DNA of 64,000 nt, taken from Diacronema lutheri. Taxonomy: Eukaryota; Haptophyta; Pavlovophyceae; Pavlovales; Pavlovaceae. The notes beneath the pieces were generated by a model. The model saw only the letters and a program-made list of their open reading frames with translations, made no database searches and had not been told where the DNA came from. Below, in pieces: positions 1 through 64,000 of this stretch. Each line of letters opens with the position of its first letter. The first letter of the stretch is position 1. The position numbers were made by a program, and so were the translations under genes. The DNA lies in contig JAGTXO010000044.1 in assembly GCA_019448385.1 (NCBI GenBank), forward strand, positions 248,001 to 312,000, read 5' to 3'.

Positions 1-3000
1 GAGAGCCCCACGCCCTCCGCCTTGGCCATCCTGCGCGTGCGCACGTAGAGCGACAAGCCCGAGTGCACGTGCTGCGCCGAGATGAGCAGCGTGCGTCGCG
101 CGGAGCCGCCCGTTGCGCCGTCAGCGTAGTCGACCCAACGGCTGCTCTCACGTCCGGCGGGCGGGTGGTCGAGGACGAGCATCGAGCTGTTGCGGACGAA
201 GAGCTCGTCAAAGCTGCCGCCGCACTCTGCCGTCCGCTCCCAGACGACGGCAAACGAGAAGCCGAGCTTGGCCGCAAGCGCCCACGCGGCCGCGAGCGCG
301 AGCTGCCGCTGCGAGAGGTCGCCGAGCACGTGGGCGAGGAACATTGGTGCGCCCTTGCGCGCGAGCAGCAGCGCCTGCTGCCACTCGCGCAGCTGCCGGC
401 TCTCGCTCCAGCAGCCTCCGTTCACTGAGTCATCCACGTCCGACTCGAAGCCGGGCACAACGGGCGGGTCGATGGCGGCACGCCACACAGATGATCCCGC
501 GCCCGCACTGCCCGCCCCGCCGCTTGGCTCGATGGTGCGCTCATCGGCCATCCGCTGCCCGACGAGGCCCCAGTCGCACGTCGCGTCGAAGCCGCCCGAC
601 GCGTGCGATGCGGCGAGCAGCGCGACCTCGCACTCGGCGCGCAGCCGGTTGGCGTGCAGCCGCAGGTTCACCTCGCGCTCGTGGGAGGTGGTGTCCGCGC
701 GGCGCGCGTCGGCGCTGACGCGCGCGGCGGCGACGCGCAGCTGCTTCGGCAGCAGGCGCATCTTGCGCGCGCCGCTCACTGAGTCGAACTTGCCCTGTGT
801 CGCCTCGCCTGTCCTCCACCAGCGCGTCCACCGCCCGCCTGCGCTGATTGCGCACGGCGCGCCCTTCGCGCCGCACGAGAGCCAGCTTGTCGAGATGCCG
901 TGCGCGCCGATGCGCTGCGCGAGGTACCGGTCGGCGTGCGGCGCCGTCACGATCCCCTCGGGCATGCCGCGCACGATGTGCCATAGCGAAGTTGGCAGCA
1001 GCACGCCAATCGCGCCGCTCGGCCCCGCGCCGCCGCAGTGCACGCGCGCGGCCTCGTCGACGGAGGCGATCGTGCCGAGCGCGGAGACGGTCGGGACCGT
1101 GGGAATCTCGCACGACGAGACGACGTGCGCCGAGTGCGAGAGGCCGTGCCCGCGCAGCCGCGCGAGCGCCGAGAAGAAGCCCGAAGTGAAACGGCTGTTG
1201 AGCCCAGCGCACAGCACGTGATTCGCGCGTGCGAGACGGATGCCCGCATTGAGCGCGACCGCGTCGAGCGGCGGCAGCTCGCCGCTGTGCGGCCGCAGTG
1301 CGCGCGCGTGCAGCGCGGGCGGAATGCGCACGACACGCACACGCAGCGCGTGCGCACGCGGCCCGTCAATCCACGGCTCGCCATCCGTGTGTGCGCTCGG
1401 CCCGTCCTCGCGCGGCCAGTGCATCACGAGCAGCTCGGCGCGCAGGCCGTGCGTGAAGAGCCCGTCAGCGAGGCCGCGCGCGAGTGAGCGGATCGCGTCC
1501 CACGCCTCCGCCTCGCTCGCGGGCTCTCCGCGCCACGAGGCGGTGAGGCCGGTCAGCCACGACGCGCTCACGACGACCGTGAGCGCCAGCGCACTTGCCT
1601 CGCTCAGCGCGGCGAGGTGGGCGTCAAAGGCGCTGGCGCCGCCGGGCGCGAGCGCAGGCGTCGATGGCGCCGGCACGCGCGCCGTGCCGCGCTGCGCGGC
1701 CGGCTTGCGCACGCGCGCTGTGTCATCAATCGCGTCGAGCCGCTTGCGCAGCTGCGTGAGCCACGCGATGGGGCAGATCCACAGTCCGACTGTCTGCAGC
1801 TGCTCCGACTTTGCGCCGCCATTCTTGTCCGAGAGACAATGCGCGACCATTGACATGCGCAGCTGCTCCTGCTCGTTAATCCCCGAGCAGTTGCGCACGA
1901 CGAGCCGGTCGCTCACGACGAGCAGCCGCACGCGCAACAGCGCGTCGGCCACGTCCGCACGCGCGGGCGCGCCGGCGCGCGCCGTCGTGTCGGCGAGGGG
2001 GCGCGCGTCGACGACCGTCGCGTCGCGCGCGCGCGCGCTGAACGCATCCGGCAGCGTGACCGCGTGCGCGCGCACGTCGCCGCTCGCGAGCACGAGGTTG
2101 AATGCGACCTGGTCGTCACCGACTATGAGTGCGTGCCGCTGGGACGCGTTGAACATTCGCAGCATCGGAACCGTCGCGCGAAGCAGCACGAAGCCCATGA
2201 CCGCTGTCCGGCCGCCCAGCTTTTGCGCCGCCTCGCGCGGGAACGTGCCGGCCGACGCGATCGCATCAATCGGCTCGCCTTGGAGCGCGTAAAGCGCGGG
2301 CATCCAACCGAGCACATCCGCTGTCCACACGGCATCTGAGTCGCACAGCAGCACGTTGTATCCCGCGCGCAGCAGCGCGCCCGCCAGCGCGCCGCGCTCG
2401 ATCCAGATCCCGTCGAAGGCGTGCTGCCGCTCGCTCCGCCGCTCGTCGCCCGCCGCAAAGCGCGGGATAAGCGGGAAGACGGGCGCGCTCAGCTCGGCGA
2501 GGAGGTCGTGCGCTCGCCAGTCGAGCGCACCGACGATCATCGTCTGCGCGTGGCCGAAGCGAGCGAGCTGGAGCGCCCAGTTGAAGAAGACGTCAATGTA
2601 GTGCAGGTTGATCGTCGCGAGCACAACCGTCTGCGCGTCGGGGCTCGAGCGCGCCGCGCGCGCCGCGAGCGAGATCGCGAGTTCGTTGCGATCGACGCAG
2701 CTCACGCCGAGGGTTGGCCTGTGGCCGAGCTCACGCGCAACGTGCCCAATCACCGCCCACACGCGGCAGACCGTCTCCACCGTCCACGCGCGCCGCGCGA
2801 GCGTGCGAAGCGGCAGCGTGGACGGCACCGCCTCGCGATGCGGCCCACGCGGCCGGTCATCATCGGGCGAGCGCTCAGCGCTGATCTCGCACGCGCGCGA
2901 GAGGCGCGCCGCGGCGGCTTGCTCGGCTGCGAGACGCTCGGCCGCCGTGGCGCCCACCGGCGCCGTCGGCGCGCCGAGCCACGCGAGCAGCCGGCCGAGC

Positions 3001-3785
3001 ATCGGCGCGCAGTTAGCGCGCAGCGCGTCGACGTTCGCCACCAGCGTCTGGTTGTGCCCCGAGGGCAGTCGTCGGACAAACGTGGTGTACGTGGCCCACG
3101 CCGAGGCGTAGTCGGCGGCAAGGCGCAGCGCCGCGGCCGCAAAGTGCGCCACGTCCAGCTCGTGCGCGCCGCCGCGGAAGTTTGGCGCGTACGCCGACAC
3201 GTAGCTCGCGAGGATCGCGTCGTACGGGTCGCGATCGGCGATCAGCGCGCGCGAGCAGTGCCATGCGGCGCACTTGCGGCGGAACTCACGCGCGACCTCA
3301 AAGGTGCGCACCTCGGTGCCAGGTTTCTCCGGCCGCGCGCCGTGCCATGGCACCCGCCCCGTGTGTTGCCGCAGCATCTCGTAGAAGATGTGCGACGATG
3401 ATGCGCCGACCGCGAGCATGCCGCGGCCGCATGCCTCATCGAATGGCATCGCGTGGCGCGAGCCGTCGACGGCGGAGCCGGTGGGGAACCTCGTCGCCGC
3501 CTCGATCACACGCCGCAGCCACGTGCTCCCGCTCCCGGGGAACTCCCACAGCACCGGCACGTCCCAGCTGCACTCGGGTGGGATTCGTTGCAGCTGATCG
3601 TCGCGCGCGCTCGCATGCCAATGGGCGAGCGCGTTGCACGCCTGCGACGCGCGCATGCTGCTGCGGACGGGGCCATCCACCCTCAGCTGTAGGGCGCCCA
3701 CGTCGACGTCGTCGACGCTGGCGCCTAGGGCCGACACGAGCAGCCACGCCACCGTCGCGTGCGCCCGAGCGCCGGCCGGCTCCAT
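1..3785 (-). CDS. Sulfotransferase-glycosyltransferase fusion (3' end outside window)
   Basis: One uninterrupted minus-strand frame runs from an ATG at 3785 to the window edge, giving 1,261 codons without a stop. The N-terminus (residues 1-23) is hydrophobic and fits a signal peptide or anchor. Around residues 78-90 is the sulfotransferase PAPS loop, read as EFPGSGSTWLRR, and near residue 190 is the 3'-phosphate-binding-like stretch ADRDPYDAILASY. A second domain has the DxD motif in NVLLCDSDAVW at about residue 482 and GDDQ near 552, as in PF03407-type nucleotide-sugar transferases (GT77-like). The last 250 residues include LALAAAWALAAKLGF, which recalls fucosyltransferase-like folds, but this is weak. 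The likely role is building or sulfating surface polysaccharide in the Golgi (inference). It is divergent from nothing close: about 500 bp separate it from the next gene's stop. Confidence 0.8.
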   Translation of the reverse strand, partial: MEPAGARAHATVAWLLVSALGASVDDVDVGALQLRVDGPVRSSMRASQACNALAHWHASARDDQLQRIPPECSWDVPVLWEFPGSGSTWLRRVIEAATRFPTGSAVDGSRHAMPFDEACGRGMLAVGASSSHIFYEMLRQHTGRVPWHGARPEKPGTEVRTFEVAREFRRKCAAWHCSRALIADRDPYDAILASYVSAYAPNFRGGAHELDVAHFAAAALRLAADYASAWATYTTFVRRLPSGHNQTLVANVDALRANCAPMLGRLLAWLGAPTAPVGATAAERLAAEQAAAARLSRACEISAERSPDDDRPRGPHREAVPSTLPLRTLARRAWTVETVCRVWAVIGHVARELGHRPTLGVSCVDRNELAISLAARAARSSPDAQTVVLATINLHYIDVFFNWALQLARFGHAQTMIVGALDWRAHDLLAELSAPVFPLIPRFAAGDERRSERQHAFDGIWIERGALAGALLRAGYNVLLCDSDAVWTADVLGWMPALYALQGEPIDAIASAGTFPREAAQKLGGRTAVMGFVLLRATVPMLRMFNASQRHALIVGDDQVAFNLVLASGDVRAHAVTLPDAFSARARDATVVDARPLADTTARAGAPARADVADALLRVRLLVVSDRLVVRNCSGINEQEQLRMSMVAHCLSDKNGGAKSEQLQTVGLWICPIAWLTQLRKRLDAIDDTARVRKPAAQRGTARVPAPSTPALAPGGASAFDAHLAALSEASALALTVVVSASWLTGLTASWRGEPASEAEAWDAIRSLARGLADGLFTHGLRAELLVMHWPREDGPSAHTDGEPWIDGPRAHALRVRVVRIPPALHARALRPHSGELPPLDAVALNAGIRLARANHVLCAGLNSRFTSGFFSALARLRGHGLSHSAHVVSSCEIPTVPTVSALGTIASVDEAARVHCGGAGPSGAIGVLLPTSLWHIVRGMPEGIVTAPHADRYLAQRIGAHGISTSWLSCGAKGAPCAISAGGRWTRWWRTGEATQGKFDSVSGARKMRLLPKQLRVAAARVSADARRADTTSHEREVNLRLHANRLRAECEVALLAASHASGGFDATCDWGLVGQRMADERTIEPSGGAGSAGAGSSVWRAAIDPPVVPGFESDVDDSVNGGCWSESRQLREWQQALLLARKGAPMFLAHVLGDLSQRQLALAAAWALAAKLGFSFAVVWERTAECGGSFDELFVRNSSMLVLDHPPAGRESSRWVDYADGATGGSARRTLLISAQHVHSGLSLYVRTRRMAKAEGVGL

Positions 3786-4284
3786 GTTGTCACCCCTGAA
3801 AAGGGGCGGTGCGCCCTTTCGCTCGCTCCGTTTGTCCAGCCTCGGCCCCGTGCGCGCCCCTCCTGCTGACCCGCCTGTAAGCGTCGTTAGTATAAAAAGG
3901 GGCGATAGGAAATCGATGGCTTCTCTTACAAAATCTACTAACGGCGATTCCGCGCCTCTCAGCACGTGGCCCGCACGTGCGGGCAGAGCATGCATGCTTG
4001 CTTCGGCGATGCAGGTAGAGCATGCTTGTTTCCAAGCTGCTCAAGCGCTTGCCTGTGCCTGGAGAAAACTCGTCACGTACGACGGCGGCGGCGGCGGGGG
4101 GGGGGGGGGGGGGGGGGGGGGGCGGATGATGATTTGGGGTTGGGGGTGGGGGGGCGCAGCGCAACACGGGGCACGAGACAGGACCCGATTTTGCGCGCGC
4201 GGCGCGCGCAAAGTGCCTTCCAAAACAGCACGTACGCGCAACCAAACCGCGCACGCGCCCGCACCTGCTGCAGGCCGCGCCGCC
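3786..4284. other. Intergenic region with TATA-like box and poly-G tract
   Basis: No convincing gene was found here. A TATAAAAAG stretch lies at 3891-3899 in an unusually AT-rich patch. Imperfect direct copies of agagcatgc occur around 3985 and 4018. A run of 27 G lies at 4096-4122. The region upstream of 3785 presumably holds the promoter of the sulfotransferase-glycosyltransferase gene. Confidence 0.5.
4096..4122. repeat. Poly-G homopolymer (27 nt)
   Basis: An uninterrupted run of G preceded by a short GGC array. It could form a G-quadruplex, and its length is likely uncertain in the assembly. Confidence 0.9.
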
Positions 4285-5016
4285 TCATCTGCGCTTGGAG
4301 ATTGGCAGCCCCTCGAGGGAGAGCGCCTCAAGCGCGCTCGAGAACGTGTGCGCCGTATCGGTGGTGCGCCGCGCGCGCGGCGCGCGCGAGAGCGCCGCGT
4401 CCGCGCCGAGCGCATCCGCGCTCGCCTCGCGCGCACTCGCGCCCTTAAAAAGCGCGACGCGCATACACCAGCCGCTCAGCCCGCCCGCGAGCTCGTGCTG
4501 CGCGATGAAGTCGGCAAAGGCCTGATCCACGGGGAAGGCGTCCACAAACTGCAGCGGCGCCGACGCCGGCGCGGCCAGCTGCTCGCCGCGCGTGCGCGAG
4601 AAGCGCCCAAACTCGATCTGCGCGACCGCGCTCGACCAGAGCTGCAGTTTGCGCACGCACATCATGATCACGCCCGTCGTGACGAAGCCGTCCATGCAAT
4701 GCACGTAGACGGGCAAGTTTTCCTCAAGCATCATCAGCTTGAGCACCTCCGACACCGCCGCCACCGTCAGCCCCGCCGGCTCGGACTTCTCAATCGGCAC
4801 GTAGTGGTGCCGTATCCGCTCGTGCGCGCAAAAGTGCAGCAGGTCGGTGCTCGGCTGCTCAGGCAGCAGCGAGACGAGCGTGCGCAGCTCGAGCCGGCGC
4901 AGAAATCGAAAGTTGGCGAGCGTCGGGTACGCGCCGCGGTGCACGCGCTCGTCCACCGTCGCGAAGCGCAGCGGCGGGACGAGCGGCACGCGCGCTTGAA
5001 TCCCACTCGCCGCCAT
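4285..5016 (-). CDS. OCA/Siw14-like atypical tyrosine phosphatase, probably inactive
   Basis: A 243-residue protein starting at the ATG at 5016. The frame stays open further upstream, but homology-like sequence begins here. Residues 22-50 (RVHRGAYPTLANFRFLRRL) match the start of the Siw14/OCA family (PF03162). The phosphatase loop is VHCMDGFVTTGV with Cys107, followed by RKLQLW, which is typical of OCA6-like members. The CX5R arginine that would bind phosphate should be residue 113 but is Thr, so catalysis is unlikely. Siw14 family members act on inositol pyrophosphates or phosphotyrosine; an inactive member would be regulatory (inference). Its start codon is 78 bp from that of the divergent LRAT-like gene. 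Confidence 0.75.
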   Translation of the reverse strand: MAASGIQARVPLVPPLRFATVDERVHRGAYPTLANFRFLRRLELRTLVSLLPEQPSTDLLHFCAHERIRHHYVPIEKSEPAGLTVAAVSEVLKLMMLEENLPVYVHCMDGFVTTGVIMMCVRKLQLWSSAVAQIEFGRFSRTRGEQLAAPASAPLQFVDAFPVDQAFADFIAQHELAGGLSGWCMRVALFKGASAREASADALGADAALSRAPRARRTTDTAHTFSSALEALSLEGLPISKRR

Positions 5017-5094
5017 CCTGACCAAAGCCTTGAACGGAGCCAAGGGTCCCTCCCAGCTTGGTGAGAGGAGCGAGGCGCCGCTTTGTGGTGCGGG

Positions 5095-6591
5095 ATGTCG
5101 CGATCGCGCTTCGACGCTCCGTTCGCCGAGGCGGCGGCGGGCGATTGCGTGGCGGCCCGGCCTGCACCCCCGCGGACCGACGGCGCGCAGGTCGTGTCGC
5201 GGAGAGGCGCACGCCTCGCCGCGGCGCCGCCACCGTCGCCGCGCGGCGCGGGCGTGCCGGACAGCAATTCGCGCTTTGACGTGCCGTTTGCGGAGGAGCT
5301 GTCGCCGCCTGGCAAGGCGCGCAGGGCGAGCCACTTCCAGCTCGCTCCCACGCCACCCTTTCGCATGCCCTACCGCCTGTATGTGGACAACGAGACGCTC
5401 GTCGAGCCGATCCACGACCTCCGAACGCTCCGGCGCGGCGACCACTGCATGGTGGGGCTCAACCCGGTGCGCAAGGTGTCGCGGCTGATCGACTCAACCT
5501 TCGTGTGGCTATCCAGCTGGGAAGTGTGGCCGCTCTTTCACCACTTTGTCATGTACGACGATGTCGTGGAAATTGACGGCGACGGCGTGCCAATGGGTCC
5601 GGACGGCACGCCTGCACTCATCTGCGAATATTCCAACACGCCCGCCGCCGCGTTCAAGCAGATGCGGCAGCAGGGCGTGTCGCATCTTTGGCGCAACCTC
5701 GCGCCTTTCCGTAAGCTCCCGCTCCACGACTACCAGGATGCGCGCCACGCGCACGGGCTGCTGCGCATCGTGCGGCACTCGTCGGATGCGGAGCGCGACG
5801 AGGTGATCTCGCGGCTTGACGTGCTCCTCGCTCAGCACGAGTCGTATTCGCTCTGGTTCCGCAACTGCGAGCACGCCGCCTTCGCCGCCACCCTCTCGCG
5901 CATCAATTCGGACTGCAACCTGCGCGGCGGCGCCGACGGCGGCGACGCAGGGTGCGCCCGCACGTCCCCGATGCCGCGCTCGTCCACGCCGTTCTGGGTC
6001 TCGCTGCAGGTGCCGCACGTGCTCTTCACGCTCGCCCGCTTCAAGCTGCAGCTCGTGGGCACGTACTGCCTATACCGCCTCTCCCTCTTCGCAAGCGACA
6101 TGGCGCTCGTCTTCCCGTGGCTGGATGAGGCGTACCATGTGAAGCGCGATGTGGCCGTGTACCACCTCTTCGCCACCGCGCCGGTGGCGCTGCAGATTGC
6201 CATCCAGCTGGGCAGGGCGGTGCGCAACCTCGTGCGCAAGCGGCGGCGCGGCAAGCTGCACCCGGAGATGTTCTCGCACCTTCTTGGCAAGGAGATTGCG
6301 CGCGCGGTCATCGTCGGGTTTGGCAGCACGACAACCCTCGTCGTGCTGCCCAGGCTGATGCACGACCTTAAGCTGACCGTCTGGTCGGCATGCACGCTGC
6401 TCGTGTTCGCATTCATGTCTTCCTCGCTCGCGTACACGCTCCTCGCCTCGGCCGGCATTCGGCTGCTGCTCCGCGTGAAGAAGTCGCGCGCATTTGGGCC
6501 GCACGACTGGCGCGCGGAGCTGCAACCGCAGTCGCCAGTGGCGACGGCTGCGCTGCGCCTGCCAGCCGCGACGGCGTCGCGCTTCAATTGA
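5095..6591 (+). CDS. LRAT-domain protein with C-terminal membrane segments
   Basis: A 498-residue protein from the ATG at 5095. Residues 1-80 are low complexity, with two copies of an SRFD-PFAE motif. The middle carries an LRAT/NlpC-P60-like thiol fold: GDHCMVGL near residue 115, the His-containing FHHFVMYDDVVE near 149, and RNCEHAAF with the presumed catalytic Cys258. The order His then NCEH is characteristic of the LRAT family, which includes acyltransferases and phospholipases. The C-terminal 190 residues hold several hydrophobic segments (about 305-340, 360-385, 405-470), so the protein is probably membrane-bound. Substrate cannot be told from sequence. Confidence 0.75.
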   Translation: MSRSRFDAPFAEAAAGDCVAARPAPPRTDGAQVVSRRGARLAAAPPPSPRGAGVPDSNSRFDVPFAEELSPPGKARRASHFQLAPTPPFRMPYRLYVDNETLVEPIHDLRTLRRGDHCMVGLNPVRKVSRLIDSTFVWLSSWEVWPLFHHFVMYDDVVEIDGDGVPMGPDGTPALICEYSNTPAAAFKQMRQQGVSHLWRNLAPFRKLPLHDYQDARHAHGLLRIVRHSSDAERDEVISRLDVLLAQHESYSLWFRNCEHAAFAATLSRINSDCNLRGGADGGDAGCARTSPMPRSSTPFWVSLQVPHVLFTLARFKLQLVGTYCLYRLSLFASDMALVFPWLDEAYHVKRDVAVYHLFATAPVALQIAIQLGRAVRNLVRKRRRGKLHPEMFSHLLGKEIARAVIVGFGSTTTLVVLPRLMHDLKLTVWSACTLLVFAFMSSSLAYTLLASAGIRLLLRVKKSRAFGPHDWRAELQPQSPVATAALRLPAATASRFN

Positions 6592-6698
6592 ATCCCCACG
6601 CCAACCCCGAGCACACACAAATTAGGTTGCTGCTGCCGTTGGTGTCACAGACGTGGCCGCTGGCGGCGCCGCCCGCCTGACCAGTGCGCGCTCGCGCG

Positions 6699-7628
6699 CT
6701 ACGCGCGCCTCGGCCCCGTCGGCGGCAGGCGAGGGTGTGCCTGCCGAGCGGATCTACAATCGTCAAGAAGCTGTTGCGTGAGCGCCTCGACGCGCCGCAG
6801 CTCGCCCTCGTCCACGGCGCGCGCCGCGCTCAGCTGCGCCTCCGGGTCACGGATCTGCACCGCCGCGAGGGCGAGCGTGGGATGGACCCTTCCTCAACTG
6901 GCAGCGCGGCACAGGCAGACGTGGGCGCGCGCTGCGCGCAGCGCGCGCCTTTCTGAGCAAGTCCGAGGCGGCACGCGCATTGGCGGCAGCGCGCGAGACG
7001 GCAGCACGGGATGCCCCGAGCGCGACGCCCGCATCGCTGAGCTGTGCTCTTCCCTCCGCTGAGAGGATGTGCGACGCCCGCATCGCTGAGCTGTGCTCGA
7101 GCGCGGCCGAAAGCGGCTTCGCGAGCGCGAGCAGCGCGCCGCTGCCGACGCGCCTGCCGAGCTGCTGCTGCTGCGCGCCTGCCAGCAGCGAGATGTTCGA
7201 TGCGTCCACAGCCGGCACCGCCGGCGTCGGCGCCGCGGCAGGTCGCTCCGCGGATCAGCCCGCCCGTCCGTCGCCCGTGAACGCCGCCGCCCTCTGAAAG
7301 CCGACAATCGACCACGCGGCAAGGCTCGTCGCAGCATCGATCGGGTCCTGCTGTGGGGTAACCCGGGGCACGGCAGAGCGCGCGCTCCGCGTGGCGCTCG
7401 TGAGCGACCGGACGAGCGGAGACGAAGTCTGCGGCGGCGGCGCGGCAGGCTTGCGCCCAAGGAGTGTGTCGGCCCAGCCTTGCGGCGGCGCGGGCGGTGC
7501 TTGCCCGCTTAAGCACCCGTCGTCGGAAGCTGACGCGCACCCTTTGGCACGCTGCGCATCGCCGCCACCCCCGGTGGGAGTGCCGCGGCAAGAAGGACGA
7601 GGAGCGCGCCGAGCGCGGGAGACGACAT
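6699..7628 (-). CDS. Probable spliced secreted or plastid-targeted protein
   Basis: An ATG at 7628 opens a frame beginning MSSPALGALLVLLAAALPP, a textbook signal peptide, 29 bp from the ATG of the divergent glycosyltransferase. The frame stops after about 37 codons. Coding-like sequence then continues in other minus frames: GWADTLLGRK-, DPIDAATSLAAWSIVGFQ- around 7300, SNISLLAGAQQQQLG- around 7180 and helix-rich sequence to 6960. A final segment, RVEALTQQLLDDCRSARQ-, ends at a TAG at 6699-6701. This pattern fits about four short exons, but I could not fix every splice site. The family is not recognised. Confidence 0.45.
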
Positions 7629-7657
7629 CGCTCACAATCGTTCGACGACGCACGGAA

Positions 7658-9670
7658 ATGGCGTCGGAATGCTTCCGGGCGCCGGGGCGAGCGCGGCACC
7701 GAGCGCGGCAACGGCAACGGCTCCCATGCCTGTGCGCTGCGCTGCTCACGGCCGCGCTCGTCACTCACGGTCAAAACCTCACCATCGTGGGTCAGAACGT
7801 CACCATCGTGATGGGCGACACGCGAAGCTTGTTTGCGCGCGGCGCGACGACGGAGCACCCGTACGTCGTGTACATGGCGGCTGTGAACTACAGGTACGCG
7901 GTCGCCAACTCGCACGCGTTCATGTACATGCAGCTACCATGTGTGCAGGTTGTCGCGAGCGACGCGCCCGGCGTCTGCGCTGGGTGTGTGCACGAGCGGC
8001 ACGGCCCGCGGCATGCGTCATGGTGCAAGCTGCTCGCCGTGTGGCACGCGCTCGACGTGCTGCACTCGGATCTCGCCGTGTGGATGGATTCTGATGCGTA
8101 CTTCAAGGCGACCGAGATCGGCGTCGAGCACCTTTTCGAGCAGAGCGCCGCGCCACTCGCCTTCTTCCGCAACGTGCCGTTCAACTCGGTGGGCAAGCGC
8201 AATGCGGGCGTGTTCATGGTGCGCAACGGCTCGTTGGCGCGCCGCCTCCTCGCCGAATGGTGGGACGACAATCCGTCGGACGGCGCGTTCAATCTGCGGC
8301 ACGATTATGAGCAGCGCTCGCTTTCCCACAGCATGGCCAAGCGCTTCGGCTCGTCGATGCACATCCTCCGCCCTGCCGTCCTGCTCGGCCGCGACGCGCT
8401 GGTGAATCACGTCGCCACGTTCCGCGCGGCGCAGCGCGTGCCGCTCGCACGACAGGCGCTCGAGCGGGACAGCGCGGCGCGACTGCTCACGCCCGCTGAT
8501 TTCGCCGCGGTGCGCGCCGTACCGATCACCGCGACCGCGCCGCGTGCACGCGACCGCATCATCTTCCCGCACGGTGCTGCAGGGCCGACAGCCCTCGTGT
8601 ATTTTCGACCAGCGCCCGCGCCCCCGTTTGGCAGAGCGCCCGACGAGCGCGCGCACGCACTGCCAGCCGCGTCGCACACGAGCGCGCCGACGACAGCCGC
8701 GTCCGTCGCCGGGTGGCGGCGCTCTCTCGCCCGACCGAGCGGCGCGGCTGCGTCGTCGGCGGACGGCTCGTCCGCGGCGGACGCGTCGTCGAGCGATGGC
8801 GTCGGCAGCGCGCGGCACTGCCCGCCCTTCAGCTGGCCGGCACTTGTGATCTGGCTTGGGAGTGACGCCGACGGAGCCGCTGCGCTCGCCGTGATGCGCT
8901 CCATGGGCCTCTCGCGCGCGGCGCTTCTTGCCGGCTCGGACGCGCGCGATGCGACGGCGGTGCGCGACATTCTTGGCGGGAGGGACTTCTCGCACCTGCA
9001 CTGCCCGCTCTGGCGCAGAATCGCCGCGAAGCGCGTGGGCGTGTGGGCGTCGCACATGCGCGCGCTCGACGCCGCGGTCTCAAGCGGCGAGCCGCTGCTT
9101 GTCCTCGAGCAGGACTTCTTCTCGCGTAACCACACAGCGTTCAAGCGCGCGGCGAGCTGTCTAGCGGCCACGCTCTCGGGGCGCACGGCGTGGGATCTCG
9201 TCTATTTGGGCAGCTGCGTCGAGGACCAGGCGCGCGTGCGCAGTTGTTCGTGCATCGACGGCTGCGGCGCCGGCTCGCAGGCGTCCACCTGGCTGAGCTC
9301 GGTGCACGCGCCCGCGTGCACGCATGGGTTGCTCTATTCGACGCGAGGCGCGCGCAGGTTGGCGCAGGCGGACGAGTTGCGGTTGTGGGCCGTTCGCTAC
9401 TGGAACGCGACGCTCGGCCTGGAGGAGCGGCTGCGCTCGCCCGCGTGCAAGTGGTCACCGACGTTCAAGCTCGCCAAGGAGGGATGGTACCGCACGATAA
9501 ACAGCGGGCACGACCAGGTGTTGCGATCGTTCGCACGCTCGGGCCGCCTCGCCGCGCTTCACGTGTGGCCGCAGATGGTGGAGCAGCGCCAGCGCTTGCG
9601 CAGCAAGTACTTCTCGTACCGCGGTTTCGTGCCCAAAGCGTGCACCGCGCTCAGAGAAAGCGCGCGTTAG
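7658..9670 (+). CDS. Two-domain glycosyltransferase (GT34-like plus GT25-like)
   Basis: A 670-residue protein from the ATG at 7658. A basic stretch followed by LPCLCAALLTAALVTHG (about residues 22-38) fits a type II Golgi anchor. The first domain has LAVWMDSDAYFK with the metal-binding DxD at residues 144-146, and GVFMVRNG, as in GMA12/MNN10-type GT34 enzymes. After a Ser/Ala/Pro-rich linker (about residues 320-385), the second domain has SHMRALDAAV, LVLEQDFF (near 486), WDLVYLGSC and HGLLYST. These match GT25/LPS-type glycosyltransferases. Together with the sulfotransferase fusion upstream, this suggests a local focus on complex glycans. The element copy begins 22 bp after its stop. Confidence 0.75.
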   Translation: MASECFRAPGRARHRARQRQRLPCLCAALLTAALVTHGQNLTIVGQNVTIVMGDTRSLFARGATTEHPYVVYMAAVNYRYAVANSHAFMYMQLPCVQVVASDAPGVCAGCVHERHGPRHASWCKLLAVWHALDVLHSDLAVWMDSDAYFKATEIGVEHLFEQSAAPLAFFRNVPFNSVGKRNAGVFMVRNGSLARRLLAEWWDDNPSDGAFNLRHDYEQRSLSHSMAKRFGSSMHILRPAVLLGRDALVNHVATFRAAQRVPLARQALERDSAARLLTPADFAAVRAVPITATAPRARDRIIFPHGAAGPTALVYFRPAPAPPFGRAPDERAHALPAASHTSAPTTAASVAGWRRSLARPSGAAASSADGSSAADASSSDGVGSARHCPPFSWPALVIWLGSDADGAAALAVMRSMGLSRAALLAGSDARDATAVRDILGGRDFSHLHCPLWRRIAAKRVGVWASHMRALDAAVSSGEPLLVLEQDFFSRNHTAFKRAASCLAATLSGRTAWDLVYLGSCVEDQARVRSCSCIDGCGAGSQASTWLSSVHAPACTHGLLYSTRGARRLAQADELRLWAVRYWNATLGLEERLRSPACKWSPTFKLAKEGWYRTINSGHDQVLRSFARSGRLAALHVWPQMVEQRQRLRSKYFSYRGFVPKACTALRESAR

Positions 9671-9692
9671 CACCTCTCTACCCGGCGTCATG

Positions 9693-9757
9693 CTATATAG
9701 GGCGCGGTCCGGGCTGGTCCGGCCAGTGTAAGGCTGAGAGTACGACCCGGGTCGTAC
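9693..9757. repeat. Left end of copy 1 with two palindromes
   Basis: The element opens with the 8-bp palindrome CTATATAG. At 9740-9757 is a perfect 18-bp palindrome, GTACGACCCGGGTCGTAC. Both are conserved in copy 2. They are candidates for recombinase or transposase recognition sites or for a promoter at the element's edge. Confidence 0.7.
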
Positions 9758-10410
9758 AATCAAGGGTTAAAAGCCAGCCAATGAGCGCTCGAGGGGTCGG
9801 GGCGAGGCTTATGACGAGCCTAGGACCGAGACACCCTCCTGACCGGCCGATTTGGAGTAGAATTCGGGGTCGAGCGGGCGCGGCGGACGGAGGGCCCGAG
9901 CCGGGCCGACGGAGGGTCCGACCCCGGAATGCGGGCGACCGGAAGGGCTTGGGTGATTTACGCCTAGTAGAATAGAATGGCGGATTCCGGGGGACTCGCA
10001 ACTGGCATCGCGCAAGCTGAGGCCCCCTGACTGACCGGACCGCGCCGAGTGCGCGTGCACCCCGTAGAGGGCGCGGCCAGTCGGACACTCTTCGCGACTG
10101 AGCTCGCCGCGGCATACCGTGCGCTGCGCCGGCGCGCTACTTGCCGTTGGCCGAGCTGCGGGTGTTGCGCACCGCCGTGTTGCGCAGCCAGCGGCTGGAT
10201 GCGCCGGTGGCCGGAACCTTGGCGCGCTTTGGCTAAGCGACCTCGGCCTGCACAGACTCGAACGCGTGCGTAAACTCGAGGCGTTGCAGGTGGCGAGCAC
10301 GTGAGTTCGCGTAGGAGGTCTTGTACTCGGTGGCCTGACTGTCGACCGACGAGAGCTTGGGCGAGTTCGGCGGCACGTTGGCTCACTTGGGCTCGGTGCG
10401 CGGCTCTGCC

Positions 10411-10443
<33 letters not shown>

Positions 10444-10862
10444 CTTCGGACTCGCTGCCCGGCTCTGCCTGTGCGGGCGCGATGCACTCGGACTCGATGC
10501 CCGGCTCTGCCTTCGTGGGCGCGGTCGCGGGCACGGGCGCGCCCTCGACCCCGTCGCGGTTGAAGACATCGAACTCGACGCACACGCCGTGGTCCTTGAA
10601 GTCGGTGGCCTCGCTGTCGTTCGCGTAAGCCTCGGGCGAACTCGCAACGAGCGACGACATCTCGGCGTGGAGCCAGCACATCTCATGCTGCACCGCGTGT
10701 TCAGGTTCTCGAGCGCTCCGTTGAAAGAGTCACTCTCACCGAGGCGCTCGCTGCACCACACCAGATAGCCATCGAGCTTGTGAGCGTGCTCGTGCGCCCG
10801 TGCGAGGTCCTTGGAGAGCGCGTCGGCGCGCGCGCACATGCCGTCGCATGACTTGGCCGGTG
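9758..10862. other. Copy 1 left arm, decayed minus-strand coding remnants
   Basis: No intact gene was found. Minus-strand fragments look protein-like but change frame repeatedly: MCWLHAEMSSLVASS- near 10670, DHGVCVEFDVFNRDGVEG- near 10580, and a Pro/Ala/Glu-rich tail. They probably continue the frame at 10863-11276. Copy 2 lacks a net 134 bp of this arm, around copy 1 positions 10190-10380. Confidence 0.4.
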
Positions 10863-11276
10863 TCATGCTGTGCTTCCAAGGCCTGGTGCTCGGCGTTGAG
10901 CGTGTCGTGATCCTCGCGAACGAGCTGCAACCAGCTGCAGCAGCCGCGCGACGCCGCTGTCGCCGACGATGCGCTGGAGCATGTGGCCCATGAGGTGTGC
11001 GCGGCACATGGCGAGCGCCACATTTTTGCGCAGCAGCGCGAGGATCCGGGCGCCGCGGACGAGCCGGCCCATGCACTTGAGCGCGTAGATTCGGCCGCAC
11101 ATGCACGCGCCGACGACCGAGTCGGCGGGCCCGCCGTCGAGCCAAAAGTTGGCCTCGGCCGCATCGCGGCGGCGGGCGACGCGCTGAAGGATGCGCACGC
11201 GGTAGTGCCGGTCGACGAGCAGCTCGTCGCCGAAGATCTCGTCGGGCAGCAGCTCGGAGACGTTCTGGGGGTACAT
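10863..11276 (-). pseudogene. Decayed element protein of unknown function
   Basis: From an ATG at 11276 the frame reads MYPQNVSELLPDEIFGDELL and stays open to 10863. It includes a Cys-containing stretch, VVGACMCGRIYALKCMGRLV, and a helical stretch, LMGHMLQRIVGDSGVARLLQL. After this the sensible reading moves to other frames (EDHDTLNAEHQALEAQHDT-, then ADALSKDLARAHEHAHKL-), which look like a coiled coil. The same breaks occur in copy 2. A composition of globular head plus coiled coil is all that can be said. It could instead be spliced. Confidence 0.35.
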
Positions 11277-11694
11277 GCTGTGCGAGCGTGCACGCGACGA
11301 GATCTCGTCGGGCGTGCCGTCCGTTCGTTCAGAGCAGAGCGCGTCGGACCGGCAGACAGACGATGCAGCGCGCGAAGGCACCTGCGGCGCGCGGCGTGGC
11401 CTCGCGTGCCGTCACGAAGCCGCCTGCGCGCACTGCGGAGGCGGCGAGCGCGACGAGGGCGGGCGCGGACGAGGTGCTGAGCGGCGTCACGTACGCGCCC
11501 TCGCTCGCCGAGCTCGACGCCGCGGCGCTGACGATGCGCGCGGCGTACCACACCGACCGCCCCTGAGACGATGCGCGGCGCCCGCGGAGGACTGGTCCGT
11601 TGGCGCGCAAACCGTGGGCGAAAGGGCGCGAAGCCAACGGCCGTCCGCGCACGTTCAAACGCGCGCATACGGGTGGCATCCTCCCACCTTCGGC

Positions 11695-12007
11695 GCCGCT
11701 TTCTAAAAGGGTGTAGGGTGTAGGGTGTAGGATGCAAAACAAGCCCTCCCCACATTTGGGCCCGACGTCATTCCTTCTTCGAAGCCGTGACGTTACTCAC
11801 ATACGAGTACCTTTACTTAGTGTAGGATGGATCTATTCTCTAGGTATTTGCATAGTGTAGGGTGTAGGATAAGTACGGTTATGAAAGTCCCATAGGGGGG
11901 AGAAGGAATGACGCTGTGACGAAAGAAGGAGTGACGTCGGGCCCAAATGTGGGGAGGGCTTGTTTTGCATCCTACACCCTACACCCTACACCCTTTTAGA
12001 AAGCGGC
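11695..12007. mobile_element. Nested foldback (MITE-like) element in copy 1
   Basis: Two inverted arms of about 87 bp (11695-11782 and 11921-12007) flank an AT-richer core. Each arm starts GCCGCTTTCTAAAAGG, then three or more tandem GTGTAGG units, then a conserved stretch with GGGCCCGACGTCA. There is no coding capacity. The same element sits at the equivalent place in copy 2, so it entered before the giant element duplicated. The GTGTAGG units resemble telomeric repeats. Confidence 0.8.
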
Positions 12008-12239
12008 GGCGCCTCGGAGCATGGCGGCTCGACAGCATGGCGCCTCGACAGCATGGCGTCGTCCAGCGTCACGCCGCGTCGTGGTCCTGCCGCTCCTCCG
12101 TGGCGCACGGATGGCGCTCCTCCGTGACGCAGCCGAACGACGCCGCGGCGTCACGGCCCGGGCGCAGTCGCCATCCTGGACGCCACGGATGGCGAACCGG
12201 TCGACGAGATCCGGCACGAGGACGTCTGCGCCATCGCCA

Positions 12240-14254
12240 CGCAGCTCGACTGCGTCTACACGGGGCTCACGGGCTCGATGTTTGGCACCAAGTGGAACGT
12301 GTGCGGGGTCATGCTCCCGAAGCGCGCCGAGCAGCGGCCGCAGCCCGGCTCGGACGCCTTCGCCTCGTACAGCGTGGCCGCCTGGGCCGACACGTTCGAC
12401 TCCACGGGGCTGTACGTGCCCGACGAGCGCGAGCGCGCGGCGGCGCTCGCGGCGGTGGCCGGTCTGCGCACGGCGCGCGCGCCGGCCGGGCCGGGCGGGC
12501 GCGAGCTCGCGCGCGCGCAGGGCTACGATCGCGCCGAGCAGGCTGCGAGCGCGGCGGCGGCGCGCGCGGCGATGGCCGAGACCGGCCAGCAGCGCGCGCT
12601 CCACGGCGCGGTCGTCGACTCGGCGCTGCGCGGCGTGGGCGACCGGCTGCACTTTTGCGACGCGCCGGGCGGCACGGGCAAGACGTTCGTCGAGCGCGCC
12701 ATCATCGCCGCCGTGCGCGCGGATGGGCACGCGGTCGTCGTGTGCGCGTCCTCGGGCGTCGCCGCCACGCTGCTGCCCGACGGCCGCACCTTCCACTCGA
12801 CCTTCAAGGTGCCCGTCGGCGCCGACTCGGACGGGCAAGCCGTTCAATGGCGTGCCGCGCTCCGAGCGCGGGCGCTCCGTGGCCGCCGCGGCGAATGATC
12901 GTGGGGGACGAGGCGCCGATGCAGAAGCGGGGCCGCCTCGACTCGCTCGATCGGTGTTTGCGCGACGTGACGGGCGTCGACGAGCGCTTCGGCGGCAAGA
13001 CGTTGCTGCTCGCCGGCGACTTTTGCCAGTGCTTGCCGGTGGTGCGGCGCGGCTCGCGCGCGCAGATCGTGCGCTCCTGCCTCGAGTACTCGGCATCGTG
13101 GCAGCACGATCGGCCGTACGCCTTGGTCGAGAACTCTCGCGCCTCGAACGCGGCGCGCGACACGGGCGACGCGCTCGGCGCGGGCGAGTGGGCGAAGCTG
13201 CCGCGCAGCCTCGGCGACGGCGCCTTTCCCGCGGCGGTGCCGCCTGCGGGGGCCATGCCCGGCGCATTCCCGCTCGATCCCGTGCAGCTGCCCGAGGCGT
13301 CTCGGCCTACCCGGCGGAGCTCGTAGCCACTCGCCTCCTCTCGCTCGGCGAGGGGCTGTGCAGCGGCACGCGGCTGGTCGTGCGCGGCGTGCGCGCCGGC
13401 GGCCGGCTGCTCGAGTGCGCGCGCCCCGGCGCGGCCGCCGGGCGCGACAGCACCGTGCTCATCGCGCGCATCGACCACCACTCGCCCGACGAGGGCACGT
13501 TCGCGTTTGCATGGCTGCACCGCCAGTTCCCGGTGCGGCCGGCGTAACAAGGCGCAGGGTCAAGCGCTCGGGTGCGCGGGCGTGTGGCTCGCCGAGCCGT
13601 GCTTCACGCACGGCCAGCTCTACGTGGCCGCTTCGCGCGTCGGGCACGCGTCGCGCATCCGCTTTGCGCTTGGCCCGGACCATGTGACGCGCACCGTCGT
13701 CTTCAAAGAGGTGCTCCGCGCGGTCAGCGGTGGCGAGGCGGCGGCGGCGGCAGCGGCATTCGCCGCGGCCGCCGTCGCCGCCGCGCGCGAATGCGCGGCG
13801 GCGGCGCGCGGTGGCGGCGGGCGCGGCGGGCGCGGCTCGGACGGCGCGCGCGGCGCCGGCGGCGGGCGGCGCGCTGGCGGCGGGCGCGACGCCGGCGCGC
13901 GGTGCTGCCCAGCACCCGCCGGCGCGACGCCCGTCGCGCCGCTCGCGGCCGACACGCAGCCGGCGGGTGCTCGCCAACACCGCGCGCCGCGCGACTGGCC
14001 CGCGTACCTGCGCGCCCTTCTAGGGCGCGCAGGGCGGCGCCAATGCGGCCGGCAAGCAGGGGCCTCAAGCCGGCGCGCTGCCCGACGCCGCGTGGGTCGC
14101 CGCCGCGCGCGTGCCGTCGGCGCTGCCGCCGTCCGGCGTCGCGCTCGCGCCGCTGCCGCAACCTCAGCCGCCGCCGCCGCCGCCGCCTGCCGGCAAGCAG
14201 GGCAAGCGCGCAGCGGCGGCGACGGCGGTGCGCGGCCCGGCGAGCAAGCGGTAG
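12240..14254 (+). pseudogene. Helitron-type PIF1 helicase, frameshifted (copy 1)
   Basis: The reading frames show ordered Helitron helicase motifs. In frame 2 (12278-12840) are the Walker A sequence APGGTGKTF and CASSGVAATLLPDGRTFHS. In frame 1 (12898-13300) are MIVGDEAPMQKRG and LLLAGDFCQCLPVVRRGS. In frame 3 (13300-13545) are LGEGLCSGTRLVVRG and HRQFPV. Frame 1 (13553-13720) has NKAQGQAL and HGQLYVAASRV, then VTRTVVFKEVL. At least three frame changes occur, and about five codons between QFPVR and INKAQGQ are missing, so a functional helicase is unlikely. A Pro-rich tail in frame 2 (14033-14252) may be its last exon, stopping at a TAG at 14252-14254. No Rep/HUH domain was seen. The helicase would unwind DNA during rolling-circle transposition. 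Confidence 0.75.
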
Positions 14255-14425
14255 CGGTGCCGCCGAGCCGGGGGCGGGCTCCGTGGGCGACGCGGCTTGG
14301 CCCGCCACTCGCACCACTCGCGCCGGGCGCGCACAACGCGCCGTGGTCCGCTGCGTGGCCGAGCGAAAATGCGGTCCTGGCACGCCATGCGGGAGAGGCC
14401 GTACAGCGCGTGAGCTTGGGCCCGT

Positions 14426-14455
14426 GATTTATTACTCATGGATTTATTACTCATG
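14426..14455. repeat. 15-bp AT-rich tandem duplication
   Basis: Two perfect adjacent copies of GATTTATTACTCATG, in strongly GC-rich surroundings. Present in both element copies. Function unknown; it may mark a promoter or polyadenylation region between the helicase relic and the giant gene. Confidence 0.8.
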
Positions 14456-15417
14456 CCATGGCGTCGCGCCACGATTACGCCCGTGGCCCCGGCCGCCAGC
14501 CTCGCGCCGCTACGCCGTGTCGTCGCGGCCGGCGCACACAGCGAACTGTGTGTCCGCGGCACATGCCCGGCTGCTCGCGAGCTGCAAGCTTGCCGAACTG
14601 CTCGCGCTAAAATGGCGCGTTGCGGGCGTGCCCGCGCACCGCGCGTATGTTCCGCGCGTTCCAGGCGCGCCGCGCCGCGCGCCGAAGCGGCGCGCGGCGC
14701 ACGTGCGGCCGCGAGCCGAAGAGGGGCCGGCGCGACCGGCCGCGAGGCAGACGCAGACGCTCGGCGTGCCGGTCGACGCGTCGTCCAAATCCGCGTCGGG
14801 CGGATGCGCGCCTAGGCCGGCGCTGCGTGCAATCGGCGCGGGTCGCCGCCGCATGACGAAGCATGCTTCCATCCGGTGCTCGGCCACGCGCTCGGGCGTA
14901 ACGTTCGCGCCTGTTCGGCCGAGGCGCACTCGCCGTCCCCTCGCGCCGGCAATGCGCGTGCGTGCCAGCACGCCGGCAGCGGAGGATGCCACGGCAGCGG
15001 CGAGCGGGTCCCCGCCGGTGTGCCGCTCGGCGCCCCGTCACGCGCAACGCGCGCGCCGCCCGCTGAACGCGCACAATTGCCTGGGCAAGATCGTCCCGCG
15101 CTCACGCCGCCGTCGCATCGTTCCATGCATGGCGCCCGGCTCGTCCGTACCGCTTTCGGGCAGTGCCGCGACGCCCTTTTTCAAAGGCGGGTGCCGCGCT
15201 GATTCGTCATCGGCCACCATCCATCTGGCCCTCTAAAGCCGGTTTGCGCGTGGGCGCCCGTCCGGTGCGAGAAGCGGCTCGCGTCCTCGCGCGGGGCGCC
15301 TCCGCGCCAGGCGCCCGGCGCGCGCTCGTCTTGCCGCGCCACCACGCTGATCTGCGCCCAACCCTCGCTCGCCTATTCCCCCGTCGTTTCTGCTGCGTAG
15401 CCCGCAACAGCGCGCGC
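14456..15417. other. Region between helicase relic and giant gene
   Basis: No recognisable domain was found. Plus frames are open but Arg/Ala/Pro-rich. Upstream exons or the promoter of the giant gene could lie here. A GCGCAG acceptor-like site at 15641-15646 would join an upstream exon in phase 1 to the conserved USP core. Confidence 0.35.
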
Positions 15418-16811
15418 ATGACGCGTGCACGGCGCAGCGCCTGGAGCAACTTCCGAGTCGTCGGCCGGCAGCCTGTGGGGGGCGCGTTCATCGGCCCGAT
15501 GTGGCCGGTGAGAGTGCCCGACGTGCCGCGTGGTGAGCGCCTGCACGGCTCGCCGGGTTCGGCGCGTTCCCAGTCGGCCTCTCTCCGACCCGCCGTAAAC
15601 CTTGCGTGCGCACCCCGCACACCCGGCGCTGCGCGGCGCGGCGCAGGCGTGAAAAACGAGGGCAACGCGTGCTACGTGAACGCCCTCGCGCAATCGCTCG
15701 TCGCCTTGAACGTGCTCCGTCCGATGCCCCGCTCCGCTTCGCGCCGTGCGGGAAGAGTCGAGAAGGCGCTTTTTCGGGACTTTGGCACGCTGCTCGAGGA
15801 CACCGAGGCGCCGGCACAGCTGTGTCTTGTGTCCGTCGTCGACGTCATCTTGGGCCGTGGCACGCGAGGGACGCAGCAGGACGCTGCTGAGTTCTTCCAG
15901 ATGCTACTCGGCCGAGTGCCCGGGCTCGCTGCTGCCTTCGAAGACGACAGACGCGTAGTGCTCGAGCCGATCGCTGTGGCCTCGAGCGAGCGCGGTGAGG
16001 GCATCGCCATCCTCGTCAGCATTGGCGGCGATGCGGCGCGCACGCTCGCACACGCTCTGGGGGGCGTCGCTGGGCCGCCGCAGGGTGGCAGCCCGGACGC
16101 GTGCCGCTCGGACGTGCTCATGCCAGCCAGCATTGCCGTCGAGGTGCCGCGCACGACGCGCGGCAATGGCTCGCAGTGCAAGAACAAGCACGCGTTCGTG
16201 TGCGCGCCGCGGCTGCTACTCGGCGGGCGCGACTACCTCCTCGTCGCCGCCGTCGTGCACTTGGGCGAGGAGTCGACGAGCGGGCACCTTGTCGCCATCG
16301 TGCTCCGCAACGGGGCTTGGTTTCTGTGCGACGACGACAACGTGCGGCGGCGCGCACGGCCGCTTGGCGCCGCGACCGGCGGTTGATCGCAGCCGCAGCC
16401 GCCCCGTCCTCCCGCGCGGCACGCGCGCGTGGCCTGAAAGCTCGCGCCGCGCGCCTGCCGCACGCACGCGCGTTGCCCGCGCAGATGCACAACTTGTCTC
16501 AGTCCGACGCGCTGGCGTGGGCAAGTGGTGCGAGCATGCTCTTCTACAGCCGGCTCGACGCGGAACCGTTGGACCCGGCGCTGGGCTCAGCGTCACCGCC
16601 GTCGGCCGCATCGCCTGCGTGGCCGAGCTCGGCGCCCGACGCGCCGACCCTGTCGGCAGCCTGGTCGCGGGTGCGGCAGATGGCAGCGGTGCCAACAGAT
16701 GCGACGATCGGCATCGCGGAGACGGCTGCAGACACCTCTGCGGCGGCGATCGGCCCAGCTGCGTGCGAGGCCCGCCAAGTTGTCTCCGCGACGCGCGCAT
16801 TGCCAATGGCG
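15418..16811 (+). other. Ubiquitin-specific protease (C19) module, copy 1
   Basis: The catalytic Cys box, QQDAxEF box and His box are all present and in order, and the Asp-rich DDDN follows the His box. The intron at 16342-16484 joins DDDN to MHNLSQSDALAW and MLFYSRL, restoring the usual USP C-terminus, which strongly supports splicing. USPs remove ubiquitin from proteins. In a transposon it could protect element proteins from degradation or alter chromatin marks (inference). Confidence 0.8.
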
Positions 16812-19800
16812 GTGAGTGCCTCGCACGCGCACGCCGTCCGCTGTCCACAGCGTGGCGCCCGGCGCTTGCGTTCGCGCCAGGTAAAGTTTGCGCGTATAGC
16901 GTGCAGCACCCTCACGCATCCCCTACGCCTCCCGCCCGCCCGACCTCTTGCCCGCCGGCCGCGCGCAGGACCAGCGCACGCCAATTGTTGGGCGCGGCCA
17001 AATCTGGGCATGCGCAAATTTTGAGCCGGCAGCGGAGGGCGGGGATGCGCAGCACAACTGGCGCAAGCGCACGTGGTGCCCGCAGCACGAGCAGCGCGAG
17101 CAGCGCGAGCAGCGCGAGCAGCGCGAGCAGCGCGAGCAGCGCGAGCAGCGCGAGCAGCGCGAGCAGCGCGAGCAGCGCGTGCAGCGCGTGCAGCGCGAGC
17201 AGCGCGAGCAGCGCGAGCAGCCCTGGCAGCCAGCGCGGCCAGGCCTCGGCGCGGGCGCTGGCGTTCGGCCCGCTGCTCTGCCGCCGAGCCATCCGCGCGC
17301 CAGCATGCGCGCGAGCAACCGCTTCGAGCCGCTCTTGTTGGCCGAGGCGGACGTGCCCGCCACCGAGCCCGCCGCCGCCCAGCCCGCCGCCCAGCCCGCC
17401 GCCGAGCCCGCCGCCAAGCCAGCCGCTGCCAAGCCCACCGCCGAGCCCGCCGCCCAGTCCACGGCCCAGCCTCCCACCGTGCCTGACGCCAAGCCAGCCG
17501 ACCAGCCCGCCGTCAAATGCGCTGCCGCCAAGCGCGCTGACGACCGCATTGCTGCCGCTGAGGTAGGCGCCGTCGCCGCCACGCTTGCCGCCGCCACCGA
17601 GCCTGGCGGCGTTGCCGAGCTCGCCGCCGCCGCCGACGAGGGCTGCAGGGCGCGTGCCGACGCGCTCGCCAAGCGCGAGACCCGCCGCGCGCTCCACCGC
17701 GAGCAGCTTTTTCGCGAGGACAAGCGCGCGGCCGGCCGCCTGATCGAGCAGTGCGCGCTGGGCTCTGCGGACGATGCAGCGCGCGCGCGCGCCCTGCTCG
17801 AGCGCGTCAAGGCGCGTGGCCACGCGCTGCCTCCGCACCTGCTGCGGTCGCTGCGCGACCTCGCGTCGCCGCGGCTCGCGCTCGCCGCTGAGGCGGCGGG
17901 CGTGCTCGCCGCGTCCGAGATGGGCGAGGCGGACGCACCTGCGGAGGCGCGCGCGCTACTCATGCACGCCGAGGCCGTGGGCGCCCACCTGCCCGCGCAC
18001 ACAGAGCTCGCGCTGCGCCGCGCCTGCATCCCCACCGCCGAGCAGGCGGAGCTGCTCGCGACTGCGCGCGAGCTGCTCGCGCCGCGCGACCCCGAAGGCT
18101 CGGTGGCTCCGGCGGGCGCGCGTGCCGAGTGCGACGGCGCCGCGCTCGGCACTCGCGCGCGCGAGCTCCTCTCGCGACTCGACGAGGCGCACCTCGACGT
18201 GCAGCCCTGCATTGCGCGGCAACTGCGCCGGCTCGCCGCCACCGAGCCAGACGCAAGTTCGAGCGCTGCGCTCGCCGCCACGCCCGGCACCGCCGGTCGC
18301 GCGGCCGCCGAGCCGCGGCGCGCGTGGCGCCCGCGCGGGTGGCGTCTCGCGGTAGGCGCAAAGGGTGCGCGCGCGCGCGCGCGCGCCGCGGCTGCTCCGC
18401 TCGACACGGCGCCGCCCGCGGCGGCCGGCGCCGTCCCGCCGCTCGAGCCGCAGCCCGAGCGCCGTGCAGCCGACGCCGCGGCCGCCGCAGCGGCGCCGGC
18501 GGCCGGCGACGACGGCGTGGCACGCGCGCTCGCAGCCGCAGCGCGCGGCGACGGCCTCGACGGCGTCGATGGCGCCGACGACCTCGTTTGCGCGCCGTGC
18601 GACCGAGGCTGCGCGCACGCACGCGACGGCGGCTGCTGCGAGCCTGCCGCGCGCAGCTCGCCCGACCAGTGCCCGCGCGCACCGCCGCGGCGCGCACGGC
18701 GGGCGGCAAAGCGCGCGCGCGACCGGCTGCGGAGATCAATCGACAGGTCAGAGCGGGCTGTCGGCCGCCGATTGCGTGGCGGCGACGCGCGCCGCGAGCG
18801 CAAGCGCAGGTGCGCGACGGGCGGCCAGCACGCACCGCAGCCGCTCCGCCGCGCGAGTCGCAGCCCGCCGTCGCGCACCGATCGGCCCTCGGCCGAGCAT
18901 GCCGCCGAGCCTGCCGCCGAGCCCGACAGCCCCCACCGCCGCCCGTGTGCCGGTGCCGCCGTCGCCGTCGCCACTGTCCGGTGCGCCGTCGGCATCTTCG
19001 CGAGTGTCGTCGCCGCCTCTGCCGTCCGGGCCGCCATTGCTCCGGCCGCTCGCCCGTCTGCAGCCACCGCCTTTTGGCTCGTCGCCGTGTGCTCGGCCGC
19101 CGCATGGGCCGCCTTCGCCTCCGCCGCCCGCCCGACCGCCGCCTTGGCCGCGCCGCAGCCTGCCACGCAATCGTCGGCCGCCGAGCCCACCGCCGCCGCG
19201 CCAGCCCCCGCCCAGCCCGCCGCTGCCGAGCCAGCCGCTGCCCAGCCCGCCGCGGCCGAGCCCGCCGTGGCGCAGCGCGACGTCCAGTCCGCCGCCCCGG
19301 CGCTGCTCGCGTGGGCGGGCGACGCGGCTGCGCTCCGGCTGGCCGATGCCGCCGCGCGCGCCGGCATCCCGCAGGCAGAGGTGGACTGCATTGCGGGCGG
19401 CGACATGCTCGCCTCCACTGTGGACGCTTGCTGCGAGGTCGTGCTGCGCGTGCACGGGCAGGCCGGCGAAGGGCGCGTCTGCCACGTACCGCTTGCCGCT
19501 CAGCCCGCGGTGTTCCAGGACGGCGCCGAGCGCGCCGCGCTGCTGCACCGCCTGCACAGCGAGGCGACGACGCAGGCGGTCATCGGCATGTGGAGCCCGC
19601 CGGGCGGGCGCGGCGGTGCGGGCAGTGACGATGGCACGCCGCCCGCTTCCGGCCATTTCACCGCGTTGCGCCTCGTGCGCGTCGCGCGCGCGGGCGAGCA
19701 TCGCTACGACGCGGTGCTTGTCGACACGCTCGCGTCGCCGAGCAGGCAGGCGCTCAAGCGTGCCAGGTCGATAACCGCCACGCTGCACGCGGCGGGCCTC

Positions 19801-20270
19801 GACGTCTTGCCCGTGCGCCGCGCGCGGCTGCTCGACAACGCGGCGCAGCGTGGCGCGACGTGCGGCCTCGCCGTGGTGGGCGCGCTCAACGACGCCGCGC
19901 TCGCTGCGGCGGGCGGTGCATCCGCGCCGCGCACGTTCAGCGTGGCGGACATGTACGCTGTTGGCGAGCACCTCCGCGTCGCGTTGACTGGCGCGGTCAG
20001 CGGGCGTGCGCCGAGCGGCGCCTGCGCCGGGGCGGGCGCGGTGCGCGGCGGGGGCAGCCGCGATCGCGCTGCCGAAGCGCCGCGGCAGACGCGCGGCGCC
20101 AAGGCCGCCGCAGACGCCGCCGCCGCTGCCGCCGTTCCGCCGCCGCCGCCACCTCCGCCGCCCGCGCTGGGCGCCGCCGCCGCCACCACCACCGCCGCTG
20201 CCGCTGCTGCCGCCGCCGTGGCCGCGCCGCCACCGCCGCCACCGCCGCCGCGTGCCGGCGACGAGGGCGA

Positions 20271-20318
<48 letters not shown>

Positions 20319-23300
20319 GCGCACGTTCTTGAAGCTCGCGCCCAGGGCGCGCGCGGCCGCCTCGGCGCGCGAGGCGTTGCGCGCCGCGTGTGCGCGCGCG
20401 GACGCGGCGGCGTCGTCACACGCGTCGGCGCCGCACGCGCCCGCCGATGCGCGCCGCCGGCGGCGCGCGGGCGCAGGCGAGCTGGCGCTCGCGGCTGCGC
20501 GCGCGCTCGCCTCGACGGAGCACGGCGATTTGACGGACGACGCGCTCGAGGCCGCCGTCGAGCAGGAGCTGGGCGACGAGCGCGGCCAACTGCTGCTGTG
20601 CACGCGGGGCGCAGCGGCGCAAAGGCCCGCGCTTTGCCGGCTCCTGAAGCACGCGTGCGCGTCGGCGCGCGCGGCGAAGCGCGCGCAATTCACGGTGTTC
20701 GTCGTGCGCGCGGCCACGCGCGGCGAGCGGGGGGGCGCCGCCGCGAGGCGCGTGGACTCGGTGGTCGAGCTGTCGTGCGCGCTGCACGAGAAGGCGGGCG
20801 CGCTCGGCGGCCTCCAGAGCGTCTGTGTGCGTGGCTTTGCCCTCGAGCGCCGCCGGACACTCGACGCTGGCGCCGAGGCCGGCGCGTCCGCCATCGGCCA
20901 GGACGAGCAGGTCGAGGCAGAGGCGGGCGAGGCGTGCGTCGCCGGCGTGACGATGGCCAAGCAGCTGCGTCAGTTTGCCGAGCAAGCTGCCCGCGACGAC
21001 GTGCTCTTCCGCGTCGCCGTGTCCGAGGCCGACGCCCACGCCCGGCTGGCGCGCGTTGCGGGTGACGATGTCGGCGCGTACAGCGTCGTGCTCGCAGTCG
21101 CCGGGCTCGTCTGGCTGGCCAAGGCCGACGAGGTTGCGCCGGCGGCCGCCCAGTCCGCCGCCGCGCCGCCCGCCGCCCCGCCTGCTGCCGCCACGTCCGC
21201 CGACGCCGAGCGCGACGCCTCGCCTTCCGACCGCCTGCGCGCGCTGACGCTCGCCGTGCGAGTCGCGCTCGCGCGCGGCGTGCTGCGCCACCTCCTCGCC
21301 GACGCGTCGCCGGGCGCGTCCGCGACCGCTGGCGGTAGTTGCGCGACGCCCGTCGACGCGGCCGCGTCCGACGCCGCGCCGCCCGCCACGGGCGTCGTGA
21401 CGAGTGGCGTCGCGGCGGGCGCTGTGGCGGCCGCACCGGCTGCTGCGGGCGGTGCGACGGCGGGTGCATCGCCCATCACGCGGCCGGCGAAGCGCGCGCG
21501 GCGCACGCTCACCGCCGCTCCAGCCGCCTCGGCCGTTGCGGCCGCTGGAGGCGCACGCGCGGGCGCACGCGGCGCGGCCGGCGCGCCTCGCGCGCGCGCC
21601 GCGCGCGCGCCGGCCGAGTACGTCTGGCTTGCCATCGCGCGCCGGATGCTGGCGGCGCGACACGCGGCGGCCGCGGGCGGCGACTTTGTCGCGTCGTGCG
21701 TCGCCGCGATGCAGGCCGAGTACGGCGACGGCTGTGCCGTCGTCGTCGGCGACGCGCCTGGTGACGCCTTGGTCGAGGCTGCGGCGGCGGCGCTGCTCGA
21801 GGGCAAGCACGCGGCGGTGAGCCTCGGCTGCGTCGACCGGCCGGCGGTGCTCGTCGTGCAGCGCGCCGTGGACGCGCCCACGTCGCGCGTGCACGGGTGG
21901 TGCGCGCACGCGGCGGGCGCCGCCGAGTTTGACGAGGGCGCCGCGCACGGCGTGTTCAACGCGATCGTCGAGCGCGCGTGGGCGCTGCGTCCGGACCCGG
22001 CCGACGGCAGCCCGCCGCCCACGCGCACGTGGGAGGTCGAGCGCATCGCTGACGACGCGCCCGACCAGGCGGGCGTGGCCGCGCTGCGCGTGCTCTACGC
22101 GCTCGTCGCGGCGCACGGCCGCTACCGCTCGGCCGCCGCGCTCTTTGGCGCGCTCGCGCAGCTGCACGCGCCCGACGCCGCCGGCGCGCGCGCGGAGGTC
22201 GTCGCGGCGGCGTGCGCGGTGCCGCACGGCGCGCGGCCGGGCGCCGCGCCGGCGGCCGCGCGGGACGACGCGAGGGAGCGCGCATGGGAGGGCGCTCAGA
22301 TCGCCGCGCTCGCCGTCGGCGCGGACGCTGCGCGCAGGCGTGTCGCGCCCGTGCGCGCGCTCGTCGACGCGCTCGGCACGCCACCGACCTCGGCGATCAC
22401 GGGCGGGCCGGCGGTGCGGCTCGCGGGCGCGGGCGACGGCGGCCACGGTGCACGGTGGGTGGGCGGGCAGGCGGCGACGCCCGCCGAGCAGCTGCCGAGG
22501 GAGCTGCTGCGCGCCTACCACGAGGCGGTGCTGTGCGTCACGCCCGGCAGCCTCCAGCTCGGCCCGGCGGCGCTCGACGCGGTCACGCGGCCGCGCGAAA
22601 ACGACACGCTGGAAGGCCTCCTCGCGCGCGTCAGCTGGCAGTGCGGCGCGAGGGCGAGCACGTGCGCCATGCTCGCCACGTTTTCCGAGCAGGCGGGCAC
22701 CGGCTCGCGCGTCGCGCTCAAGGCCCTCCGCACGAGCTCCGACCTGGCCGGGCTGACGGCGGCTGCGGTCGGGCAGCAGGCGCCGCAGACGCCGCCGCCG
22801 CCGCTGCTCGTGATGCTCGGCCGCTGCCCCAGCCCGCTCGTCGGCGGCGGCCTCTTCCCGCCCGACCGCGCGACGGGCGAGCCGGCGGTGCACGCGGCGA
22901 CGTCCGAGCTCGCCGTCGAGCTGCTGCGCGACGCGCGCGCGCTGGCCGGCACGGACGGGCGGCTCGTCGTGCTGTGCCTCGAGGCGTCCAACCCGCTCTG
23001 GTTCTGCCCCAAGGTGCGCGAGCTCGAGCTGCCGCGGACGCGGTCGGACGGCGTGCGCGCGTCCGGCTGCACCTGCCCTGCGACGTGCAGCGATGCGCGC
23101 GGCGCGGCGGGTGGCGCTGCCCGCGGCGCATCGACGCGGCCGGCGGCGCGCGCGATCAACAAGGCGGTGCTCGACCACTTCGTCGCGCTTTTCGGCCGCG
23201 AGGGCTTCGCGACCTTTGAGTTTGCGGGCGGCGGCGAGGCGAGCTGGCTGTGCGACAGCGCGGCCGGCAAGACGACCGTCGCGGCGTGCGCGTCGCTCCC

Positions 23301-26300
23301 GCCGCGCATGGGCGATGGGCAGCTGGCCATCCGGCGGCACACGCTCGGCACGGGCGCCGACGCGCCGGCGCACGCCGTCGTCTCGCTCCGCGTCGCGCAC
23401 GTGAGCCACGCCATCCGCCGCGCGGCGGACGACGGCGGCGCGCGCGCCGAGCGGATGGCGCGCGCCGCGCGCGCGTTTTGCGATGTGGCGGCCGCGCTGC
23501 GCGTCGACGCGATCCTGGCGGAGGTGCCCGAGGACCGCCCGACGGGCACGCCCTTCCTTGGCGGGCTGCTCGAGTTTTGGAACAAACGCCACGGGAGCTC
23601 GACGGCGCCAGCCACGCTCGCGCTCGGAGACGTGCGCGAGGTGGCCAAGCGGACGGCCGACGCAGCGGCCGGCCGAGCGGACGAGGTCCCTGCGGCTGGC
23701 CGTCCGCAGGTCGCGGCGCGCGCGTGCGCTGGCGCGATTGGCGGCGGCGCGGGCGCGGCGGGCGCCTCGGACGCTGCGCCCCGTGCACTGGCGGGCGCGT
23801 CGGGTGCGCGCACGGACGGCGGCCCTGCCGACGCACCGCGCCAGCTGGAGAGCCGCTACGGCGAGGCGAGCAAGCTCGACCTACCCCAAGATTCCACTAC
23901 GGGCTGCGTCCTCGACGCTCGCGAGGCCCAGGACCGCGCGCGCGTGCCTGCTGCGCCCGACGGCACAGCGCTGCGCCGCGTGCTCGACGCCGTCGGCGCG
24001 GGCGCGCCCGCGCAGCGCAGCCCGCGCTGGCACGACGAGCGATGGGAGGAGGTCACGGGCAGCAAGGTTGGCGACGTCGTGAACGACAACGCCGGCGTCG
24101 CGCACGAGACGCTCACCGACGAGTACGTGCACCGGCGGCGGCGCGAGGTGCGGACCAAGGCGACGACCGCGGGCATCCTCGGCGAGGCCGTCGCGCTGCG
24201 CAAGCTGGCGGCCGCGTACGGCATCACCGTCGTGTGCAACCTGCCGATGGTGCGTGCGGACCCGCACGACAAGAGCGCGCCGTTCGCCTTCTCGCCGGAC
24301 GGGCTCGCCATCCTCCCCGAAGACAACGAGCAGGTCCTCGTCGAGGTGAAGACGCTCACCAAGGCGGACGCCAAGGCGCACGAGGACGGGCCGCCGCAGC
24401 CGCACCGCGATCAGCTGCAGCTCGGCATGCACGTCCTCGGCGTGCGCAAAGCGCTCTACGTGCAGTACCTCAGGCACGAGGACCGGATCGTCGTGCACGT
24501 CGTGACGCGCGGCGCCGGCTGGCTTGCATTCGCGCAGCCGAGGGTGCAGGCCTTCTGGGCGCGCGTCGTCGAGCGGCGCGCGCGGCTCGAGCGCGCGCGC
24601 GCCGACCACCCGGCTGCGAGCCGGCGGCACCGGCGGCAGCAGACGCCGGCCGGGCCGCCGCTCGTGCTCGCGCTGGACGGGCGCATCCCCGCCGCGCGCG
24701 CCGCCGCGCTGCACGCCGTCGCGCACGGCACCGCGAGCGCGGCGGCGGTGGCGGCGACGGCGGCGACGGGCGACGCGACGGCGTTGCAAGACGCGATCGC
24801 GGCGCTGCGCGCGCCCGTCGGCAATGCGGCGATCGACAGCGCAGCGCGTGCGGAGCGCGCGGCCGTCGAGCGGGCGATCGCGTACCTCGGGCAGCCGGCA
24901 GGCGACGCCGCCGCCCGCGGCACGGCCGAGGCGGCCGAGGAGGAGAGGACGGTCGACGCCGACATCTGCGCGTTGCTGCACCAGCTCGGCGCGAGCGTGG
25001 CGCACGTGCACGTCGAGGACGCGGATTGCGTCACGCGTGAGCACTGGGGCGGGGCGGTGCTCGCTGCAGCGGGCGACCCGTCGAGCGCCCCCGCCATTTC
25101 GAGCGTCATCGTCGCGCACATCGTGCGGCTCGCCGGCTTTGGCGTCGAGCTCCCGCAGTCGATTCGCGTCGCCCCCAGCACGGCCGACTGGCACGAGGGC
25201 TGGCTCGACGTGCAGTGCGTGCTGCTGCGCACGCGCCGGCGCGGGCGGCGCGACGACGACTTTGTGGCCGTCGTCAGGCGCGGTGGGCGCTGGTTTGCGT
25301 GCGAGCCCGGCCGCGCGCGGCGGCTGCAGTGGCGGTCGGTCCTGCGCCGCGCGCGCGGCGGCGTCGACGGGACCGGCGAGGAGGCGTTCGCGGTCGTCTA
25401 CGTGCGGCGCGGCGACGCGGCCGGCGACGCGGCTGGCGACGCGCAGGCCGAACGGGCGCGCGGCGGGCGCGCGCGCAGGCGCACGCGCGGCGGCACGCGC
25501 AAGCGCAAGCGCGGCGCCTCCGCCGGGCTCGAGGCGGCCGCGCCCGCCGGCGCGCCGGCTGCCGCGCCCGCCGGCGCGCCGGCGGGCGCTGCTCACCGCC
25601 CGCCCGCCATGCGCGCGACGGTCGCCGCGCGCACCACGCGCTCTGTGACCGACGCGCGGCACTCGGCGCCTGCCGCCACGGTTGCACCTGTCTTCGACTG
25701 GCGCGCCGGCCGCCCGCCCCCCGCCGCTCGAGCCCGCCACCCGCGGCCGCGTGGGCGCGCGCCACCGGGCAAGGCCTGGGACAGCGTCTCGGGTGCGTGG
25801 GCGGACAAGCCGACTGGTGCTGCCGTCGCCGCCGCGCCGCCGCCGCTGCCGCCCGCCGCCGCGCCGCCGCCCACCGCCGCGCCGCCGCCCGCCGCCGCGC
25901 CGCCGCCCGCCGTCGCGCCGCCGCCCGCCGCCGCGCCGCCGCCGCCGCCGCCACCGGCGGCGCTCGGCCGCCGGCAGCACGTCGGCGCGGGCGGCAGCGC
26001 GGCGGGCCGGCGGCTCGCGGCCATCGCACGGCGGCAGCGCGGCGTGCGCGCGCCGCCGCCCGCCGCGCGCTTCCTCGCCACGCTGCCGCCACCGCCACGC
26101 GACGGCCTCGCGCGCACGAGCAAGCAGGCGCGCGCGAGGCGCAACGCGGACGGACGGCCGGCGCACGCGCGCGCGGCCAACGCGCGCGCCTTCTACCGCG
26201 GCGTGGAGCTCGGCGTGCACGCGACGCGCGCCATCGTCGACGCGCGCCACGCCGACCTGCCGCAGGCCGTCTTCGTGGCGGAGGCGCGGGCGATCGTCGC

Positions 26301-29300
26301 GCGCTCCGCCGGCGGCGGCGCGCTGCTCGCGCCGGACGACGTGCGCGACCTGTGCGACGCGCAGACGGACGCCGATCGCGCTGCGATCTGGGCGTCGGTG
26401 GGCGCGCACGAGGCGACGCGCATCTTCGCGCTCGTCACGCGCAACGCGAGCTTGGCGGGCGCGGCGCTGCTCGTGCTGCACACGCCGGCGGGCGCGCCGG
26501 CGCGCGCGCTCGGGCTCGTGGCGACGCGCTCGCGCGCGCCGTCGACGGGCGCGCCGCGCGACGCGCACAGGGCGCTGGTGCAGCGGTTGGACGTGCTGAT
26601 GGACGCGATCGCCGCGGCGCGAGGCGCGTCGCCGCTCGAGCTCGGGCTCGCGCTCGCGCCCGAGCCGCAGAGCGCGTGCAACGCGCGTGCGGCCGCGCTG
26701 CTCTGCCTGCAGGCCGTCGCGGACGCGAGCGGCCGTCCCGCCGCTGAGGACGCGCTGGCCGCGCTCGACGACGCGCGCGGCATCGACCGGCACTGCCACG
26801 CCGTCCGGCAGCAGATCGAGGCGAAGCTCGCGTGGCGGCGCGCCGACGGCGCCGTCGGCGTTGACGGCGCCGACGGCGCGCCCGCGCTCGCGCCTGCCGC
26901 CGCACCGCCGGCGTGCGCGCCGGCGCACGCTGCCGGCGAGGCGGCAGTCGACCAGGCGATCGTCACGCGGGTGCGCGACGCGCTGCGCGCGTGGGCGACG
27001 ACTGGCACCGCGCCCAGCGCGGCGGTGCTCGACGACGCCTGCGCCGCGTACACGGCCCGCGCACGCGCGCGCAAGGACGCGCGCACGGCGCTGGGCCCGA
27101 CGCGCGCGGCCGAGCTGCTCGCCGCGGCCGCGCGCGGCGGAGCCGACGGGGCGGATGCCGCGCGCGCGCTGCTCGGCGGCACGCCGCGCCTGCTCGTCGT
27201 GCTCCTCTGCGTGCCCGTCGCCGCGCCGTCCGGCGAGCCGCCGCGCCCGGTCGGGCTGCTCGTCGCCGACCGGCCGACGGACGACTCGCGCCCGGCCGCG
27301 CTCGTGCGCTACGACTTTGCGCCGCTCGACGCGGACGTGGCCGTCGCGGTCGGCGCGCATGCCGTCGCGCTGGCCAGTGCGATCTGGCCGCTGCTCGCGG
27401 CCGAGGGGGAGCCGCGGCCATCGCCCGTCGTGCGCTCGCAGCCGCGCGGCGGCGACGATGGCGCGCGTGCGCTCGCAACGTTCGCGTGCCTCGACGCGCT
27501 GATGACCGCCAGCGTCGGCGCGCACGGCCTCGCGGGCGGCGCGGGCATGCTGCCCGCGCTGGTCGCGCGAGGCGCCGCGGCCGCCCAGCGCGAGCGGCAG
27601 CTGCGCGCGGCCGCCGAGAGGCTGGGCGGCACGGTCGCTGGGTGGCCGGACACGGGCGCGAGCGCGGCGGGCGCGAGCGTCGACGAGGAGGCGCGCACGT
27701 ACGAGGTCGAGGCGGTCGTCGACGAGCGCCGCAAGGCGGGCAAGAAGGTGACGTTCCAGTTCCGGATCAGGTGGCGGGGCTACGACGAGAGCGCCGACAC
27801 GTGGGAGCCTGAGGCCAACGTGAGCAGCGACCTCGTCGCCCAGTTCCGCAAGACGCGCGACGAGCAGAAGCGGCGCGCGGGCGTATCGGGCAGCGGCAGC
27901 GGCGGCGCGGGCGCGGCGTCGGCATTGGCGTCGGCGCCGCTTCGCGCGCACGGCGAGTCGGGCGCCGCGGGCAAGCGCGCCGCGGCGGGTGCCGCCGCGA
28001 GCGCGCGCGACGCCGCGGGCGCGCGCGCGCCGAGCGTTCCCCGCGCGCGCGGCGTCGAGCGCGCGCGCGTGGACGAGCCCGCTGCGCCGAGCGCGCGCGC
28101 CGCCGGCGGCGCGACGGCGCGCACGCGCGGCAGCGTGCTCCCGGGCTTCGTGGTCAAGCGCTCGACGCTCAACGCGGGGCCGCAGGCGGTGACGGCGCAG
28201 CCCGGTGCGCGGAAGGAGCTGCGGCGCATCGCGGCGGCCGTGCACAGGCTCACGACACAGGCGTACCGCGTCATCAACAAGGTGGTGCGCGACGAGGCTG
28301 CGGTGGCGAGCGCGCAGGCCGTCGGCGCGGCGTCGGGCGGCCCGTCGACCAGCGTGCACACGTCGACCACGATGGACAAGGGAACCGTCCGTGCGATCTT
28401 CTCGGCCATCGGCTGGCACAAGGACGAGAGCACGTACGGTGCAGCGCCCCGAGGCAAGCCCGCCGAGCAAGCCGCCGCGCAGACCAAGGCGGCGACGGCG
28501 CGCGCCGTCGGCGAGATGGCCGAGGGCGTCCAGCCCGTCTGCGCGGTGGGCCTCACGGAGATCCTCGAGGCGGAGGCGACGCAGGTGTCCACCGCGTGCC
28601 TGATGCATCCATCGCGCGTCGTGAACGGGCTGCTCCGCGACGTCGTCCGCGCGGCAGTCGAGCGCGACGAGGCGCTCGTCGCGCTGCCCGAGATGCAGCG
28701 AAACGCGCGCGTGCGCGAGCTGTGCGAGCGGCTGCTGCGCGGCGACGTGGAGGGCGCGCGCGTCGGCTGCCCCGCCGCGCTCGACCGCCACCTGCCCGAC
28801 ATGGTCCTCCACAAGATCGACTACAAGTGCACGCCCACGAAAAGGTGGAACTACGACCGGCACACGACGCGCTACTTCCTCGTGCAGATCCGCACCCTGC
28901 AGCACGTGGCCGAGGGGCAGGCGCTGCTCTGCCGGCTCGCGCACATCCACACGCAGCTGACCGGACGGCCGCCGCGGTACAATGTGGCGCCGCTGCGCAC
29001 GCACAATGTGCGCGCGAGGCGTGGCTGCCGCTGCCGCCGCCGAGCGCCCAAGCGCGCGCGCCGCCGCCGTGCGCGCCGCCCCGCGGCCAGGTTGGTCACG
29101 CGCCCGCGCGCTCGCGCGCCGCGCGCTGCGCGCAGGTGCCGCGCAACGTGCGCCTCGCCGCGAGCGCCATCTGGGTGACGCTTTCGGATGACGAGCGCAA
29201 GGAGCTGCGCGCGCGGCTCAAGGCGCTGGACCTGCGCGACCACGATGGCGAGCCGATCAAGTGGACAGGCACAAACGGCAACACCCCGCCGATGTCGGAC

Positions 29301-30860
29301 GTGCGCGTCAGGTACGCGGTCTTTGCGACGCGCTTCGACATCTCCAACCGCGTCTTCGACTACGCCGGGCGCGAGCGGCCGCCGGCCGATCTGCCGTGGC
29401 ACGCGCGGCGCTCGTGGGTTGGCCTCGCGCCGCTGCCGCGCGTGCCGCTCCCGGGCCGGCAGCCCGTCAAGTCGGTGGTGACAGATTGCGTCGCCGTGCA
29501 CGCCGTCGGGACCGTCCTCGTGCCGAAGGCGCAGGCGCCGGCCGGCGGCTCGGGCGTCCTGCACCGCTGGCGCCGGCCGGACGGGCGCATCGCCGTCGCG
29601 CTCGGCTCCGAGCTGCGGCGGGCGATCGACGTCGAGGCGGCGGTCGTCGTCGCGGCCGACCCGAACATGGGCAACATCACCACCTACTCTGCGCACGTCG
29701 GGCGGGCGGCCGTCTGGCGGCAGTTCACGCAGCGCGCGCGCGCGCGCGCCGCGGGCTTTGCGCGCGAGACGGCCAAGACCAACGCGGCGCGGCGGCGCGT
29801 GCGCAAGGACGGGCGCGGCGAGGAGTTCAGCGTGGAGGCGGACGAGGCGCGGCTTGGCGAGGCGCACAGCGCCAAGGTGCTCGACGCGGGCAAATACATC
29901 GCCTTCCACCGCGAGAGCGCGCGGGTGCGCGAGCGCGCCGCCGAGCACGTGTACGACGCGCCGGCGCGCCGGAAGGAGCGCTGGCGGCGCGACAGCGGCG
30001 GGCGGTCCAACGCGGCGCGCGTCGCCGAGGCGCTCATCGCGGCGCACTGCGTCGACGGCGTGACGCGCGACCGGCTGCTCGTGTGCGTGGGCAAGTGGCT
30101 GCGCGACCACAAGGGCGCGCAGCCCAAGGGCGCGCCGCCCGCCTTCCAGGTGGGGCTGCTGCGCGAGCTGCGGCGGCGCGGCGTCGCGGCCGTCTTCGTG
30201 CCCGAGCCGTACACGTCGATGCACTGCTCGATGCCGCGGCTCGCCAAGGGCGGCAGGCTGCAGCGCTGCGGCGCGGAGCTCGCGCAGAACCCGCGCCTGC
30301 CCGTGGCAAAGGGCGGCACGCGCACGGTGCACGCGCTCGTCATCTGCCCGGCGTGCAACGGCGGCAAGAAGCCCGTGCACCGCGACTACAACGCCGCGCG
30401 CAACATCTTCTACGACGTGCACGACATGGCGGCGCACGCGGCCGGGCGCGACACCACGTCGACGCCTGAGCGCTTTGCCCTCGTGCTCGCCTGGTGGGCG
30501 CGCGGCGAGGTGTGGGAGCGTGAGGAGCGCATGGTGCACGGCGAGGGCGACGACTGCGACGACGAGTGCGACGGCGACGACGAGGGCGACGACGAGGGCG
30601 ACGACGACGACGACGACGATGGCAGCGGCGACGGCGGCGGCGGCGACGGCGAGGGCGACGGCGACGGCGACGGAGGCGGCGGCGGCGACGACGACGATGA
30701 CGGCGGGGGAGGCGGCGGCGGCGACGGCGGTGGCGACGACGGCGGCGGGCGCGGCGGCGGTGGCGGCGGCGGCTCTCGCGCCCGCACCCCCGCCCGCGGA
30801 GCTGCCAGCGCCAGTGCCGGCGGCGGCAGCGCGCGCGGGCCGAAGCGCGGCCGGCGTTGA
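15418..30860 (+). CDS. Giant USP / YqaJ / chromodomain / Fanzor fusion (copy 1)
   Basis: Exons are 15418-16341, 16485-16811, 16969-29007 and 29136-30860. The three introns removed are GT-AG and phase 0, leaving about 5,004 codons with no stop. Residue positions are approximate. The ubiquitin-specific protease has Cys85 in NEGNACYVNALAQSL, then GTQQDAAEFF, His290 in SGHLVAIV and the terminal MLFYSRL near 330. An EQR/REQ repeat spans 458-501. A cysteine-protease-like H-D-Q-C set lies at 1313-1382. The YqaJ nuclease has QRSPRWHDERW, FSPDG (Asp2861) and VEVK (Glu2876, Lys2878). The chromodomain at 3995-4045 has FRIRWRGY and DTWEPEANV. Fanzor spans about 4145 to the end, with D4605, E4787 and D4847. 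The start codon is uncertain because the frame is open upstream without another ATG. Transcripts may also be split. Confidence 0.7.
16342..16484 (+). other. Intron 1 of giant gene (copy 1)
   Basis: 143 nt, GTGCGG to GCGCAG, phase 0. Removal fuses frame 1 to frame 3 and completes the USP fold. Confidence 0.75.
16812..16968 (+). other. Intron 2 of giant gene (copy 1)
   Basis: 157 nt, GTGAGT to GCGCGCAG, phase 0. Removal fuses the USP exon (frame 3) to the 12-kb open frame (frame 1). This is the splice that makes USP and the rest one protein. It is less certain than introns 1 and 3 because no conserved domain spans it. Confidence 0.55.
17089..17220 (+). repeat. 9-bp tandem repeat GAGCAGCGC (about 14.7 units)
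   Basis: A near-perfect array with two GTG-for-GAG variants. In frame it encodes Glu-Gln-Arg repeats, a charged flexible or helical spacer. Copy 2 has one unit fewer. Confidence 0.95.
19300..19900 (+). other. Ulp1/C48-like cysteine protease module, copy 1
   Basis: Within the giant frame, SGHFTALRLVRV (His codon 19654) is followed by DAVLVDTLA (Asp 19723), then AAQRGATCGLAVV (Gln 19846, Cys 19861). The order His-Asp-Gln-Cys and the ending x-x-C-G match the C48/Ulp1 arrangement used to cleave SUMO-like proteins. Overall similarity cannot be measured here, so this is a tentative call. Confidence 0.45.
20110..20330 (+). repeat. GCC-rich microsatellites encoding poly-Ala/Pro
   Basis: Several (GCC)n and (CCG)n tracts encode alanine and proline runs, a linker after the protease-like module. 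They are the same in copy 2. Confidence 0.85.
23990..24620 (+). other. YqaJ/lambda-exonuclease-like nuclease module, copy 1
   Basis: QRSPRWHDERWEEVTGSKVG is the usual N-terminal YqaJ signature. FSPDGLAIL (Asp codon 24298) and VLVEVKTL (Glu 24343, Lys 24349) give the D...ExK metal site of the PD-(D/E)XK superfamily. QLQLGMHVLGVRKALYVQY then supplies the conserved Gln helix. All core residues are present, so the domain is probably active. Relatives resect double-stranded DNA ends for recombination. Confidence 0.8.
27690..27870 (+). other. Chromodomain module, copy 1
   Basis: YEVEAVVDERR, FRIRWRGY and DTWEPEANV form a complete chromodomain with the aromatic positions that bind methylated histone tails. 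In retrotransposons and some DNA transposons such domains direct integration to marked chromatin, so a targeting role is likely. Confidence 0.85.
29008..29135 (+). other. Intron 3 of giant gene (copy 1)
   Basis: 128 nt, GTGCGC to GCGCAG, phase 0. It joins APLRTHN to VPRNVRLAASA within the Fanzor domain, moving from frame 1 to frame 3. Confidence 0.8.
30541..30780 (+). repeat. GAC/GGC repeat encoding an Asp/Gly tail
   Basis: A low-complexity trinucleotide-rich stretch giving an acidic Asp/Gly C-terminal tail to the Fanzor. Confidence 0.85.
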
Positions 30861-31277
30861 CGCACGGCCGAGCCGCGCAGCGGTCGACGCTTTGCGGGCT
30901 CTGCCCAGGTCGCGCGCGGCTGGCGACGCGTGCCGCGCGCGGCACGACCGTGCACGCCGCCACCCGTGGCCGAGCGCGCCGCACCAGCCGGCCCGCTCCA
31001 ACCGCCGTGCGGATCACGGACGCTCGCTACGGCTCGTCGGCGCGCGTCACCTGCGCCGGCGGCCACGGCGCCGTCTGCTCCGGCCTCGTCGCGAGCAGCC
31101 CGACCGCTGCTCGCCGCCCGCACGCCGCCGCAGCAACGCTGCGCGTCGTGCTCCCCCGCTCGCCAAACGCGAAGAGCTCCCTCACAAGGACGTCCTTCCG
31201 AACGGCCCGCGCTGCACTCGGGGCGCGATCGTGCCCCTGATCGGATTTGGCTTGACCATCTATACTGAAGTCAGATT
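30861..31277 (+). other. Right end region of copy 1; candidate Fanzor guide-RNA site
   Basis: No protein domain was recognised. Fanzor and TnpB guide RNAs are usually made from the 3' end of the gene and the element's right end, so this 417-bp stretch is where one would expect it. A near-perfect hairpin, GGGGCGCGATCGTGCCCC, lies at 31220-31237. A CTGA occurs at 31236-31239 and again at 31265-31268. These recall the hairpin plus CTRR end of Helitrons, but the spacing is not canonical. Confidence 0.35.
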
Positions 31278-32432
31278 TCACCTCGCCTCGGGTGCGCCCG
31301 GCTGCCTCGGCTCGGCGCCGAGCTGCTCGAGCGGGAGCGCGGCACAGTCGATGATGCTGGCCGGCTCGACGCGCGTGTGCATCGCGCGCCCCGGATGCGG
31401 CGCGCGCATGCGCGGGCCGGGGCCGGCCTCTTTCTCAAAGGCAAAGACGGTATAGAGGTAGGCGACCTCCCACTCAGCCTCGGTCTGCCTGTGGTGCGGC
31501 TCGGGCAGCACGTTCATTCGACGGAGCAGCTCTGCCTGGGGCCCGGACTCCTCCTCGAAGAAGTCGTGGAAGTTACTCCAGCGCACAAGCTTGAGGCCCT
31601 CGGCCTCGGCGAGCGCAACGAGCACCGGCTTGCACACGATCCACTCCGGAACGTCCTCGACCGAGTCTTCGAGCGTGAAGCGGTACGTGGCGCCAAACGG
31701 GCAGCGCTCGAGCTCAGCCTGCAGCGCGCCCTCGCCGACGAGCGCGCGGTCAAAGACGACGCGGTAGTGTTGGTTGCCAAATTCGCCCGGCGTGGCGGAG
31801 CTCAGCGAGGCCTTGAGCTTGGCAGAGAGCACGCTCGCGTCAACGGTCGTCCCGACGAGGAAGCCGCCCGGCTGCAAACGCGCAGCCATGTTGCGCATCG
31901 CCTGCCGCGCGCGCGCCCCCGACTCGAAGGCGTAATGGATGGCGAACTGGCACGAGACGACGTCAAAGCGAAGGGCGCGCGGGAGGTGCGACGCCAGGTC
32001 GGTGGCGAAGCAGTCGCCCGAAAGGAAGCGCGCGGTGAACGGGTAGGGCTTGAGATCCGCGCCGTTGCCGTTGTACCGGCTGATCGCGTCGACGACGGAG
32101 CCGCGCGCAATGTCAACGCCGACGTAGTGGCCGATGCGGCCGGCGCGAAATTTGGAGAAATCGCCGCCCTTGCCGCACGCGATGTCGAGCACCGAGCAGT
32201 TGGGCCGCAAGTAGTGGTTGAGGAGACACGATTTGATGAAGTTGTTCATGTTGCGCAGGCCCTGAATCGTCGCACCCGACGTGGTCGTGCGGTGCGTGTT
32301 CTTGCGCTTGTTGTAGTGCTGAGCCACAACCGACGCCGTCGCGGTCGACGGACCCACCGCCGTCGGCGCGCGCGGCGGGCTGCGCGGCCTCTTGAAGCTC
32401 TTCCACCTCGACGCGCCCTGCGCCTCCGCCAT
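31278..32432 (-). CDS. RNMT: mRNA cap guanine-N7 methyltransferase
   Basis: A 384-residue protein from the ATG at 32432. It methylates N7 of the guanosine cap on nuclear mRNA, using S-adenosylmethionine. QHYNKRKNTHR, LRNMNNFIKSCLL, the SAM-binding VLDIACGKGGDFSKF (residues 81-95), VGVDIA and VVSCQFAIHYAFES are diagnostic of the Abd1/RNMT family, and VAYLYTVFAFEK closes the fold. About 55 residues follow the conserved end, rich in Pro and Ala. Because the element's right end abuts this stop codon, part of that tail could be unusual. Length is typical of the family. It is followed in tandem by the upstream GDT1 gene 132 bp away. Confidence 0.9.
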   Translation of the reverse strand: MAEAQGASRWKSFKRPRSPPRAPTAVGPSTATASVVAQHYNKRKNTHRTTTSGATIQGLRNMNNFIKSCLLNHYLRPNCSVLDIACGKGGDFSKFRAGRIGHYVGVDIARGSVVDAISRYNGNGADLKPYPFTARFLSGDCFATDLASHLPRALRFDVVSCQFAIHYAFESGARARQAMRNMAARLQPGGFLVGTTVDASVLSAKLKASLSSATPGEFGNQHYRVVFDRALVGEGALQAELERCPFGATYRFTLEDSVEDVPEWIVCKPVLVALAEAEGLKLVRWSNFHDFFEEESGPQAELLRRMNVLPEPHHRQTEAEWEVAYLYTVFAFEKEAGPGPRMRAPHPGRAMHTRVEPASIIDCAALPLEQLGAEPRQPGAPEAR

Positions 32433-32564
32433 CGTGTGTCCTCCACGACGTGCGTTCTCGGCCTCTGAACTCGGACAGTCGGTGTCCCGCTCACACCGTC
32501 ACACGGACCCGCGCGACGCGGCGACCGCCGGCGGCTGCGCCAATACGGCTGGCCGTGGCTTCGG

Positions 32565-33482
32565 TCAGAGCGCGCTGCCCGGCCCCTCGACGAGCGCGAC
32601 GAGCCCAAAGACGAGGAAGAGGCTACCGCCCACGAACGCAACCATGCGTTCCGAGATGCGGCTCGCGAGCATCCGGCCGCCCACGACCGCGAGCCCGGTG
32701 CAGAGCGCGTGGCCGATCGTACCGCCAAGCGTCACTCCGAACGGGTCCTTTGCCGCCGCGAGCGCGATCGTCGCGATCTGCGAGCGGTCGCCCCACTCGG
32801 CGAGGAAGGTGAGCGAAAAGGATTGGACGAATGCGGGGGGCAAGAAGGCGCGCTTCCGCCCGGCCTCCTTGCGGCTGCTCGCCGACCCCGCCTCGACATC
32901 CTTTAGCCCGCTTGCTGACTTCTCCGGGTCGTCCTCCTCCTTCTTGCCCAGCTCCGCCTCCACCTCCTCGAGCTCATCGCTCGCAACGCCGCCCTCCATC
33001 TGCGCGGCCTGCGCCGAGACGCATCGACGGCGTTCGAAGAGCGGACGTGGACGCGGCACGCCGCCGCAACGCAGCGCGCGTGAGCACCTGCGCGCCGCTG
33101 GGCGGCGGCTCGCGGCCGCCTCACCAACGCGCGCGCGCGCGGGGCGCGCGCGACGCACATCCTTGAGGAGGCGCACTCCAAAGACGAGGAAGAGGAGCGC
33201 GGCGGCGTAATGCGTGTATGCTTTTGGCAGCATAGATGGGAGCGCATGGCCCATCAGGCACGAGAGCACGGTCATCAGCCCGAGCGCGCAGATGGCACCC
33301 GCAAAGATGATGCCGCGCGGGTGTCGCATCGCCATGATCGCCGCGATGAAGAACGTCTTGTCGCCCAGCTCGGAGACGACGATGACGGAGAGCGAGGCGG
33401 CAAAAGCCTGGCTGAACTGCGGGCTGAAGAAGCTGAACACGCCATCCGGCTGGTGTGCTATCGGCAATTCGGCCGCAGCCAT
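32565..33482 (-). CDS. GDT1: GDT1/TMEM165-family cation transporter
   Basis: UPF0016 family membrane protein, which transports Mn2+/Ca2+ in the Golgi or chloroplast envelope. Exons 33482-33159 and 33008-32565 give 255 residues. The intron 33009-33158 (GTGCGT to GCGCAG) keeps frame, but its translation is Arg-rich and interrupts the central acidic loop. Both family signatures are present: SELGDKTFFIAAIMA at about 38-52 and AEWGDRSQIATIALA near 178-192. There are three hydrophobic helices on each side. The acidic loop between halves (EELEEVEAELGKKEEDD) is typical. Its ATG lies 101 bp from that of the divergent OTU gene. Confidence 0.88.
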   Translation of the reverse strand: MAAAELPIAHQPDGVFSFFSPQFSQAFAASLSVIVVSELGDKTFFIAAIMAMRHPRGIIFAGAICALGLMTVLSCLMGHALPSMLPKAYTHYAAALLFLVFGVRLLKDVRRARPARARVGEAAASRRPAARRCSRALRCGGVPRPRPLFERRRCVSAQAAQMEGGVASDELEEVEAELGKKEEDDPEKSASGLKDVEAGSASSRKEAGRKRAFLPPAFVQSFSLTFLAEWGDRSQIATIALAAAKDPFGVTLGGTIGHALCTGLAVVGGRMLASRISERMVAFVGGSLFLVFGLVALVEGPGSAL

Positions 33483-33583
33483 CGGCGGCGGCTCCCGCCC
33501 GCCCGAGACTGGTCGCGCGCGCGCCGAAACCGGGATCGGTCCCCAGACGTGGGGTGGGGAGTGGGGAACGACAGACTTTTCCC

Positions 33584-34603
33584 ATGTCGGCTACTCCACT
33601 AACCCCGCTTGTGCGCCAGCTCACGACGCACTCGGAGGCTAGCCAGGTCGCCGAGTCGCTCGGTTTCGTCCGCCGAGAGATCCCGCCCGACGGCAACTGC
33701 CTCTTCAGGGCGTGCGCCGAGATCTGCCTCGGCTCGCAAGGGCGGTGCGTTGAGATGAGGGAGGCCGTGCGCGGCTACCTCGCCGCGCACCGCGAGCGCT
33801 TCGAGCCATTCGTCGAAGACAATTTTGACGAGTACCTGTCAAAAGTTGGGCGCGACGGCCACTGGGGCTCGGACCTCGAGCTGCAAGCGATCGCCGAGCT
33901 CCACGACACGCAATTCACAGTGTACGCCAACAACCGACTCAACTCGGTCACCATCGCGCCGAGCAGGCGCGGGGCGCGCCGCGCCGCGGCGCTTTGGTTC
34001 TCACACGGCAACCATTACGACGCGCTCTACACGCCACACGAGTTTGCACGCCGCGGCTTCAGCGCGAGCGCCAACGCGGAGCTCGACGAGTTTCGGCAGA
34101 AGCGGCGCGAGGACGAGGCCAAGAGCCTGCAGCTTGGCCGCGAACTCTCTGAGGAGGGCAAAGCGGACGGCACGCACACAAGCGCGGATTGGATGATCCG
34201 CGGCAGCGATCACCGCGAGGCCACGCCCAATCTGATGGATGCCGACGTTGGCGCCACGCTGGGCGGCCTGTCGTTGCAGCTCTCCACCGCGGCGGTGGGC
34301 GAATCATCCGGGCAGAGCATCCAGCAGCAGCAGCAGCAGCAGCCATCCACCGACGGCAGACGGCTGCCGCCGCTCCCGCCCACCCCGCCCGGCGCGCTGA
34401 GCGAGGACCAGCGCCGGCGGCCGACGATATCCAACCTACTTGCCGCGGGCTTCAGCGAGGCCGAGCTCGCGCAGCAGTTCAACCCACCTCCCGCCTATTC
34501 GACGGCGACGCTGCCGCCCGAACTTTTGCGCCGGCACACCGTCATGTCCATGCTTGAGGCGGGCATCAATGAGGACGAGATCCGCAGGCAAATGCAGCCG
34601 TGA
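33584..34603 (+). CDS. OTU-family deubiquitinase
   Basis: A 339-residue protein from the ATG at 33584. The OTU cysteine-protease fold is clear. PPDGNCLFRACAE carries the catalytic Cys39 with Asp36, WGSDLELQAIAELH is the central helix, and FSHGNHYDALY carries His144. Such enzymes cleave ubiquitin chains. The C-terminal half has a DEFRQKRREDEAKSLQL helix, which may bind ubiquitin, a seven-Gln run (CAG repeats, 34321-34344) and two repeated RR-T-SNLLAAGFSE / RRHTVMSMLEAGINE motifs. The gene converges with the SAM-domain gene, their stops 34 bp apart. Confidence 0.88.
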   Translation: MSATPLTPLVRQLTTHSEASQVAESLGFVRREIPPDGNCLFRACAEICLGSQGRCVEMREAVRGYLAAHRERFEPFVEDNFDEYLSKVGRDGHWGSDLELQAIAELHDTQFTVYANNRLNSVTIAPSRRGARRAAALWFSHGNHYDALYTPHEFARRGFSASANAELDEFRQKRREDEAKSLQLGRELSEEGKADGTHTSADWMIRGSDHREATPNLMDADVGATLGGLSLQLSTAAVGESSGQSIQQQQQQQPSTDGRRLPPLPPTPPGALSEDQRRRPTISNLLAAGFSEAELAQQFNPPPAYSTATLPPELLRRHTVMSMLEAGINEDEIRRQMQP

Positions 34604-34637
34604 CCATAGGCACGGCCACGCGCGCGATCGGCTCCCG

Positions 34638-35981
34638 TCAGCCAAGCGCATCGCGCAGGCCATTGGCGAGGCGCGCTGCGTGGCCCGTTTTCATGCCGAG
34701 CGCCTCCATCCGCTCGAAGAACGTGGCCGGACTCGAGCTTGCGAGCGTGTGCACGTACGCGAGCGAGCTGCCCGAGAAACCGGCGTGTGCGAACGCGGAC
34801 ACGTACTCGCCGAGGCCGGCTGCACGCAGCCATTCGCCCACCTCCTGCTCGCTCATCCTGGTGAGCGCGTCGGCGGCGTGCGCGTTCGCCGGGCGCGGCG
34901 CTGGGTGCGCCGACGCATGCGTCGGCGCGCTCGCCCTCTGCAGCGCGGACTCGACGTGCGTCGGGAGCGGAAGCGACGCGCTGAGGGGCGCGCCTGCTGC
35001 ACGAGCATAGCCATGCGAGGGCAGCGTGGACGAGTGCAGCCGGTTCGATCGCTCGGAGAGGACGCTCGCCTTCGTGGCGAGCATCTGCAGCGCGTCTTCG
35101 AGCCGCCCGACAATCTCCGGGTCATCACTGCCGCTGTGTCGCACGAGCGAGGTGCCAACAAAGCTGTGCTGCACCGGCCGGCCAGCTTCCGATGCCTTGG
35201 ATGCCGACAGAGGCATGCCGCCAGCCCCAGCGGCGCGCGCGGCGATCGGCACGCGCCGCAGATGGGCGGTGTTGGCCGCGTACATCGGCCCGTCCCGCCT
35301 CCAGCGCGCAAACGCGCCGTCGAGCTCGACCGATCCGGGCTCCGCGCCGGCCTTTGCGAGAAGGTTGACGAGCTTGTTGACGGCGGCATATTTGTCCGCG
35401 TCCTTGATCTGCTCCTGCTGGTCGTTCACGAGCTTCTTCAGCTTGGTCACCTTGATCATCAGAGCCTCTGCCTCACTGGTCGGCGCAAGCTCGGCAGGCG
35501 CTCCAGGCGCGCCGGGCTGCGGCGCTCCAGGCTGCGCGTACGCGACGAATGGGCCAGGGATGACGGGCGGCTGTGCCTGCGCAGGCAGATGCGCGTGCGC
35601 GGCTGCGGCTAGCTGGCCGACGGGTAGCGGCGCGGCCTGTGCAAACGGTGGCGCCGGCTGCGCGTACGCTGCCTGCTGCGCGTACGCTGCCTGCTGCGCG
35701 TACGCTGCCTGCTGCGCGTACGCTGCCTGCTGCGCGTACGTTGCCTGCTGCGCGTACGCCGCGGGCGCCGGCGGTGCGGGCGCCGGCGGTGCGGGCGCCG
35801 ACGGCGCTGGGGCCGGCTGCGCGGGCGCCGCGGATGGGCCGGCCGGAGCCGGCGACGCGGTGTTGCCCGCGTGCGGCTGGGCTTGGCTGACCTGCGCAGG
35901 CTGTTGGTACGCGAGCGCCTGCGCCTGCTGCGGTAGCATGGGCGGCGGCTGCCCAGGCTGCAAAGGCGCTGCCTGCCGCAT
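34638..35981 (-). CDS. SAM-domain protein with Pro/Ala/Gln-rich N-terminus
   Basis: A 447-residue protein from the ATG at 35981. The first 170 residues are Pro/Ala/Gln-rich and include a tandem AYAQQA repeat. Residues about 185-215 (LMIKVTKLKKLVNDQQEQIKD, overlapping) look helical or coiled. The last 70 residues form a SAM domain: MSEQEVGEWLRAAGLGEY, then FERMEALGMKTGHAARLANG. SAM domains mediate protein or RNA contacts. No enzymatic domain is seen, and the role is unknown. Its start is 101 bp from HOP2. Confidence 0.75.
   Translation of the reverse strand: MRQAAPLQPGQPPPMLPQQAQALAYQQPAQVSQAQPHAGNTASPAPAGPSAAPAQPAPAPSAPAPPAPAPPAPAAYAQQATYAQQAAYAQQAAYAQQAAYAQQAAYAQPAPPFAQAAPLPVGQLAAAAHAHLPAQAQPPVIPGPFVAYAQPGAPQPGAPGAPAELAPTSEAEALMIKVTKLKKLVNDQQEQIKDADKYAAVNKLVNLLAKAGAEPGSVELDGAFARWRRDGPMYAANTAHLRRVPIAARAAGAGGMPLSASKASEAGRPVQHSFVGTSLVRHSGSDDPEIVGRLEDALQMLATKASVLSERSNRLHSSTLPSHGYARAAGAPLSASLPLPTHVESALQRASAPTHASAHPAPRPANAHAADALTRMSEQEVGEWLRAAGLGEYVSAFAHAGFSGSSLAYVHTLASSSPATFFERMEALGMKTGHAARLANGLRDALG
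35659..35760 (-). repeat. 18-bp tandem repeat encoding AYAQQA
   Basis: Nearly six units of TGCGCGTACGCTGCCTGC with a single variant, inside the SAM-domain gene. Confidence 0.9.
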
Positions 35982-36082
35982 GATCGAGCGTTTCACGATG
36001 CAGACGTTCGAAAATGAAACCGCCCCGCCGTGGGCGGGAAGGAGCAAGCCCGGTAAAGTTTGGTCGTCGCCACTAGGGGGTC

Positions 36083-37619
36083 ATGGACGACGACGACTTC
36101 CAGGAGGCGAGGCCGCGGACCTCTGGCGTGATCGCGGCGGCGGCGGCAAAGAAGCGCGAAAAGAAGGCCGCAAGCTCCTCGAGTCGCGCGCCCAAACCGA
36201 CGTCCGTACACGTGCAGGTCATCGGCGGCGGCGGCGGCGGCGACGGAGGCGACAGCGGCGCGGGCGGCTGCTCGAGCGGCGGCAGCAACGCCGCGCCGTC
36301 GCCGATGGCGCCGCCGCCGCGGCTGCCGAGTGGCGCGGCAGGCGCGAGTGCGCAGCCACGACCGACGCTTGCGCTCGCCTCACCGCCGCCCGCTGCGCTG
36401 CAGCAACGTGCTAGCCCCGGCTCGTGGCCGAGCCTCCCGCTCGGGCCGGCCGCGATCAACTCGTCCGCGCCGCCGAGCGTGGCGCCGACGCCGAGCAAGA
36501 AGCCGGCCGCAAAGCGAAAGGTGGCGTCGACGCCGGTGGACGATGGCGCCGACGAACCGCAGCCCGTCAAGCCCAAGGCCGCGCGAACGCCCAAGGCCGC
36601 CACCCCGCGCTCGTCGACGCCAAAGTCTGCAACGCCGGCGAGCGGCAGCCGCGCGCGCGAGGACGACGTCGCCTCGCTCGTCGAGGCGCACCTGCTTGCG
36701 CGCAACAAGCCGTTAAACGGGCAGATGATCTCGGATGGGCTGCTCGGCGACGGCCACAAGGTCTCGCGCGCCGCAGCCGAGAAGCAGCTCGCGATCCTCG
36801 TCGAGCAGGGTGTCGTGACCGTCGGAGAGTGGAACAAGGCCAAGCTCTGGTGGCCGACGCAGGAGCGGCTCAGCGCGACCGACGACGCGGGCATCGACCA
36901 AAGGATCGAGGCATTGCAGGCGCGCCTGCCCGCACTCAAGGCGGCCGGGCTTGCCACCGCGCGTGGTACGTGCGATTTCGCGCCCTGCGCCGCGCGGTCC
37001 GCGCGCGGCCGCGCTGGGCGCGCGGCGGCTCCGACGTGCTGATCTGACGGCGCGCCGCGTCGCTCGCGCGCGCAGAGGTGAGCGAGCGCTCGAAGCTGCC
37101 GTCGTTCGAGCAGCTCGCCGAGCAGCTCGCGACGGAGGAGAAGGCGTGCGACGTGCTGCGCGCGCGCATTGCGAGTCGAGTGCGCGCGGCCGCACGCCGC
37201 GTGCGCAGCGCCGCTTTGCGCCTGCACGCTGCGCGATTGCCGCCCTCCGGCAAGCGCCGGGCGCGATGGCCGCGGGGCGCGGCCTCTGTGCGCACGCTCG
37301 CACGCGTTGAGCGCCGGCCGCGCGGCGCGCTGCGACGGCGCACGTCTGCGCGCAGGAGGCCAAGGCGAAGAGCGAGGCCGCAAAGACCTTCACGCCGGCC
37401 GAGGCGAAGAAGATTCGCGCGCAGTTCGAAAAGCTGCAGAAGGAGTGGGGGCGGCGCAAGCTCATGCTGCGCGAGCGCCTGCAGGAGTACGCCGAGGAGG
37501 CGGGCAAGAAGATGGCGGCGCTCGTCGACGACCTCGGCATCGAGCTGGACGAGGACGTCGACGTCGACTCGGCGCAATACGGCGTGCGCTGTAAGTGGCC
37601 GATCAAAGCAGGCAAGTGA
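36083..37619 (+). CDS. HOP2: Meiotic homologous-pairing protein HOP2 (PSMC3IP/TBPIP)
   Basis: Exons 36083-36965, 37076-37179 and 37356-37619. The introns are 110 nt (GTACGT to GCGCAG, phase 1) and 176 nt (GTGCGC to GCGCAG, phase 0). HOP2 works with MND1 to stimulate DMC1/RAD51 strand exchange in meiosis. A disordered N-terminal extension of about 190 residues precedes the winged-helix domain (VEAHLLARNKPLNGQMISDG, LVEQGVVT, KLWWPTQ). Then come the leucine-zipper-like coiled coil (RIEALQARLPALKA, FEQLAEQLATEEKACDVLRA) and the C-terminal FTPAEAKKIRAQFEKLQKEW, LVDDLGIELDEDV. This order matches the family; the long extension is unusual. It shares a 101-bp promoter region with the SAM-domain gene. 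Confidence 0.9.
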
Positions 37620-37660
37620 AAGGGCTGAGGGCGCGCAGTGGGTGTAGCACGTTGCCTGCC

Positions 37661-40600
37661 TCAATACAGCCGTGCGGCCGACGGTTGCGGCATCGGTCTC
37701 GTCGTGCCCCCGGCGGAGCCCGACGGCAGCTTCCGAGCGCTCACGGGGCCGCGCAGCGGGCTCGCGCCTCCCTCGCCGCTCAGCCGTCGGATCTCCGCGG
37801 TCGCGTCCGCCGCGCGCTGCAGCAGCGCCGCCTCCGCGCGCTCCGTGCGGATGATCGCCTCGGCCTCGGTCGCGCCGCCGCGCGCGGGCGATCCGCTCAT
37901 GCCGAGGCCGGCGAGGTCAACGCCGAGGTCTGCGCCGTGCAGCTGCTGCGAGAGCGAGGCGAGCGCCGACGTGAGCCCCTGCGTGTGCTCGCGCTGCCGG
38001 CGCGTGAGCTCGTGCAGCGCGCGCGCGCGCTCGTCGGCGAGCGCGCCGACGGTCGCAGCGGCGGAGCGGGCCTCATCCAACTCGCGCTGCGCGGCCGCGG
38101 CGTGCGCGCGCGCGTCGGCGGCCTCGGCCTCGCGCGCGCGCGCGGCTTGCGAGAGGTCGGCGAGCGCCGCTCGCAAGGCCGCGCAATCCTCGCGCAGCAC
38201 GCGCGCCTCGGCGCGCAGCGCGTCGCGCTCGGCGGTGGCCTGCTCCGCCGACGTGCGCTCGCGCTCGGCGCGCACGCGCGCCGCGTCGACGGCGGCGGAG
38301 AGCTGGCGCGACTCGCGGTCGGCGCGCGCCTCGGCGTCGCGCGCAAGCTGCCCGAGCGTCGCCGCCTCGCGCCGCGCGTCGCGCGCCGCGCCAACCGCCT
38401 CTTCGCGCTCGTCAGCGAGGGCGCGCACCGCCTGCTCCGCCACGTCCGCGCGCTCGCGCTCGCGCTGCAGCTCGAAGGACGCGGCCTTGGCGCGCGCGCG
38501 CGCGTCGGCGAGGGCGCGCGACGTGTCCTCGAGGGCCGCGCGCACCGACGCTGCGTCCGTCGTCAGCGCGGCCAGCTGCTCGCGCGCGGTGGCCACGTCG
38601 TCGTGCGCGCGCGCGGCCGCGTCGGCGTCGCGCGCGCCGTCGGCGCGCATCCGCTCCGCGTCGGCGGCCGCGCGGCGCGCGGCGGCGTGCGCGCGCTCGG
38701 CGGCGGCAAGCGCCTCGCCCCGCTCGCGCTCCGCCCGCGCCGCCGCTTCGCGCGCACGATCCGCCTCGGCCGCCCGGCGCGCGGCGGTGCCCTGCGACGT
38801 CTCGACGTGTGAGACGAGCTGAGCGATCTGCGCCGAGTAGGCGCGGCGGCTCTCGGCGAGCGCGGCGGCGGCGGCGGCGGCTGCAACAACGGCCGCGGGC
38901 GTCGAGCCGGGACGGTCGCCATCGACGCCCGCCGCGCGCCGCGCGGCTGCGTGCGCGGCGATGTCGCCGGCGGCCGCAGCCGCGACGAGGCCGCTAGCGG
39001 AGAGCGCGGGCGGCGCGCGCGCGCCGTCCGCACCCGCCGCCGCGGACGCGAAGGCTTCGCCATCTGGCGAGAGCACGCCGCCGTGCTCGGCGATGCGCTT
39101 CGAGAGCGCCGCGGCGCGCGCGCGCACGCTCGCCTGCGCCGCGTCTGGTGTGGCCAACGACGCTTGCGCGCGCGGTCGCACGGCCCAACTGGCCGAGTGT
39201 GGCGCGCGCGCGCTGCTGCGCGCGCGCGCGCCGCCGACGGCGCGCGCCGCTGCGGCGGTTGGCGCGCCAACCGATTGCCGCGCGCCGTCTCGCCCGTCGA
39301 TGGGCACGAGCAGCGCCGACGTGGAGAATGCGCTGCCCTCGGCGGCGAGCGCGGCGGCGAGCGCCGCGCGCTGCCGCGCTGCCGCGTGCGCGCGGAGCGC
39401 GTCAGAGAGGCAGTGGAGCGTTGCGCCATCACGCAGCGCGCTCCGGTAGCCGGCAGGTCCGCCGAGCGCTCCGACGACGAGGAGCAGACCCTGAGAGACG
39501 GAGTCGCGCGAGCGCGCGGACGCGAGCAAAGATGCTGCGAGCCGCGCCACCTGCCTGTCATGCGCGAGGGCGCGCAGCGAGGACGGTTGGTTGATGGGCG
39601 GCGGCAGAGAGGAGGGCGACGGCGGCGGTGGCGGCGACGCGTCGTCGAGCGACGGCATCGCGCGGAAGGGCGCTCTGCCCGAGTCACCCTCACCCTCCTC
39701 GCGCCCGCCGCTCAGCCTGCCGCGCACGCCAGCGGCACCGTCCTGCACCCCTCCCTCCTCGTGCGCGCTCAGCGCGAGCACGGTGGCAAGCAGGTGCGTC
39801 GCGCCCACGCCGCCGTCGGCGAGCTCCGTCGCGGCCGCCGCGTGCGCGTGCAGAGCTGCCTCGCGCCAAGCGGCTGGCAAGCGTAGGCAAAGGGCAGCGC
39901 GCGCGGCTGGCGAAAGCGTGAGGGCGCGAAGGAAGGCGGCAGCAGTTGGCGCATCGGCGCGCGACACGATGGCCGCGCCGGCGGGCTCGGAGCTCGGCGC
40001 GGGCCAGACCGCCGCGGCCGCGGCCGTCACGAGCTGCTGCGCGCACGGCCCGTTAAGCAGACCGTCCGCGAGGTATGGGCGCGCGCTCACGACGAGCCGG
40101 AGCAGCCGCAGCACGCTGCCGCTGCTCGTGCTGCCGAGGGCACCGTTGCGCTCGCTCGCGCGCCAGCCCCACGCGGCGCCTTGGACCGCGCCGGGCGATT
40201 GTGGAGCGGCTGGCACGCTCGCTCCGGGCGTCGTGCGTGGGCTAGCGCCTGCAAGCGGCGGCGAGAGAGCGGGCGCGGGCAGAGGCGAGGGCGTTGCAAC
40301 AAAGCCGTCACTGTCACGCTCGCCGCCACTGTCACACTCGCCGCCGTCGGCCACTGCGGCCGCGGCCGCGAGCGCGAGCGGCGAGGACCTCCAGCCGAGC
40401 GCTGCGCGCACGAGGCCGCCGAGCAAAGGCGAGCTGCCGCGCGGCTCGGGCGCGAGCGCCTCTCCGACGAGCTCGCGTACGCGCGGCAGGGCTGCGGCAT
40501 CGGCGAGTGCAGCGAGGAGCGGCGCGCACAGCGCGCTCCTGCCCTCGCCGTCGCCACCGGCGGCCGCCGACGGCGCGGCGTCGCACACCGCGTGCAGCGC

Positions 40601-41896
40601 TCTGTCCACCATCTCGTGCAGCCGGGCATGCCCAACGAGTGCGGTGCGCGCCTCCTCCGACGTGGCGAGCAGGTCGCGCAGCACGCCGGTCGACGTCCAC
40701 GCGCGCGCGAGCGCTGCGGCCCCGGCGCCAAGTGCCACCGCCGCCTCGGCGATGGGCCCGGTCGCTCTCGTGCCGCGTACCGCGCCACTGCCGAGGAGAT
40801 CTGCGTCCATGTCCGCGTGCGCGTCGGCCCCGTCCGTCGCGCGGCGCGCGTCGGGCGCGGCGTCCGAGCCATCCAGCGCCGGCGGGACGAGCGGCAGGAG
40901 GAGCGCGCTCCACAGTGCGGGCAGCAGCAGCTGCAGATTCCTGCCGGCGGCAAACAGCGCGACGCCGACCGGGTCATGCAGCGCGAGTGCTGTGAGGCAC
41001 GCAATCGCGCCGACGAAGCGGCCGAGCGACAGGCGAGCTGCGCCGGTCTGCAGCTCGGGCAGGCGAGCGGACGCGACGCCAGCGAACGCGACGCCAGCAT
41101 CGCGCGGGGGCGAGGCCGAGCAGCGATGCGAGCTCGCCGCCGGCCGGTCGGTCGAATTGCTCAGTCGGGGCGGCGCTGGCGCGTCCGCCTCAACGGTGCG
41201 CAGCAACGCGGCCTGCAGCGCGGCGCCATCCGCGTGCACGCGCACGTGCTCGATGGCGGGTAAGTTGCCCTCCAGGCAGCGCGCCAGGAGCGAGAGCGCC
41301 AGGTCCGCCTCCACGCCCGCGTCCACGTTCGCCACCGAGGCGCGCCGCGCGGCGGGCGGTGTGCGCGTGTGCGCGACGTGGTCGATCGCAACGAGCGTGC
41401 CGACCAGCTCGTCGAGGAGCGCGCGCGCGGGCGCAATGAGGCGACCGAGGCCGCCTGCGTGCGCGAGGAGTGTGGGCAGGAGCGACATGGCGAGCAAGCG
41501 CGCACGCCGCCCGACGGACGGCTGATGCGGCAAGCCGCCGGCCGTCGGCGTGCCGACGACGAGCAGCGCAACGCGGTCGGCGAGCGCGCGCCACACACGC
41601 GTCGGATGCGCAAAGACGGCCGAAATCGCGGCGAGCGCGTGCAGCAGCCGCAGCGCCGCGGCCTGCGCCGCCGCGGGCGCGGCGCCGCTCGGCGCGCTCG
41701 CGACCGCGCCGGCCGCGAGCTCGAGGAGCGCGCGCCGTTCGCCGATGCCAACCGCGCCGAGCGCAGACGCGAGGGCGGCAGCACGCGCGTGCGGCACAAA
41801 AGCGCGCAGGGTTGCGTCCACCTGGCGCAGCTTGGCGCCTCGGCCATTCTTCCCCGCCTCCAGCAGCTCGAGCACCTGCACCTCCAGCGCGGCCAT
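37661..41896 (-). CDS. Large helical/coiled-coil protein
   Basis: 1,411 residues from the ATG at 41896. The frame is open further upstream without support. The N-terminal 750 residues are Ala/Leu-rich helices, which may be ARM/HEAT-like, broken by acidic and Ser/Pro loops. From about residue 1090 to 1350 there is a long Arg/Ala/Glu coiled coil with heptad pattern (for example AEQAVRALADEREEAVGAAR). The overall plan of helical repeats followed by a coiled coil resembles CIP2A or vesicle-tethering proteins, but no motif is decisive. Function not assigned. Confidence 0.65.
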   Translation of the reverse strand: MAALEVQVLELLEAGKNGRGAKLRQVDATLRAFVPHARAAALASALGAVGIGERRALLELAAGAVASAPSGAAPAAAQAAALRLLHALAAISAVFAHPTRVWRALADRVALLVVGTPTAGGLPHQPSVGRRARLLAMSLLPTLLAHAGGLGRLIAPARALLDELVGTLVAIDHVAHTRTPPAARRASVANVDAGVEADLALSLLARCLEGNLPAIEHVRVHADGAALQAALLRTVEADAPAPPRLSNSTDRPAASSHRCSASPPRDAGVAFAGVASARLPELQTGAARLSLGRFVGAIACLTALALHDPVGVALFAAGRNLQLLLPALWSALLLPLVPPALDGSDAAPDARRATDGADAHADMDADLLGSGAVRGTRATGPIAEAAVALGAGAAALARAWTSTGVLRDLLATSEEARTALVGHARLHEMVDRALHAVCDAAPSAAAGGDGEGRSALCAPLLAALADAAALPRVRELVGEALAPEPRGSSPLLGGLVRAALGWRSSPLALAAAAAVADGGECDSGGERDSDGFVATPSPLPAPALSPPLAGASPRTTPGASVPAAPQSPGAVQGAAWGWRASERNGALGSTSSGSVLRLLRLVVSARPYLADGLLNGPCAQQLVTAAAAAVWPAPSSEPAGAAIVSRADAPTAAAFLRALTLSPAARAALCLRLPAAWREAALHAHAAAATELADGGVGATHLLATVLALSAHEEGGVQDGAAGVRGRLSGGREEGEGDSGRAPFRAMPSLDDASPPPPPSPSSLPPPINQPSSLRALAHDRQVARLAASLLASARSRDSVSQGLLLVVGALGGPAGYRSALRDGATLHCLSDALRAHAAARQRAALAAALAAEGSAFSTSALLVPIDGRDGARQSVGAPTAAAARAVGGARARSSARAPHSASWAVRPRAQASLATPDAAQASVRARAAALSKRIAEHGGVLSPDGEAFASAAAGADGARAPPALSASGLVAAAAAGDIAAHAAARRAAGVDGDRPGSTPAAVVAAAAAAAALAESRRAYSAQIAQLVSHVETSQGTAARRAAEADRAREAAARAERERGEALAAAERAHAAARRAAADAERMRADGARDADAAARAHDDVATAREQLAALTTDAASVRAALEDTSRALADARARAKAASFELQRERERADVAEQAVRALADEREEAVGAARDARREAATLGQLARDAEARADRESRQLSAAVDAARVRAERERTSAEQATAERDALRAEARVLREDCAALRAALADLSQAARAREAEAADARAHAAAAQRELDEARSAAATVGALADERARALHELTRRQREHTQGLTSALASLSQQLHGADLGVDLAGLGMSGSPARGGATEAEAIIRTERAEAALLQRAADATAEIRRLSGEGGASPLRGPVSARKLPSGSAGGTTRPMPQPSAARLY

Positions 41897-42039
41897 TTTT
41901 GAACCTGCAACTCGTTCGTTCAGAAGAAAGAACCGCCGCGTTTGGATTTCCGCAGCGCCGGGCCCGCGCACCCAGAGAAAGCAGCGGTGGCCTCGAGAGA
42001 TCACAGGGAGAGATCGCAGCGGCGCACGCGCGAGCAGCC

Positions 42040-43035
42040 ATGGCCGAGGAGTGCGCGATCTTCGACCCACTGCCGTCGACGGCGCTTGTGCTGAGCATCA
42101 CCAGCGCCCTCGCGTTCGCCTTCTACATCCTCGGGTACCTCCTTCGCTCGTGCATCGGTCGACCGTACCGCTCGGGACTCGTGTATGGACTCGACCTGTC
42201 CAAGATTGCCATCGCGCAGGCGAGCGGCGTGGCGCTCAGCGCGCTGCTGTCGGGCGGCGCGTACGCGCCGCCCAATCGCGCCGGTACCCTGGACTCGCTC
42301 TCGTGGTTCTTCGCAACGTCCCTCATCCGCGAGGTGTTCTGCGTGGTGATCGCGCTGCTGCTCGGCGGCCTCCTCACCGCCGGCCTCTTCAGCGCGCTGG
42401 GCAACCGGTGCGGGATGACCAAGTTCACGGGCGCCCTGCACAGCTTTGGCCGATACGCGCCCGACGAGGCCGACTCGGAGCAGCTCCTCGGCGGCCGCTC
42501 GAGCCAGCCTCGCCTCTCGTGGTGGGCCGCGCAGCTGCTGCTCTGGCTCGCGTGCACCGCCGCCGCGCGCACGCTCGGCGCGTTCGCGCTTCCCGCGCTG
42601 CTCGCGCTCGGCGGCGCGGACGGCGCGCTCGACTTCTTGCTCGCGCGCGCCGTCTTTGGCGCCGCGATGCCGTGCGCGACCAAGCAGCTCGTCTTCGCCG
42701 GCGCGCTGCGGATAGTCGCGGATGTTGCGCTGCTCGCCCTCGTGGACGTATGCAACCGGTACGGCAGCTCGCCGAGCAGACGAGGCGCGGCCGGGGAGGG
42801 CGGTGCGAGCGGCGCGCCGATGCTCGCCGTCGGCTCGCGCGTGCGCGCGCTCTGGAAGTACGGTGCTCAGTACGAGGACGAGCTGAGCTTTGAGGCTGGC
42901 GAGCAGATCACAATCGAGGGAGAGGTCGCCGGCGAGGAGCTGTGGTTCAAGGGGAGGATCGGGGACCGCACCGGGCTCATTCCTTCCAACTATGTCGTTG
43001 ACGAGGGCGGTGCGCCCATCATGGGCCGGCGCTAG
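42040..43035 (+). CDS. STIMATE-like membrane protein with C-terminal SH3 domain
   Basis: A 331-residue protein from the ATG at 42040. TM segment VLSITSALAFAFYILGYLL (about 14-32) is followed by YGLDLSKIAIAQASGVALSA, FATSLIREVFCVVIALLLGG and HSFGRYAPDE. This follows the STIMATE/TMEM110 family pattern (WxxDxSKQ.., RFGEYG), a set of ER proteins that modulate store-operated calcium entry in animals. More hydrophobic segments follow up to about residue 240. Residues about 265-325 form an SH3 domain: VRALWKYGAQYEDELSFEAG, IGDRTGLIPSNYV. The SH3 fusion is unusual to me for this family. Start is 143 bp from the divergent coiled-coil gene. Confidence 0.7.
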   Translation: MAEECAIFDPLPSTALVLSITSALAFAFYILGYLLRSCIGRPYRSGLVYGLDLSKIAIAQASGVALSALLSGGAYAPPNRAGTLDSLSWFFATSLIREVFCVVIALLLGGLLTAGLFSALGNRCGMTKFTGALHSFGRYAPDEADSEQLLGGRSSQPRLSWWAAQLLLWLACTAAARTLGAFALPALLALGGADGALDFLLARAVFGAAMPCATKQLVFAGALRIVADVALLALVDVCNRYGSSPSRRGAAGEGGASGAPMLAVGSRVRALWKYGAQYEDELSFEAGEQITIEGEVAGEELWFKGRIGDRTGLIPSNYVVDEGGAPIMGRR

Positions 43036-43389
43036 CCGGCCGCACGCGCGCCGTCGTGCGCGGGCTATGAGCGGGGCCAACGCGCGTCCGGGCGGGCTGG
43101 GCTGGTCGCCGGCCACGCGCGCTCTGTCCCGCGGCTTCCGCGGCTTCCGCGGCGCCGTGCAGCAAGCGTTGCGCCCGGGAGGGCGCGGGCCGTTCAGTGT
43201 CCACGCCCTAGCGCTTTCAGTCGCATCAGGGCGTGCGCCGTGGACCCGTGGTCGTAAGCACGTCGGCCCGAGGGCTTCAACGCCGCCCTTCGCGCGCGCA
43301 TCAGGGGGCACACGGCCCATTCCCCTTCGGTGAAAAATGCCGTCTGTGCATGTCGCCCCCCCCCCCCCCCCCCCCCCAAAAAGCCAAGC
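43036..43389. other. Convergent intergenic region with poly-C tract
   Basis: No gene was found. The region contains 21 consecutive C at 43357-43377 followed by AAAAAG. Both flanking genes end here. Confidence 0.6.
43357..43377. repeat. Poly-C homopolymer (21 nt)
   Basis: Uninterrupted run of C between two convergent stops. Its length may be inexact in the assembly. Confidence 0.9.
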
Positions 43390-45378
43390 TCACGCCTCCA
43401 ACTGTCCATCGTCGCCGTCCACCTCAACAGCCAACGCCTTGACGGGCAGAGGCGCGACTGCCTGCCCAAGAGCAGAGCTCACTGAGCTGCGCGAGGACCG
43501 TGCGCCCCGCACTCGGCTCGCGGCGGCCGAGTTGCTCGAGCTCCCTCGGCGCAAGCGCGGTGGCTGGCGCGGGATCTCGATGACGATCTCGAGCGCGGAC
43601 GGGCGCGGTGCTCGCGGCCCGCGGTCATGAGCGGCCGCGCTGCCCGGCGCGGCCGGCTCGCGCACCCTGGCGCGGTCGCGGTCGCGCTCGAGCGACGAAC
43701 GACGCTCGCGCGATGGCGGCGCCCCCGCCTGTGTGACGCCGCTACGTGCGGGCGGCGGTGCTGGCGTCGCCGAGCTGTCCGACGAGTTGGTCAACGGGCG
43801 GCGCGCGCGCAGCTCGCCGATACGATCCTGCAACGAACGCCGATACGTCCCGTCGTGCGAATCGGCCGCGCCTCGCTGCCTCACGCGCTCGGCGGTGCGC
43901 GCGCGCCCCTCGCGAACTGCCGCGAGCAGCGCGCGCCGCGCGGCGGGTTCGAGCGTTTTGCCAATGCGCGCGACCTCGTTGGTCGCCTGCTCCGACGAGG
44001 TGCGCGGCGAGCGCTCGCGCGGCTGCGTCTGCGCGCGCGCCGCCGCGCCCGCGCGGAGCGCCAGAGAACGGAGCTCGGCGAGCGCCCACACGGCGGAGTT
44101 GTGGCTGCCAGCAGCGGAGCCGACGCTCGTGATGCTGCTCGCGCTGCCTCGGCGCGAGCTGGCGCCCTGCGCAGATGTCAGGCTCGTCCGCCTTGACGAG
44201 TTGCCGCCGCCCTCCGGCGTGCTCGACCGGGGCGACCTGCGTGGGGCCGGTCGCGCTCCAGCGGCTGACGCGTCGCCGTCAACGTCGGCGGCAGCCGGGC
44301 CGCGCTCGCCGGCGAGACCAGCCTCGAGAAATCCGAGGCTGCTGCGGCGCGAATCGGCGAACGACGCATTCGCACGCGCCGACGTGGCGCGGAGCAGCCG
44401 TGGGTCGACGAAATACACGCCCGCGCCCGCGCCCGCGCCCGAGCCCGCAGCCTTGGCAATGAGCGGTATGTCGCCACGCGCGGTCGGCGTGCGAGGCGAA
44501 GATTTGCCGTCGCGCGAGCCGCGGAGCGAGCCGTGGCGCGAGCCCGAGCGCGAGCCGCGCGCGCTGACGCTCTCTGGCGTGTGACGCGTCAAGCGCTCGC
44601 CGCCCATGCCCGCTGCAAACTGCGCGAGATTGATTGAGCCCGCCGTGCTCGGATCCAGTGTCTCCCACAGCACGCGCAGTTGCCTGACAGAGAACTGAGA
44701 GCCGTCGCGCGTGCCCACGCGGCGCGCGGTCGCCACAAAGTCGTCGAGCGTGACGAGCCCCGACGCGGAGCGGTCGTACCGGCGGAACTGCTCGACGAGC
44801 GATCCGAGCTCGTCCACGCCCTTTGCGCGCAGCTCGTTCGCTTCGGCGCTCGGCCTGAGCCGCGCCATGCACCGCGCGAGGTAGGTGCCCGCGCCATACT
44901 TGGCCTCACAAAAGTGCCGCCGATGCTCGGCCTCGCACGGGTGCTCGCGCTGCGGCGCGCGCGTGCGCCCGTGTGTGTACACGCGCTCGCCTGCCTCGTC
45001 CTCGCCGTCCGTCCAGCCGACGGGCAGTGGGTCGGTGAGGAGCCGGATGACGAGTGGAAGCAGCGCGCGGTCCTGCGGCAGCTGCGCGCCGAGCGCGCGC
45101 GCGTACGCCGCAAGGTTGACGGCCGAAATGGCGGCCGCGCGCGCCGCGCGGCCCGGCGAGGCGTGGCGCGGCGCGCCAAGCGGCTCGACGCGCGAGCTCG
45201 CGCTCTCCTCAAGCTCATCAAACGACGCCTGCGGCGCGGCCTTGCCGCCCCACGCAAACTTGTGCAGGCGCATCCAGCGCCGGCCGTGGCGCGCCGGCAT
45301 CGCCTCAGATGAACCGGACGACGACTCCGACGGCGTCGGCACGTCGTCGGAGCGCCTCCCGAAAACGAGGCCCTTCAT
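43390..45378 (-). CDS. WW/EF-hand-like protein with Ser/Arg-rich tail
   Basis: A 662-residue protein from the ATG at 45378. Residues about 95-130 form a WW-like module: LPVGWTDGEDEAGERVYTHG then REHPCEAEHRRHF. This resembles the atypical WW of CEP164-type ciliary proteins. Residues about 170-250 hold two EF-hand-like helices and loops (RYDRSASGLVTLDDFVATAR; TLDPSTAGSINLAQFAAGM). The first lacks several acidic calcium ligands, so binding is doubtful. The rest is Ser/Arg/Ala-rich and low complexity. A ciliary or cytoskeletal role is possible but only inferred. Its ATG is 52 bp from the divergent ARM-like gene. Confidence 0.65.
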   Translation of the reverse strand: MKGLVFGRRSDDVPTPSESSSGSSEAMPARHGRRWMRLHKFAWGGKAAPQASFDELEESASSRVEPLGAPRHASPGRAARAAAISAVNLAAYARALGAQLPQDRALLPLVIRLLTDPLPVGWTDGEDEAGERVYTHGRTRAPQREHPCEAEHRRHFCEAKYGAGTYLARCMARLRPSAEANELRAKGVDELGSLVEQFRRYDRSASGLVTLDDFVATARRVGTRDGSQFSVRQLRVLWETLDPSTAGSINLAQFAAGMGGERLTRHTPESVSARGSRSGSRHGSLRGSRDGKSSPRTPTARGDIPLIAKAAGSGAGAGAGVYFVDPRLLRATSARANASFADSRRSSLGFLEAGLAGERGPAAADVDGDASAAGARPAPRRSPRSSTPEGGGNSSRRTSLTSAQGASSRRGSASSITSVGSAAGSHNSAVWALAELRSLALRAGAAARAQTQPRERSPRTSSEQATNEVARIGKTLEPAARRALLAAVREGRARTAERVRQRGAADSHDGTYRRSLQDRIGELRARRPLTNSSDSSATPAPPPARSGVTQAGAPPSRERRSSLERDRDRARVREPAAPGSAAAHDRGPRAPRPSALEIVIEIPRQPPRLRRGSSSNSAAASRVRGARSSRSSVSSALGQAVAPLPVKALAVEVDGDDGQLEA

Positions 45379-45430
45379 CCTGGCTCTCTTGTTGGGCGGA
45401 ACGGAAAAGGCAGTGCGGGGAAGGGGGACG

Positions 45431-46540
45431 ATGGACGCCACCCGACTCGAGTCGGGCGAGACTCTCCTCCCCAATCTCTTGAAGCGGCGCAGCCACGCTG
45501 GTGAGCCGAGCCGCCTGTTCCTTTCCGCGCATTCCGCTCCACCGACGACCGCGCAGAGCCCTTCCGCCCCGGCCGCTTGCGAGCACGACGCGCGCCCGCT
45601 TGCTCTCCACGAGCAGCACGCGCACAAGGCCGGGCAGGAGCTCGAGGCGGCGGCGGCGAGCGCGGTGGCGGGCGCGCCGCTCACCGGTGGTCATGCCTAC
45701 ACGCCCCTCATGCCACCGGTCTCCGCGCCGCCAGCTGGCAAGCGCGGCGGGAGCACGTCGCTCTTCCCCGAACTGCAGCCGTCCGCGGGCGCCGTCTTTT
45801 TCGATGACCTCGCCGATGCGCTGCGCCGGCTGCAGCCCGAGCAGGGCATGCCGACGCGCCGCCTCGCGCTGCACAAGGTGGCACGCCTCCTCGGTGAAGT
45901 CCCCGATGGCGCCGATTCGTCGCGGCTCGGAGCGGTGATGGCGTCGGCCGACGCGCTTTTCCTCCTCGTCAGCATCCTGCGCGACGCCTACATTGCCGAC
46001 TGCGACACATCCGACGTGTGGCTGCTGCACTGCGCTCTCGCGCTGTGCGTCAACCTCGCGTGCCATGACCCGGACGCCATCGTCCGCGAGGCGGGCCTCG
46101 GCCCGTTTGTCCTCTCCGGCCTGTCGAGCGCCAACGAGCGAACGCGCATGCTCTGTGCCGCCGGCGCGCACAACATCGCGAGCTCGCTCGACGGCGCGGC
46201 GCTCGTGCTCGAGACGCACACGCGCAAGCGCCTCGAGGAGCTCGCGCGTGCCGACAACCTCGGCGCCGCACACCACGCGCGCGCCGCGCTCTCTGACGCC
46301 GAGCGGCTGCAAGGCGGCGGCCGCGTGGCGCTCGTGCTCGCGCGCGCGTCGCTCGGAGTGCTCGGCTTTGCGATCGTCTTGGTCGTGCTCATCTTCCTCT
46401 TCGCGTTTGAGCACCGCGCAACGGGCGCGTGGGGGCTCTCGCCGCTCCGCCACACGCGCAGAGCGCTGTCCATGAAGCAGGCACCACCACCCCGAGTCTG
46501 CCTATATAGGGCGCGGTCCGGGCTGGTCCGGCCAGTGTAA
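45431..46540 (+). CDS. ARM-like tail-anchored protein, 3' end altered by element
   Basis: A 369-residue frame from the ATG at 45431. Residues about 120-270 are helical with ARM-like spacing (WLLHCALALCVNLACHDPDA, LCAAGAHNIASSLDG). Residues about 305-325 (LGVLGFAIVLVVLIFLFAF) form a single membrane anchor followed by a short basic tail. The element begins at 46502, so the last dozen codons and the stop at 46538-46540 come from the element. The native C-terminus is therefore lost or changed, although the anchor is intact. Function not assigned. Confidence 0.7.
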   Translation: MDATRLESGETLLPNLLKRRSHAGEPSRLFLSAHSAPPTTAQSPSAPAACEHDARPLALHEQHAHKAGQELEAAAASAVAGAPLTGGHAYTPLMPPVSAPPAGKRGGSTSLFPELQPSAGAVFFDDLADALRRLQPEQGMPTRRLALHKVARLLGEVPDGADSSRLGAVMASADALFLLVSILRDAYIADCDTSDVWLLHCALALCVNLACHDPDAIVREAGLGPFVLSGLSSANERTRMLCAAGAHNIASSLDGAALVLETHTRKRLEELARADNLGAAHHARAALSDAERLQGGGRVALVLARASLGVLGFAIVLVVLIFLFAFEHRATGAWGLSPLRHTRRALSMKQAPPPRVCLYRARSGLVRPV

Positions 46541-46566
46541 GGCTGAGAGTACGACCCGGGTCGTAC
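46502..46566. repeat. Left end of copy 2 with two palindromes
   Basis: CTATATAG at the very end and the 18-bp palindrome at 46549-46566, identical to copy 1. Confidence 0.7.
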
Positions 46567-47538
46567 AATCAAGGGTTAAAAGCCAGGCAATGAGCGCTCG
46601 AGGGGTCGGAGCGATGCTTAGGACGAGCCTAGGACCGAGACCCCCCTCCTGACCGGCCGATTTTGAGTAGAATTCGGGGTCGAGCGGGCGCGGCGGACGG
46701 AGGGCCCGAGCCGGGCCGACGGAGGTACCGACCCCGGAATGCGGGCGACCGGAAGGGCTTGGGTGATTGACGCAGAGTAGAATAGAATGGCGGATTCCGG
46801 GGGGGATCGCAACTGGCATCGCGCAAGCTGAGGCCCTCTGACTGACCGGACCGCGCCGAGTGCGCGTGCACCCTGTGGAGGGCGCGGCCAGTCGGACACT
46901 CTTCGCGACTGAGCTCGCCGCGGCATACCGTGCGCTGCGCCGGCGCGCTACTTGCCGTTGGCCGAGCTGCGGGTGTCGCGCACGGCCGTGCTGCGCAGCC
47001 AGCGCCTCGATGCGCCGGTGGCCGGAACCAGCGCCTCGACAGCATGTTGGCTCACTTGGGCTCGGTGCGCGGTGCGCGGCTCTGCCGGCGCGGGCGCGTG
47101 CGCGGGCGCGGGCGCGACGCTTCGGACTCGCTGCCCGGCTCTGCCTGTGCGGGCGCGATGCACTCGGACTCGATGCCCGGCTCTGCCTTCGTGGGCGCGG
47201 TCGCGGGCACGGGCGCGCCCTCGACCCCGTCGCGGTTGAAGACATCGAACTCGACGCACACGCCGTGGTCCTTGAAGTCGGTGGCCTCGCTGTCGTTCGC
47301 GTAAGCCTCGGGCGAACTCGCAACGAGCGACGACATCTCGGCGTGGAGCCAGCACATCTCATGCTGCACCGCGTGATCAGGTTCTTGAGCGCTCCGTTGA
47401 AAGAGTCACTCTCACGGAGGCGCTCGCTGCATTACACCAGATAGCCATCGAGCTTGTGAGCGTGCTCGTGCGCCCGTGCGAGGTCCTTGGAGAGCGCGTC
47501 GGCGCGCGCGCACATGCCGTCGCATGATTTGGCCGGTG
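46567..47538. other. Copy 2 left arm, decayed minus-strand remnants
   Basis: The same fragmented minus-strand sequence as copy 1, but with a net loss of 134 bp around 47030 and small indels. No intact gene. Confidence 0.4.
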
Positions 47539-47952
47539 TCATGCTGTGCTTCCAAGGCCTGGTGCTCGGCGTTGAGCGTGTCGTGATCCACGCGAACGAG
47601 CTGCAACCAGCTGCAGCAGCCGCGCGACGCCGCTGTCGCCGACGATGCGCTGGAGCATGTGGCCCATGAGGTGCGCGCGGCACGTGGCGAGCGCGACGTT
47701 CTTGCGCAGCAGCGCGAGGATCCGGGCGCCGCGGACGAGCCGGCCCATGCACTTGAGCGCGTAGATTCGGCCGCACATGCACGCGCCGACGACCGAGTCG
47801 GCGGGCCCGCCGTCGAGCCAAAAGTTGGCCTCGGCCGCATCGCGGCGGCGGGCGACGCGCTGAAGGATGCGCACGCGGTAGTGCCGGTCGACGAGCAGCT
47901 CGTCGCCGAAGATCTCGTCGGGCAGCAGCTCGGAGACGTTCTGGGGGTACAT
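47539..47952 (-). pseudogene. Decayed element protein of unknown function (copy 2)
   Basis: Matches the copy 1 frame at 10863-11276 (MYPQNVSELLPDEIFG start). It has few substitutions and the same downstream frame breaks, so the breaks predate duplication or reflect unresolved splicing. Confidence 0.35.
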
Positions 47953-48370
47953 GTTGTGCGAGCGAGCACGCGACGAGATCTCGTCGGGCGTGCCGTCCGT
48001 TCGTTCAGAGCAGAGCGCGTCGGACCGGCAGACAGACGATGCAGCGCGCGAAGGCACCTGCAGCGCGCGGCGTGGCCTCGCGTGCCGTCACGAAGCCGCC
48101 TGCGCGCACTGCGGAGGCGGCGAGCGCGACGAGGGCGGGCGCGGACGAGGTGCTGAGCGGCGTCACGTACGCGCCCTCGCCCGCCGAGCTCGACGCCGCG
48201 GCGCTGACGATGCGCGCGGCATACCACACCGACCGCCTCTGAGACGATGCGCGGCGCCTGCGGAGGACTGGTCCGTTGGCGCGCAAACCGTGGGCGAAAG
48301 GGCGCGAAGCCAACGGCCGTCCGCGCACGTTCAAACGCGCGCATACGGGTGGCTTCCTCCCACCTTCGGC

Positions 48371-48682
48371 GCCGCTTTTCAAAAGGGTGTAGGGTGTAGG
48401 GTGTCGGATGCAAAACAAGCCCTCCCCACATTTGGGCCCGACGTCATTCCTTCTTCGAAGCCGTGACGTTACTCACATACGAGTACTATTACTTAGTGTA
48501 GGATGGATCTATTCTCTAAGTATTTACATAGTGTAGGGTGTAGGATAAGTACGGTTATGAAAGTCCCATAGGGGGAGAAGGAATGACGCTGTGACGGAAG
48601 AAGGAGTGACGTCGGGCCCAAATGTGGGGAGGGCTTGTTTTGCATCCTACACCCTACACCCTACACCCTTTTAGAAAGCGGC
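48371..48682. mobile_element. Nested foldback (MITE-like) element in copy 2
   Basis: The same inverted-repeat element as in copy 1, one G shorter in the core and with a few arm mismatches (TTTTCAAAA in the left arm, one GTGTCGG). Confidence 0.8.
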
Positions 48683-48914
48683 GGCGCCTCGGAGCATGGC
48701 GGCTCGACAGCATGGCGCCTCGACAGCATGGCGTCGTCCAGCGTCACGCCGCGTCGTGGTCCTGCCGCTCCTCCGTGGCGCACGGATGGCGCTCCTCCGT
48801 GACGCAGCCGAACGACGCCGCGGCGTCACGGCCCGGGCGCAGTCGCCATCCTGGACGCCACGGATGGCGAACCGGTCGACGAGATCCGGCACGAGGACGT
48901 CTGCGCCATCGCCA

Positions 48915-50929
48915 CGCAGCTCGACTGCGTCTACACGGGGCTCACGGGCTCGATGTTTGGCACCAAGTGGAACGTGTGCGGGGTCATGCTCCCGAAGCGC
49001 GCCGAGCAGCGGCCGCAGCCCGGCTCGGACGCCTTCGCCTCGTACAGCGTGGCCGCCTGGGCCGACACGTTCGACTCCACGGGGCTGTACGTGCCCGACG
49101 AGCGCGAGCGCGCGGCGGCGCTCGCGGCGGTGGCCGGTCTGCGCACGGCGCGCGCGCCGGCCGGGCCGGGCGGGCGCGAGCTCGCGCGCGCGCAGGGCTA
49201 CGATCGCGCCGAGCAGGCTGCGAGCGCGGCGGCGGCGCGCGCGGCGATGGCCGAGACCGGCCAGCAGCGCGCGCTCCACGGCGCGGTCGTCGACTCGGCG
49301 CTGCGCGGCGTGGGCGACCGGCTGCACTTTTGCGACGCGCCGGGCGGCACGGGCAAGACGTTCGTCGAGCGCGCCATCATCGCCGCCGTGCGCGCGGATG
49401 GGCACGCGGTCGTCGTGTGCGCGTCCTCGGGCGTCGCCGCCACGCTGCTGCCCGACGGCCGCACCTTCCACTCGACCTTCAAGGTGCCCGTCGGCGCCGA
49501 CTCGGACGGGCAAGCCGTTCAATGGCGTGCCGCGCTCCGAGCGCGGGCGCTCCGTGGCCGCCGCGGCGAATGATCGTGGGGGACGAGGCGCCGATGCAGA
49601 AGCGGGGCCGCCTCGACTCGCTCGATCGGTGTTTGCGCGACGTGACGGGCGTCGACGAGCGCTTCGGCGGCAAGACGTTGCTGCTCGCCGGCGACTTTTG
49701 CCAGTGCTTGCCGGTGGTGCGGCGCGGCTCGCGCGCGCAGATCGTGCGCTCCTGCCTCGAGTACTCGGCATCGTGGCAGCACGATCGGCCGTACGCCTTG
49801 GTCGAGAACTCTCGCGCCTCGAACGCGGCGCGCGACACGGGCGACGCGCTCGGCGCGGGCGAGTGGGCGAAGCTGCCGCGCAGCCTCGGCGACGGCGCCT
49901 TTCCCGCGGCGGTGCCGCCTGCGGGGGCCATGCCCGGCGCATTCCCGCTCGATCCCGTGCAGCTGCCCGAGGCGTCTCGGCCTACCCGGCGGAGCTCGTA
50001 GCCACTCGCCTCCTCTCGCTCGGCGAGGGGCTGTGCAGCGGCACGCGGCTGGTCGTGCGCGGCGTGCGCGCCGGCGGCCGGCTGCTCGAGTGCGCGCGAC
50101 CCGGCGCGGCCGCCGGGCGCGACAGCACCGTGCTCATCGCGCGCATCGACCACCACTCGCCCGACGAGGGCACGTTCGCGTTTGCATGGCTGCACCGCCA
50201 GTTCCCGGTGCGGCCGGCGTAACAAGGCGCAGGGTCAAGCGCTCGGGTGCGCGGGCGTGTGGCTCGCCGAGCCGTGCTTCACGCACGGCCAGCTCTACGT
50301 GGCCGCTTCGCGCGTCGGGCACGCGTCGCGCATCCGCTTTGCGCTTGGCCCGGACCCTGTGACGCGCACCGTCGTCTTCAAAGAGGTGCTCCGCGCGGTC
50401 AGCGGTGGCGAGGCGGCGGCGGCGGCGGCGGCGTTCGCCGCGGCCGCCGTCGCCGCCGCGCGCGAATGCGCGGCGGCGGCGCGCGGTGGCGGCGGGCGCG
50501 GCGGGCGCGGCTCGGACGGCGCGCGCGGCGCCGGCGGCGGGCGGCGCGCTGGCGGCGGGCGCGACGCCGGCGCGCGGTGCTGCCCAGCACCCGCCGGCGC
50601 GACGCCCGCCGCGCCGCTCGCGGCCGACGCGCAGCCGGCGGGTGCTCGCCAACACCGCGCGCCGCGCGACTGGCCCGCGTACCTGCGCGCCCTTCTAGGG
50701 CGCGCAGGGCGGCGCCAATGCGGCCGGCAAGCAGGGGCCTCAAGCCGGCGCGCTGCCCGACGCCGCGTGGGTCGCCGCCGCGCGCGTGCCGTCGGCGCTG
50801 CCGCCGTCCGGCGTCGCGCTCGCGCCGCTGCCGCAACCTCAGCCGCCGCCGCCGCCGCCGCCTGCCGGCAAGCAGGGCAAGCGCGCAGCGGCGGCGACGG
50901 CGGTGCGCGGCCCGGCGAGCAAGCGGTAG
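48915..50929 (+). pseudogene. Helitron-type PIF1 helicase, frameshifted (copy 2)
   Basis: Carries the same motifs (APGGTGKTF, IVGDEAPMQKRG, GEGLCSGTRL, HGQLYVAASRV) in the same series of frames as copy 1. The same internal loss between QFPVR and NKAQGQ is present. Identical damage in two copies means either that both were mobilised after decay by another source of helicase, or that the reference contains a shared error. Confidence 0.75.
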
Positions 50930-51117
50930 CGGTGCCGCCGAGCCGGGGGCGGGCTCCGTGGGCGACGCGGCTTGGCCCGCCACTCGCACCACTCGCGCCG
51001 GGCGCGCACAACGCGCCGTGGTCCGCTGCGTGGCCGAGCGAAAATGCGGTCCTGGCTGCGGGGCGGATCCGACACGCCATGCGGGAGAGGCCGTACAGCG
51101 CGTGAGCTTGGGCCCGT

Positions 51118-51147
51118 GATTTATTACTCATGGATTTATTACTCATG
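51118..51147. repeat. 15-bp AT-rich tandem duplication (copy 2)
   Basis: Two perfect copies of GATTTATTACTCATG, as in copy 1. Confidence 0.8.
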
Positions 51148-52109
51148 CCATGGCGTCGCGCCACGATTACGCCCGTGGCCCCGGCCGCCAGCCTCGCGCC
51201 GCTACGCCGTGTCGTCGCGGCCGGCGCACACAGCGAACTGTGTGTCCGCGGCACATGCCCGGCTGCTCGCGAGCTGCAAGCTTGCCGAACTGCTCGCGCT
51301 AAAATGGCGCGTTGCGGGCGTGCCCGCGCACCGCGCGTATGTTCCGCGCGTTCCAGGCGCGCCGCGCCGCGCGCCGAAGCGGCGCGCGGCGCACGTGCGG
51401 CCGCGAGCCGAAGAGGGGCCGGCGCGACCGGCCGCGAGGCAGACGCAGACGCTCGGCGTGCCGGTCGACGCGTCGTCCAAATCCGCGTCGGGCGGATGCG
51501 CGCCTAGGCCGGCGCTGCGTGCAATCGGCGCGGGTCGCCGCCGCATGACGAAGCATGCTTCCATCCGGTGCTCGGCCACGCGCTCGGGCGTAACGTTCGC
51601 GCCTGTTCGGCCGAGGCGCACTCGCCGTCCCCTCGCGCCGGCAATGCGCGTGCGTGCCAGCACGCCGGCAGCGGAGGATGCCACGGCAGCGGCGAGCGGG
51701 TCCCCGCCGGTGTGCCGCTCGGCGCCCCGTCACGCGCAACGCGCGCGCCGCCCGCTGAACGCGCACAATTGCCTGGGCAAGATCGTCCCGCGCTCACGCC
51801 GCCGTCGCATCGTTCCATGCATGGCGCCCGGCTCGTCCGTACCGCTTTCGGGCAGTGCCGCGACGCCCTTTTTCAAAGGCGGGTGCCGCGCTGATTCGTC
51901 ATCGGCCACCATCCATCTGGCCCTCTAAAGCCGGTTTGCGCGTGGGCGCCCGTCCGGTGCGAGAAGCGGCTCGCGTCCTCGCGCGGGGCGCCTCCGCGCC
52001 AGGCGCCCGGCGCGCGCTCGTCTTGCCGCGCCACCACGCTGATCTGCGCCCAACCCTCGCTCGCCTATTCCCCCGTCGTTTCTGCTGCGTAGCCCGCAAC
52101 AGCGCGCGC
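51148..52109. other. Region between helicase relic and giant gene (copy 2)
   Basis: Equivalent of 14456-15417 with no recognised gene. It may hold the promoter or upstream exons of the giant gene. Confidence 0.35.
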
Positions 52110-55100
52110 ATGACGCGTGCACGGCGCAGCGCCTGGAGCAACTTCCGAGTCGTCGGCCGGCAGCCTGTGGGGGGCGCGTTCATCGGCCCGATGTGGCCGG
52201 TGAGAGTGCCCGACGTGCCGCGTGGTGAGCGCCTGCACGGCTCGCCGGGTTCGGCGCGTTCCCAGTCGGCCTCTCTCCGACCCGCCGTAAACCTTGCGTG
52301 CGCACCCCGCACACCCGGCGCTGCGCGGCGCGGCGCAGGCGTGAAAAACGAGGGCAACGCGTGCTACGTGAACGCCCTCGCGCAATCGCTCGTCGCCTTG
52401 AACGTGCTCCGTCCGATGCCCCGCTCCGCTTCGCGCCGTGCGGGAAGAGTCGAGAAGGCGCTTTTTCGGGACTTTGGCACGCTGCTCGAGGACACCGAGG
52501 CGCCGGCACAGCTGTGTCTTGTGTCCGTCGTCGACGTCATCTTGGGCCGTGGCACGCGAGGGACGCAGCAGGACGCTGCTGAGTTCTTCCAGATGCTACT
52601 CGGCCGAGTGCCCGGGCTCGCTGCTGCCTTCGAAGACGACAGACGCGTAGTGCTCGAGCCGATCGCTGTGGCCTCGAGCGAGCGCGGTGAGGGCATCGCC
52701 ATCCTCGTCAGCATTGGCGGCGATGCGGCGCGCACGCTCGCACACGCTCTGGGGGGCGTCGCTGGGCCGCCGCAGGGTGGCAGCCCGGACGCGTGCCGCT
52801 CGGACGTGCTCATGCCAGCCAGCATTGCCGTCGAGGTGCCGCGCACGACGCGCGGCAATGGCTCGCAGTGCAAGAACAAGCACGCGTTCGTGTGCGCGCC
52901 GCGGCTGCTACTCGGCGGGCGCGACTACCTCCTCGTCGCCGCCGTCGTGCACTTGGGCGAGGAGTCGACGAGCGGGCACCTTGTCGCCATCGTGCTCCGC
53001 AACGGGGCTTGGTTTCTGTGCGACGACGACAACGTGCGGCGGCGCGCACGGCCGCTTGGCGCCGCGACCGGCGGTTGATCGCAGCCGCAGCCGCCCCGTC
53101 CTCCCGCGCGGCACGCGCGCGTGGCCTGAAAGCTCGCGCCGCGCGCCTGCCGCACGCACGCGCGTTGCCCGCGCAGATGCACAACTTGTCTCAGTCCGAC
53201 GCGCTGGCGTGGGCAAGTGGTGCGAGCATGCTCTTCTACAGCCGGCTCGACGCGGAACCGTTGGACCCGGCGCTGGGCTCAGCGTCACCGCCGTCGGCCG
53301 CATCGCCTGCGTGGCCGAGCTCGGCGCCCGACGCGCCGACCCTGTCGGCAGCCTGGTCGCGGGTGCGGCAGATGGCAGCGGTGCCAACAGATGCGACGAT
53401 CGGCATCGCGGAGACGGCTGCAGACACCTCTGCGGCGGCGATCGGCCCAGCTGCGTGCGAGGCCCGCCAAGTTGTCTCCGCGACGCGCGCATTGCCAATG
53501 GCGGTGAGTGCCTCGCACGCGCACGCCGTCCGCTGTCCACAGCGTGGCGCCCGGCGCTTGCGTTCGCGCCAGGTAAAGTTTGCGCGTATAGCGTGCAGCA
53601 CCCTCACGCATCCCCTACGCCTCCCGCCCGCCCGACCTCTTGCCCGCCGGCCGCGCGCAGGACCAGCGCACGCCAATTGTTGGGCGCGGCCAAATCTGGG
53701 CATGCGCAAATTTTGAGCCGGCAGCGGAGGGCGGGGATGCGCAGCACAACTGGCGCAAGCGCACGTGGTGCCCGCAGCACGAGCAGCGCGAGCAGCGCGA
53801 GCAGCGCGAGCAGCGCGAGCAGCGCGAGCAGCGCGAGCAGCGCGAGCAGCGCGAGCAGCGCGTGCAGCGCGTGCAGCGCGAGCAGCGCGAGCAGCGCGAG
53901 CAGCCCTGGCAGCCAGCGCGGCCAGGCCTCGGCGCGGGCGCTGGCGTTCGGCCCGCTGCTCTGCCGCCGAGCCATCCGCGCGCCAGCATGCGCGCGAGCA
54001 ACCGCTTCGAGCCGCTCTTGTTGGCCGAGGCGGACGTGCCCGCCACCGAGCCCGCCGCCGCCCAGCCCGCCGCCCAGCCCGCCGCCGAGCCCGCCGCCAA
54101 GCCAGCCGCTGCCAAGCCCACCGCCGAGCCCGCCGCCCAGTCCACGGCCCAGCCTCCCACCGTGCCTGACGCCAAGCCAGCCGACCAGCCCGCCGTCAAA
54201 TGCGCTGCCGCCAAGCGCGCTGACGACCGCATTGCTGCCGCTGAGGTAGGCGCCGTCGCCGCCACGCTTGCCGCCGCCACCGAGCCTGGCGGCGTTGCCG
54301 AGCTCGCCGCCGCCGCCGACGAGGGCTGCAGGGCGCGTGCCGACGCGCTCGCCAAGCGCGAGACCCGCCGCGCGCTCCACCGCGAGCAGCTTTTTCGCGA
54401 GGACAAGCGCGCGGCCGGCCGCCTGATCGAGCAGTGCGCGCTGGGCTCTGCGGACGATGCAGCGCGCGCGCGCGCCCTGCTCGAGCGCGTCAAGGCGCGT
54501 GGCCACGCGCTGCCTCCGCACCTGCTGCGGTCGCTGCGCGACCTCGCGTCGCCGCGGCTCGCGCTCGCCGCTGAGGCGGCGGGCGTGCTCGCCGCGTCCG
54601 AGATGGGCGAGGCGGACGCACCTGCGGAGGCGCGCGCGCTACTCATGCACGCCGAGGCCGTGGGCGCCCACCTGCCCGCGCACACAGAGCTCGCGCTGCG
54701 CCGCGCCTGCATCCCCACCGCCGAGCAGGCGGAGCTGCTCGCGACTGCGCGCGAGCTGCTCGCGCCGCGCGACCCCGAAGGCTCGGTGGCTCCGGCGGGC
54801 GCGCGTGCCGAGTGCGACGGCGCCGCGCTCGGCACTCGCGCGCGCGAGCTCCTCTCGCGACTCGACGAGGCGCACCTCGACGTGCAGCCCTGCATTGCGC
54901 GGCAACTGCGCCGGCTCGCCGCCACCGAGCCAGACGCAAGTTCGAGCGCTGCGCTCGCCGCCACGCCCGGCACCGCCGGTCGCGCGGCCGCCGAGCCGCG
55001 GCGCGCGTGGCGCCCGCGCGGGTGGCGTCTCGCGGTAGGCGCAAAGGGTGCGCGCGCGCGCGCGCGCGCCGCGGCTGCTCCGCTCGACACGGCGCCGCCC

Positions 55101-56953
55101 GCGGCGGCCGGCGCCGTCCCGCCGCTCGAGCCGCAGCCCGAGCGCCGTGCAGCCGACGCCGCGGCCGCCGCAGCGGCGCCGGCGGCCGGCGACGACGGCG
55201 TGGCACGCGCGCTCGCAGCCGCAGCGCGCGGCGACGGCCTCGACGGCGTCGATGGCGCCGACGACCTCGTTTGCGCGCCGTGCGACCGAGGCTGCGCGCA
55301 CGCACGCGACGGCGGCTGCTGCGAGCCTGCCGCGCGCAGCTCGCCCGACCAGTGCCCGCGCGCACCGCCGCGGCGCGCACGGCGGGCGGCAAAGCGCGCG
55401 CGCGACCGGCTGCGGAGATCAATCGACAGGTCAGAGCGGGCTGTCGGCCGCCGATTGCGTGGCGGCGACGCGCGCCGCGAGCGCAAGCGCAGGTGCGCGA
55501 CGGGCGGCCAGCACGCACCGCAGCCGCTCCGCCGCGCGAGTCGCAGCCCGCCGTCGCGCACCGATCGGCCCTCGGCCGAGCATGCCGCCGAGCCTGCCGC
55601 CGAGCCCGACAGCCCCCACCGCCGCCCGTGTGCCGGTGCCGCCGTCGCCGTCGCCACTGTCCGGTGCGCCGTCGGCATCTTCGCGAGTGTCGTCGCCGCC
55701 TCTGCCGTCCGGGCCGCCATTGCTCCGGCCGCTCGCCCGTCTGCAGCCACCGCCTTTTGGCTCGTCGCCGTGTGCTCGGCCGCCGCATGGGCCGCCTTCG
55801 CCTCCGCCGCCCGCCCGACCGCCGCCTTGGCCGCGCCGCAGCCTGCCACGCAATCGTCGGCCGCCGAGCCCACCGCCGCCGCGCCAGCCCCCGCCCAGCC
55901 CGCCGCTGCCGAGCCAGCCGCTGCCCAGCCCGCCGCGGCCGAGCCCGCCGTGGCGCAGCGCGACGTCCAGTCCGCCGCCCCGGCGCTGCTCGCGTGGGCG
56001 GGCGACGCGGCTGCGCTCCGGCTGGCCGATGCCGCCGCGCGCGCCGGCATCCCGCAGGCAGAGGTGGACTGCATTGCGGGCGGCGACATGCTCGCCTCCA
56101 CTGTGGACGCTTGCTGCGAGGTCGTGCTGCGCGTGCACGGGCAGGCCGGCGAAGGGCGCGTCTGCCACGTACCGCTTGCCGCTCAGCCCGCGGTGTTCCA
56201 GGACGGCGCCGAGCGCGCCGCGCTGCTGCACCGCCTGCACAGCGAGGCGACGACGCAGGCGGTCATCGGCATGTGGAGCCCGCCGGGCGGGCGCGGCGGT
56301 GCGGGCAGTGACGATGGCACGCCGCCCGCCTCCGGCCATTTCACCGCGTTGCGCCTCGTGCGCGTCGCGCGCGCGGGCGAGCATCGCTACGACGCGGTGC
56401 TTGTCGACACGCTCGCGTCGCCGAGCAGGCAGGCGCTCAAGCGTGCCAGGTCGATAACCGCCACGCTGCACGCGGCGGGCCTCGACGTCTTGCCCGTGCG
56501 CCGCGCGCGGCTGCTCGACAACGCGGCGCAGCGTGGCGCGACGTGCGGCCTCGCCGTGGTGGGCGCGCTCAACGACGCCGCGCTCGCTGCGGCGGGCGGT
56601 GCATCCGCGCCGCGCACGTTCAGCGTGGCGGACATGTACGCTGTTGGCGAGCACCTCCGCGTCGCGTTGACTGGCGCGGTCAGCGGGCGTGCGCCGAGCG
56701 GCGCCTGCGCCGGGGCGGGCGCGGTGCGCGGCGGGGGCAGCCGCGATCGCGCTGCCGAAGCGCCGCGGCAGACGCGCGGCGCCAAGGCCGCCGCAGACGC
56801 CGCCGCCGCTGCCGCCGTTCCGCCGCCGCCGCCACCTCCGCCGCCCGCGCTGGGCGCCGCCGCCGCCACCACCACCGCCGCTGCCGCTGCTGCCGCCGCC
56901 GTGGCCGCGCCGCCACCGCCGCCACCGCCGCCGCGTGCCGGCGACGAGGGCGA

Positions 56954-57001
<48 letters not shown>

Positions 57002-60000
57002 GCGCACGTTCTTGAAGCTCGCGCCCAGGGCGCGCGCGGCCGCCTCGGCGCGCGAGGCGTTGCGCGCCGCGTGTGCGCGCGCGGACGCGGCGGCGTCGTC
57101 ACACGCGTCGGCGCCGCACGCGCCCGCCGATGCGCGCCGCCGGCGGCGCGCGGGCGCAGGCGAGCTGGCGCTCGCGGCTGCGCGCGCGCTCGCCTCGACG
57201 GAGCACGGCGATTTGACGGACGACGCGCTCGAGGCCGCCGTCGAGCAGGAGCTGGGCGACGAGCGCGGCCAACTGCTGCTGTGCACGCGGGGCGCAGCGG
57301 CGCAAAGGCCCGCGCTTTGCCGGCTCCTGAAGCACGCGTGCGCGTCGGCGCGCGCGGCGAAGCGCGCGCAATTCACGGTGTTCGTCGTGCGCGCGGCCAC
57401 GCGCGGCGAGCGGGGGGGCGCCGCCGCGAGGCGCGTGGACTCGGTGGTCGAGCTGTCGTGCGCGCTGCACGAGAAGGCGGGCGCGCTCGGCGGCCTCCAG
57501 AGCGTCTGTGTGCGTGGCTTTGCCCTCGAGCGCCGCCGGACACTCGACGCTGGCGCCGAGGCCGGCGCGTCCGCCATCGGCCAGGACGAGCAGGTCGAGG
57601 CAGAGGCGGGCGAGGCGTGCGTCGCCGGCGTGACGATGGCCAAGCAGCTGCGTCAGTTTGCCGAGCAAGCTGCCCGCGACGACGTGCTCTTCCGCGTCGC
57701 CGTGTCCGAGGCCGACGCCCACGCCCGGCTGGCGCGCGTTGCGGGTGACGATGTCGGCGCGTACAGCGTCGTGCTCGCAGTCGCCGGGCTCGTCTGGCTG
57801 GCCAAGGCCGACGAGGTTGCGCCGGCGGCCGCCCAGTCCGCCGCCGCGCCGCCCGCCGCCCCGCCTGCTGCCGCCACGTCCGCCGACGCCGAGCGCGACG
57901 CCTCGCCTTCCGACCGCCTGCGCGCGCTGACGCTCGCCGTGCGAGTCGCGCTCGCGCGCGGCGTGCTGCGCCACCTCCTCGCCGACGCGTCGCCGGGCGC
58001 GTCCGCGACCGCTGGCGGTAGTTGCGCGACGCCCGTCGACGCGGCCGCGTCCGACGCCGCGCCGCCCGCCACGGGCGTCGTGACGAGTGGCGTTGCGGCG
58101 GGCGCTGTGGCGGCCGCACCGGCTGCTGCGGGCGGTGCGATGGCGGGTGCATCGCCCATCACGCGGCCGGCGAAGCGCGCGCGGCGCACGCTCACCGCCG
58201 CTCCAGCCGCCTCGGCCGTTGCGGCCGCTGGAGGCGCACGCGCGGGCGCACGCGGCGCGGCCGGCGCGCCTCGCGCGCGCGCCGCGCGCGCGCCGGCCGA
58301 GTACGTCTGGCTTGCCATCGCGCGCCGGATGCTGGCGGCGCGACACGCGGCGGCCGCGGGCGGCGACTTTGTCGCGTCGTGCGTCGCCGCGATGCAGGCC
58401 GAGTACGGCGACGGCTGTGCCGTCGTCGTCGGCGACGCGCCTGGTGACGCCTTGGTCGAGGCTGCGGCGGCGGCGCTGCTCGAGGGCAAGCACGCGGCGG
58501 TGAGCCTCGGCTGCGTCGACCGGCCGGCGGTGCTCGTCGTGCAGCGCGCCGTGGACGCGCCCACGTCGCGCGTGCACGGGTGGTGCGCGCACGCGGCGGG
58601 CGCCGCCGAGTTTGACGAGGGCGCCGCGCACGGCGTGTTCAACGCGATCGTCGAGCGCGCGTGGGCGCTGCGTCCGGACCCGGCCGACGGCAGCCCGCCG
58701 CCCACGCGCACGTGGGAGGTCGAGCGCATCGCTGACGACGCGCCCGACCAGGCGGGCGTGGCCGCGCTGCGCGTGCTCTACGCGCTCGTCGCGGCGCACG
58801 GCCGCTACCGCTCGGCCGCCGCGCTCTCTGGCGCGCTCGCGCAGCTGCACGCGCCCGACGCCGCCGGCGCGCGCGCGGAGGTCGTCGCGGCGGCGTGCGC
58901 GGTGCCGCCCGGCGCGCGGCCGGGCGCCGCGCCGGCGGCCGCGCGGGACGACGCGAGGGAGCGCGCATGGGAGGGCGCTCGGATCGCCGCGCTCGCCGTC
59001 GGCGCGGACGCTGCGCGCAGGCGTGTCGCGCCCGTGCGCGCGCTCGTCGACGCGCTCGGCACGCCACCGACCTCGGCGATCACGGGCGGGCCGGCGGTGC
59101 GGCTCGCGGGCGCGGGCGACGGCGGCCACGGTGCACGGTGGGTGGGCGGGCAGGCGGCGACGCCCGCCGAGCAGCTGCCGAGGGAGCTGCTGCGCGCCTA
59201 CCACGAGGCGGTGCTGTGCGTCACGCCCGGCAGCCTCCAGCTCGACTCGGCGGCGCTCGACGCGGTCACGCGGCCGCGCGAAAACGACACGCTGGAAGGC
59301 CTCCTCGCGCGCGTCAGCTGGCAGTGCGGCGCGAGGGCGAGCACGTGCGCCATGCTCGCCACGTTTTCCGAGCAGGCGGGCACCGGCTCGCGCGTCGCGC
59401 TCAAGGCCCTCCGCACGAGCTCCGACCTGGCCGGGCTGACGGCGGCTGCGGTCGGGCAGCAGGCGCCGCAGACGCCGCCGCCGCCGCTGCTCGTGATGCT
59501 CGGCCGCTGCCCCAGCCCGCTCGTCGGCGGCGGCCTCTTCCCGCCCGACCGCGCGACGGGCGAGCCGGCGGTGCACGCGGCGACGTCCGAGCTCGCCGTC
59601 GAGCTGCTGCGCGACGCGCGCGCGCTGGCCGGCACGGACGGGCGGCTCGTCGTGCTGTGCCTCGAGGCGTCCAACCCGCTCTGGTTCTGCCCCAAGGTGC
59701 GCGAGCTCGAGCTGCCGCGGACGCGGTCGGACGGCGTGCGCGCGTCCGGCTGCACCTGCCCTGCGACGTGCAGCGATGCGCGCGGCGCGGCGGGTGGCGC
59801 TGCCCGCGGCGCATCGACGCGGCCGGCGGCGCGCGCGATCAACAAGGCGGTGCTCGACCACTTCGTCGCGCTTTTCGGCCGCGAGGGCTTCGCGACCTTT
59901 GAGTTTGCGGGCGGCGGCGAGGCGAGCTGGCTGTGCGACAGCGCGGCCGGCACGACGACCGTCGCGGCGTGCGCGTCGCTCCCGCCGCGCATGGGCGATG

Positions 60001-63000
60001 GGCAGCTGGCCATCCGGCGGCACACGCTCGGCACGGGCGCCGGCGCGCCGGCGCACGCCGTCGTCTCGCTCCGCGTCGCGCACGTGAGCCACGCCATCCG
60101 CCGCGCGGCGGACGACGGCGGCGCGCGCGCCGAGCGGATGGCGCGCGCCGCGCGCGCGTTTTGCGATGTGGCGGCCGCGCTGCGCGTCGACGCGATCCTG
60201 GCGGAGGTGCCCGAGGACCGCCCGACGGGCACGCCCTTCCTTGGCGGGCTGCTCGAGTTTTGGAACAAACGCCACGGGAGCTCGACGGCGCCAGCCACGC
60301 TCGCGCTCGGAGACGTGCGCGAGGTGGCCAAGCGGACGGCCGACGCAGCGGCCGGCCGAGCGGACGAGGCCCCTGCGGCTGGCCGTCCGCAGGTCGCGGC
60401 GCGCGCGTGCGCTGGCGCGATTGGCGGCGGCGCGGGCGCGGCGGGCGCCTCGGACGCTGCGCCCCGTGCACTGGCGGGCGCGTCGGGTGCGCGCACGGAC
60501 GGCGGCCCTGCCGACGCACCGCGCCAGCTGGAGAGCCGCTACGGCGAGGCGAGCAAGCTCGACCTACCCCAAGATTCCACTACGGGCTGCGTCCTCGACG
60601 CTCGCGAGGCCCAGGACCGCGCGCGCGTGCCTGCTGCGCCCGACGGCACAGCGCTGCGCCGCGTGCTCGACGCCGTCGGCGCGGGCGCGCCCGCGCAGCG
60701 CAGCCCGCGCTGGCACGACGAGCGATGGGAGGAGGTCACGGGCAGCAAGGTTGGCGACGTCGTGAACGACAACGCCGGCGTCGCGCACGAGACGCTCACC
60801 GACGAGTACGTGCACCGGCGGCGGCGCGAGGTGCGGACCAAGGCGACGACCGCGGGCATCCTCGGCGAGGCCGTCGCGCTGCGCAAGCTGGCGGCCGCGT
60901 ACGGCATCACCGTCGTGTGCAACCTGCCGATGGTGCGTGCGGACCCGCACGACAAGAGCGCGCCGTTCGCCTTCTCGCCGGACGGGCTCGCCATCCTCCC
61001 CGAAGACAACGAGCAGGTCCTCGTCGAGGTGAAGACGCTCACCAAGGCGGACGCCACGGCGCACGAGGACGGGCCGCCGCAGCCGCACCGCGATCAGCTG
61101 CAGCTCGGCATGCACGTCCTCGGCGTGCGCAAAGCGCTCTACGTGCAGTACCTCAGGCACGAGGACCGGATCGTCGTGCACGTCGTGACGCGCGGCGCCG
61201 GCTGGCTTGCATTCGCGCAGCCGAGGGTGCAGGCCTTCTGGGCGCGCGTCGTCGAGCGGCGCGCGCGGCTCGAGCGCGCGCGCGCCGACCACCCGGCTGC
61301 GAGCCGGCGGCACCGGCGGCAGCAGACGCCGGCCGGGCCGCCGCTCGTGCTCGCGCTGGACGGGCGCATCCCCGCCGCGCGCGCCGCCGCGCTGCACGCC
61401 GTCGCGCACGGCACCGCGAGCGCGGCGGCGGTGGCGGCGACGGCGGCGACGGGCGACGCGACGGCGTTGCAAGACGCGATCGCGGCGCTGCGCGCGCCCG
61501 TCGGCAATGCGGCGATCGCCAGCGCAGCGCGTGCGGAGCGCGCGGCCGTCGAGCGGGCGATCGCGTACCTCGGGCAGCCGGCGGGCGACGCCGCCGCCCG
61601 CGGCACGGCCGAGGCGGCCGAGGAGGAGAGGACGGTCGACGCCGACATCTGCGCGTTGCTGCACCAGCTCGGCGCGAGCGTGGCGCACGTGCACGTCGAG
61701 GACGCGGATTGCGTCACGCGTGAGCACTGGGGCGAGGCGGGGCTCGCTGCAGCGGGCGACCCGTCGAGCGCCCCCGCCATTTCGAGCGTCATCGTCGCGC
61801 ACATCGTGCGCCTCGCCGGCTTTGGCGTCGAGCTCCCGCAGTCGATTCGCGTCGCCCCCAGCACGGCCGACTGGCACGAGGGCTGGCTCGACGTGCAGTG
61901 CGTGCTGCTGCGCACGCGCCGGCGCGGGCGGCGCGACGACGACTTTGTGGCCGTCGTCAGGCGCGGTGGGCGCTGGTTTGCGTGCGAGCCCGGCCGCGCG
62001 CGGCGGCTGCAGTGGCGGTCGGTCCTGCGCCGCGCGCGCGGCGGCGTCGACGGGACCGGCGAGGAGGCGTTCGCGGTCGTCTACGTGCGGCGCGGCGACG
62101 CGGCCGGCGACGCGGCTGGCGACGCGCAGGCCGAACGGGCGCGCGGCGGGCGCGCGCGCAGGCGCACGCGCGGCGGCACGCGCAAGCGCAAGCGCGGCGC
62201 CTCCGCCGGGCTCGAGGCGGCCGCGCCCGCCGGCGCGCCGGCTGCCGCGCCCGCCGGCGCGCCGGCGGGCGCTGCTCACCGCCCGCCCGCCATGCGCGCG
62301 ACGGTCGCCGCGCGCACCACGCGCTCTGTGACCGACGCGCGGCACTCGGCGCCTGCCGCCACGGTTGCACCTGTCTTCGACTGGCGCGCCGGCCGCCCGC
62401 CCCCCGCCGCTCGAGCCCGCCACCCGCGGCCGCGTGGGCGCGCGCCACCGGGCAAGGCCTGGGACAGCGTCTCGGGTGCGTGGGCGGACAAGCCGACTGG
62501 TGCTGCCGTCGCCGGCGCGCCGCCGCCGCTGCCGCCCGCCGCCGCGCCGCCGCCCACCGCCGCGCCGCCGCCCGCCGCCGCGCCGCCGCCCGCCGTCGCG
62601 CCGCCGCCCGCCGCCGCGCCGCCGCCGCCGCCGCCACCGGCGGCGCTCAACCGCTGGCAGCACGTCGGCGCGGGCGGCAGCGCGGCGGGCCGGCGGCTCG
62701 CGGCCATCGCACGGCGGCAGCGCGGCGTGCGCGCGCCGCCGCCCACCGCGCGCTTCCTCGCTACGCTGCCGCCACCGCCACGCGACGGCCTCGCGCGCAC
62801 GAGCAAGCAGGCGCGCGCGAGGCGCAACGCGGACGGACGGCCGGCGCACGCGCGCGCGGCCAACGCGCGCGCCTTCTACCGCGGCGTGGAGCTCGGCGTG
62901 CACGCGACGCGCGCCATCGTCGACGCGCGCCACGCCGACCTGCCGCAGGCCGTCTTCGTGGCGGAGGCGCGGGCGATCGTCGCGCGCTCCGCCGGCGGCG

Positions 63001-64000
63001 GCGCGCTGCTCGCGCCGGACGACGTGCGCGATCTGTGCGACGCGCAGACGGACGCCGATCGCGCTGCGATCTGGGCGTCGGTGGGCGCGCACGAGGCGAC
63101 GCGCATCTTCGCGCTCGTCACGCGCAACGCGAGCTTGGCGGGCGCGGCGCTGCTCGTGCTGCACACGCCGGCGGGCGCGCCGGCGCGCGCGCTCGGGCTC
63201 GTGGCGACGCGCTCGCGCGCGCCGTCGACGGGCGCGCCGCGCGACGCGCACAGGGCGCTGGTGCAGCGGTTGGACGTGCTGATGGACGCGATCGCCGCGG
63301 CGCGAGGCGCGTCGCCGCTCGAGCTCGAGCTCGCGCTCGCGCCCGAGCCGCAGAGCGCGTGCAACGCGCGTGCGGCCGCGCTGCTCTGCCTGCAGGCCGT
63401 CGCGGACGCGAGCGGCCGTCCCGCCGCTGAGGACGCGCTGGCCGCGCTCGACGACGCGCGCGGCATCGACCGGCACTGCCACGCCGTCCGGCAGCAGATC
63501 GAGGCGAAGCTCGCGTGGCGGCGCGCCGACGGCGCCGTCGGCGTTGACGGCGCCGACGGCGCGCCCGCGCTCGCGCCTGCCGCCGCACCGCCGGCGTGCG
63601 CGCCGGCGCACGCTGCCGGCGAGGCGGCGGTCGACCAGGCGATCGTCACGCGGGTGCGCGACGCGCTGCGCGCGTGGGCGACGACTGGCACCGCGCCCAG
63701 CGCGGCGGTGCTCGACGACGCCTGCGCCGCGTACACGGCGCGCGCACGCGCGCGCAAGGACGCGCGCACGGCGCTGGGCCCGACGCGCGCGGCCGAGCTG
63801 CTCGCCGCGGCCGCGCGCGGCGGAGCCGACGGGGCGGATGCCGCGCGCGCGCTGCTCGGCGGCACGCCGCGCCTGCTCGTCGTGCTCCTCTGCGTGCCCG
63901 TCGCCGCGCCGTCCGGCGAGCCGCCGCGCCCGGTCGGGCTGCTCGTCGCCGACCGGCCGACGGACGACTCGCGCCCGGCCGCGCTCGTGCGCTACGACTT
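52110..64000 (+). CDS. Giant USP / YqaJ / (Fanzor) fusion, copy 2, 3' end outside window
   Basis: Exons 52110-53033, 53177-53503 and from 53661 to the edge, with introns at 53034-53176 and 53504-53660 conserved from copy 1. The USP Cys, QQDAAEFF and His boxes, the protease-like H-D-Q-C set and the YqaJ D...ExK residues (codons 60981, 61026, 61032) are all intact. No stop occurs in the visible part. Substitutions against copy 1 include AAGKTTV to AAGTTTV near 59950, GADAPAH to GAGAPAH near 60042, and KADAKAHED to KADATAHED near 61057. The chromodomain and Fanzor would lie beyond 64000. Confidence 0.7.
53781..53903 (+). repeat. 9-bp tandem repeat GAGCAGCGC (copy 2)
   Basis: About 13.7 units, one unit fewer than copy 1, which shows active length change since duplication. 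Confidence 0.95.
55983..56583 (+). other. Ulp1/C48-like cysteine protease module (copy 2)
   Basis: His, Asp, Gln and Cys positions are unchanged from copy 1 (SGHFTALRL, VLVDTLA, AAQRGATCGLA). Confidence 0.45.
60673..61303 (+). other. YqaJ-like nuclease module (copy 2)
   Basis: All catalytic residues are retained. The one nearby change (K to T in KADAKAHED) lies outside the D...ExK core. Confidence 0.8.

Follow-up and report, generated by a model that had tools for sequence, protein, structure and literature searches.

Eukaryotes have transposons that encode Fanzor1 proteins (Bao and Jurka 2013, PMC3627910). These are RuvC-zinc finger proteins with the motif order D...TS..C4...RD, encoded in a repeated DNA element, and that paper gave no match for the terms fused, protease, ULP1 or exonuclease. 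SpuFz1 stands alone as a protein and belongs to a small element; what Fanzor proteins do biologically is described as unknown (both PMC10432273). Nucleases of the YqaJ/lambda-exonuclease and RecE family are found in phages and giant viruses, where they are paired with a single-strand annealing protein. In chromoviruses, an element protein carries a chromodomain beside an integrase.

The locus described here is in a 64,000-nt stretch of the Diacronema lutheri genome (contig JAGTXO010000044.1, positions 248,001–312,000), termed the window. RNA-seq entered the published genome annotation (PMC8379373), so transcript reads are in existence. As in the Fanzor1 transposons, a RuvC-zinc finger protein is encoded in a repeated element, but Fanzor here is the C-terminal part of a 5,004-codon frame that also displays USP, YqaJ and chromodomain sequences, and the element is 21–31 kb in size with a very high copy number. 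The chromodomain is next to Fanzor rather than an integrase, and YqaJ is fused to both. An earlier note on the window knew of no described element with this domain set, and none was found in the literature searched. Two element types were read: type A (window) and type B (contig C71).

Reading frame and domains

The earlier note proposed three GT-AG phase-0 introns and no stop codon from USP to the end of Fanzor, and this was borne out. The joined forward-strand frame at positions 15418–30860 has 15,015 nt and 5,004 codons, with a single stop codon at its end. Exons are at 15418–16341, 16485–16811, 16969–29007 and 29136–30860, and introns at 16342–16484, 16812–16968 and 29008–29135; all three introns are GT...AG and each junction is in phase 0. 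The longest open stretch is 4,092 aa. The six-frame maximum was 1,760 aa in 200 first-order Markov sequences and 1,093 aa in 200 shuffled sequences, and a chance open reading frame at 79% GC is thus ruled out by these controls. For shorter frames length alone is a weak argument, since the opposite strand displays shadow frames of up to 1,778 aa.

Introns 1 and 3 are independently supported by a comparison of types A and B: non-triplet indels are inside these introns, and those in exons are net triplets. Intron 1 contains a 1-nt indel. In addition, the UCH profile is matched to its end (254/254) only with this intron removed (63.4 vs 57.7 bits). The sole A/B indel at positions 29008–31265 is of 2 nt, inside intron 3, where another copy (L044) has a 2-nt insertion as well. 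Intron 2 is plausible; its donor GTGAGTGC is common to both types, with homology ending immediately 3′ of it. This intron, and hence the link of USP to the rest of the frame, appears to be less well supported than introns 1 and 3. We infer from the frame that USP through Fanzor may form one polypeptide.

The four domains and the catalytic motifs of USP, YqaJ and Fanzor claimed in the earlier note were all located in this splice-consistent frame. Exon 1 displays a UCH match in a Pfam profile search (E-value = 7.3e-15), which improves to 3.3e-17 after removal of intron 1; the USP (C19) Cys box at 15646 and His box at 16279 are within one UCH domain, whose end is in exon 2. Exon 3 encodes a long linker, YqaJ, the chromodomain and the N-terminal part of Fanzor. 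Several ULP1-like protease spots were picked out by eye in the linker, among them an H-D-Q-C pattern at 19303–20013 of the forward strand, and were rejected as they gave no Pfam match. A structure model of one linker segment (mean pLDDT 47.5) was too poor for a fold search.

The profiles UCH and Chromo suggested as checks gave matches, as did PF07282, but YqaJ (24028–24435, PF09588) has 15.9 bits in the window copy and is under the Pfam cut-off of 22. The type B copy on C71 is above it, with 28.2 bits. Positions 23800–24600 match the PHROG 434 RecE-like exonuclease (7.1e-18), and the motifs E, D and ExK (E-D-ExK-Q type) of the phage and giant virus family are present; a PDB sequence search with the YqaJ part found no relative. 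The chromodomain at 27700–27852 (PF00385, 6e-12, 45.7 bits) also matches solved chromodomains (best 7.1e-9).

Exon 4 consists of the Fanzor RuvC and zinc finger region, an acidic/glycine tail and the stop codon. PF07282 (Cas12f1-like_TNB) is matched at 30168–30407 with 27.3 bits (cut-off 26.3). The first RuvC motif is DPN at 29658 and RD is found near 30381; starting from DPN, the sequence has the Fanzor pattern D-X(125,275)-[TS][TS]XX-C4 zinc finger-X(5,50)-RD. SpuFz1 likewise has a first RuvC motif of the DPN type, and its D383 and N385 coordinate metal (PMC10432273). The NCBIfam guided_TnpB model gave 12.1 bits against a cut-off of 100, which is weak counter-evidence as this is a bacterial model. 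When the Fanzor frame was compared with PDB sequences, no relative was found.

The stop codon is followed by a forward-strand non-coding tail (30861–31264) that ends with the element in a terminal hairpin and displays zero A/B differences. It is a candidate guide-RNA region; known Fanzor guide RNAs come from such a 3′ position (PMC10711439). Folding gave modest support for positions 31085–31264 (z = -2.23) and none for the whole tail (z = -0.90), and an Rfam search of 9600–31400 showed no match.

The repeated element

The gene had been assigned to a transposon, and it does belong to a repeated element with shared ends. The type A copy encompasses positions 9693–31264 of the forward strand (~21.6 kb), as delimited by copy comparison and end probes; a second forward-strand type A copy at 46502–64000 is truncated by the window edge. 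Genome-wide, exact matches number 202 for the 3′ end and 150 for the 5′ end, and a Fanzor RuvC-III motif occurs 230 times. In the DNA-probe searches of the genome the best ~40 scored candidates were considered. Pairing 100 of the 202 3′ ends with 76 ends found among 100 of the 150 5′ ends gave 47 pairs, with sizes of 21.6–31 kb in about four classes, including 26 and 29 kb; the other 53 of these 3′ ends had no partnering 5′ end. Type B is 9.4 kb longer than type A. Both ends of the two types are nearly identical and the middles differ, which is the expected trace of recombination or conversion.

The left module (9693–12069) has ~99% identity between types A and B and includes an inverted repeat of 89 nt at 11691–12011 (arms 11691–11779 and 11923–12011, 98% complementary). 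No Pfam domain was detected in the minus-strand frames of C71 scanned for this module. The element starts with TATATA at its 5′ end and terminates with CATCTATA at its 3′ end; TATA is present at both ends. A short direct repeat at both ends is expected of Cryptons (tyrosine recombinase elements); CTATA flanks both sides in the 11 junction pairs read, where 5′ CTATATA and 3′ CTATA were part of the search patterns. CTATA at the 5′ end belonged to the pattern that picked most junctions. By eye, no target duplication beyond CTATA was seen in the 11 pairs, no empty site was recognised among the sequences compared, and there was no inverted match of more than 9 nt between 600 nt of each end, where a TIR (DDE) transposon would have terminal inverted repeats. 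A telomeric position was hinted at by contig ends that are flush with the element 3′ end and was set aside, as assembly breaks explain this too.

Upstream of the giant gene is a PIF1-like helicase remnant on the forward strand (12587–13230), with frames at 12587–12829 and 12892–13230 (PF05970, 6.5e-19 and 2.7e-23). Neither of the two copies read has an intact helicase frame. No transposase or recombinase was recognised by Pfam in the scanned open reading frames (window copy and part of the C71 frames), including DDE transposases and tyrosine recombinases. The earlier note did not report the element ends, the copy number, the longer type, the broken PIF1 or the second window copy, nor that no transposase is recognisable.

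Constraint and competing explanations

Between types A and B, dN/dS is 1.09 for the USP exon, 1.67 for exon 2, 0.54 for exon 3 (mostly from the first 400 codons) and 1.06 for exon 4 (about a dozen differences). The USP exon thus shows, by this ratio, no purifying selection between the types. Twenty copies were fetched, which are the top-scoring matches (the window copy appears among them as L011, L027 and L053, and the second window copy as L038 and L052). Exon 4 is open in all 20 and the YqaJ region in 18; since these are the best-matching copies, their youth alone could explain the open frames. N/S relative to expectation was obtained for YqaJ from the window and 14 of 20 loci (L007, L012, L013, L014, L025 and L026 were excluded for indels) and for Fanzor from all 20 loci. 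The values among copies are 0.58 for the YqaJ surroundings, 0.43 for exon 4 and 1.55 for the N-terminal part of Fanzor. Thus the nuclease cores look constrained among copies.

We see an even chance that the giant gene is the coding core of a large, recently active DNA transposon family bearing Fanzor1, in which an RNA-guided cutter and an end-resecting nuclease aid the upkeep and spread of copies by recombination. The functional steps would be as follows. One spliced gene would give USP, the linker, a YqaJ/RecE-type exonuclease, the chromodomain and Fanzor1, in that order. Transcription past the element 3′ end would yield a guide RNA whose final 15–20 nt are host flank. The guided Fanzor would cut the empty site, with the TATA adjoining the insertion as recognition motif; YqaJ would resect the break, and repair from an element-bearing copy would retain and homogenise copies. 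The chromodomain may direct the protein to marked chromatin, and USP may deubiquitinate histones or repair factors, or shield the protein. Integration would be carried out by a recombinase that was unrecognised here or is provided in trans.

This explanation is favored by the frame length, the domains, the intron indels, the constraint on the nuclease cores, the copy counts, the A/B ends and the invariant tail. TATA at both ends also fits: CATA and TTAAN are among the motifs known for Fanzor, and a short AT-rich motif as in SpuFz1 would suit it (PMC10432273). Against it are the failure to see an empty site, the presence of CTATA in the pattern used to pick most junctions, the dN/dS values of USP and exon 2, the A/B value of exon 4, the value of the Fanzor N-terminal part, the lack of a recognised recombinase, the modest or absent tail folding, the broken helicase and the sub-cut-off YqaJ of the window copy.

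The frame may instead be divided among at least two genes, with USP in a short one (exons 1 and 2) and YqaJ, chromodomain and Fanzor in another that has its own start, an alternative of some weight although we consider it the less probable arrangement. USP is unconstrained whereas the nuclease cores look constrained, intron 2 lacks independent support, and start codons are found shortly downstream (‘MRASNRF...’ in the window, ‘MEDSVKD...’ in C71). However, exon 2 has no conserved stop codon, and unspliced A and B would run into different ones; the intron 2 donor is shared, the intron fits in phase and frame in A, and B has an in-frame CAG acceptor.

It is rather unlikely that the giant gene is the cargo of a non-autonomous element moved in trans, with Fanzor, YqaJ and USP giving no help to its spread. 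The helicase, broken in both copies, and the scanned open reading frames with no recognised transposase would agree with this, but the low N/S values of the nuclease cores speak against it, as do the open frames of exon 4 and YqaJ, to the extent that youth does not account for them.

A rolling-circle element (Helitron) with captured genes is improbable. The locus shares with Helitron2 of green algae a PIF1-type helicase, a 3′ hairpin, an excess of 3′ over 5′ ends and the carriage of Fanzor, which is known for Helitrons (PMC3627910). However, no Rep (HUH) domain was found in the scanned open reading frames and the single Helitron_like_N match in the genome is outside the element. The termini are also different: the 3′ end is not CTRR, 5′-TC/CTRR-3′ ends are absent and TATA is on either flank. 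A Helitron as carrier was rejected on these features (Rep, termini).

Large algal viruses also carry PIF1, YqaJ and Fanzor genes, but a DNA virus integrated into the genome, or a relative of one, is very improbable, as the scanned open reading frames displayed no capsid, packaging or polymerase domain and three probes had no match in viral contigs, a set from which close records may be absent.

Significance of the possible Fanzor fusion

Within the Fanzor1 transposon explanation, a more far-reaching proposal, which we consider doubtful, is that of a giant homing protein guided by RNA, with ~5,000 residues and perhaps more in the 31-kb type. By chromatin binding, flank-guided cutting of empty sites, resection and ubiquitin editing it would lead repair to copy the 21–31 kb element, which would in this manner have reached >150 copies of high similarity, with middles that can be exchanged, without encoding a classical transposase.

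In D. lutheri, the Fanzor frame also encodes a resection nuclease, a chromatin reader and a deubiquitinase, and the element is present at very high copy number in an alga with a small genome. If these are one protein, an RNA-guided cutter would be naturally fused to a recombination nuclease and a chromatin module. Cut-and-copy as a role of eukaryotic Fanzor thus becomes testable in this species.

The reading frame and its domains

Positions 15418–30860 of the window (positions 248001–312000 of contig C70 in the G000 assembly of 43,492,796 bp and 103 contigs) display a stop-free frame when three GT...AG phase-0 introns are removed (16342–16484, 16812–16968 and 29008–29135). The joined sequence has 5,004 codons and a stop; the earlier note had given about 5,000 codons. 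Its longest open stretch is 4,092 aa; the maximum among 200 Markov sequences was 1,760 aa. At a GC content of 79%, long frames arise often, shadow frames being as long as 1,778 aa. In each of the 17 blocks, GC content by codon position is distributed as in coding sequence (lowest at GC2, highest or tied at GC3); the pattern is flattest at 17.5–19.3 kb. A 9-nt tandem repeat (QRE units) is found at 17082–17221; its length differs between copies by 9 or 27 nt, with the frame kept.

Profile searches recovered each of the domains predicted from the sequence: USP (UCH, E-value = 7.3e-15), the chromodomain (Chromo, 6e-12) and Fanzor (Cas12f1-like_TNB, 27.3 bits). The predicted YqaJ matches a PHROG RecE-like exonuclease (7.1e-18); its Pfam YqaJ score in the window copy is 15.9 bits, under the cut-off of 22, and the copy on contig C71 scores above the cut-off. 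The Fanzor part fits the Fanzor motif given in PMC3627910. Its first RuvC motif is DPN, comparable to D383 and N385 of SpuFz1 (PMC10432273). Upstream of the giant frame, a PIF1 helicase is split into two frames; it is likewise split in the C71 copy, which has an additional Pif1_2B domain. ULP1-like segments were seen by eye and had no support in the profile search.

The element is a Fanzor1-bearing transposon, and in open papers no such transposon with this combination of domains was found described, in agreement with the earlier claim of novelty. The original observation of a fused-domain frame is correct, and understated.

Introns and the two element types

The introns were assessed by comparing indels between the window copy (type A, about 21.6 kb) and the longer type B copy on C71 (31.0 kb). 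Indels of 6 and 3 nt occur in USP exon 1, and one of 1 nt in intron 1. Indels in the shared exon 3 add up to multiples of three, and the frames are open in both types. The sole indel in 29008–31265 is of 2 nt and lies within intron 3. Of the 20 loci fetched with the Fanzor probe, both window copies included, L044 carries 2 extra nt in intron 3, and all 20 keep exon 4 open. With intron 1 removed, the UCH match extends to the final profile position (63.4 vs 57.7 bits). The intron 2 donor is common to A and B, and homology stops directly behind it. This suits an exchange within an intron and does not itself prove splicing. That the domains from USP through Fanzor form one polypeptide is likely and depends on intron 2.

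Types A and B share about 99% identity in a left module (9689–12069) and, repeat-length indels apart, from ~20.5 kb to the 3′ end. Between these they are 4%–10% different or non-homologous. In type B, a further open frame of 1,345 aa separates USP from the shared part (locus L003:3526–7560), with no Pfam match and a ULP1-like H-D-Q-C pattern by eye. It is flanked by splice-like phase-0 junctions, thus the type B gene may be longer still. An inverted repeat with TGTAGGG-like repeats is present at 11691–12011; in the C71 copy, the stretch 11694–12187 occurs in inverted orientation too, next to a direct copy.

In the A–B comparison, dN is 0.140 and dS 0.128 for the USP exon (ratio 1.09), and dN/dS is 1.67 for exon 2, 0.54 for the shared exon 3 (mainly from its first 400 codons) and 1.06 for exon 4 (about a dozen differences). 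Among copies, N/S relative to expectation is 0.58 around YqaJ (14 of the 20 loci used) and 0.43 in exon 4. It is 1.55 in the N-terminal part of Fanzor (27901–29007, loci L027–L046; 29 N, 7 S), where most changes are in just one or two copies. From these small numbers of sequence differences, the nuclease cores look constrained, unlike USP and the N-terminus of Fanzor.

Element ends and mobility

Copy comparison and probes place the element ends at 9693 and 31264. CTATA is found on both sides in 11 junction pairs, partly by selection, since the 5′ search pattern held CTATATA and 8 of the 11 pairs were chosen with it; no longer repeat was seen by eye. With a 5′ probe free of this choice, 9 of the 40 listed matches start at the second base, thus the leading C is not fixed. 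CATCTATA is present in all 20 loci fetched with the Fanzor probe, and it is followed by C in 18 of the 20 distinct copies in which a further base exists (the window copy counted once). A shared repeat beginning ACTAACGACGC adjoins several insertions (flanks of loci L034, L037 and L045, left flank of L073). The window frames at 4285–5445 (tyrosine phosphatase, 5.7e-36) and 33455–34603 (OTU protease, 2.2e-14) are probably host genes beside the insertion.

No inverted match >9 nt was found between the terminal 600 nt of the two element ends, and the open reading frames scanned contained no Rep, recombinase or DDE domain. The sole Helitron Rep match in the genome (L067, C63:34238–37519; 8.3e-23) is outside the element. 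Downstream of the Fanzor stop, a 404-nt tail is identical in A and B and terminates with the element; known Fanzor guide RNAs end at the element end (PMC10711439). Folding support for the tail is modest. Copies may be kept by an RNA-guided, resection-assisted process.

Copy number in the genome

The exact 3′ end motif occurs 202 times in the genome, the exact 5′ end 150 times, and the Fanzor RuvC-III motif 230 times (≤2 mismatches). When 100 listed 3′ ends among the 202 were matched against the listed 5′ ends, 47 were paired and 53 unpaired. The paired ends span 21.4–21.6 kb (11 pairs), 26.0–26.5 kb (5), 29.1–29.4 kb (6) and 30.5–31.1 kb (22), with three further pairs at 12.7, 16.0 and 32.5 kb. 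Two type A-specific probes each detect at least 31 copies at ≥99% identity; a type B probe detects at least 40, all at 100%. The window holds a second type A copy, with its start at 46502.

Among the matches listed, several contigs have an end flush (to within ~15 nt) with the element 3′ end (starts of C1, C5, C6 and C12, ends of C71 and C43), and the starts of C10, C26 and C29 probably are also. Among these matches, a 5′ end is near a contig start in C69 only (65 nt). The flush contig ends could be assembly breaks or reflect a preference for chromosome ends.

In PMC8379373, LTRs and LINEs form the majority of annotated repeats, and no word beginning “transpos-” occurs in the main text. Assuming 150 copies of ~27 kb, the family would amount to ~4 Mb, or around 10% of the genome.
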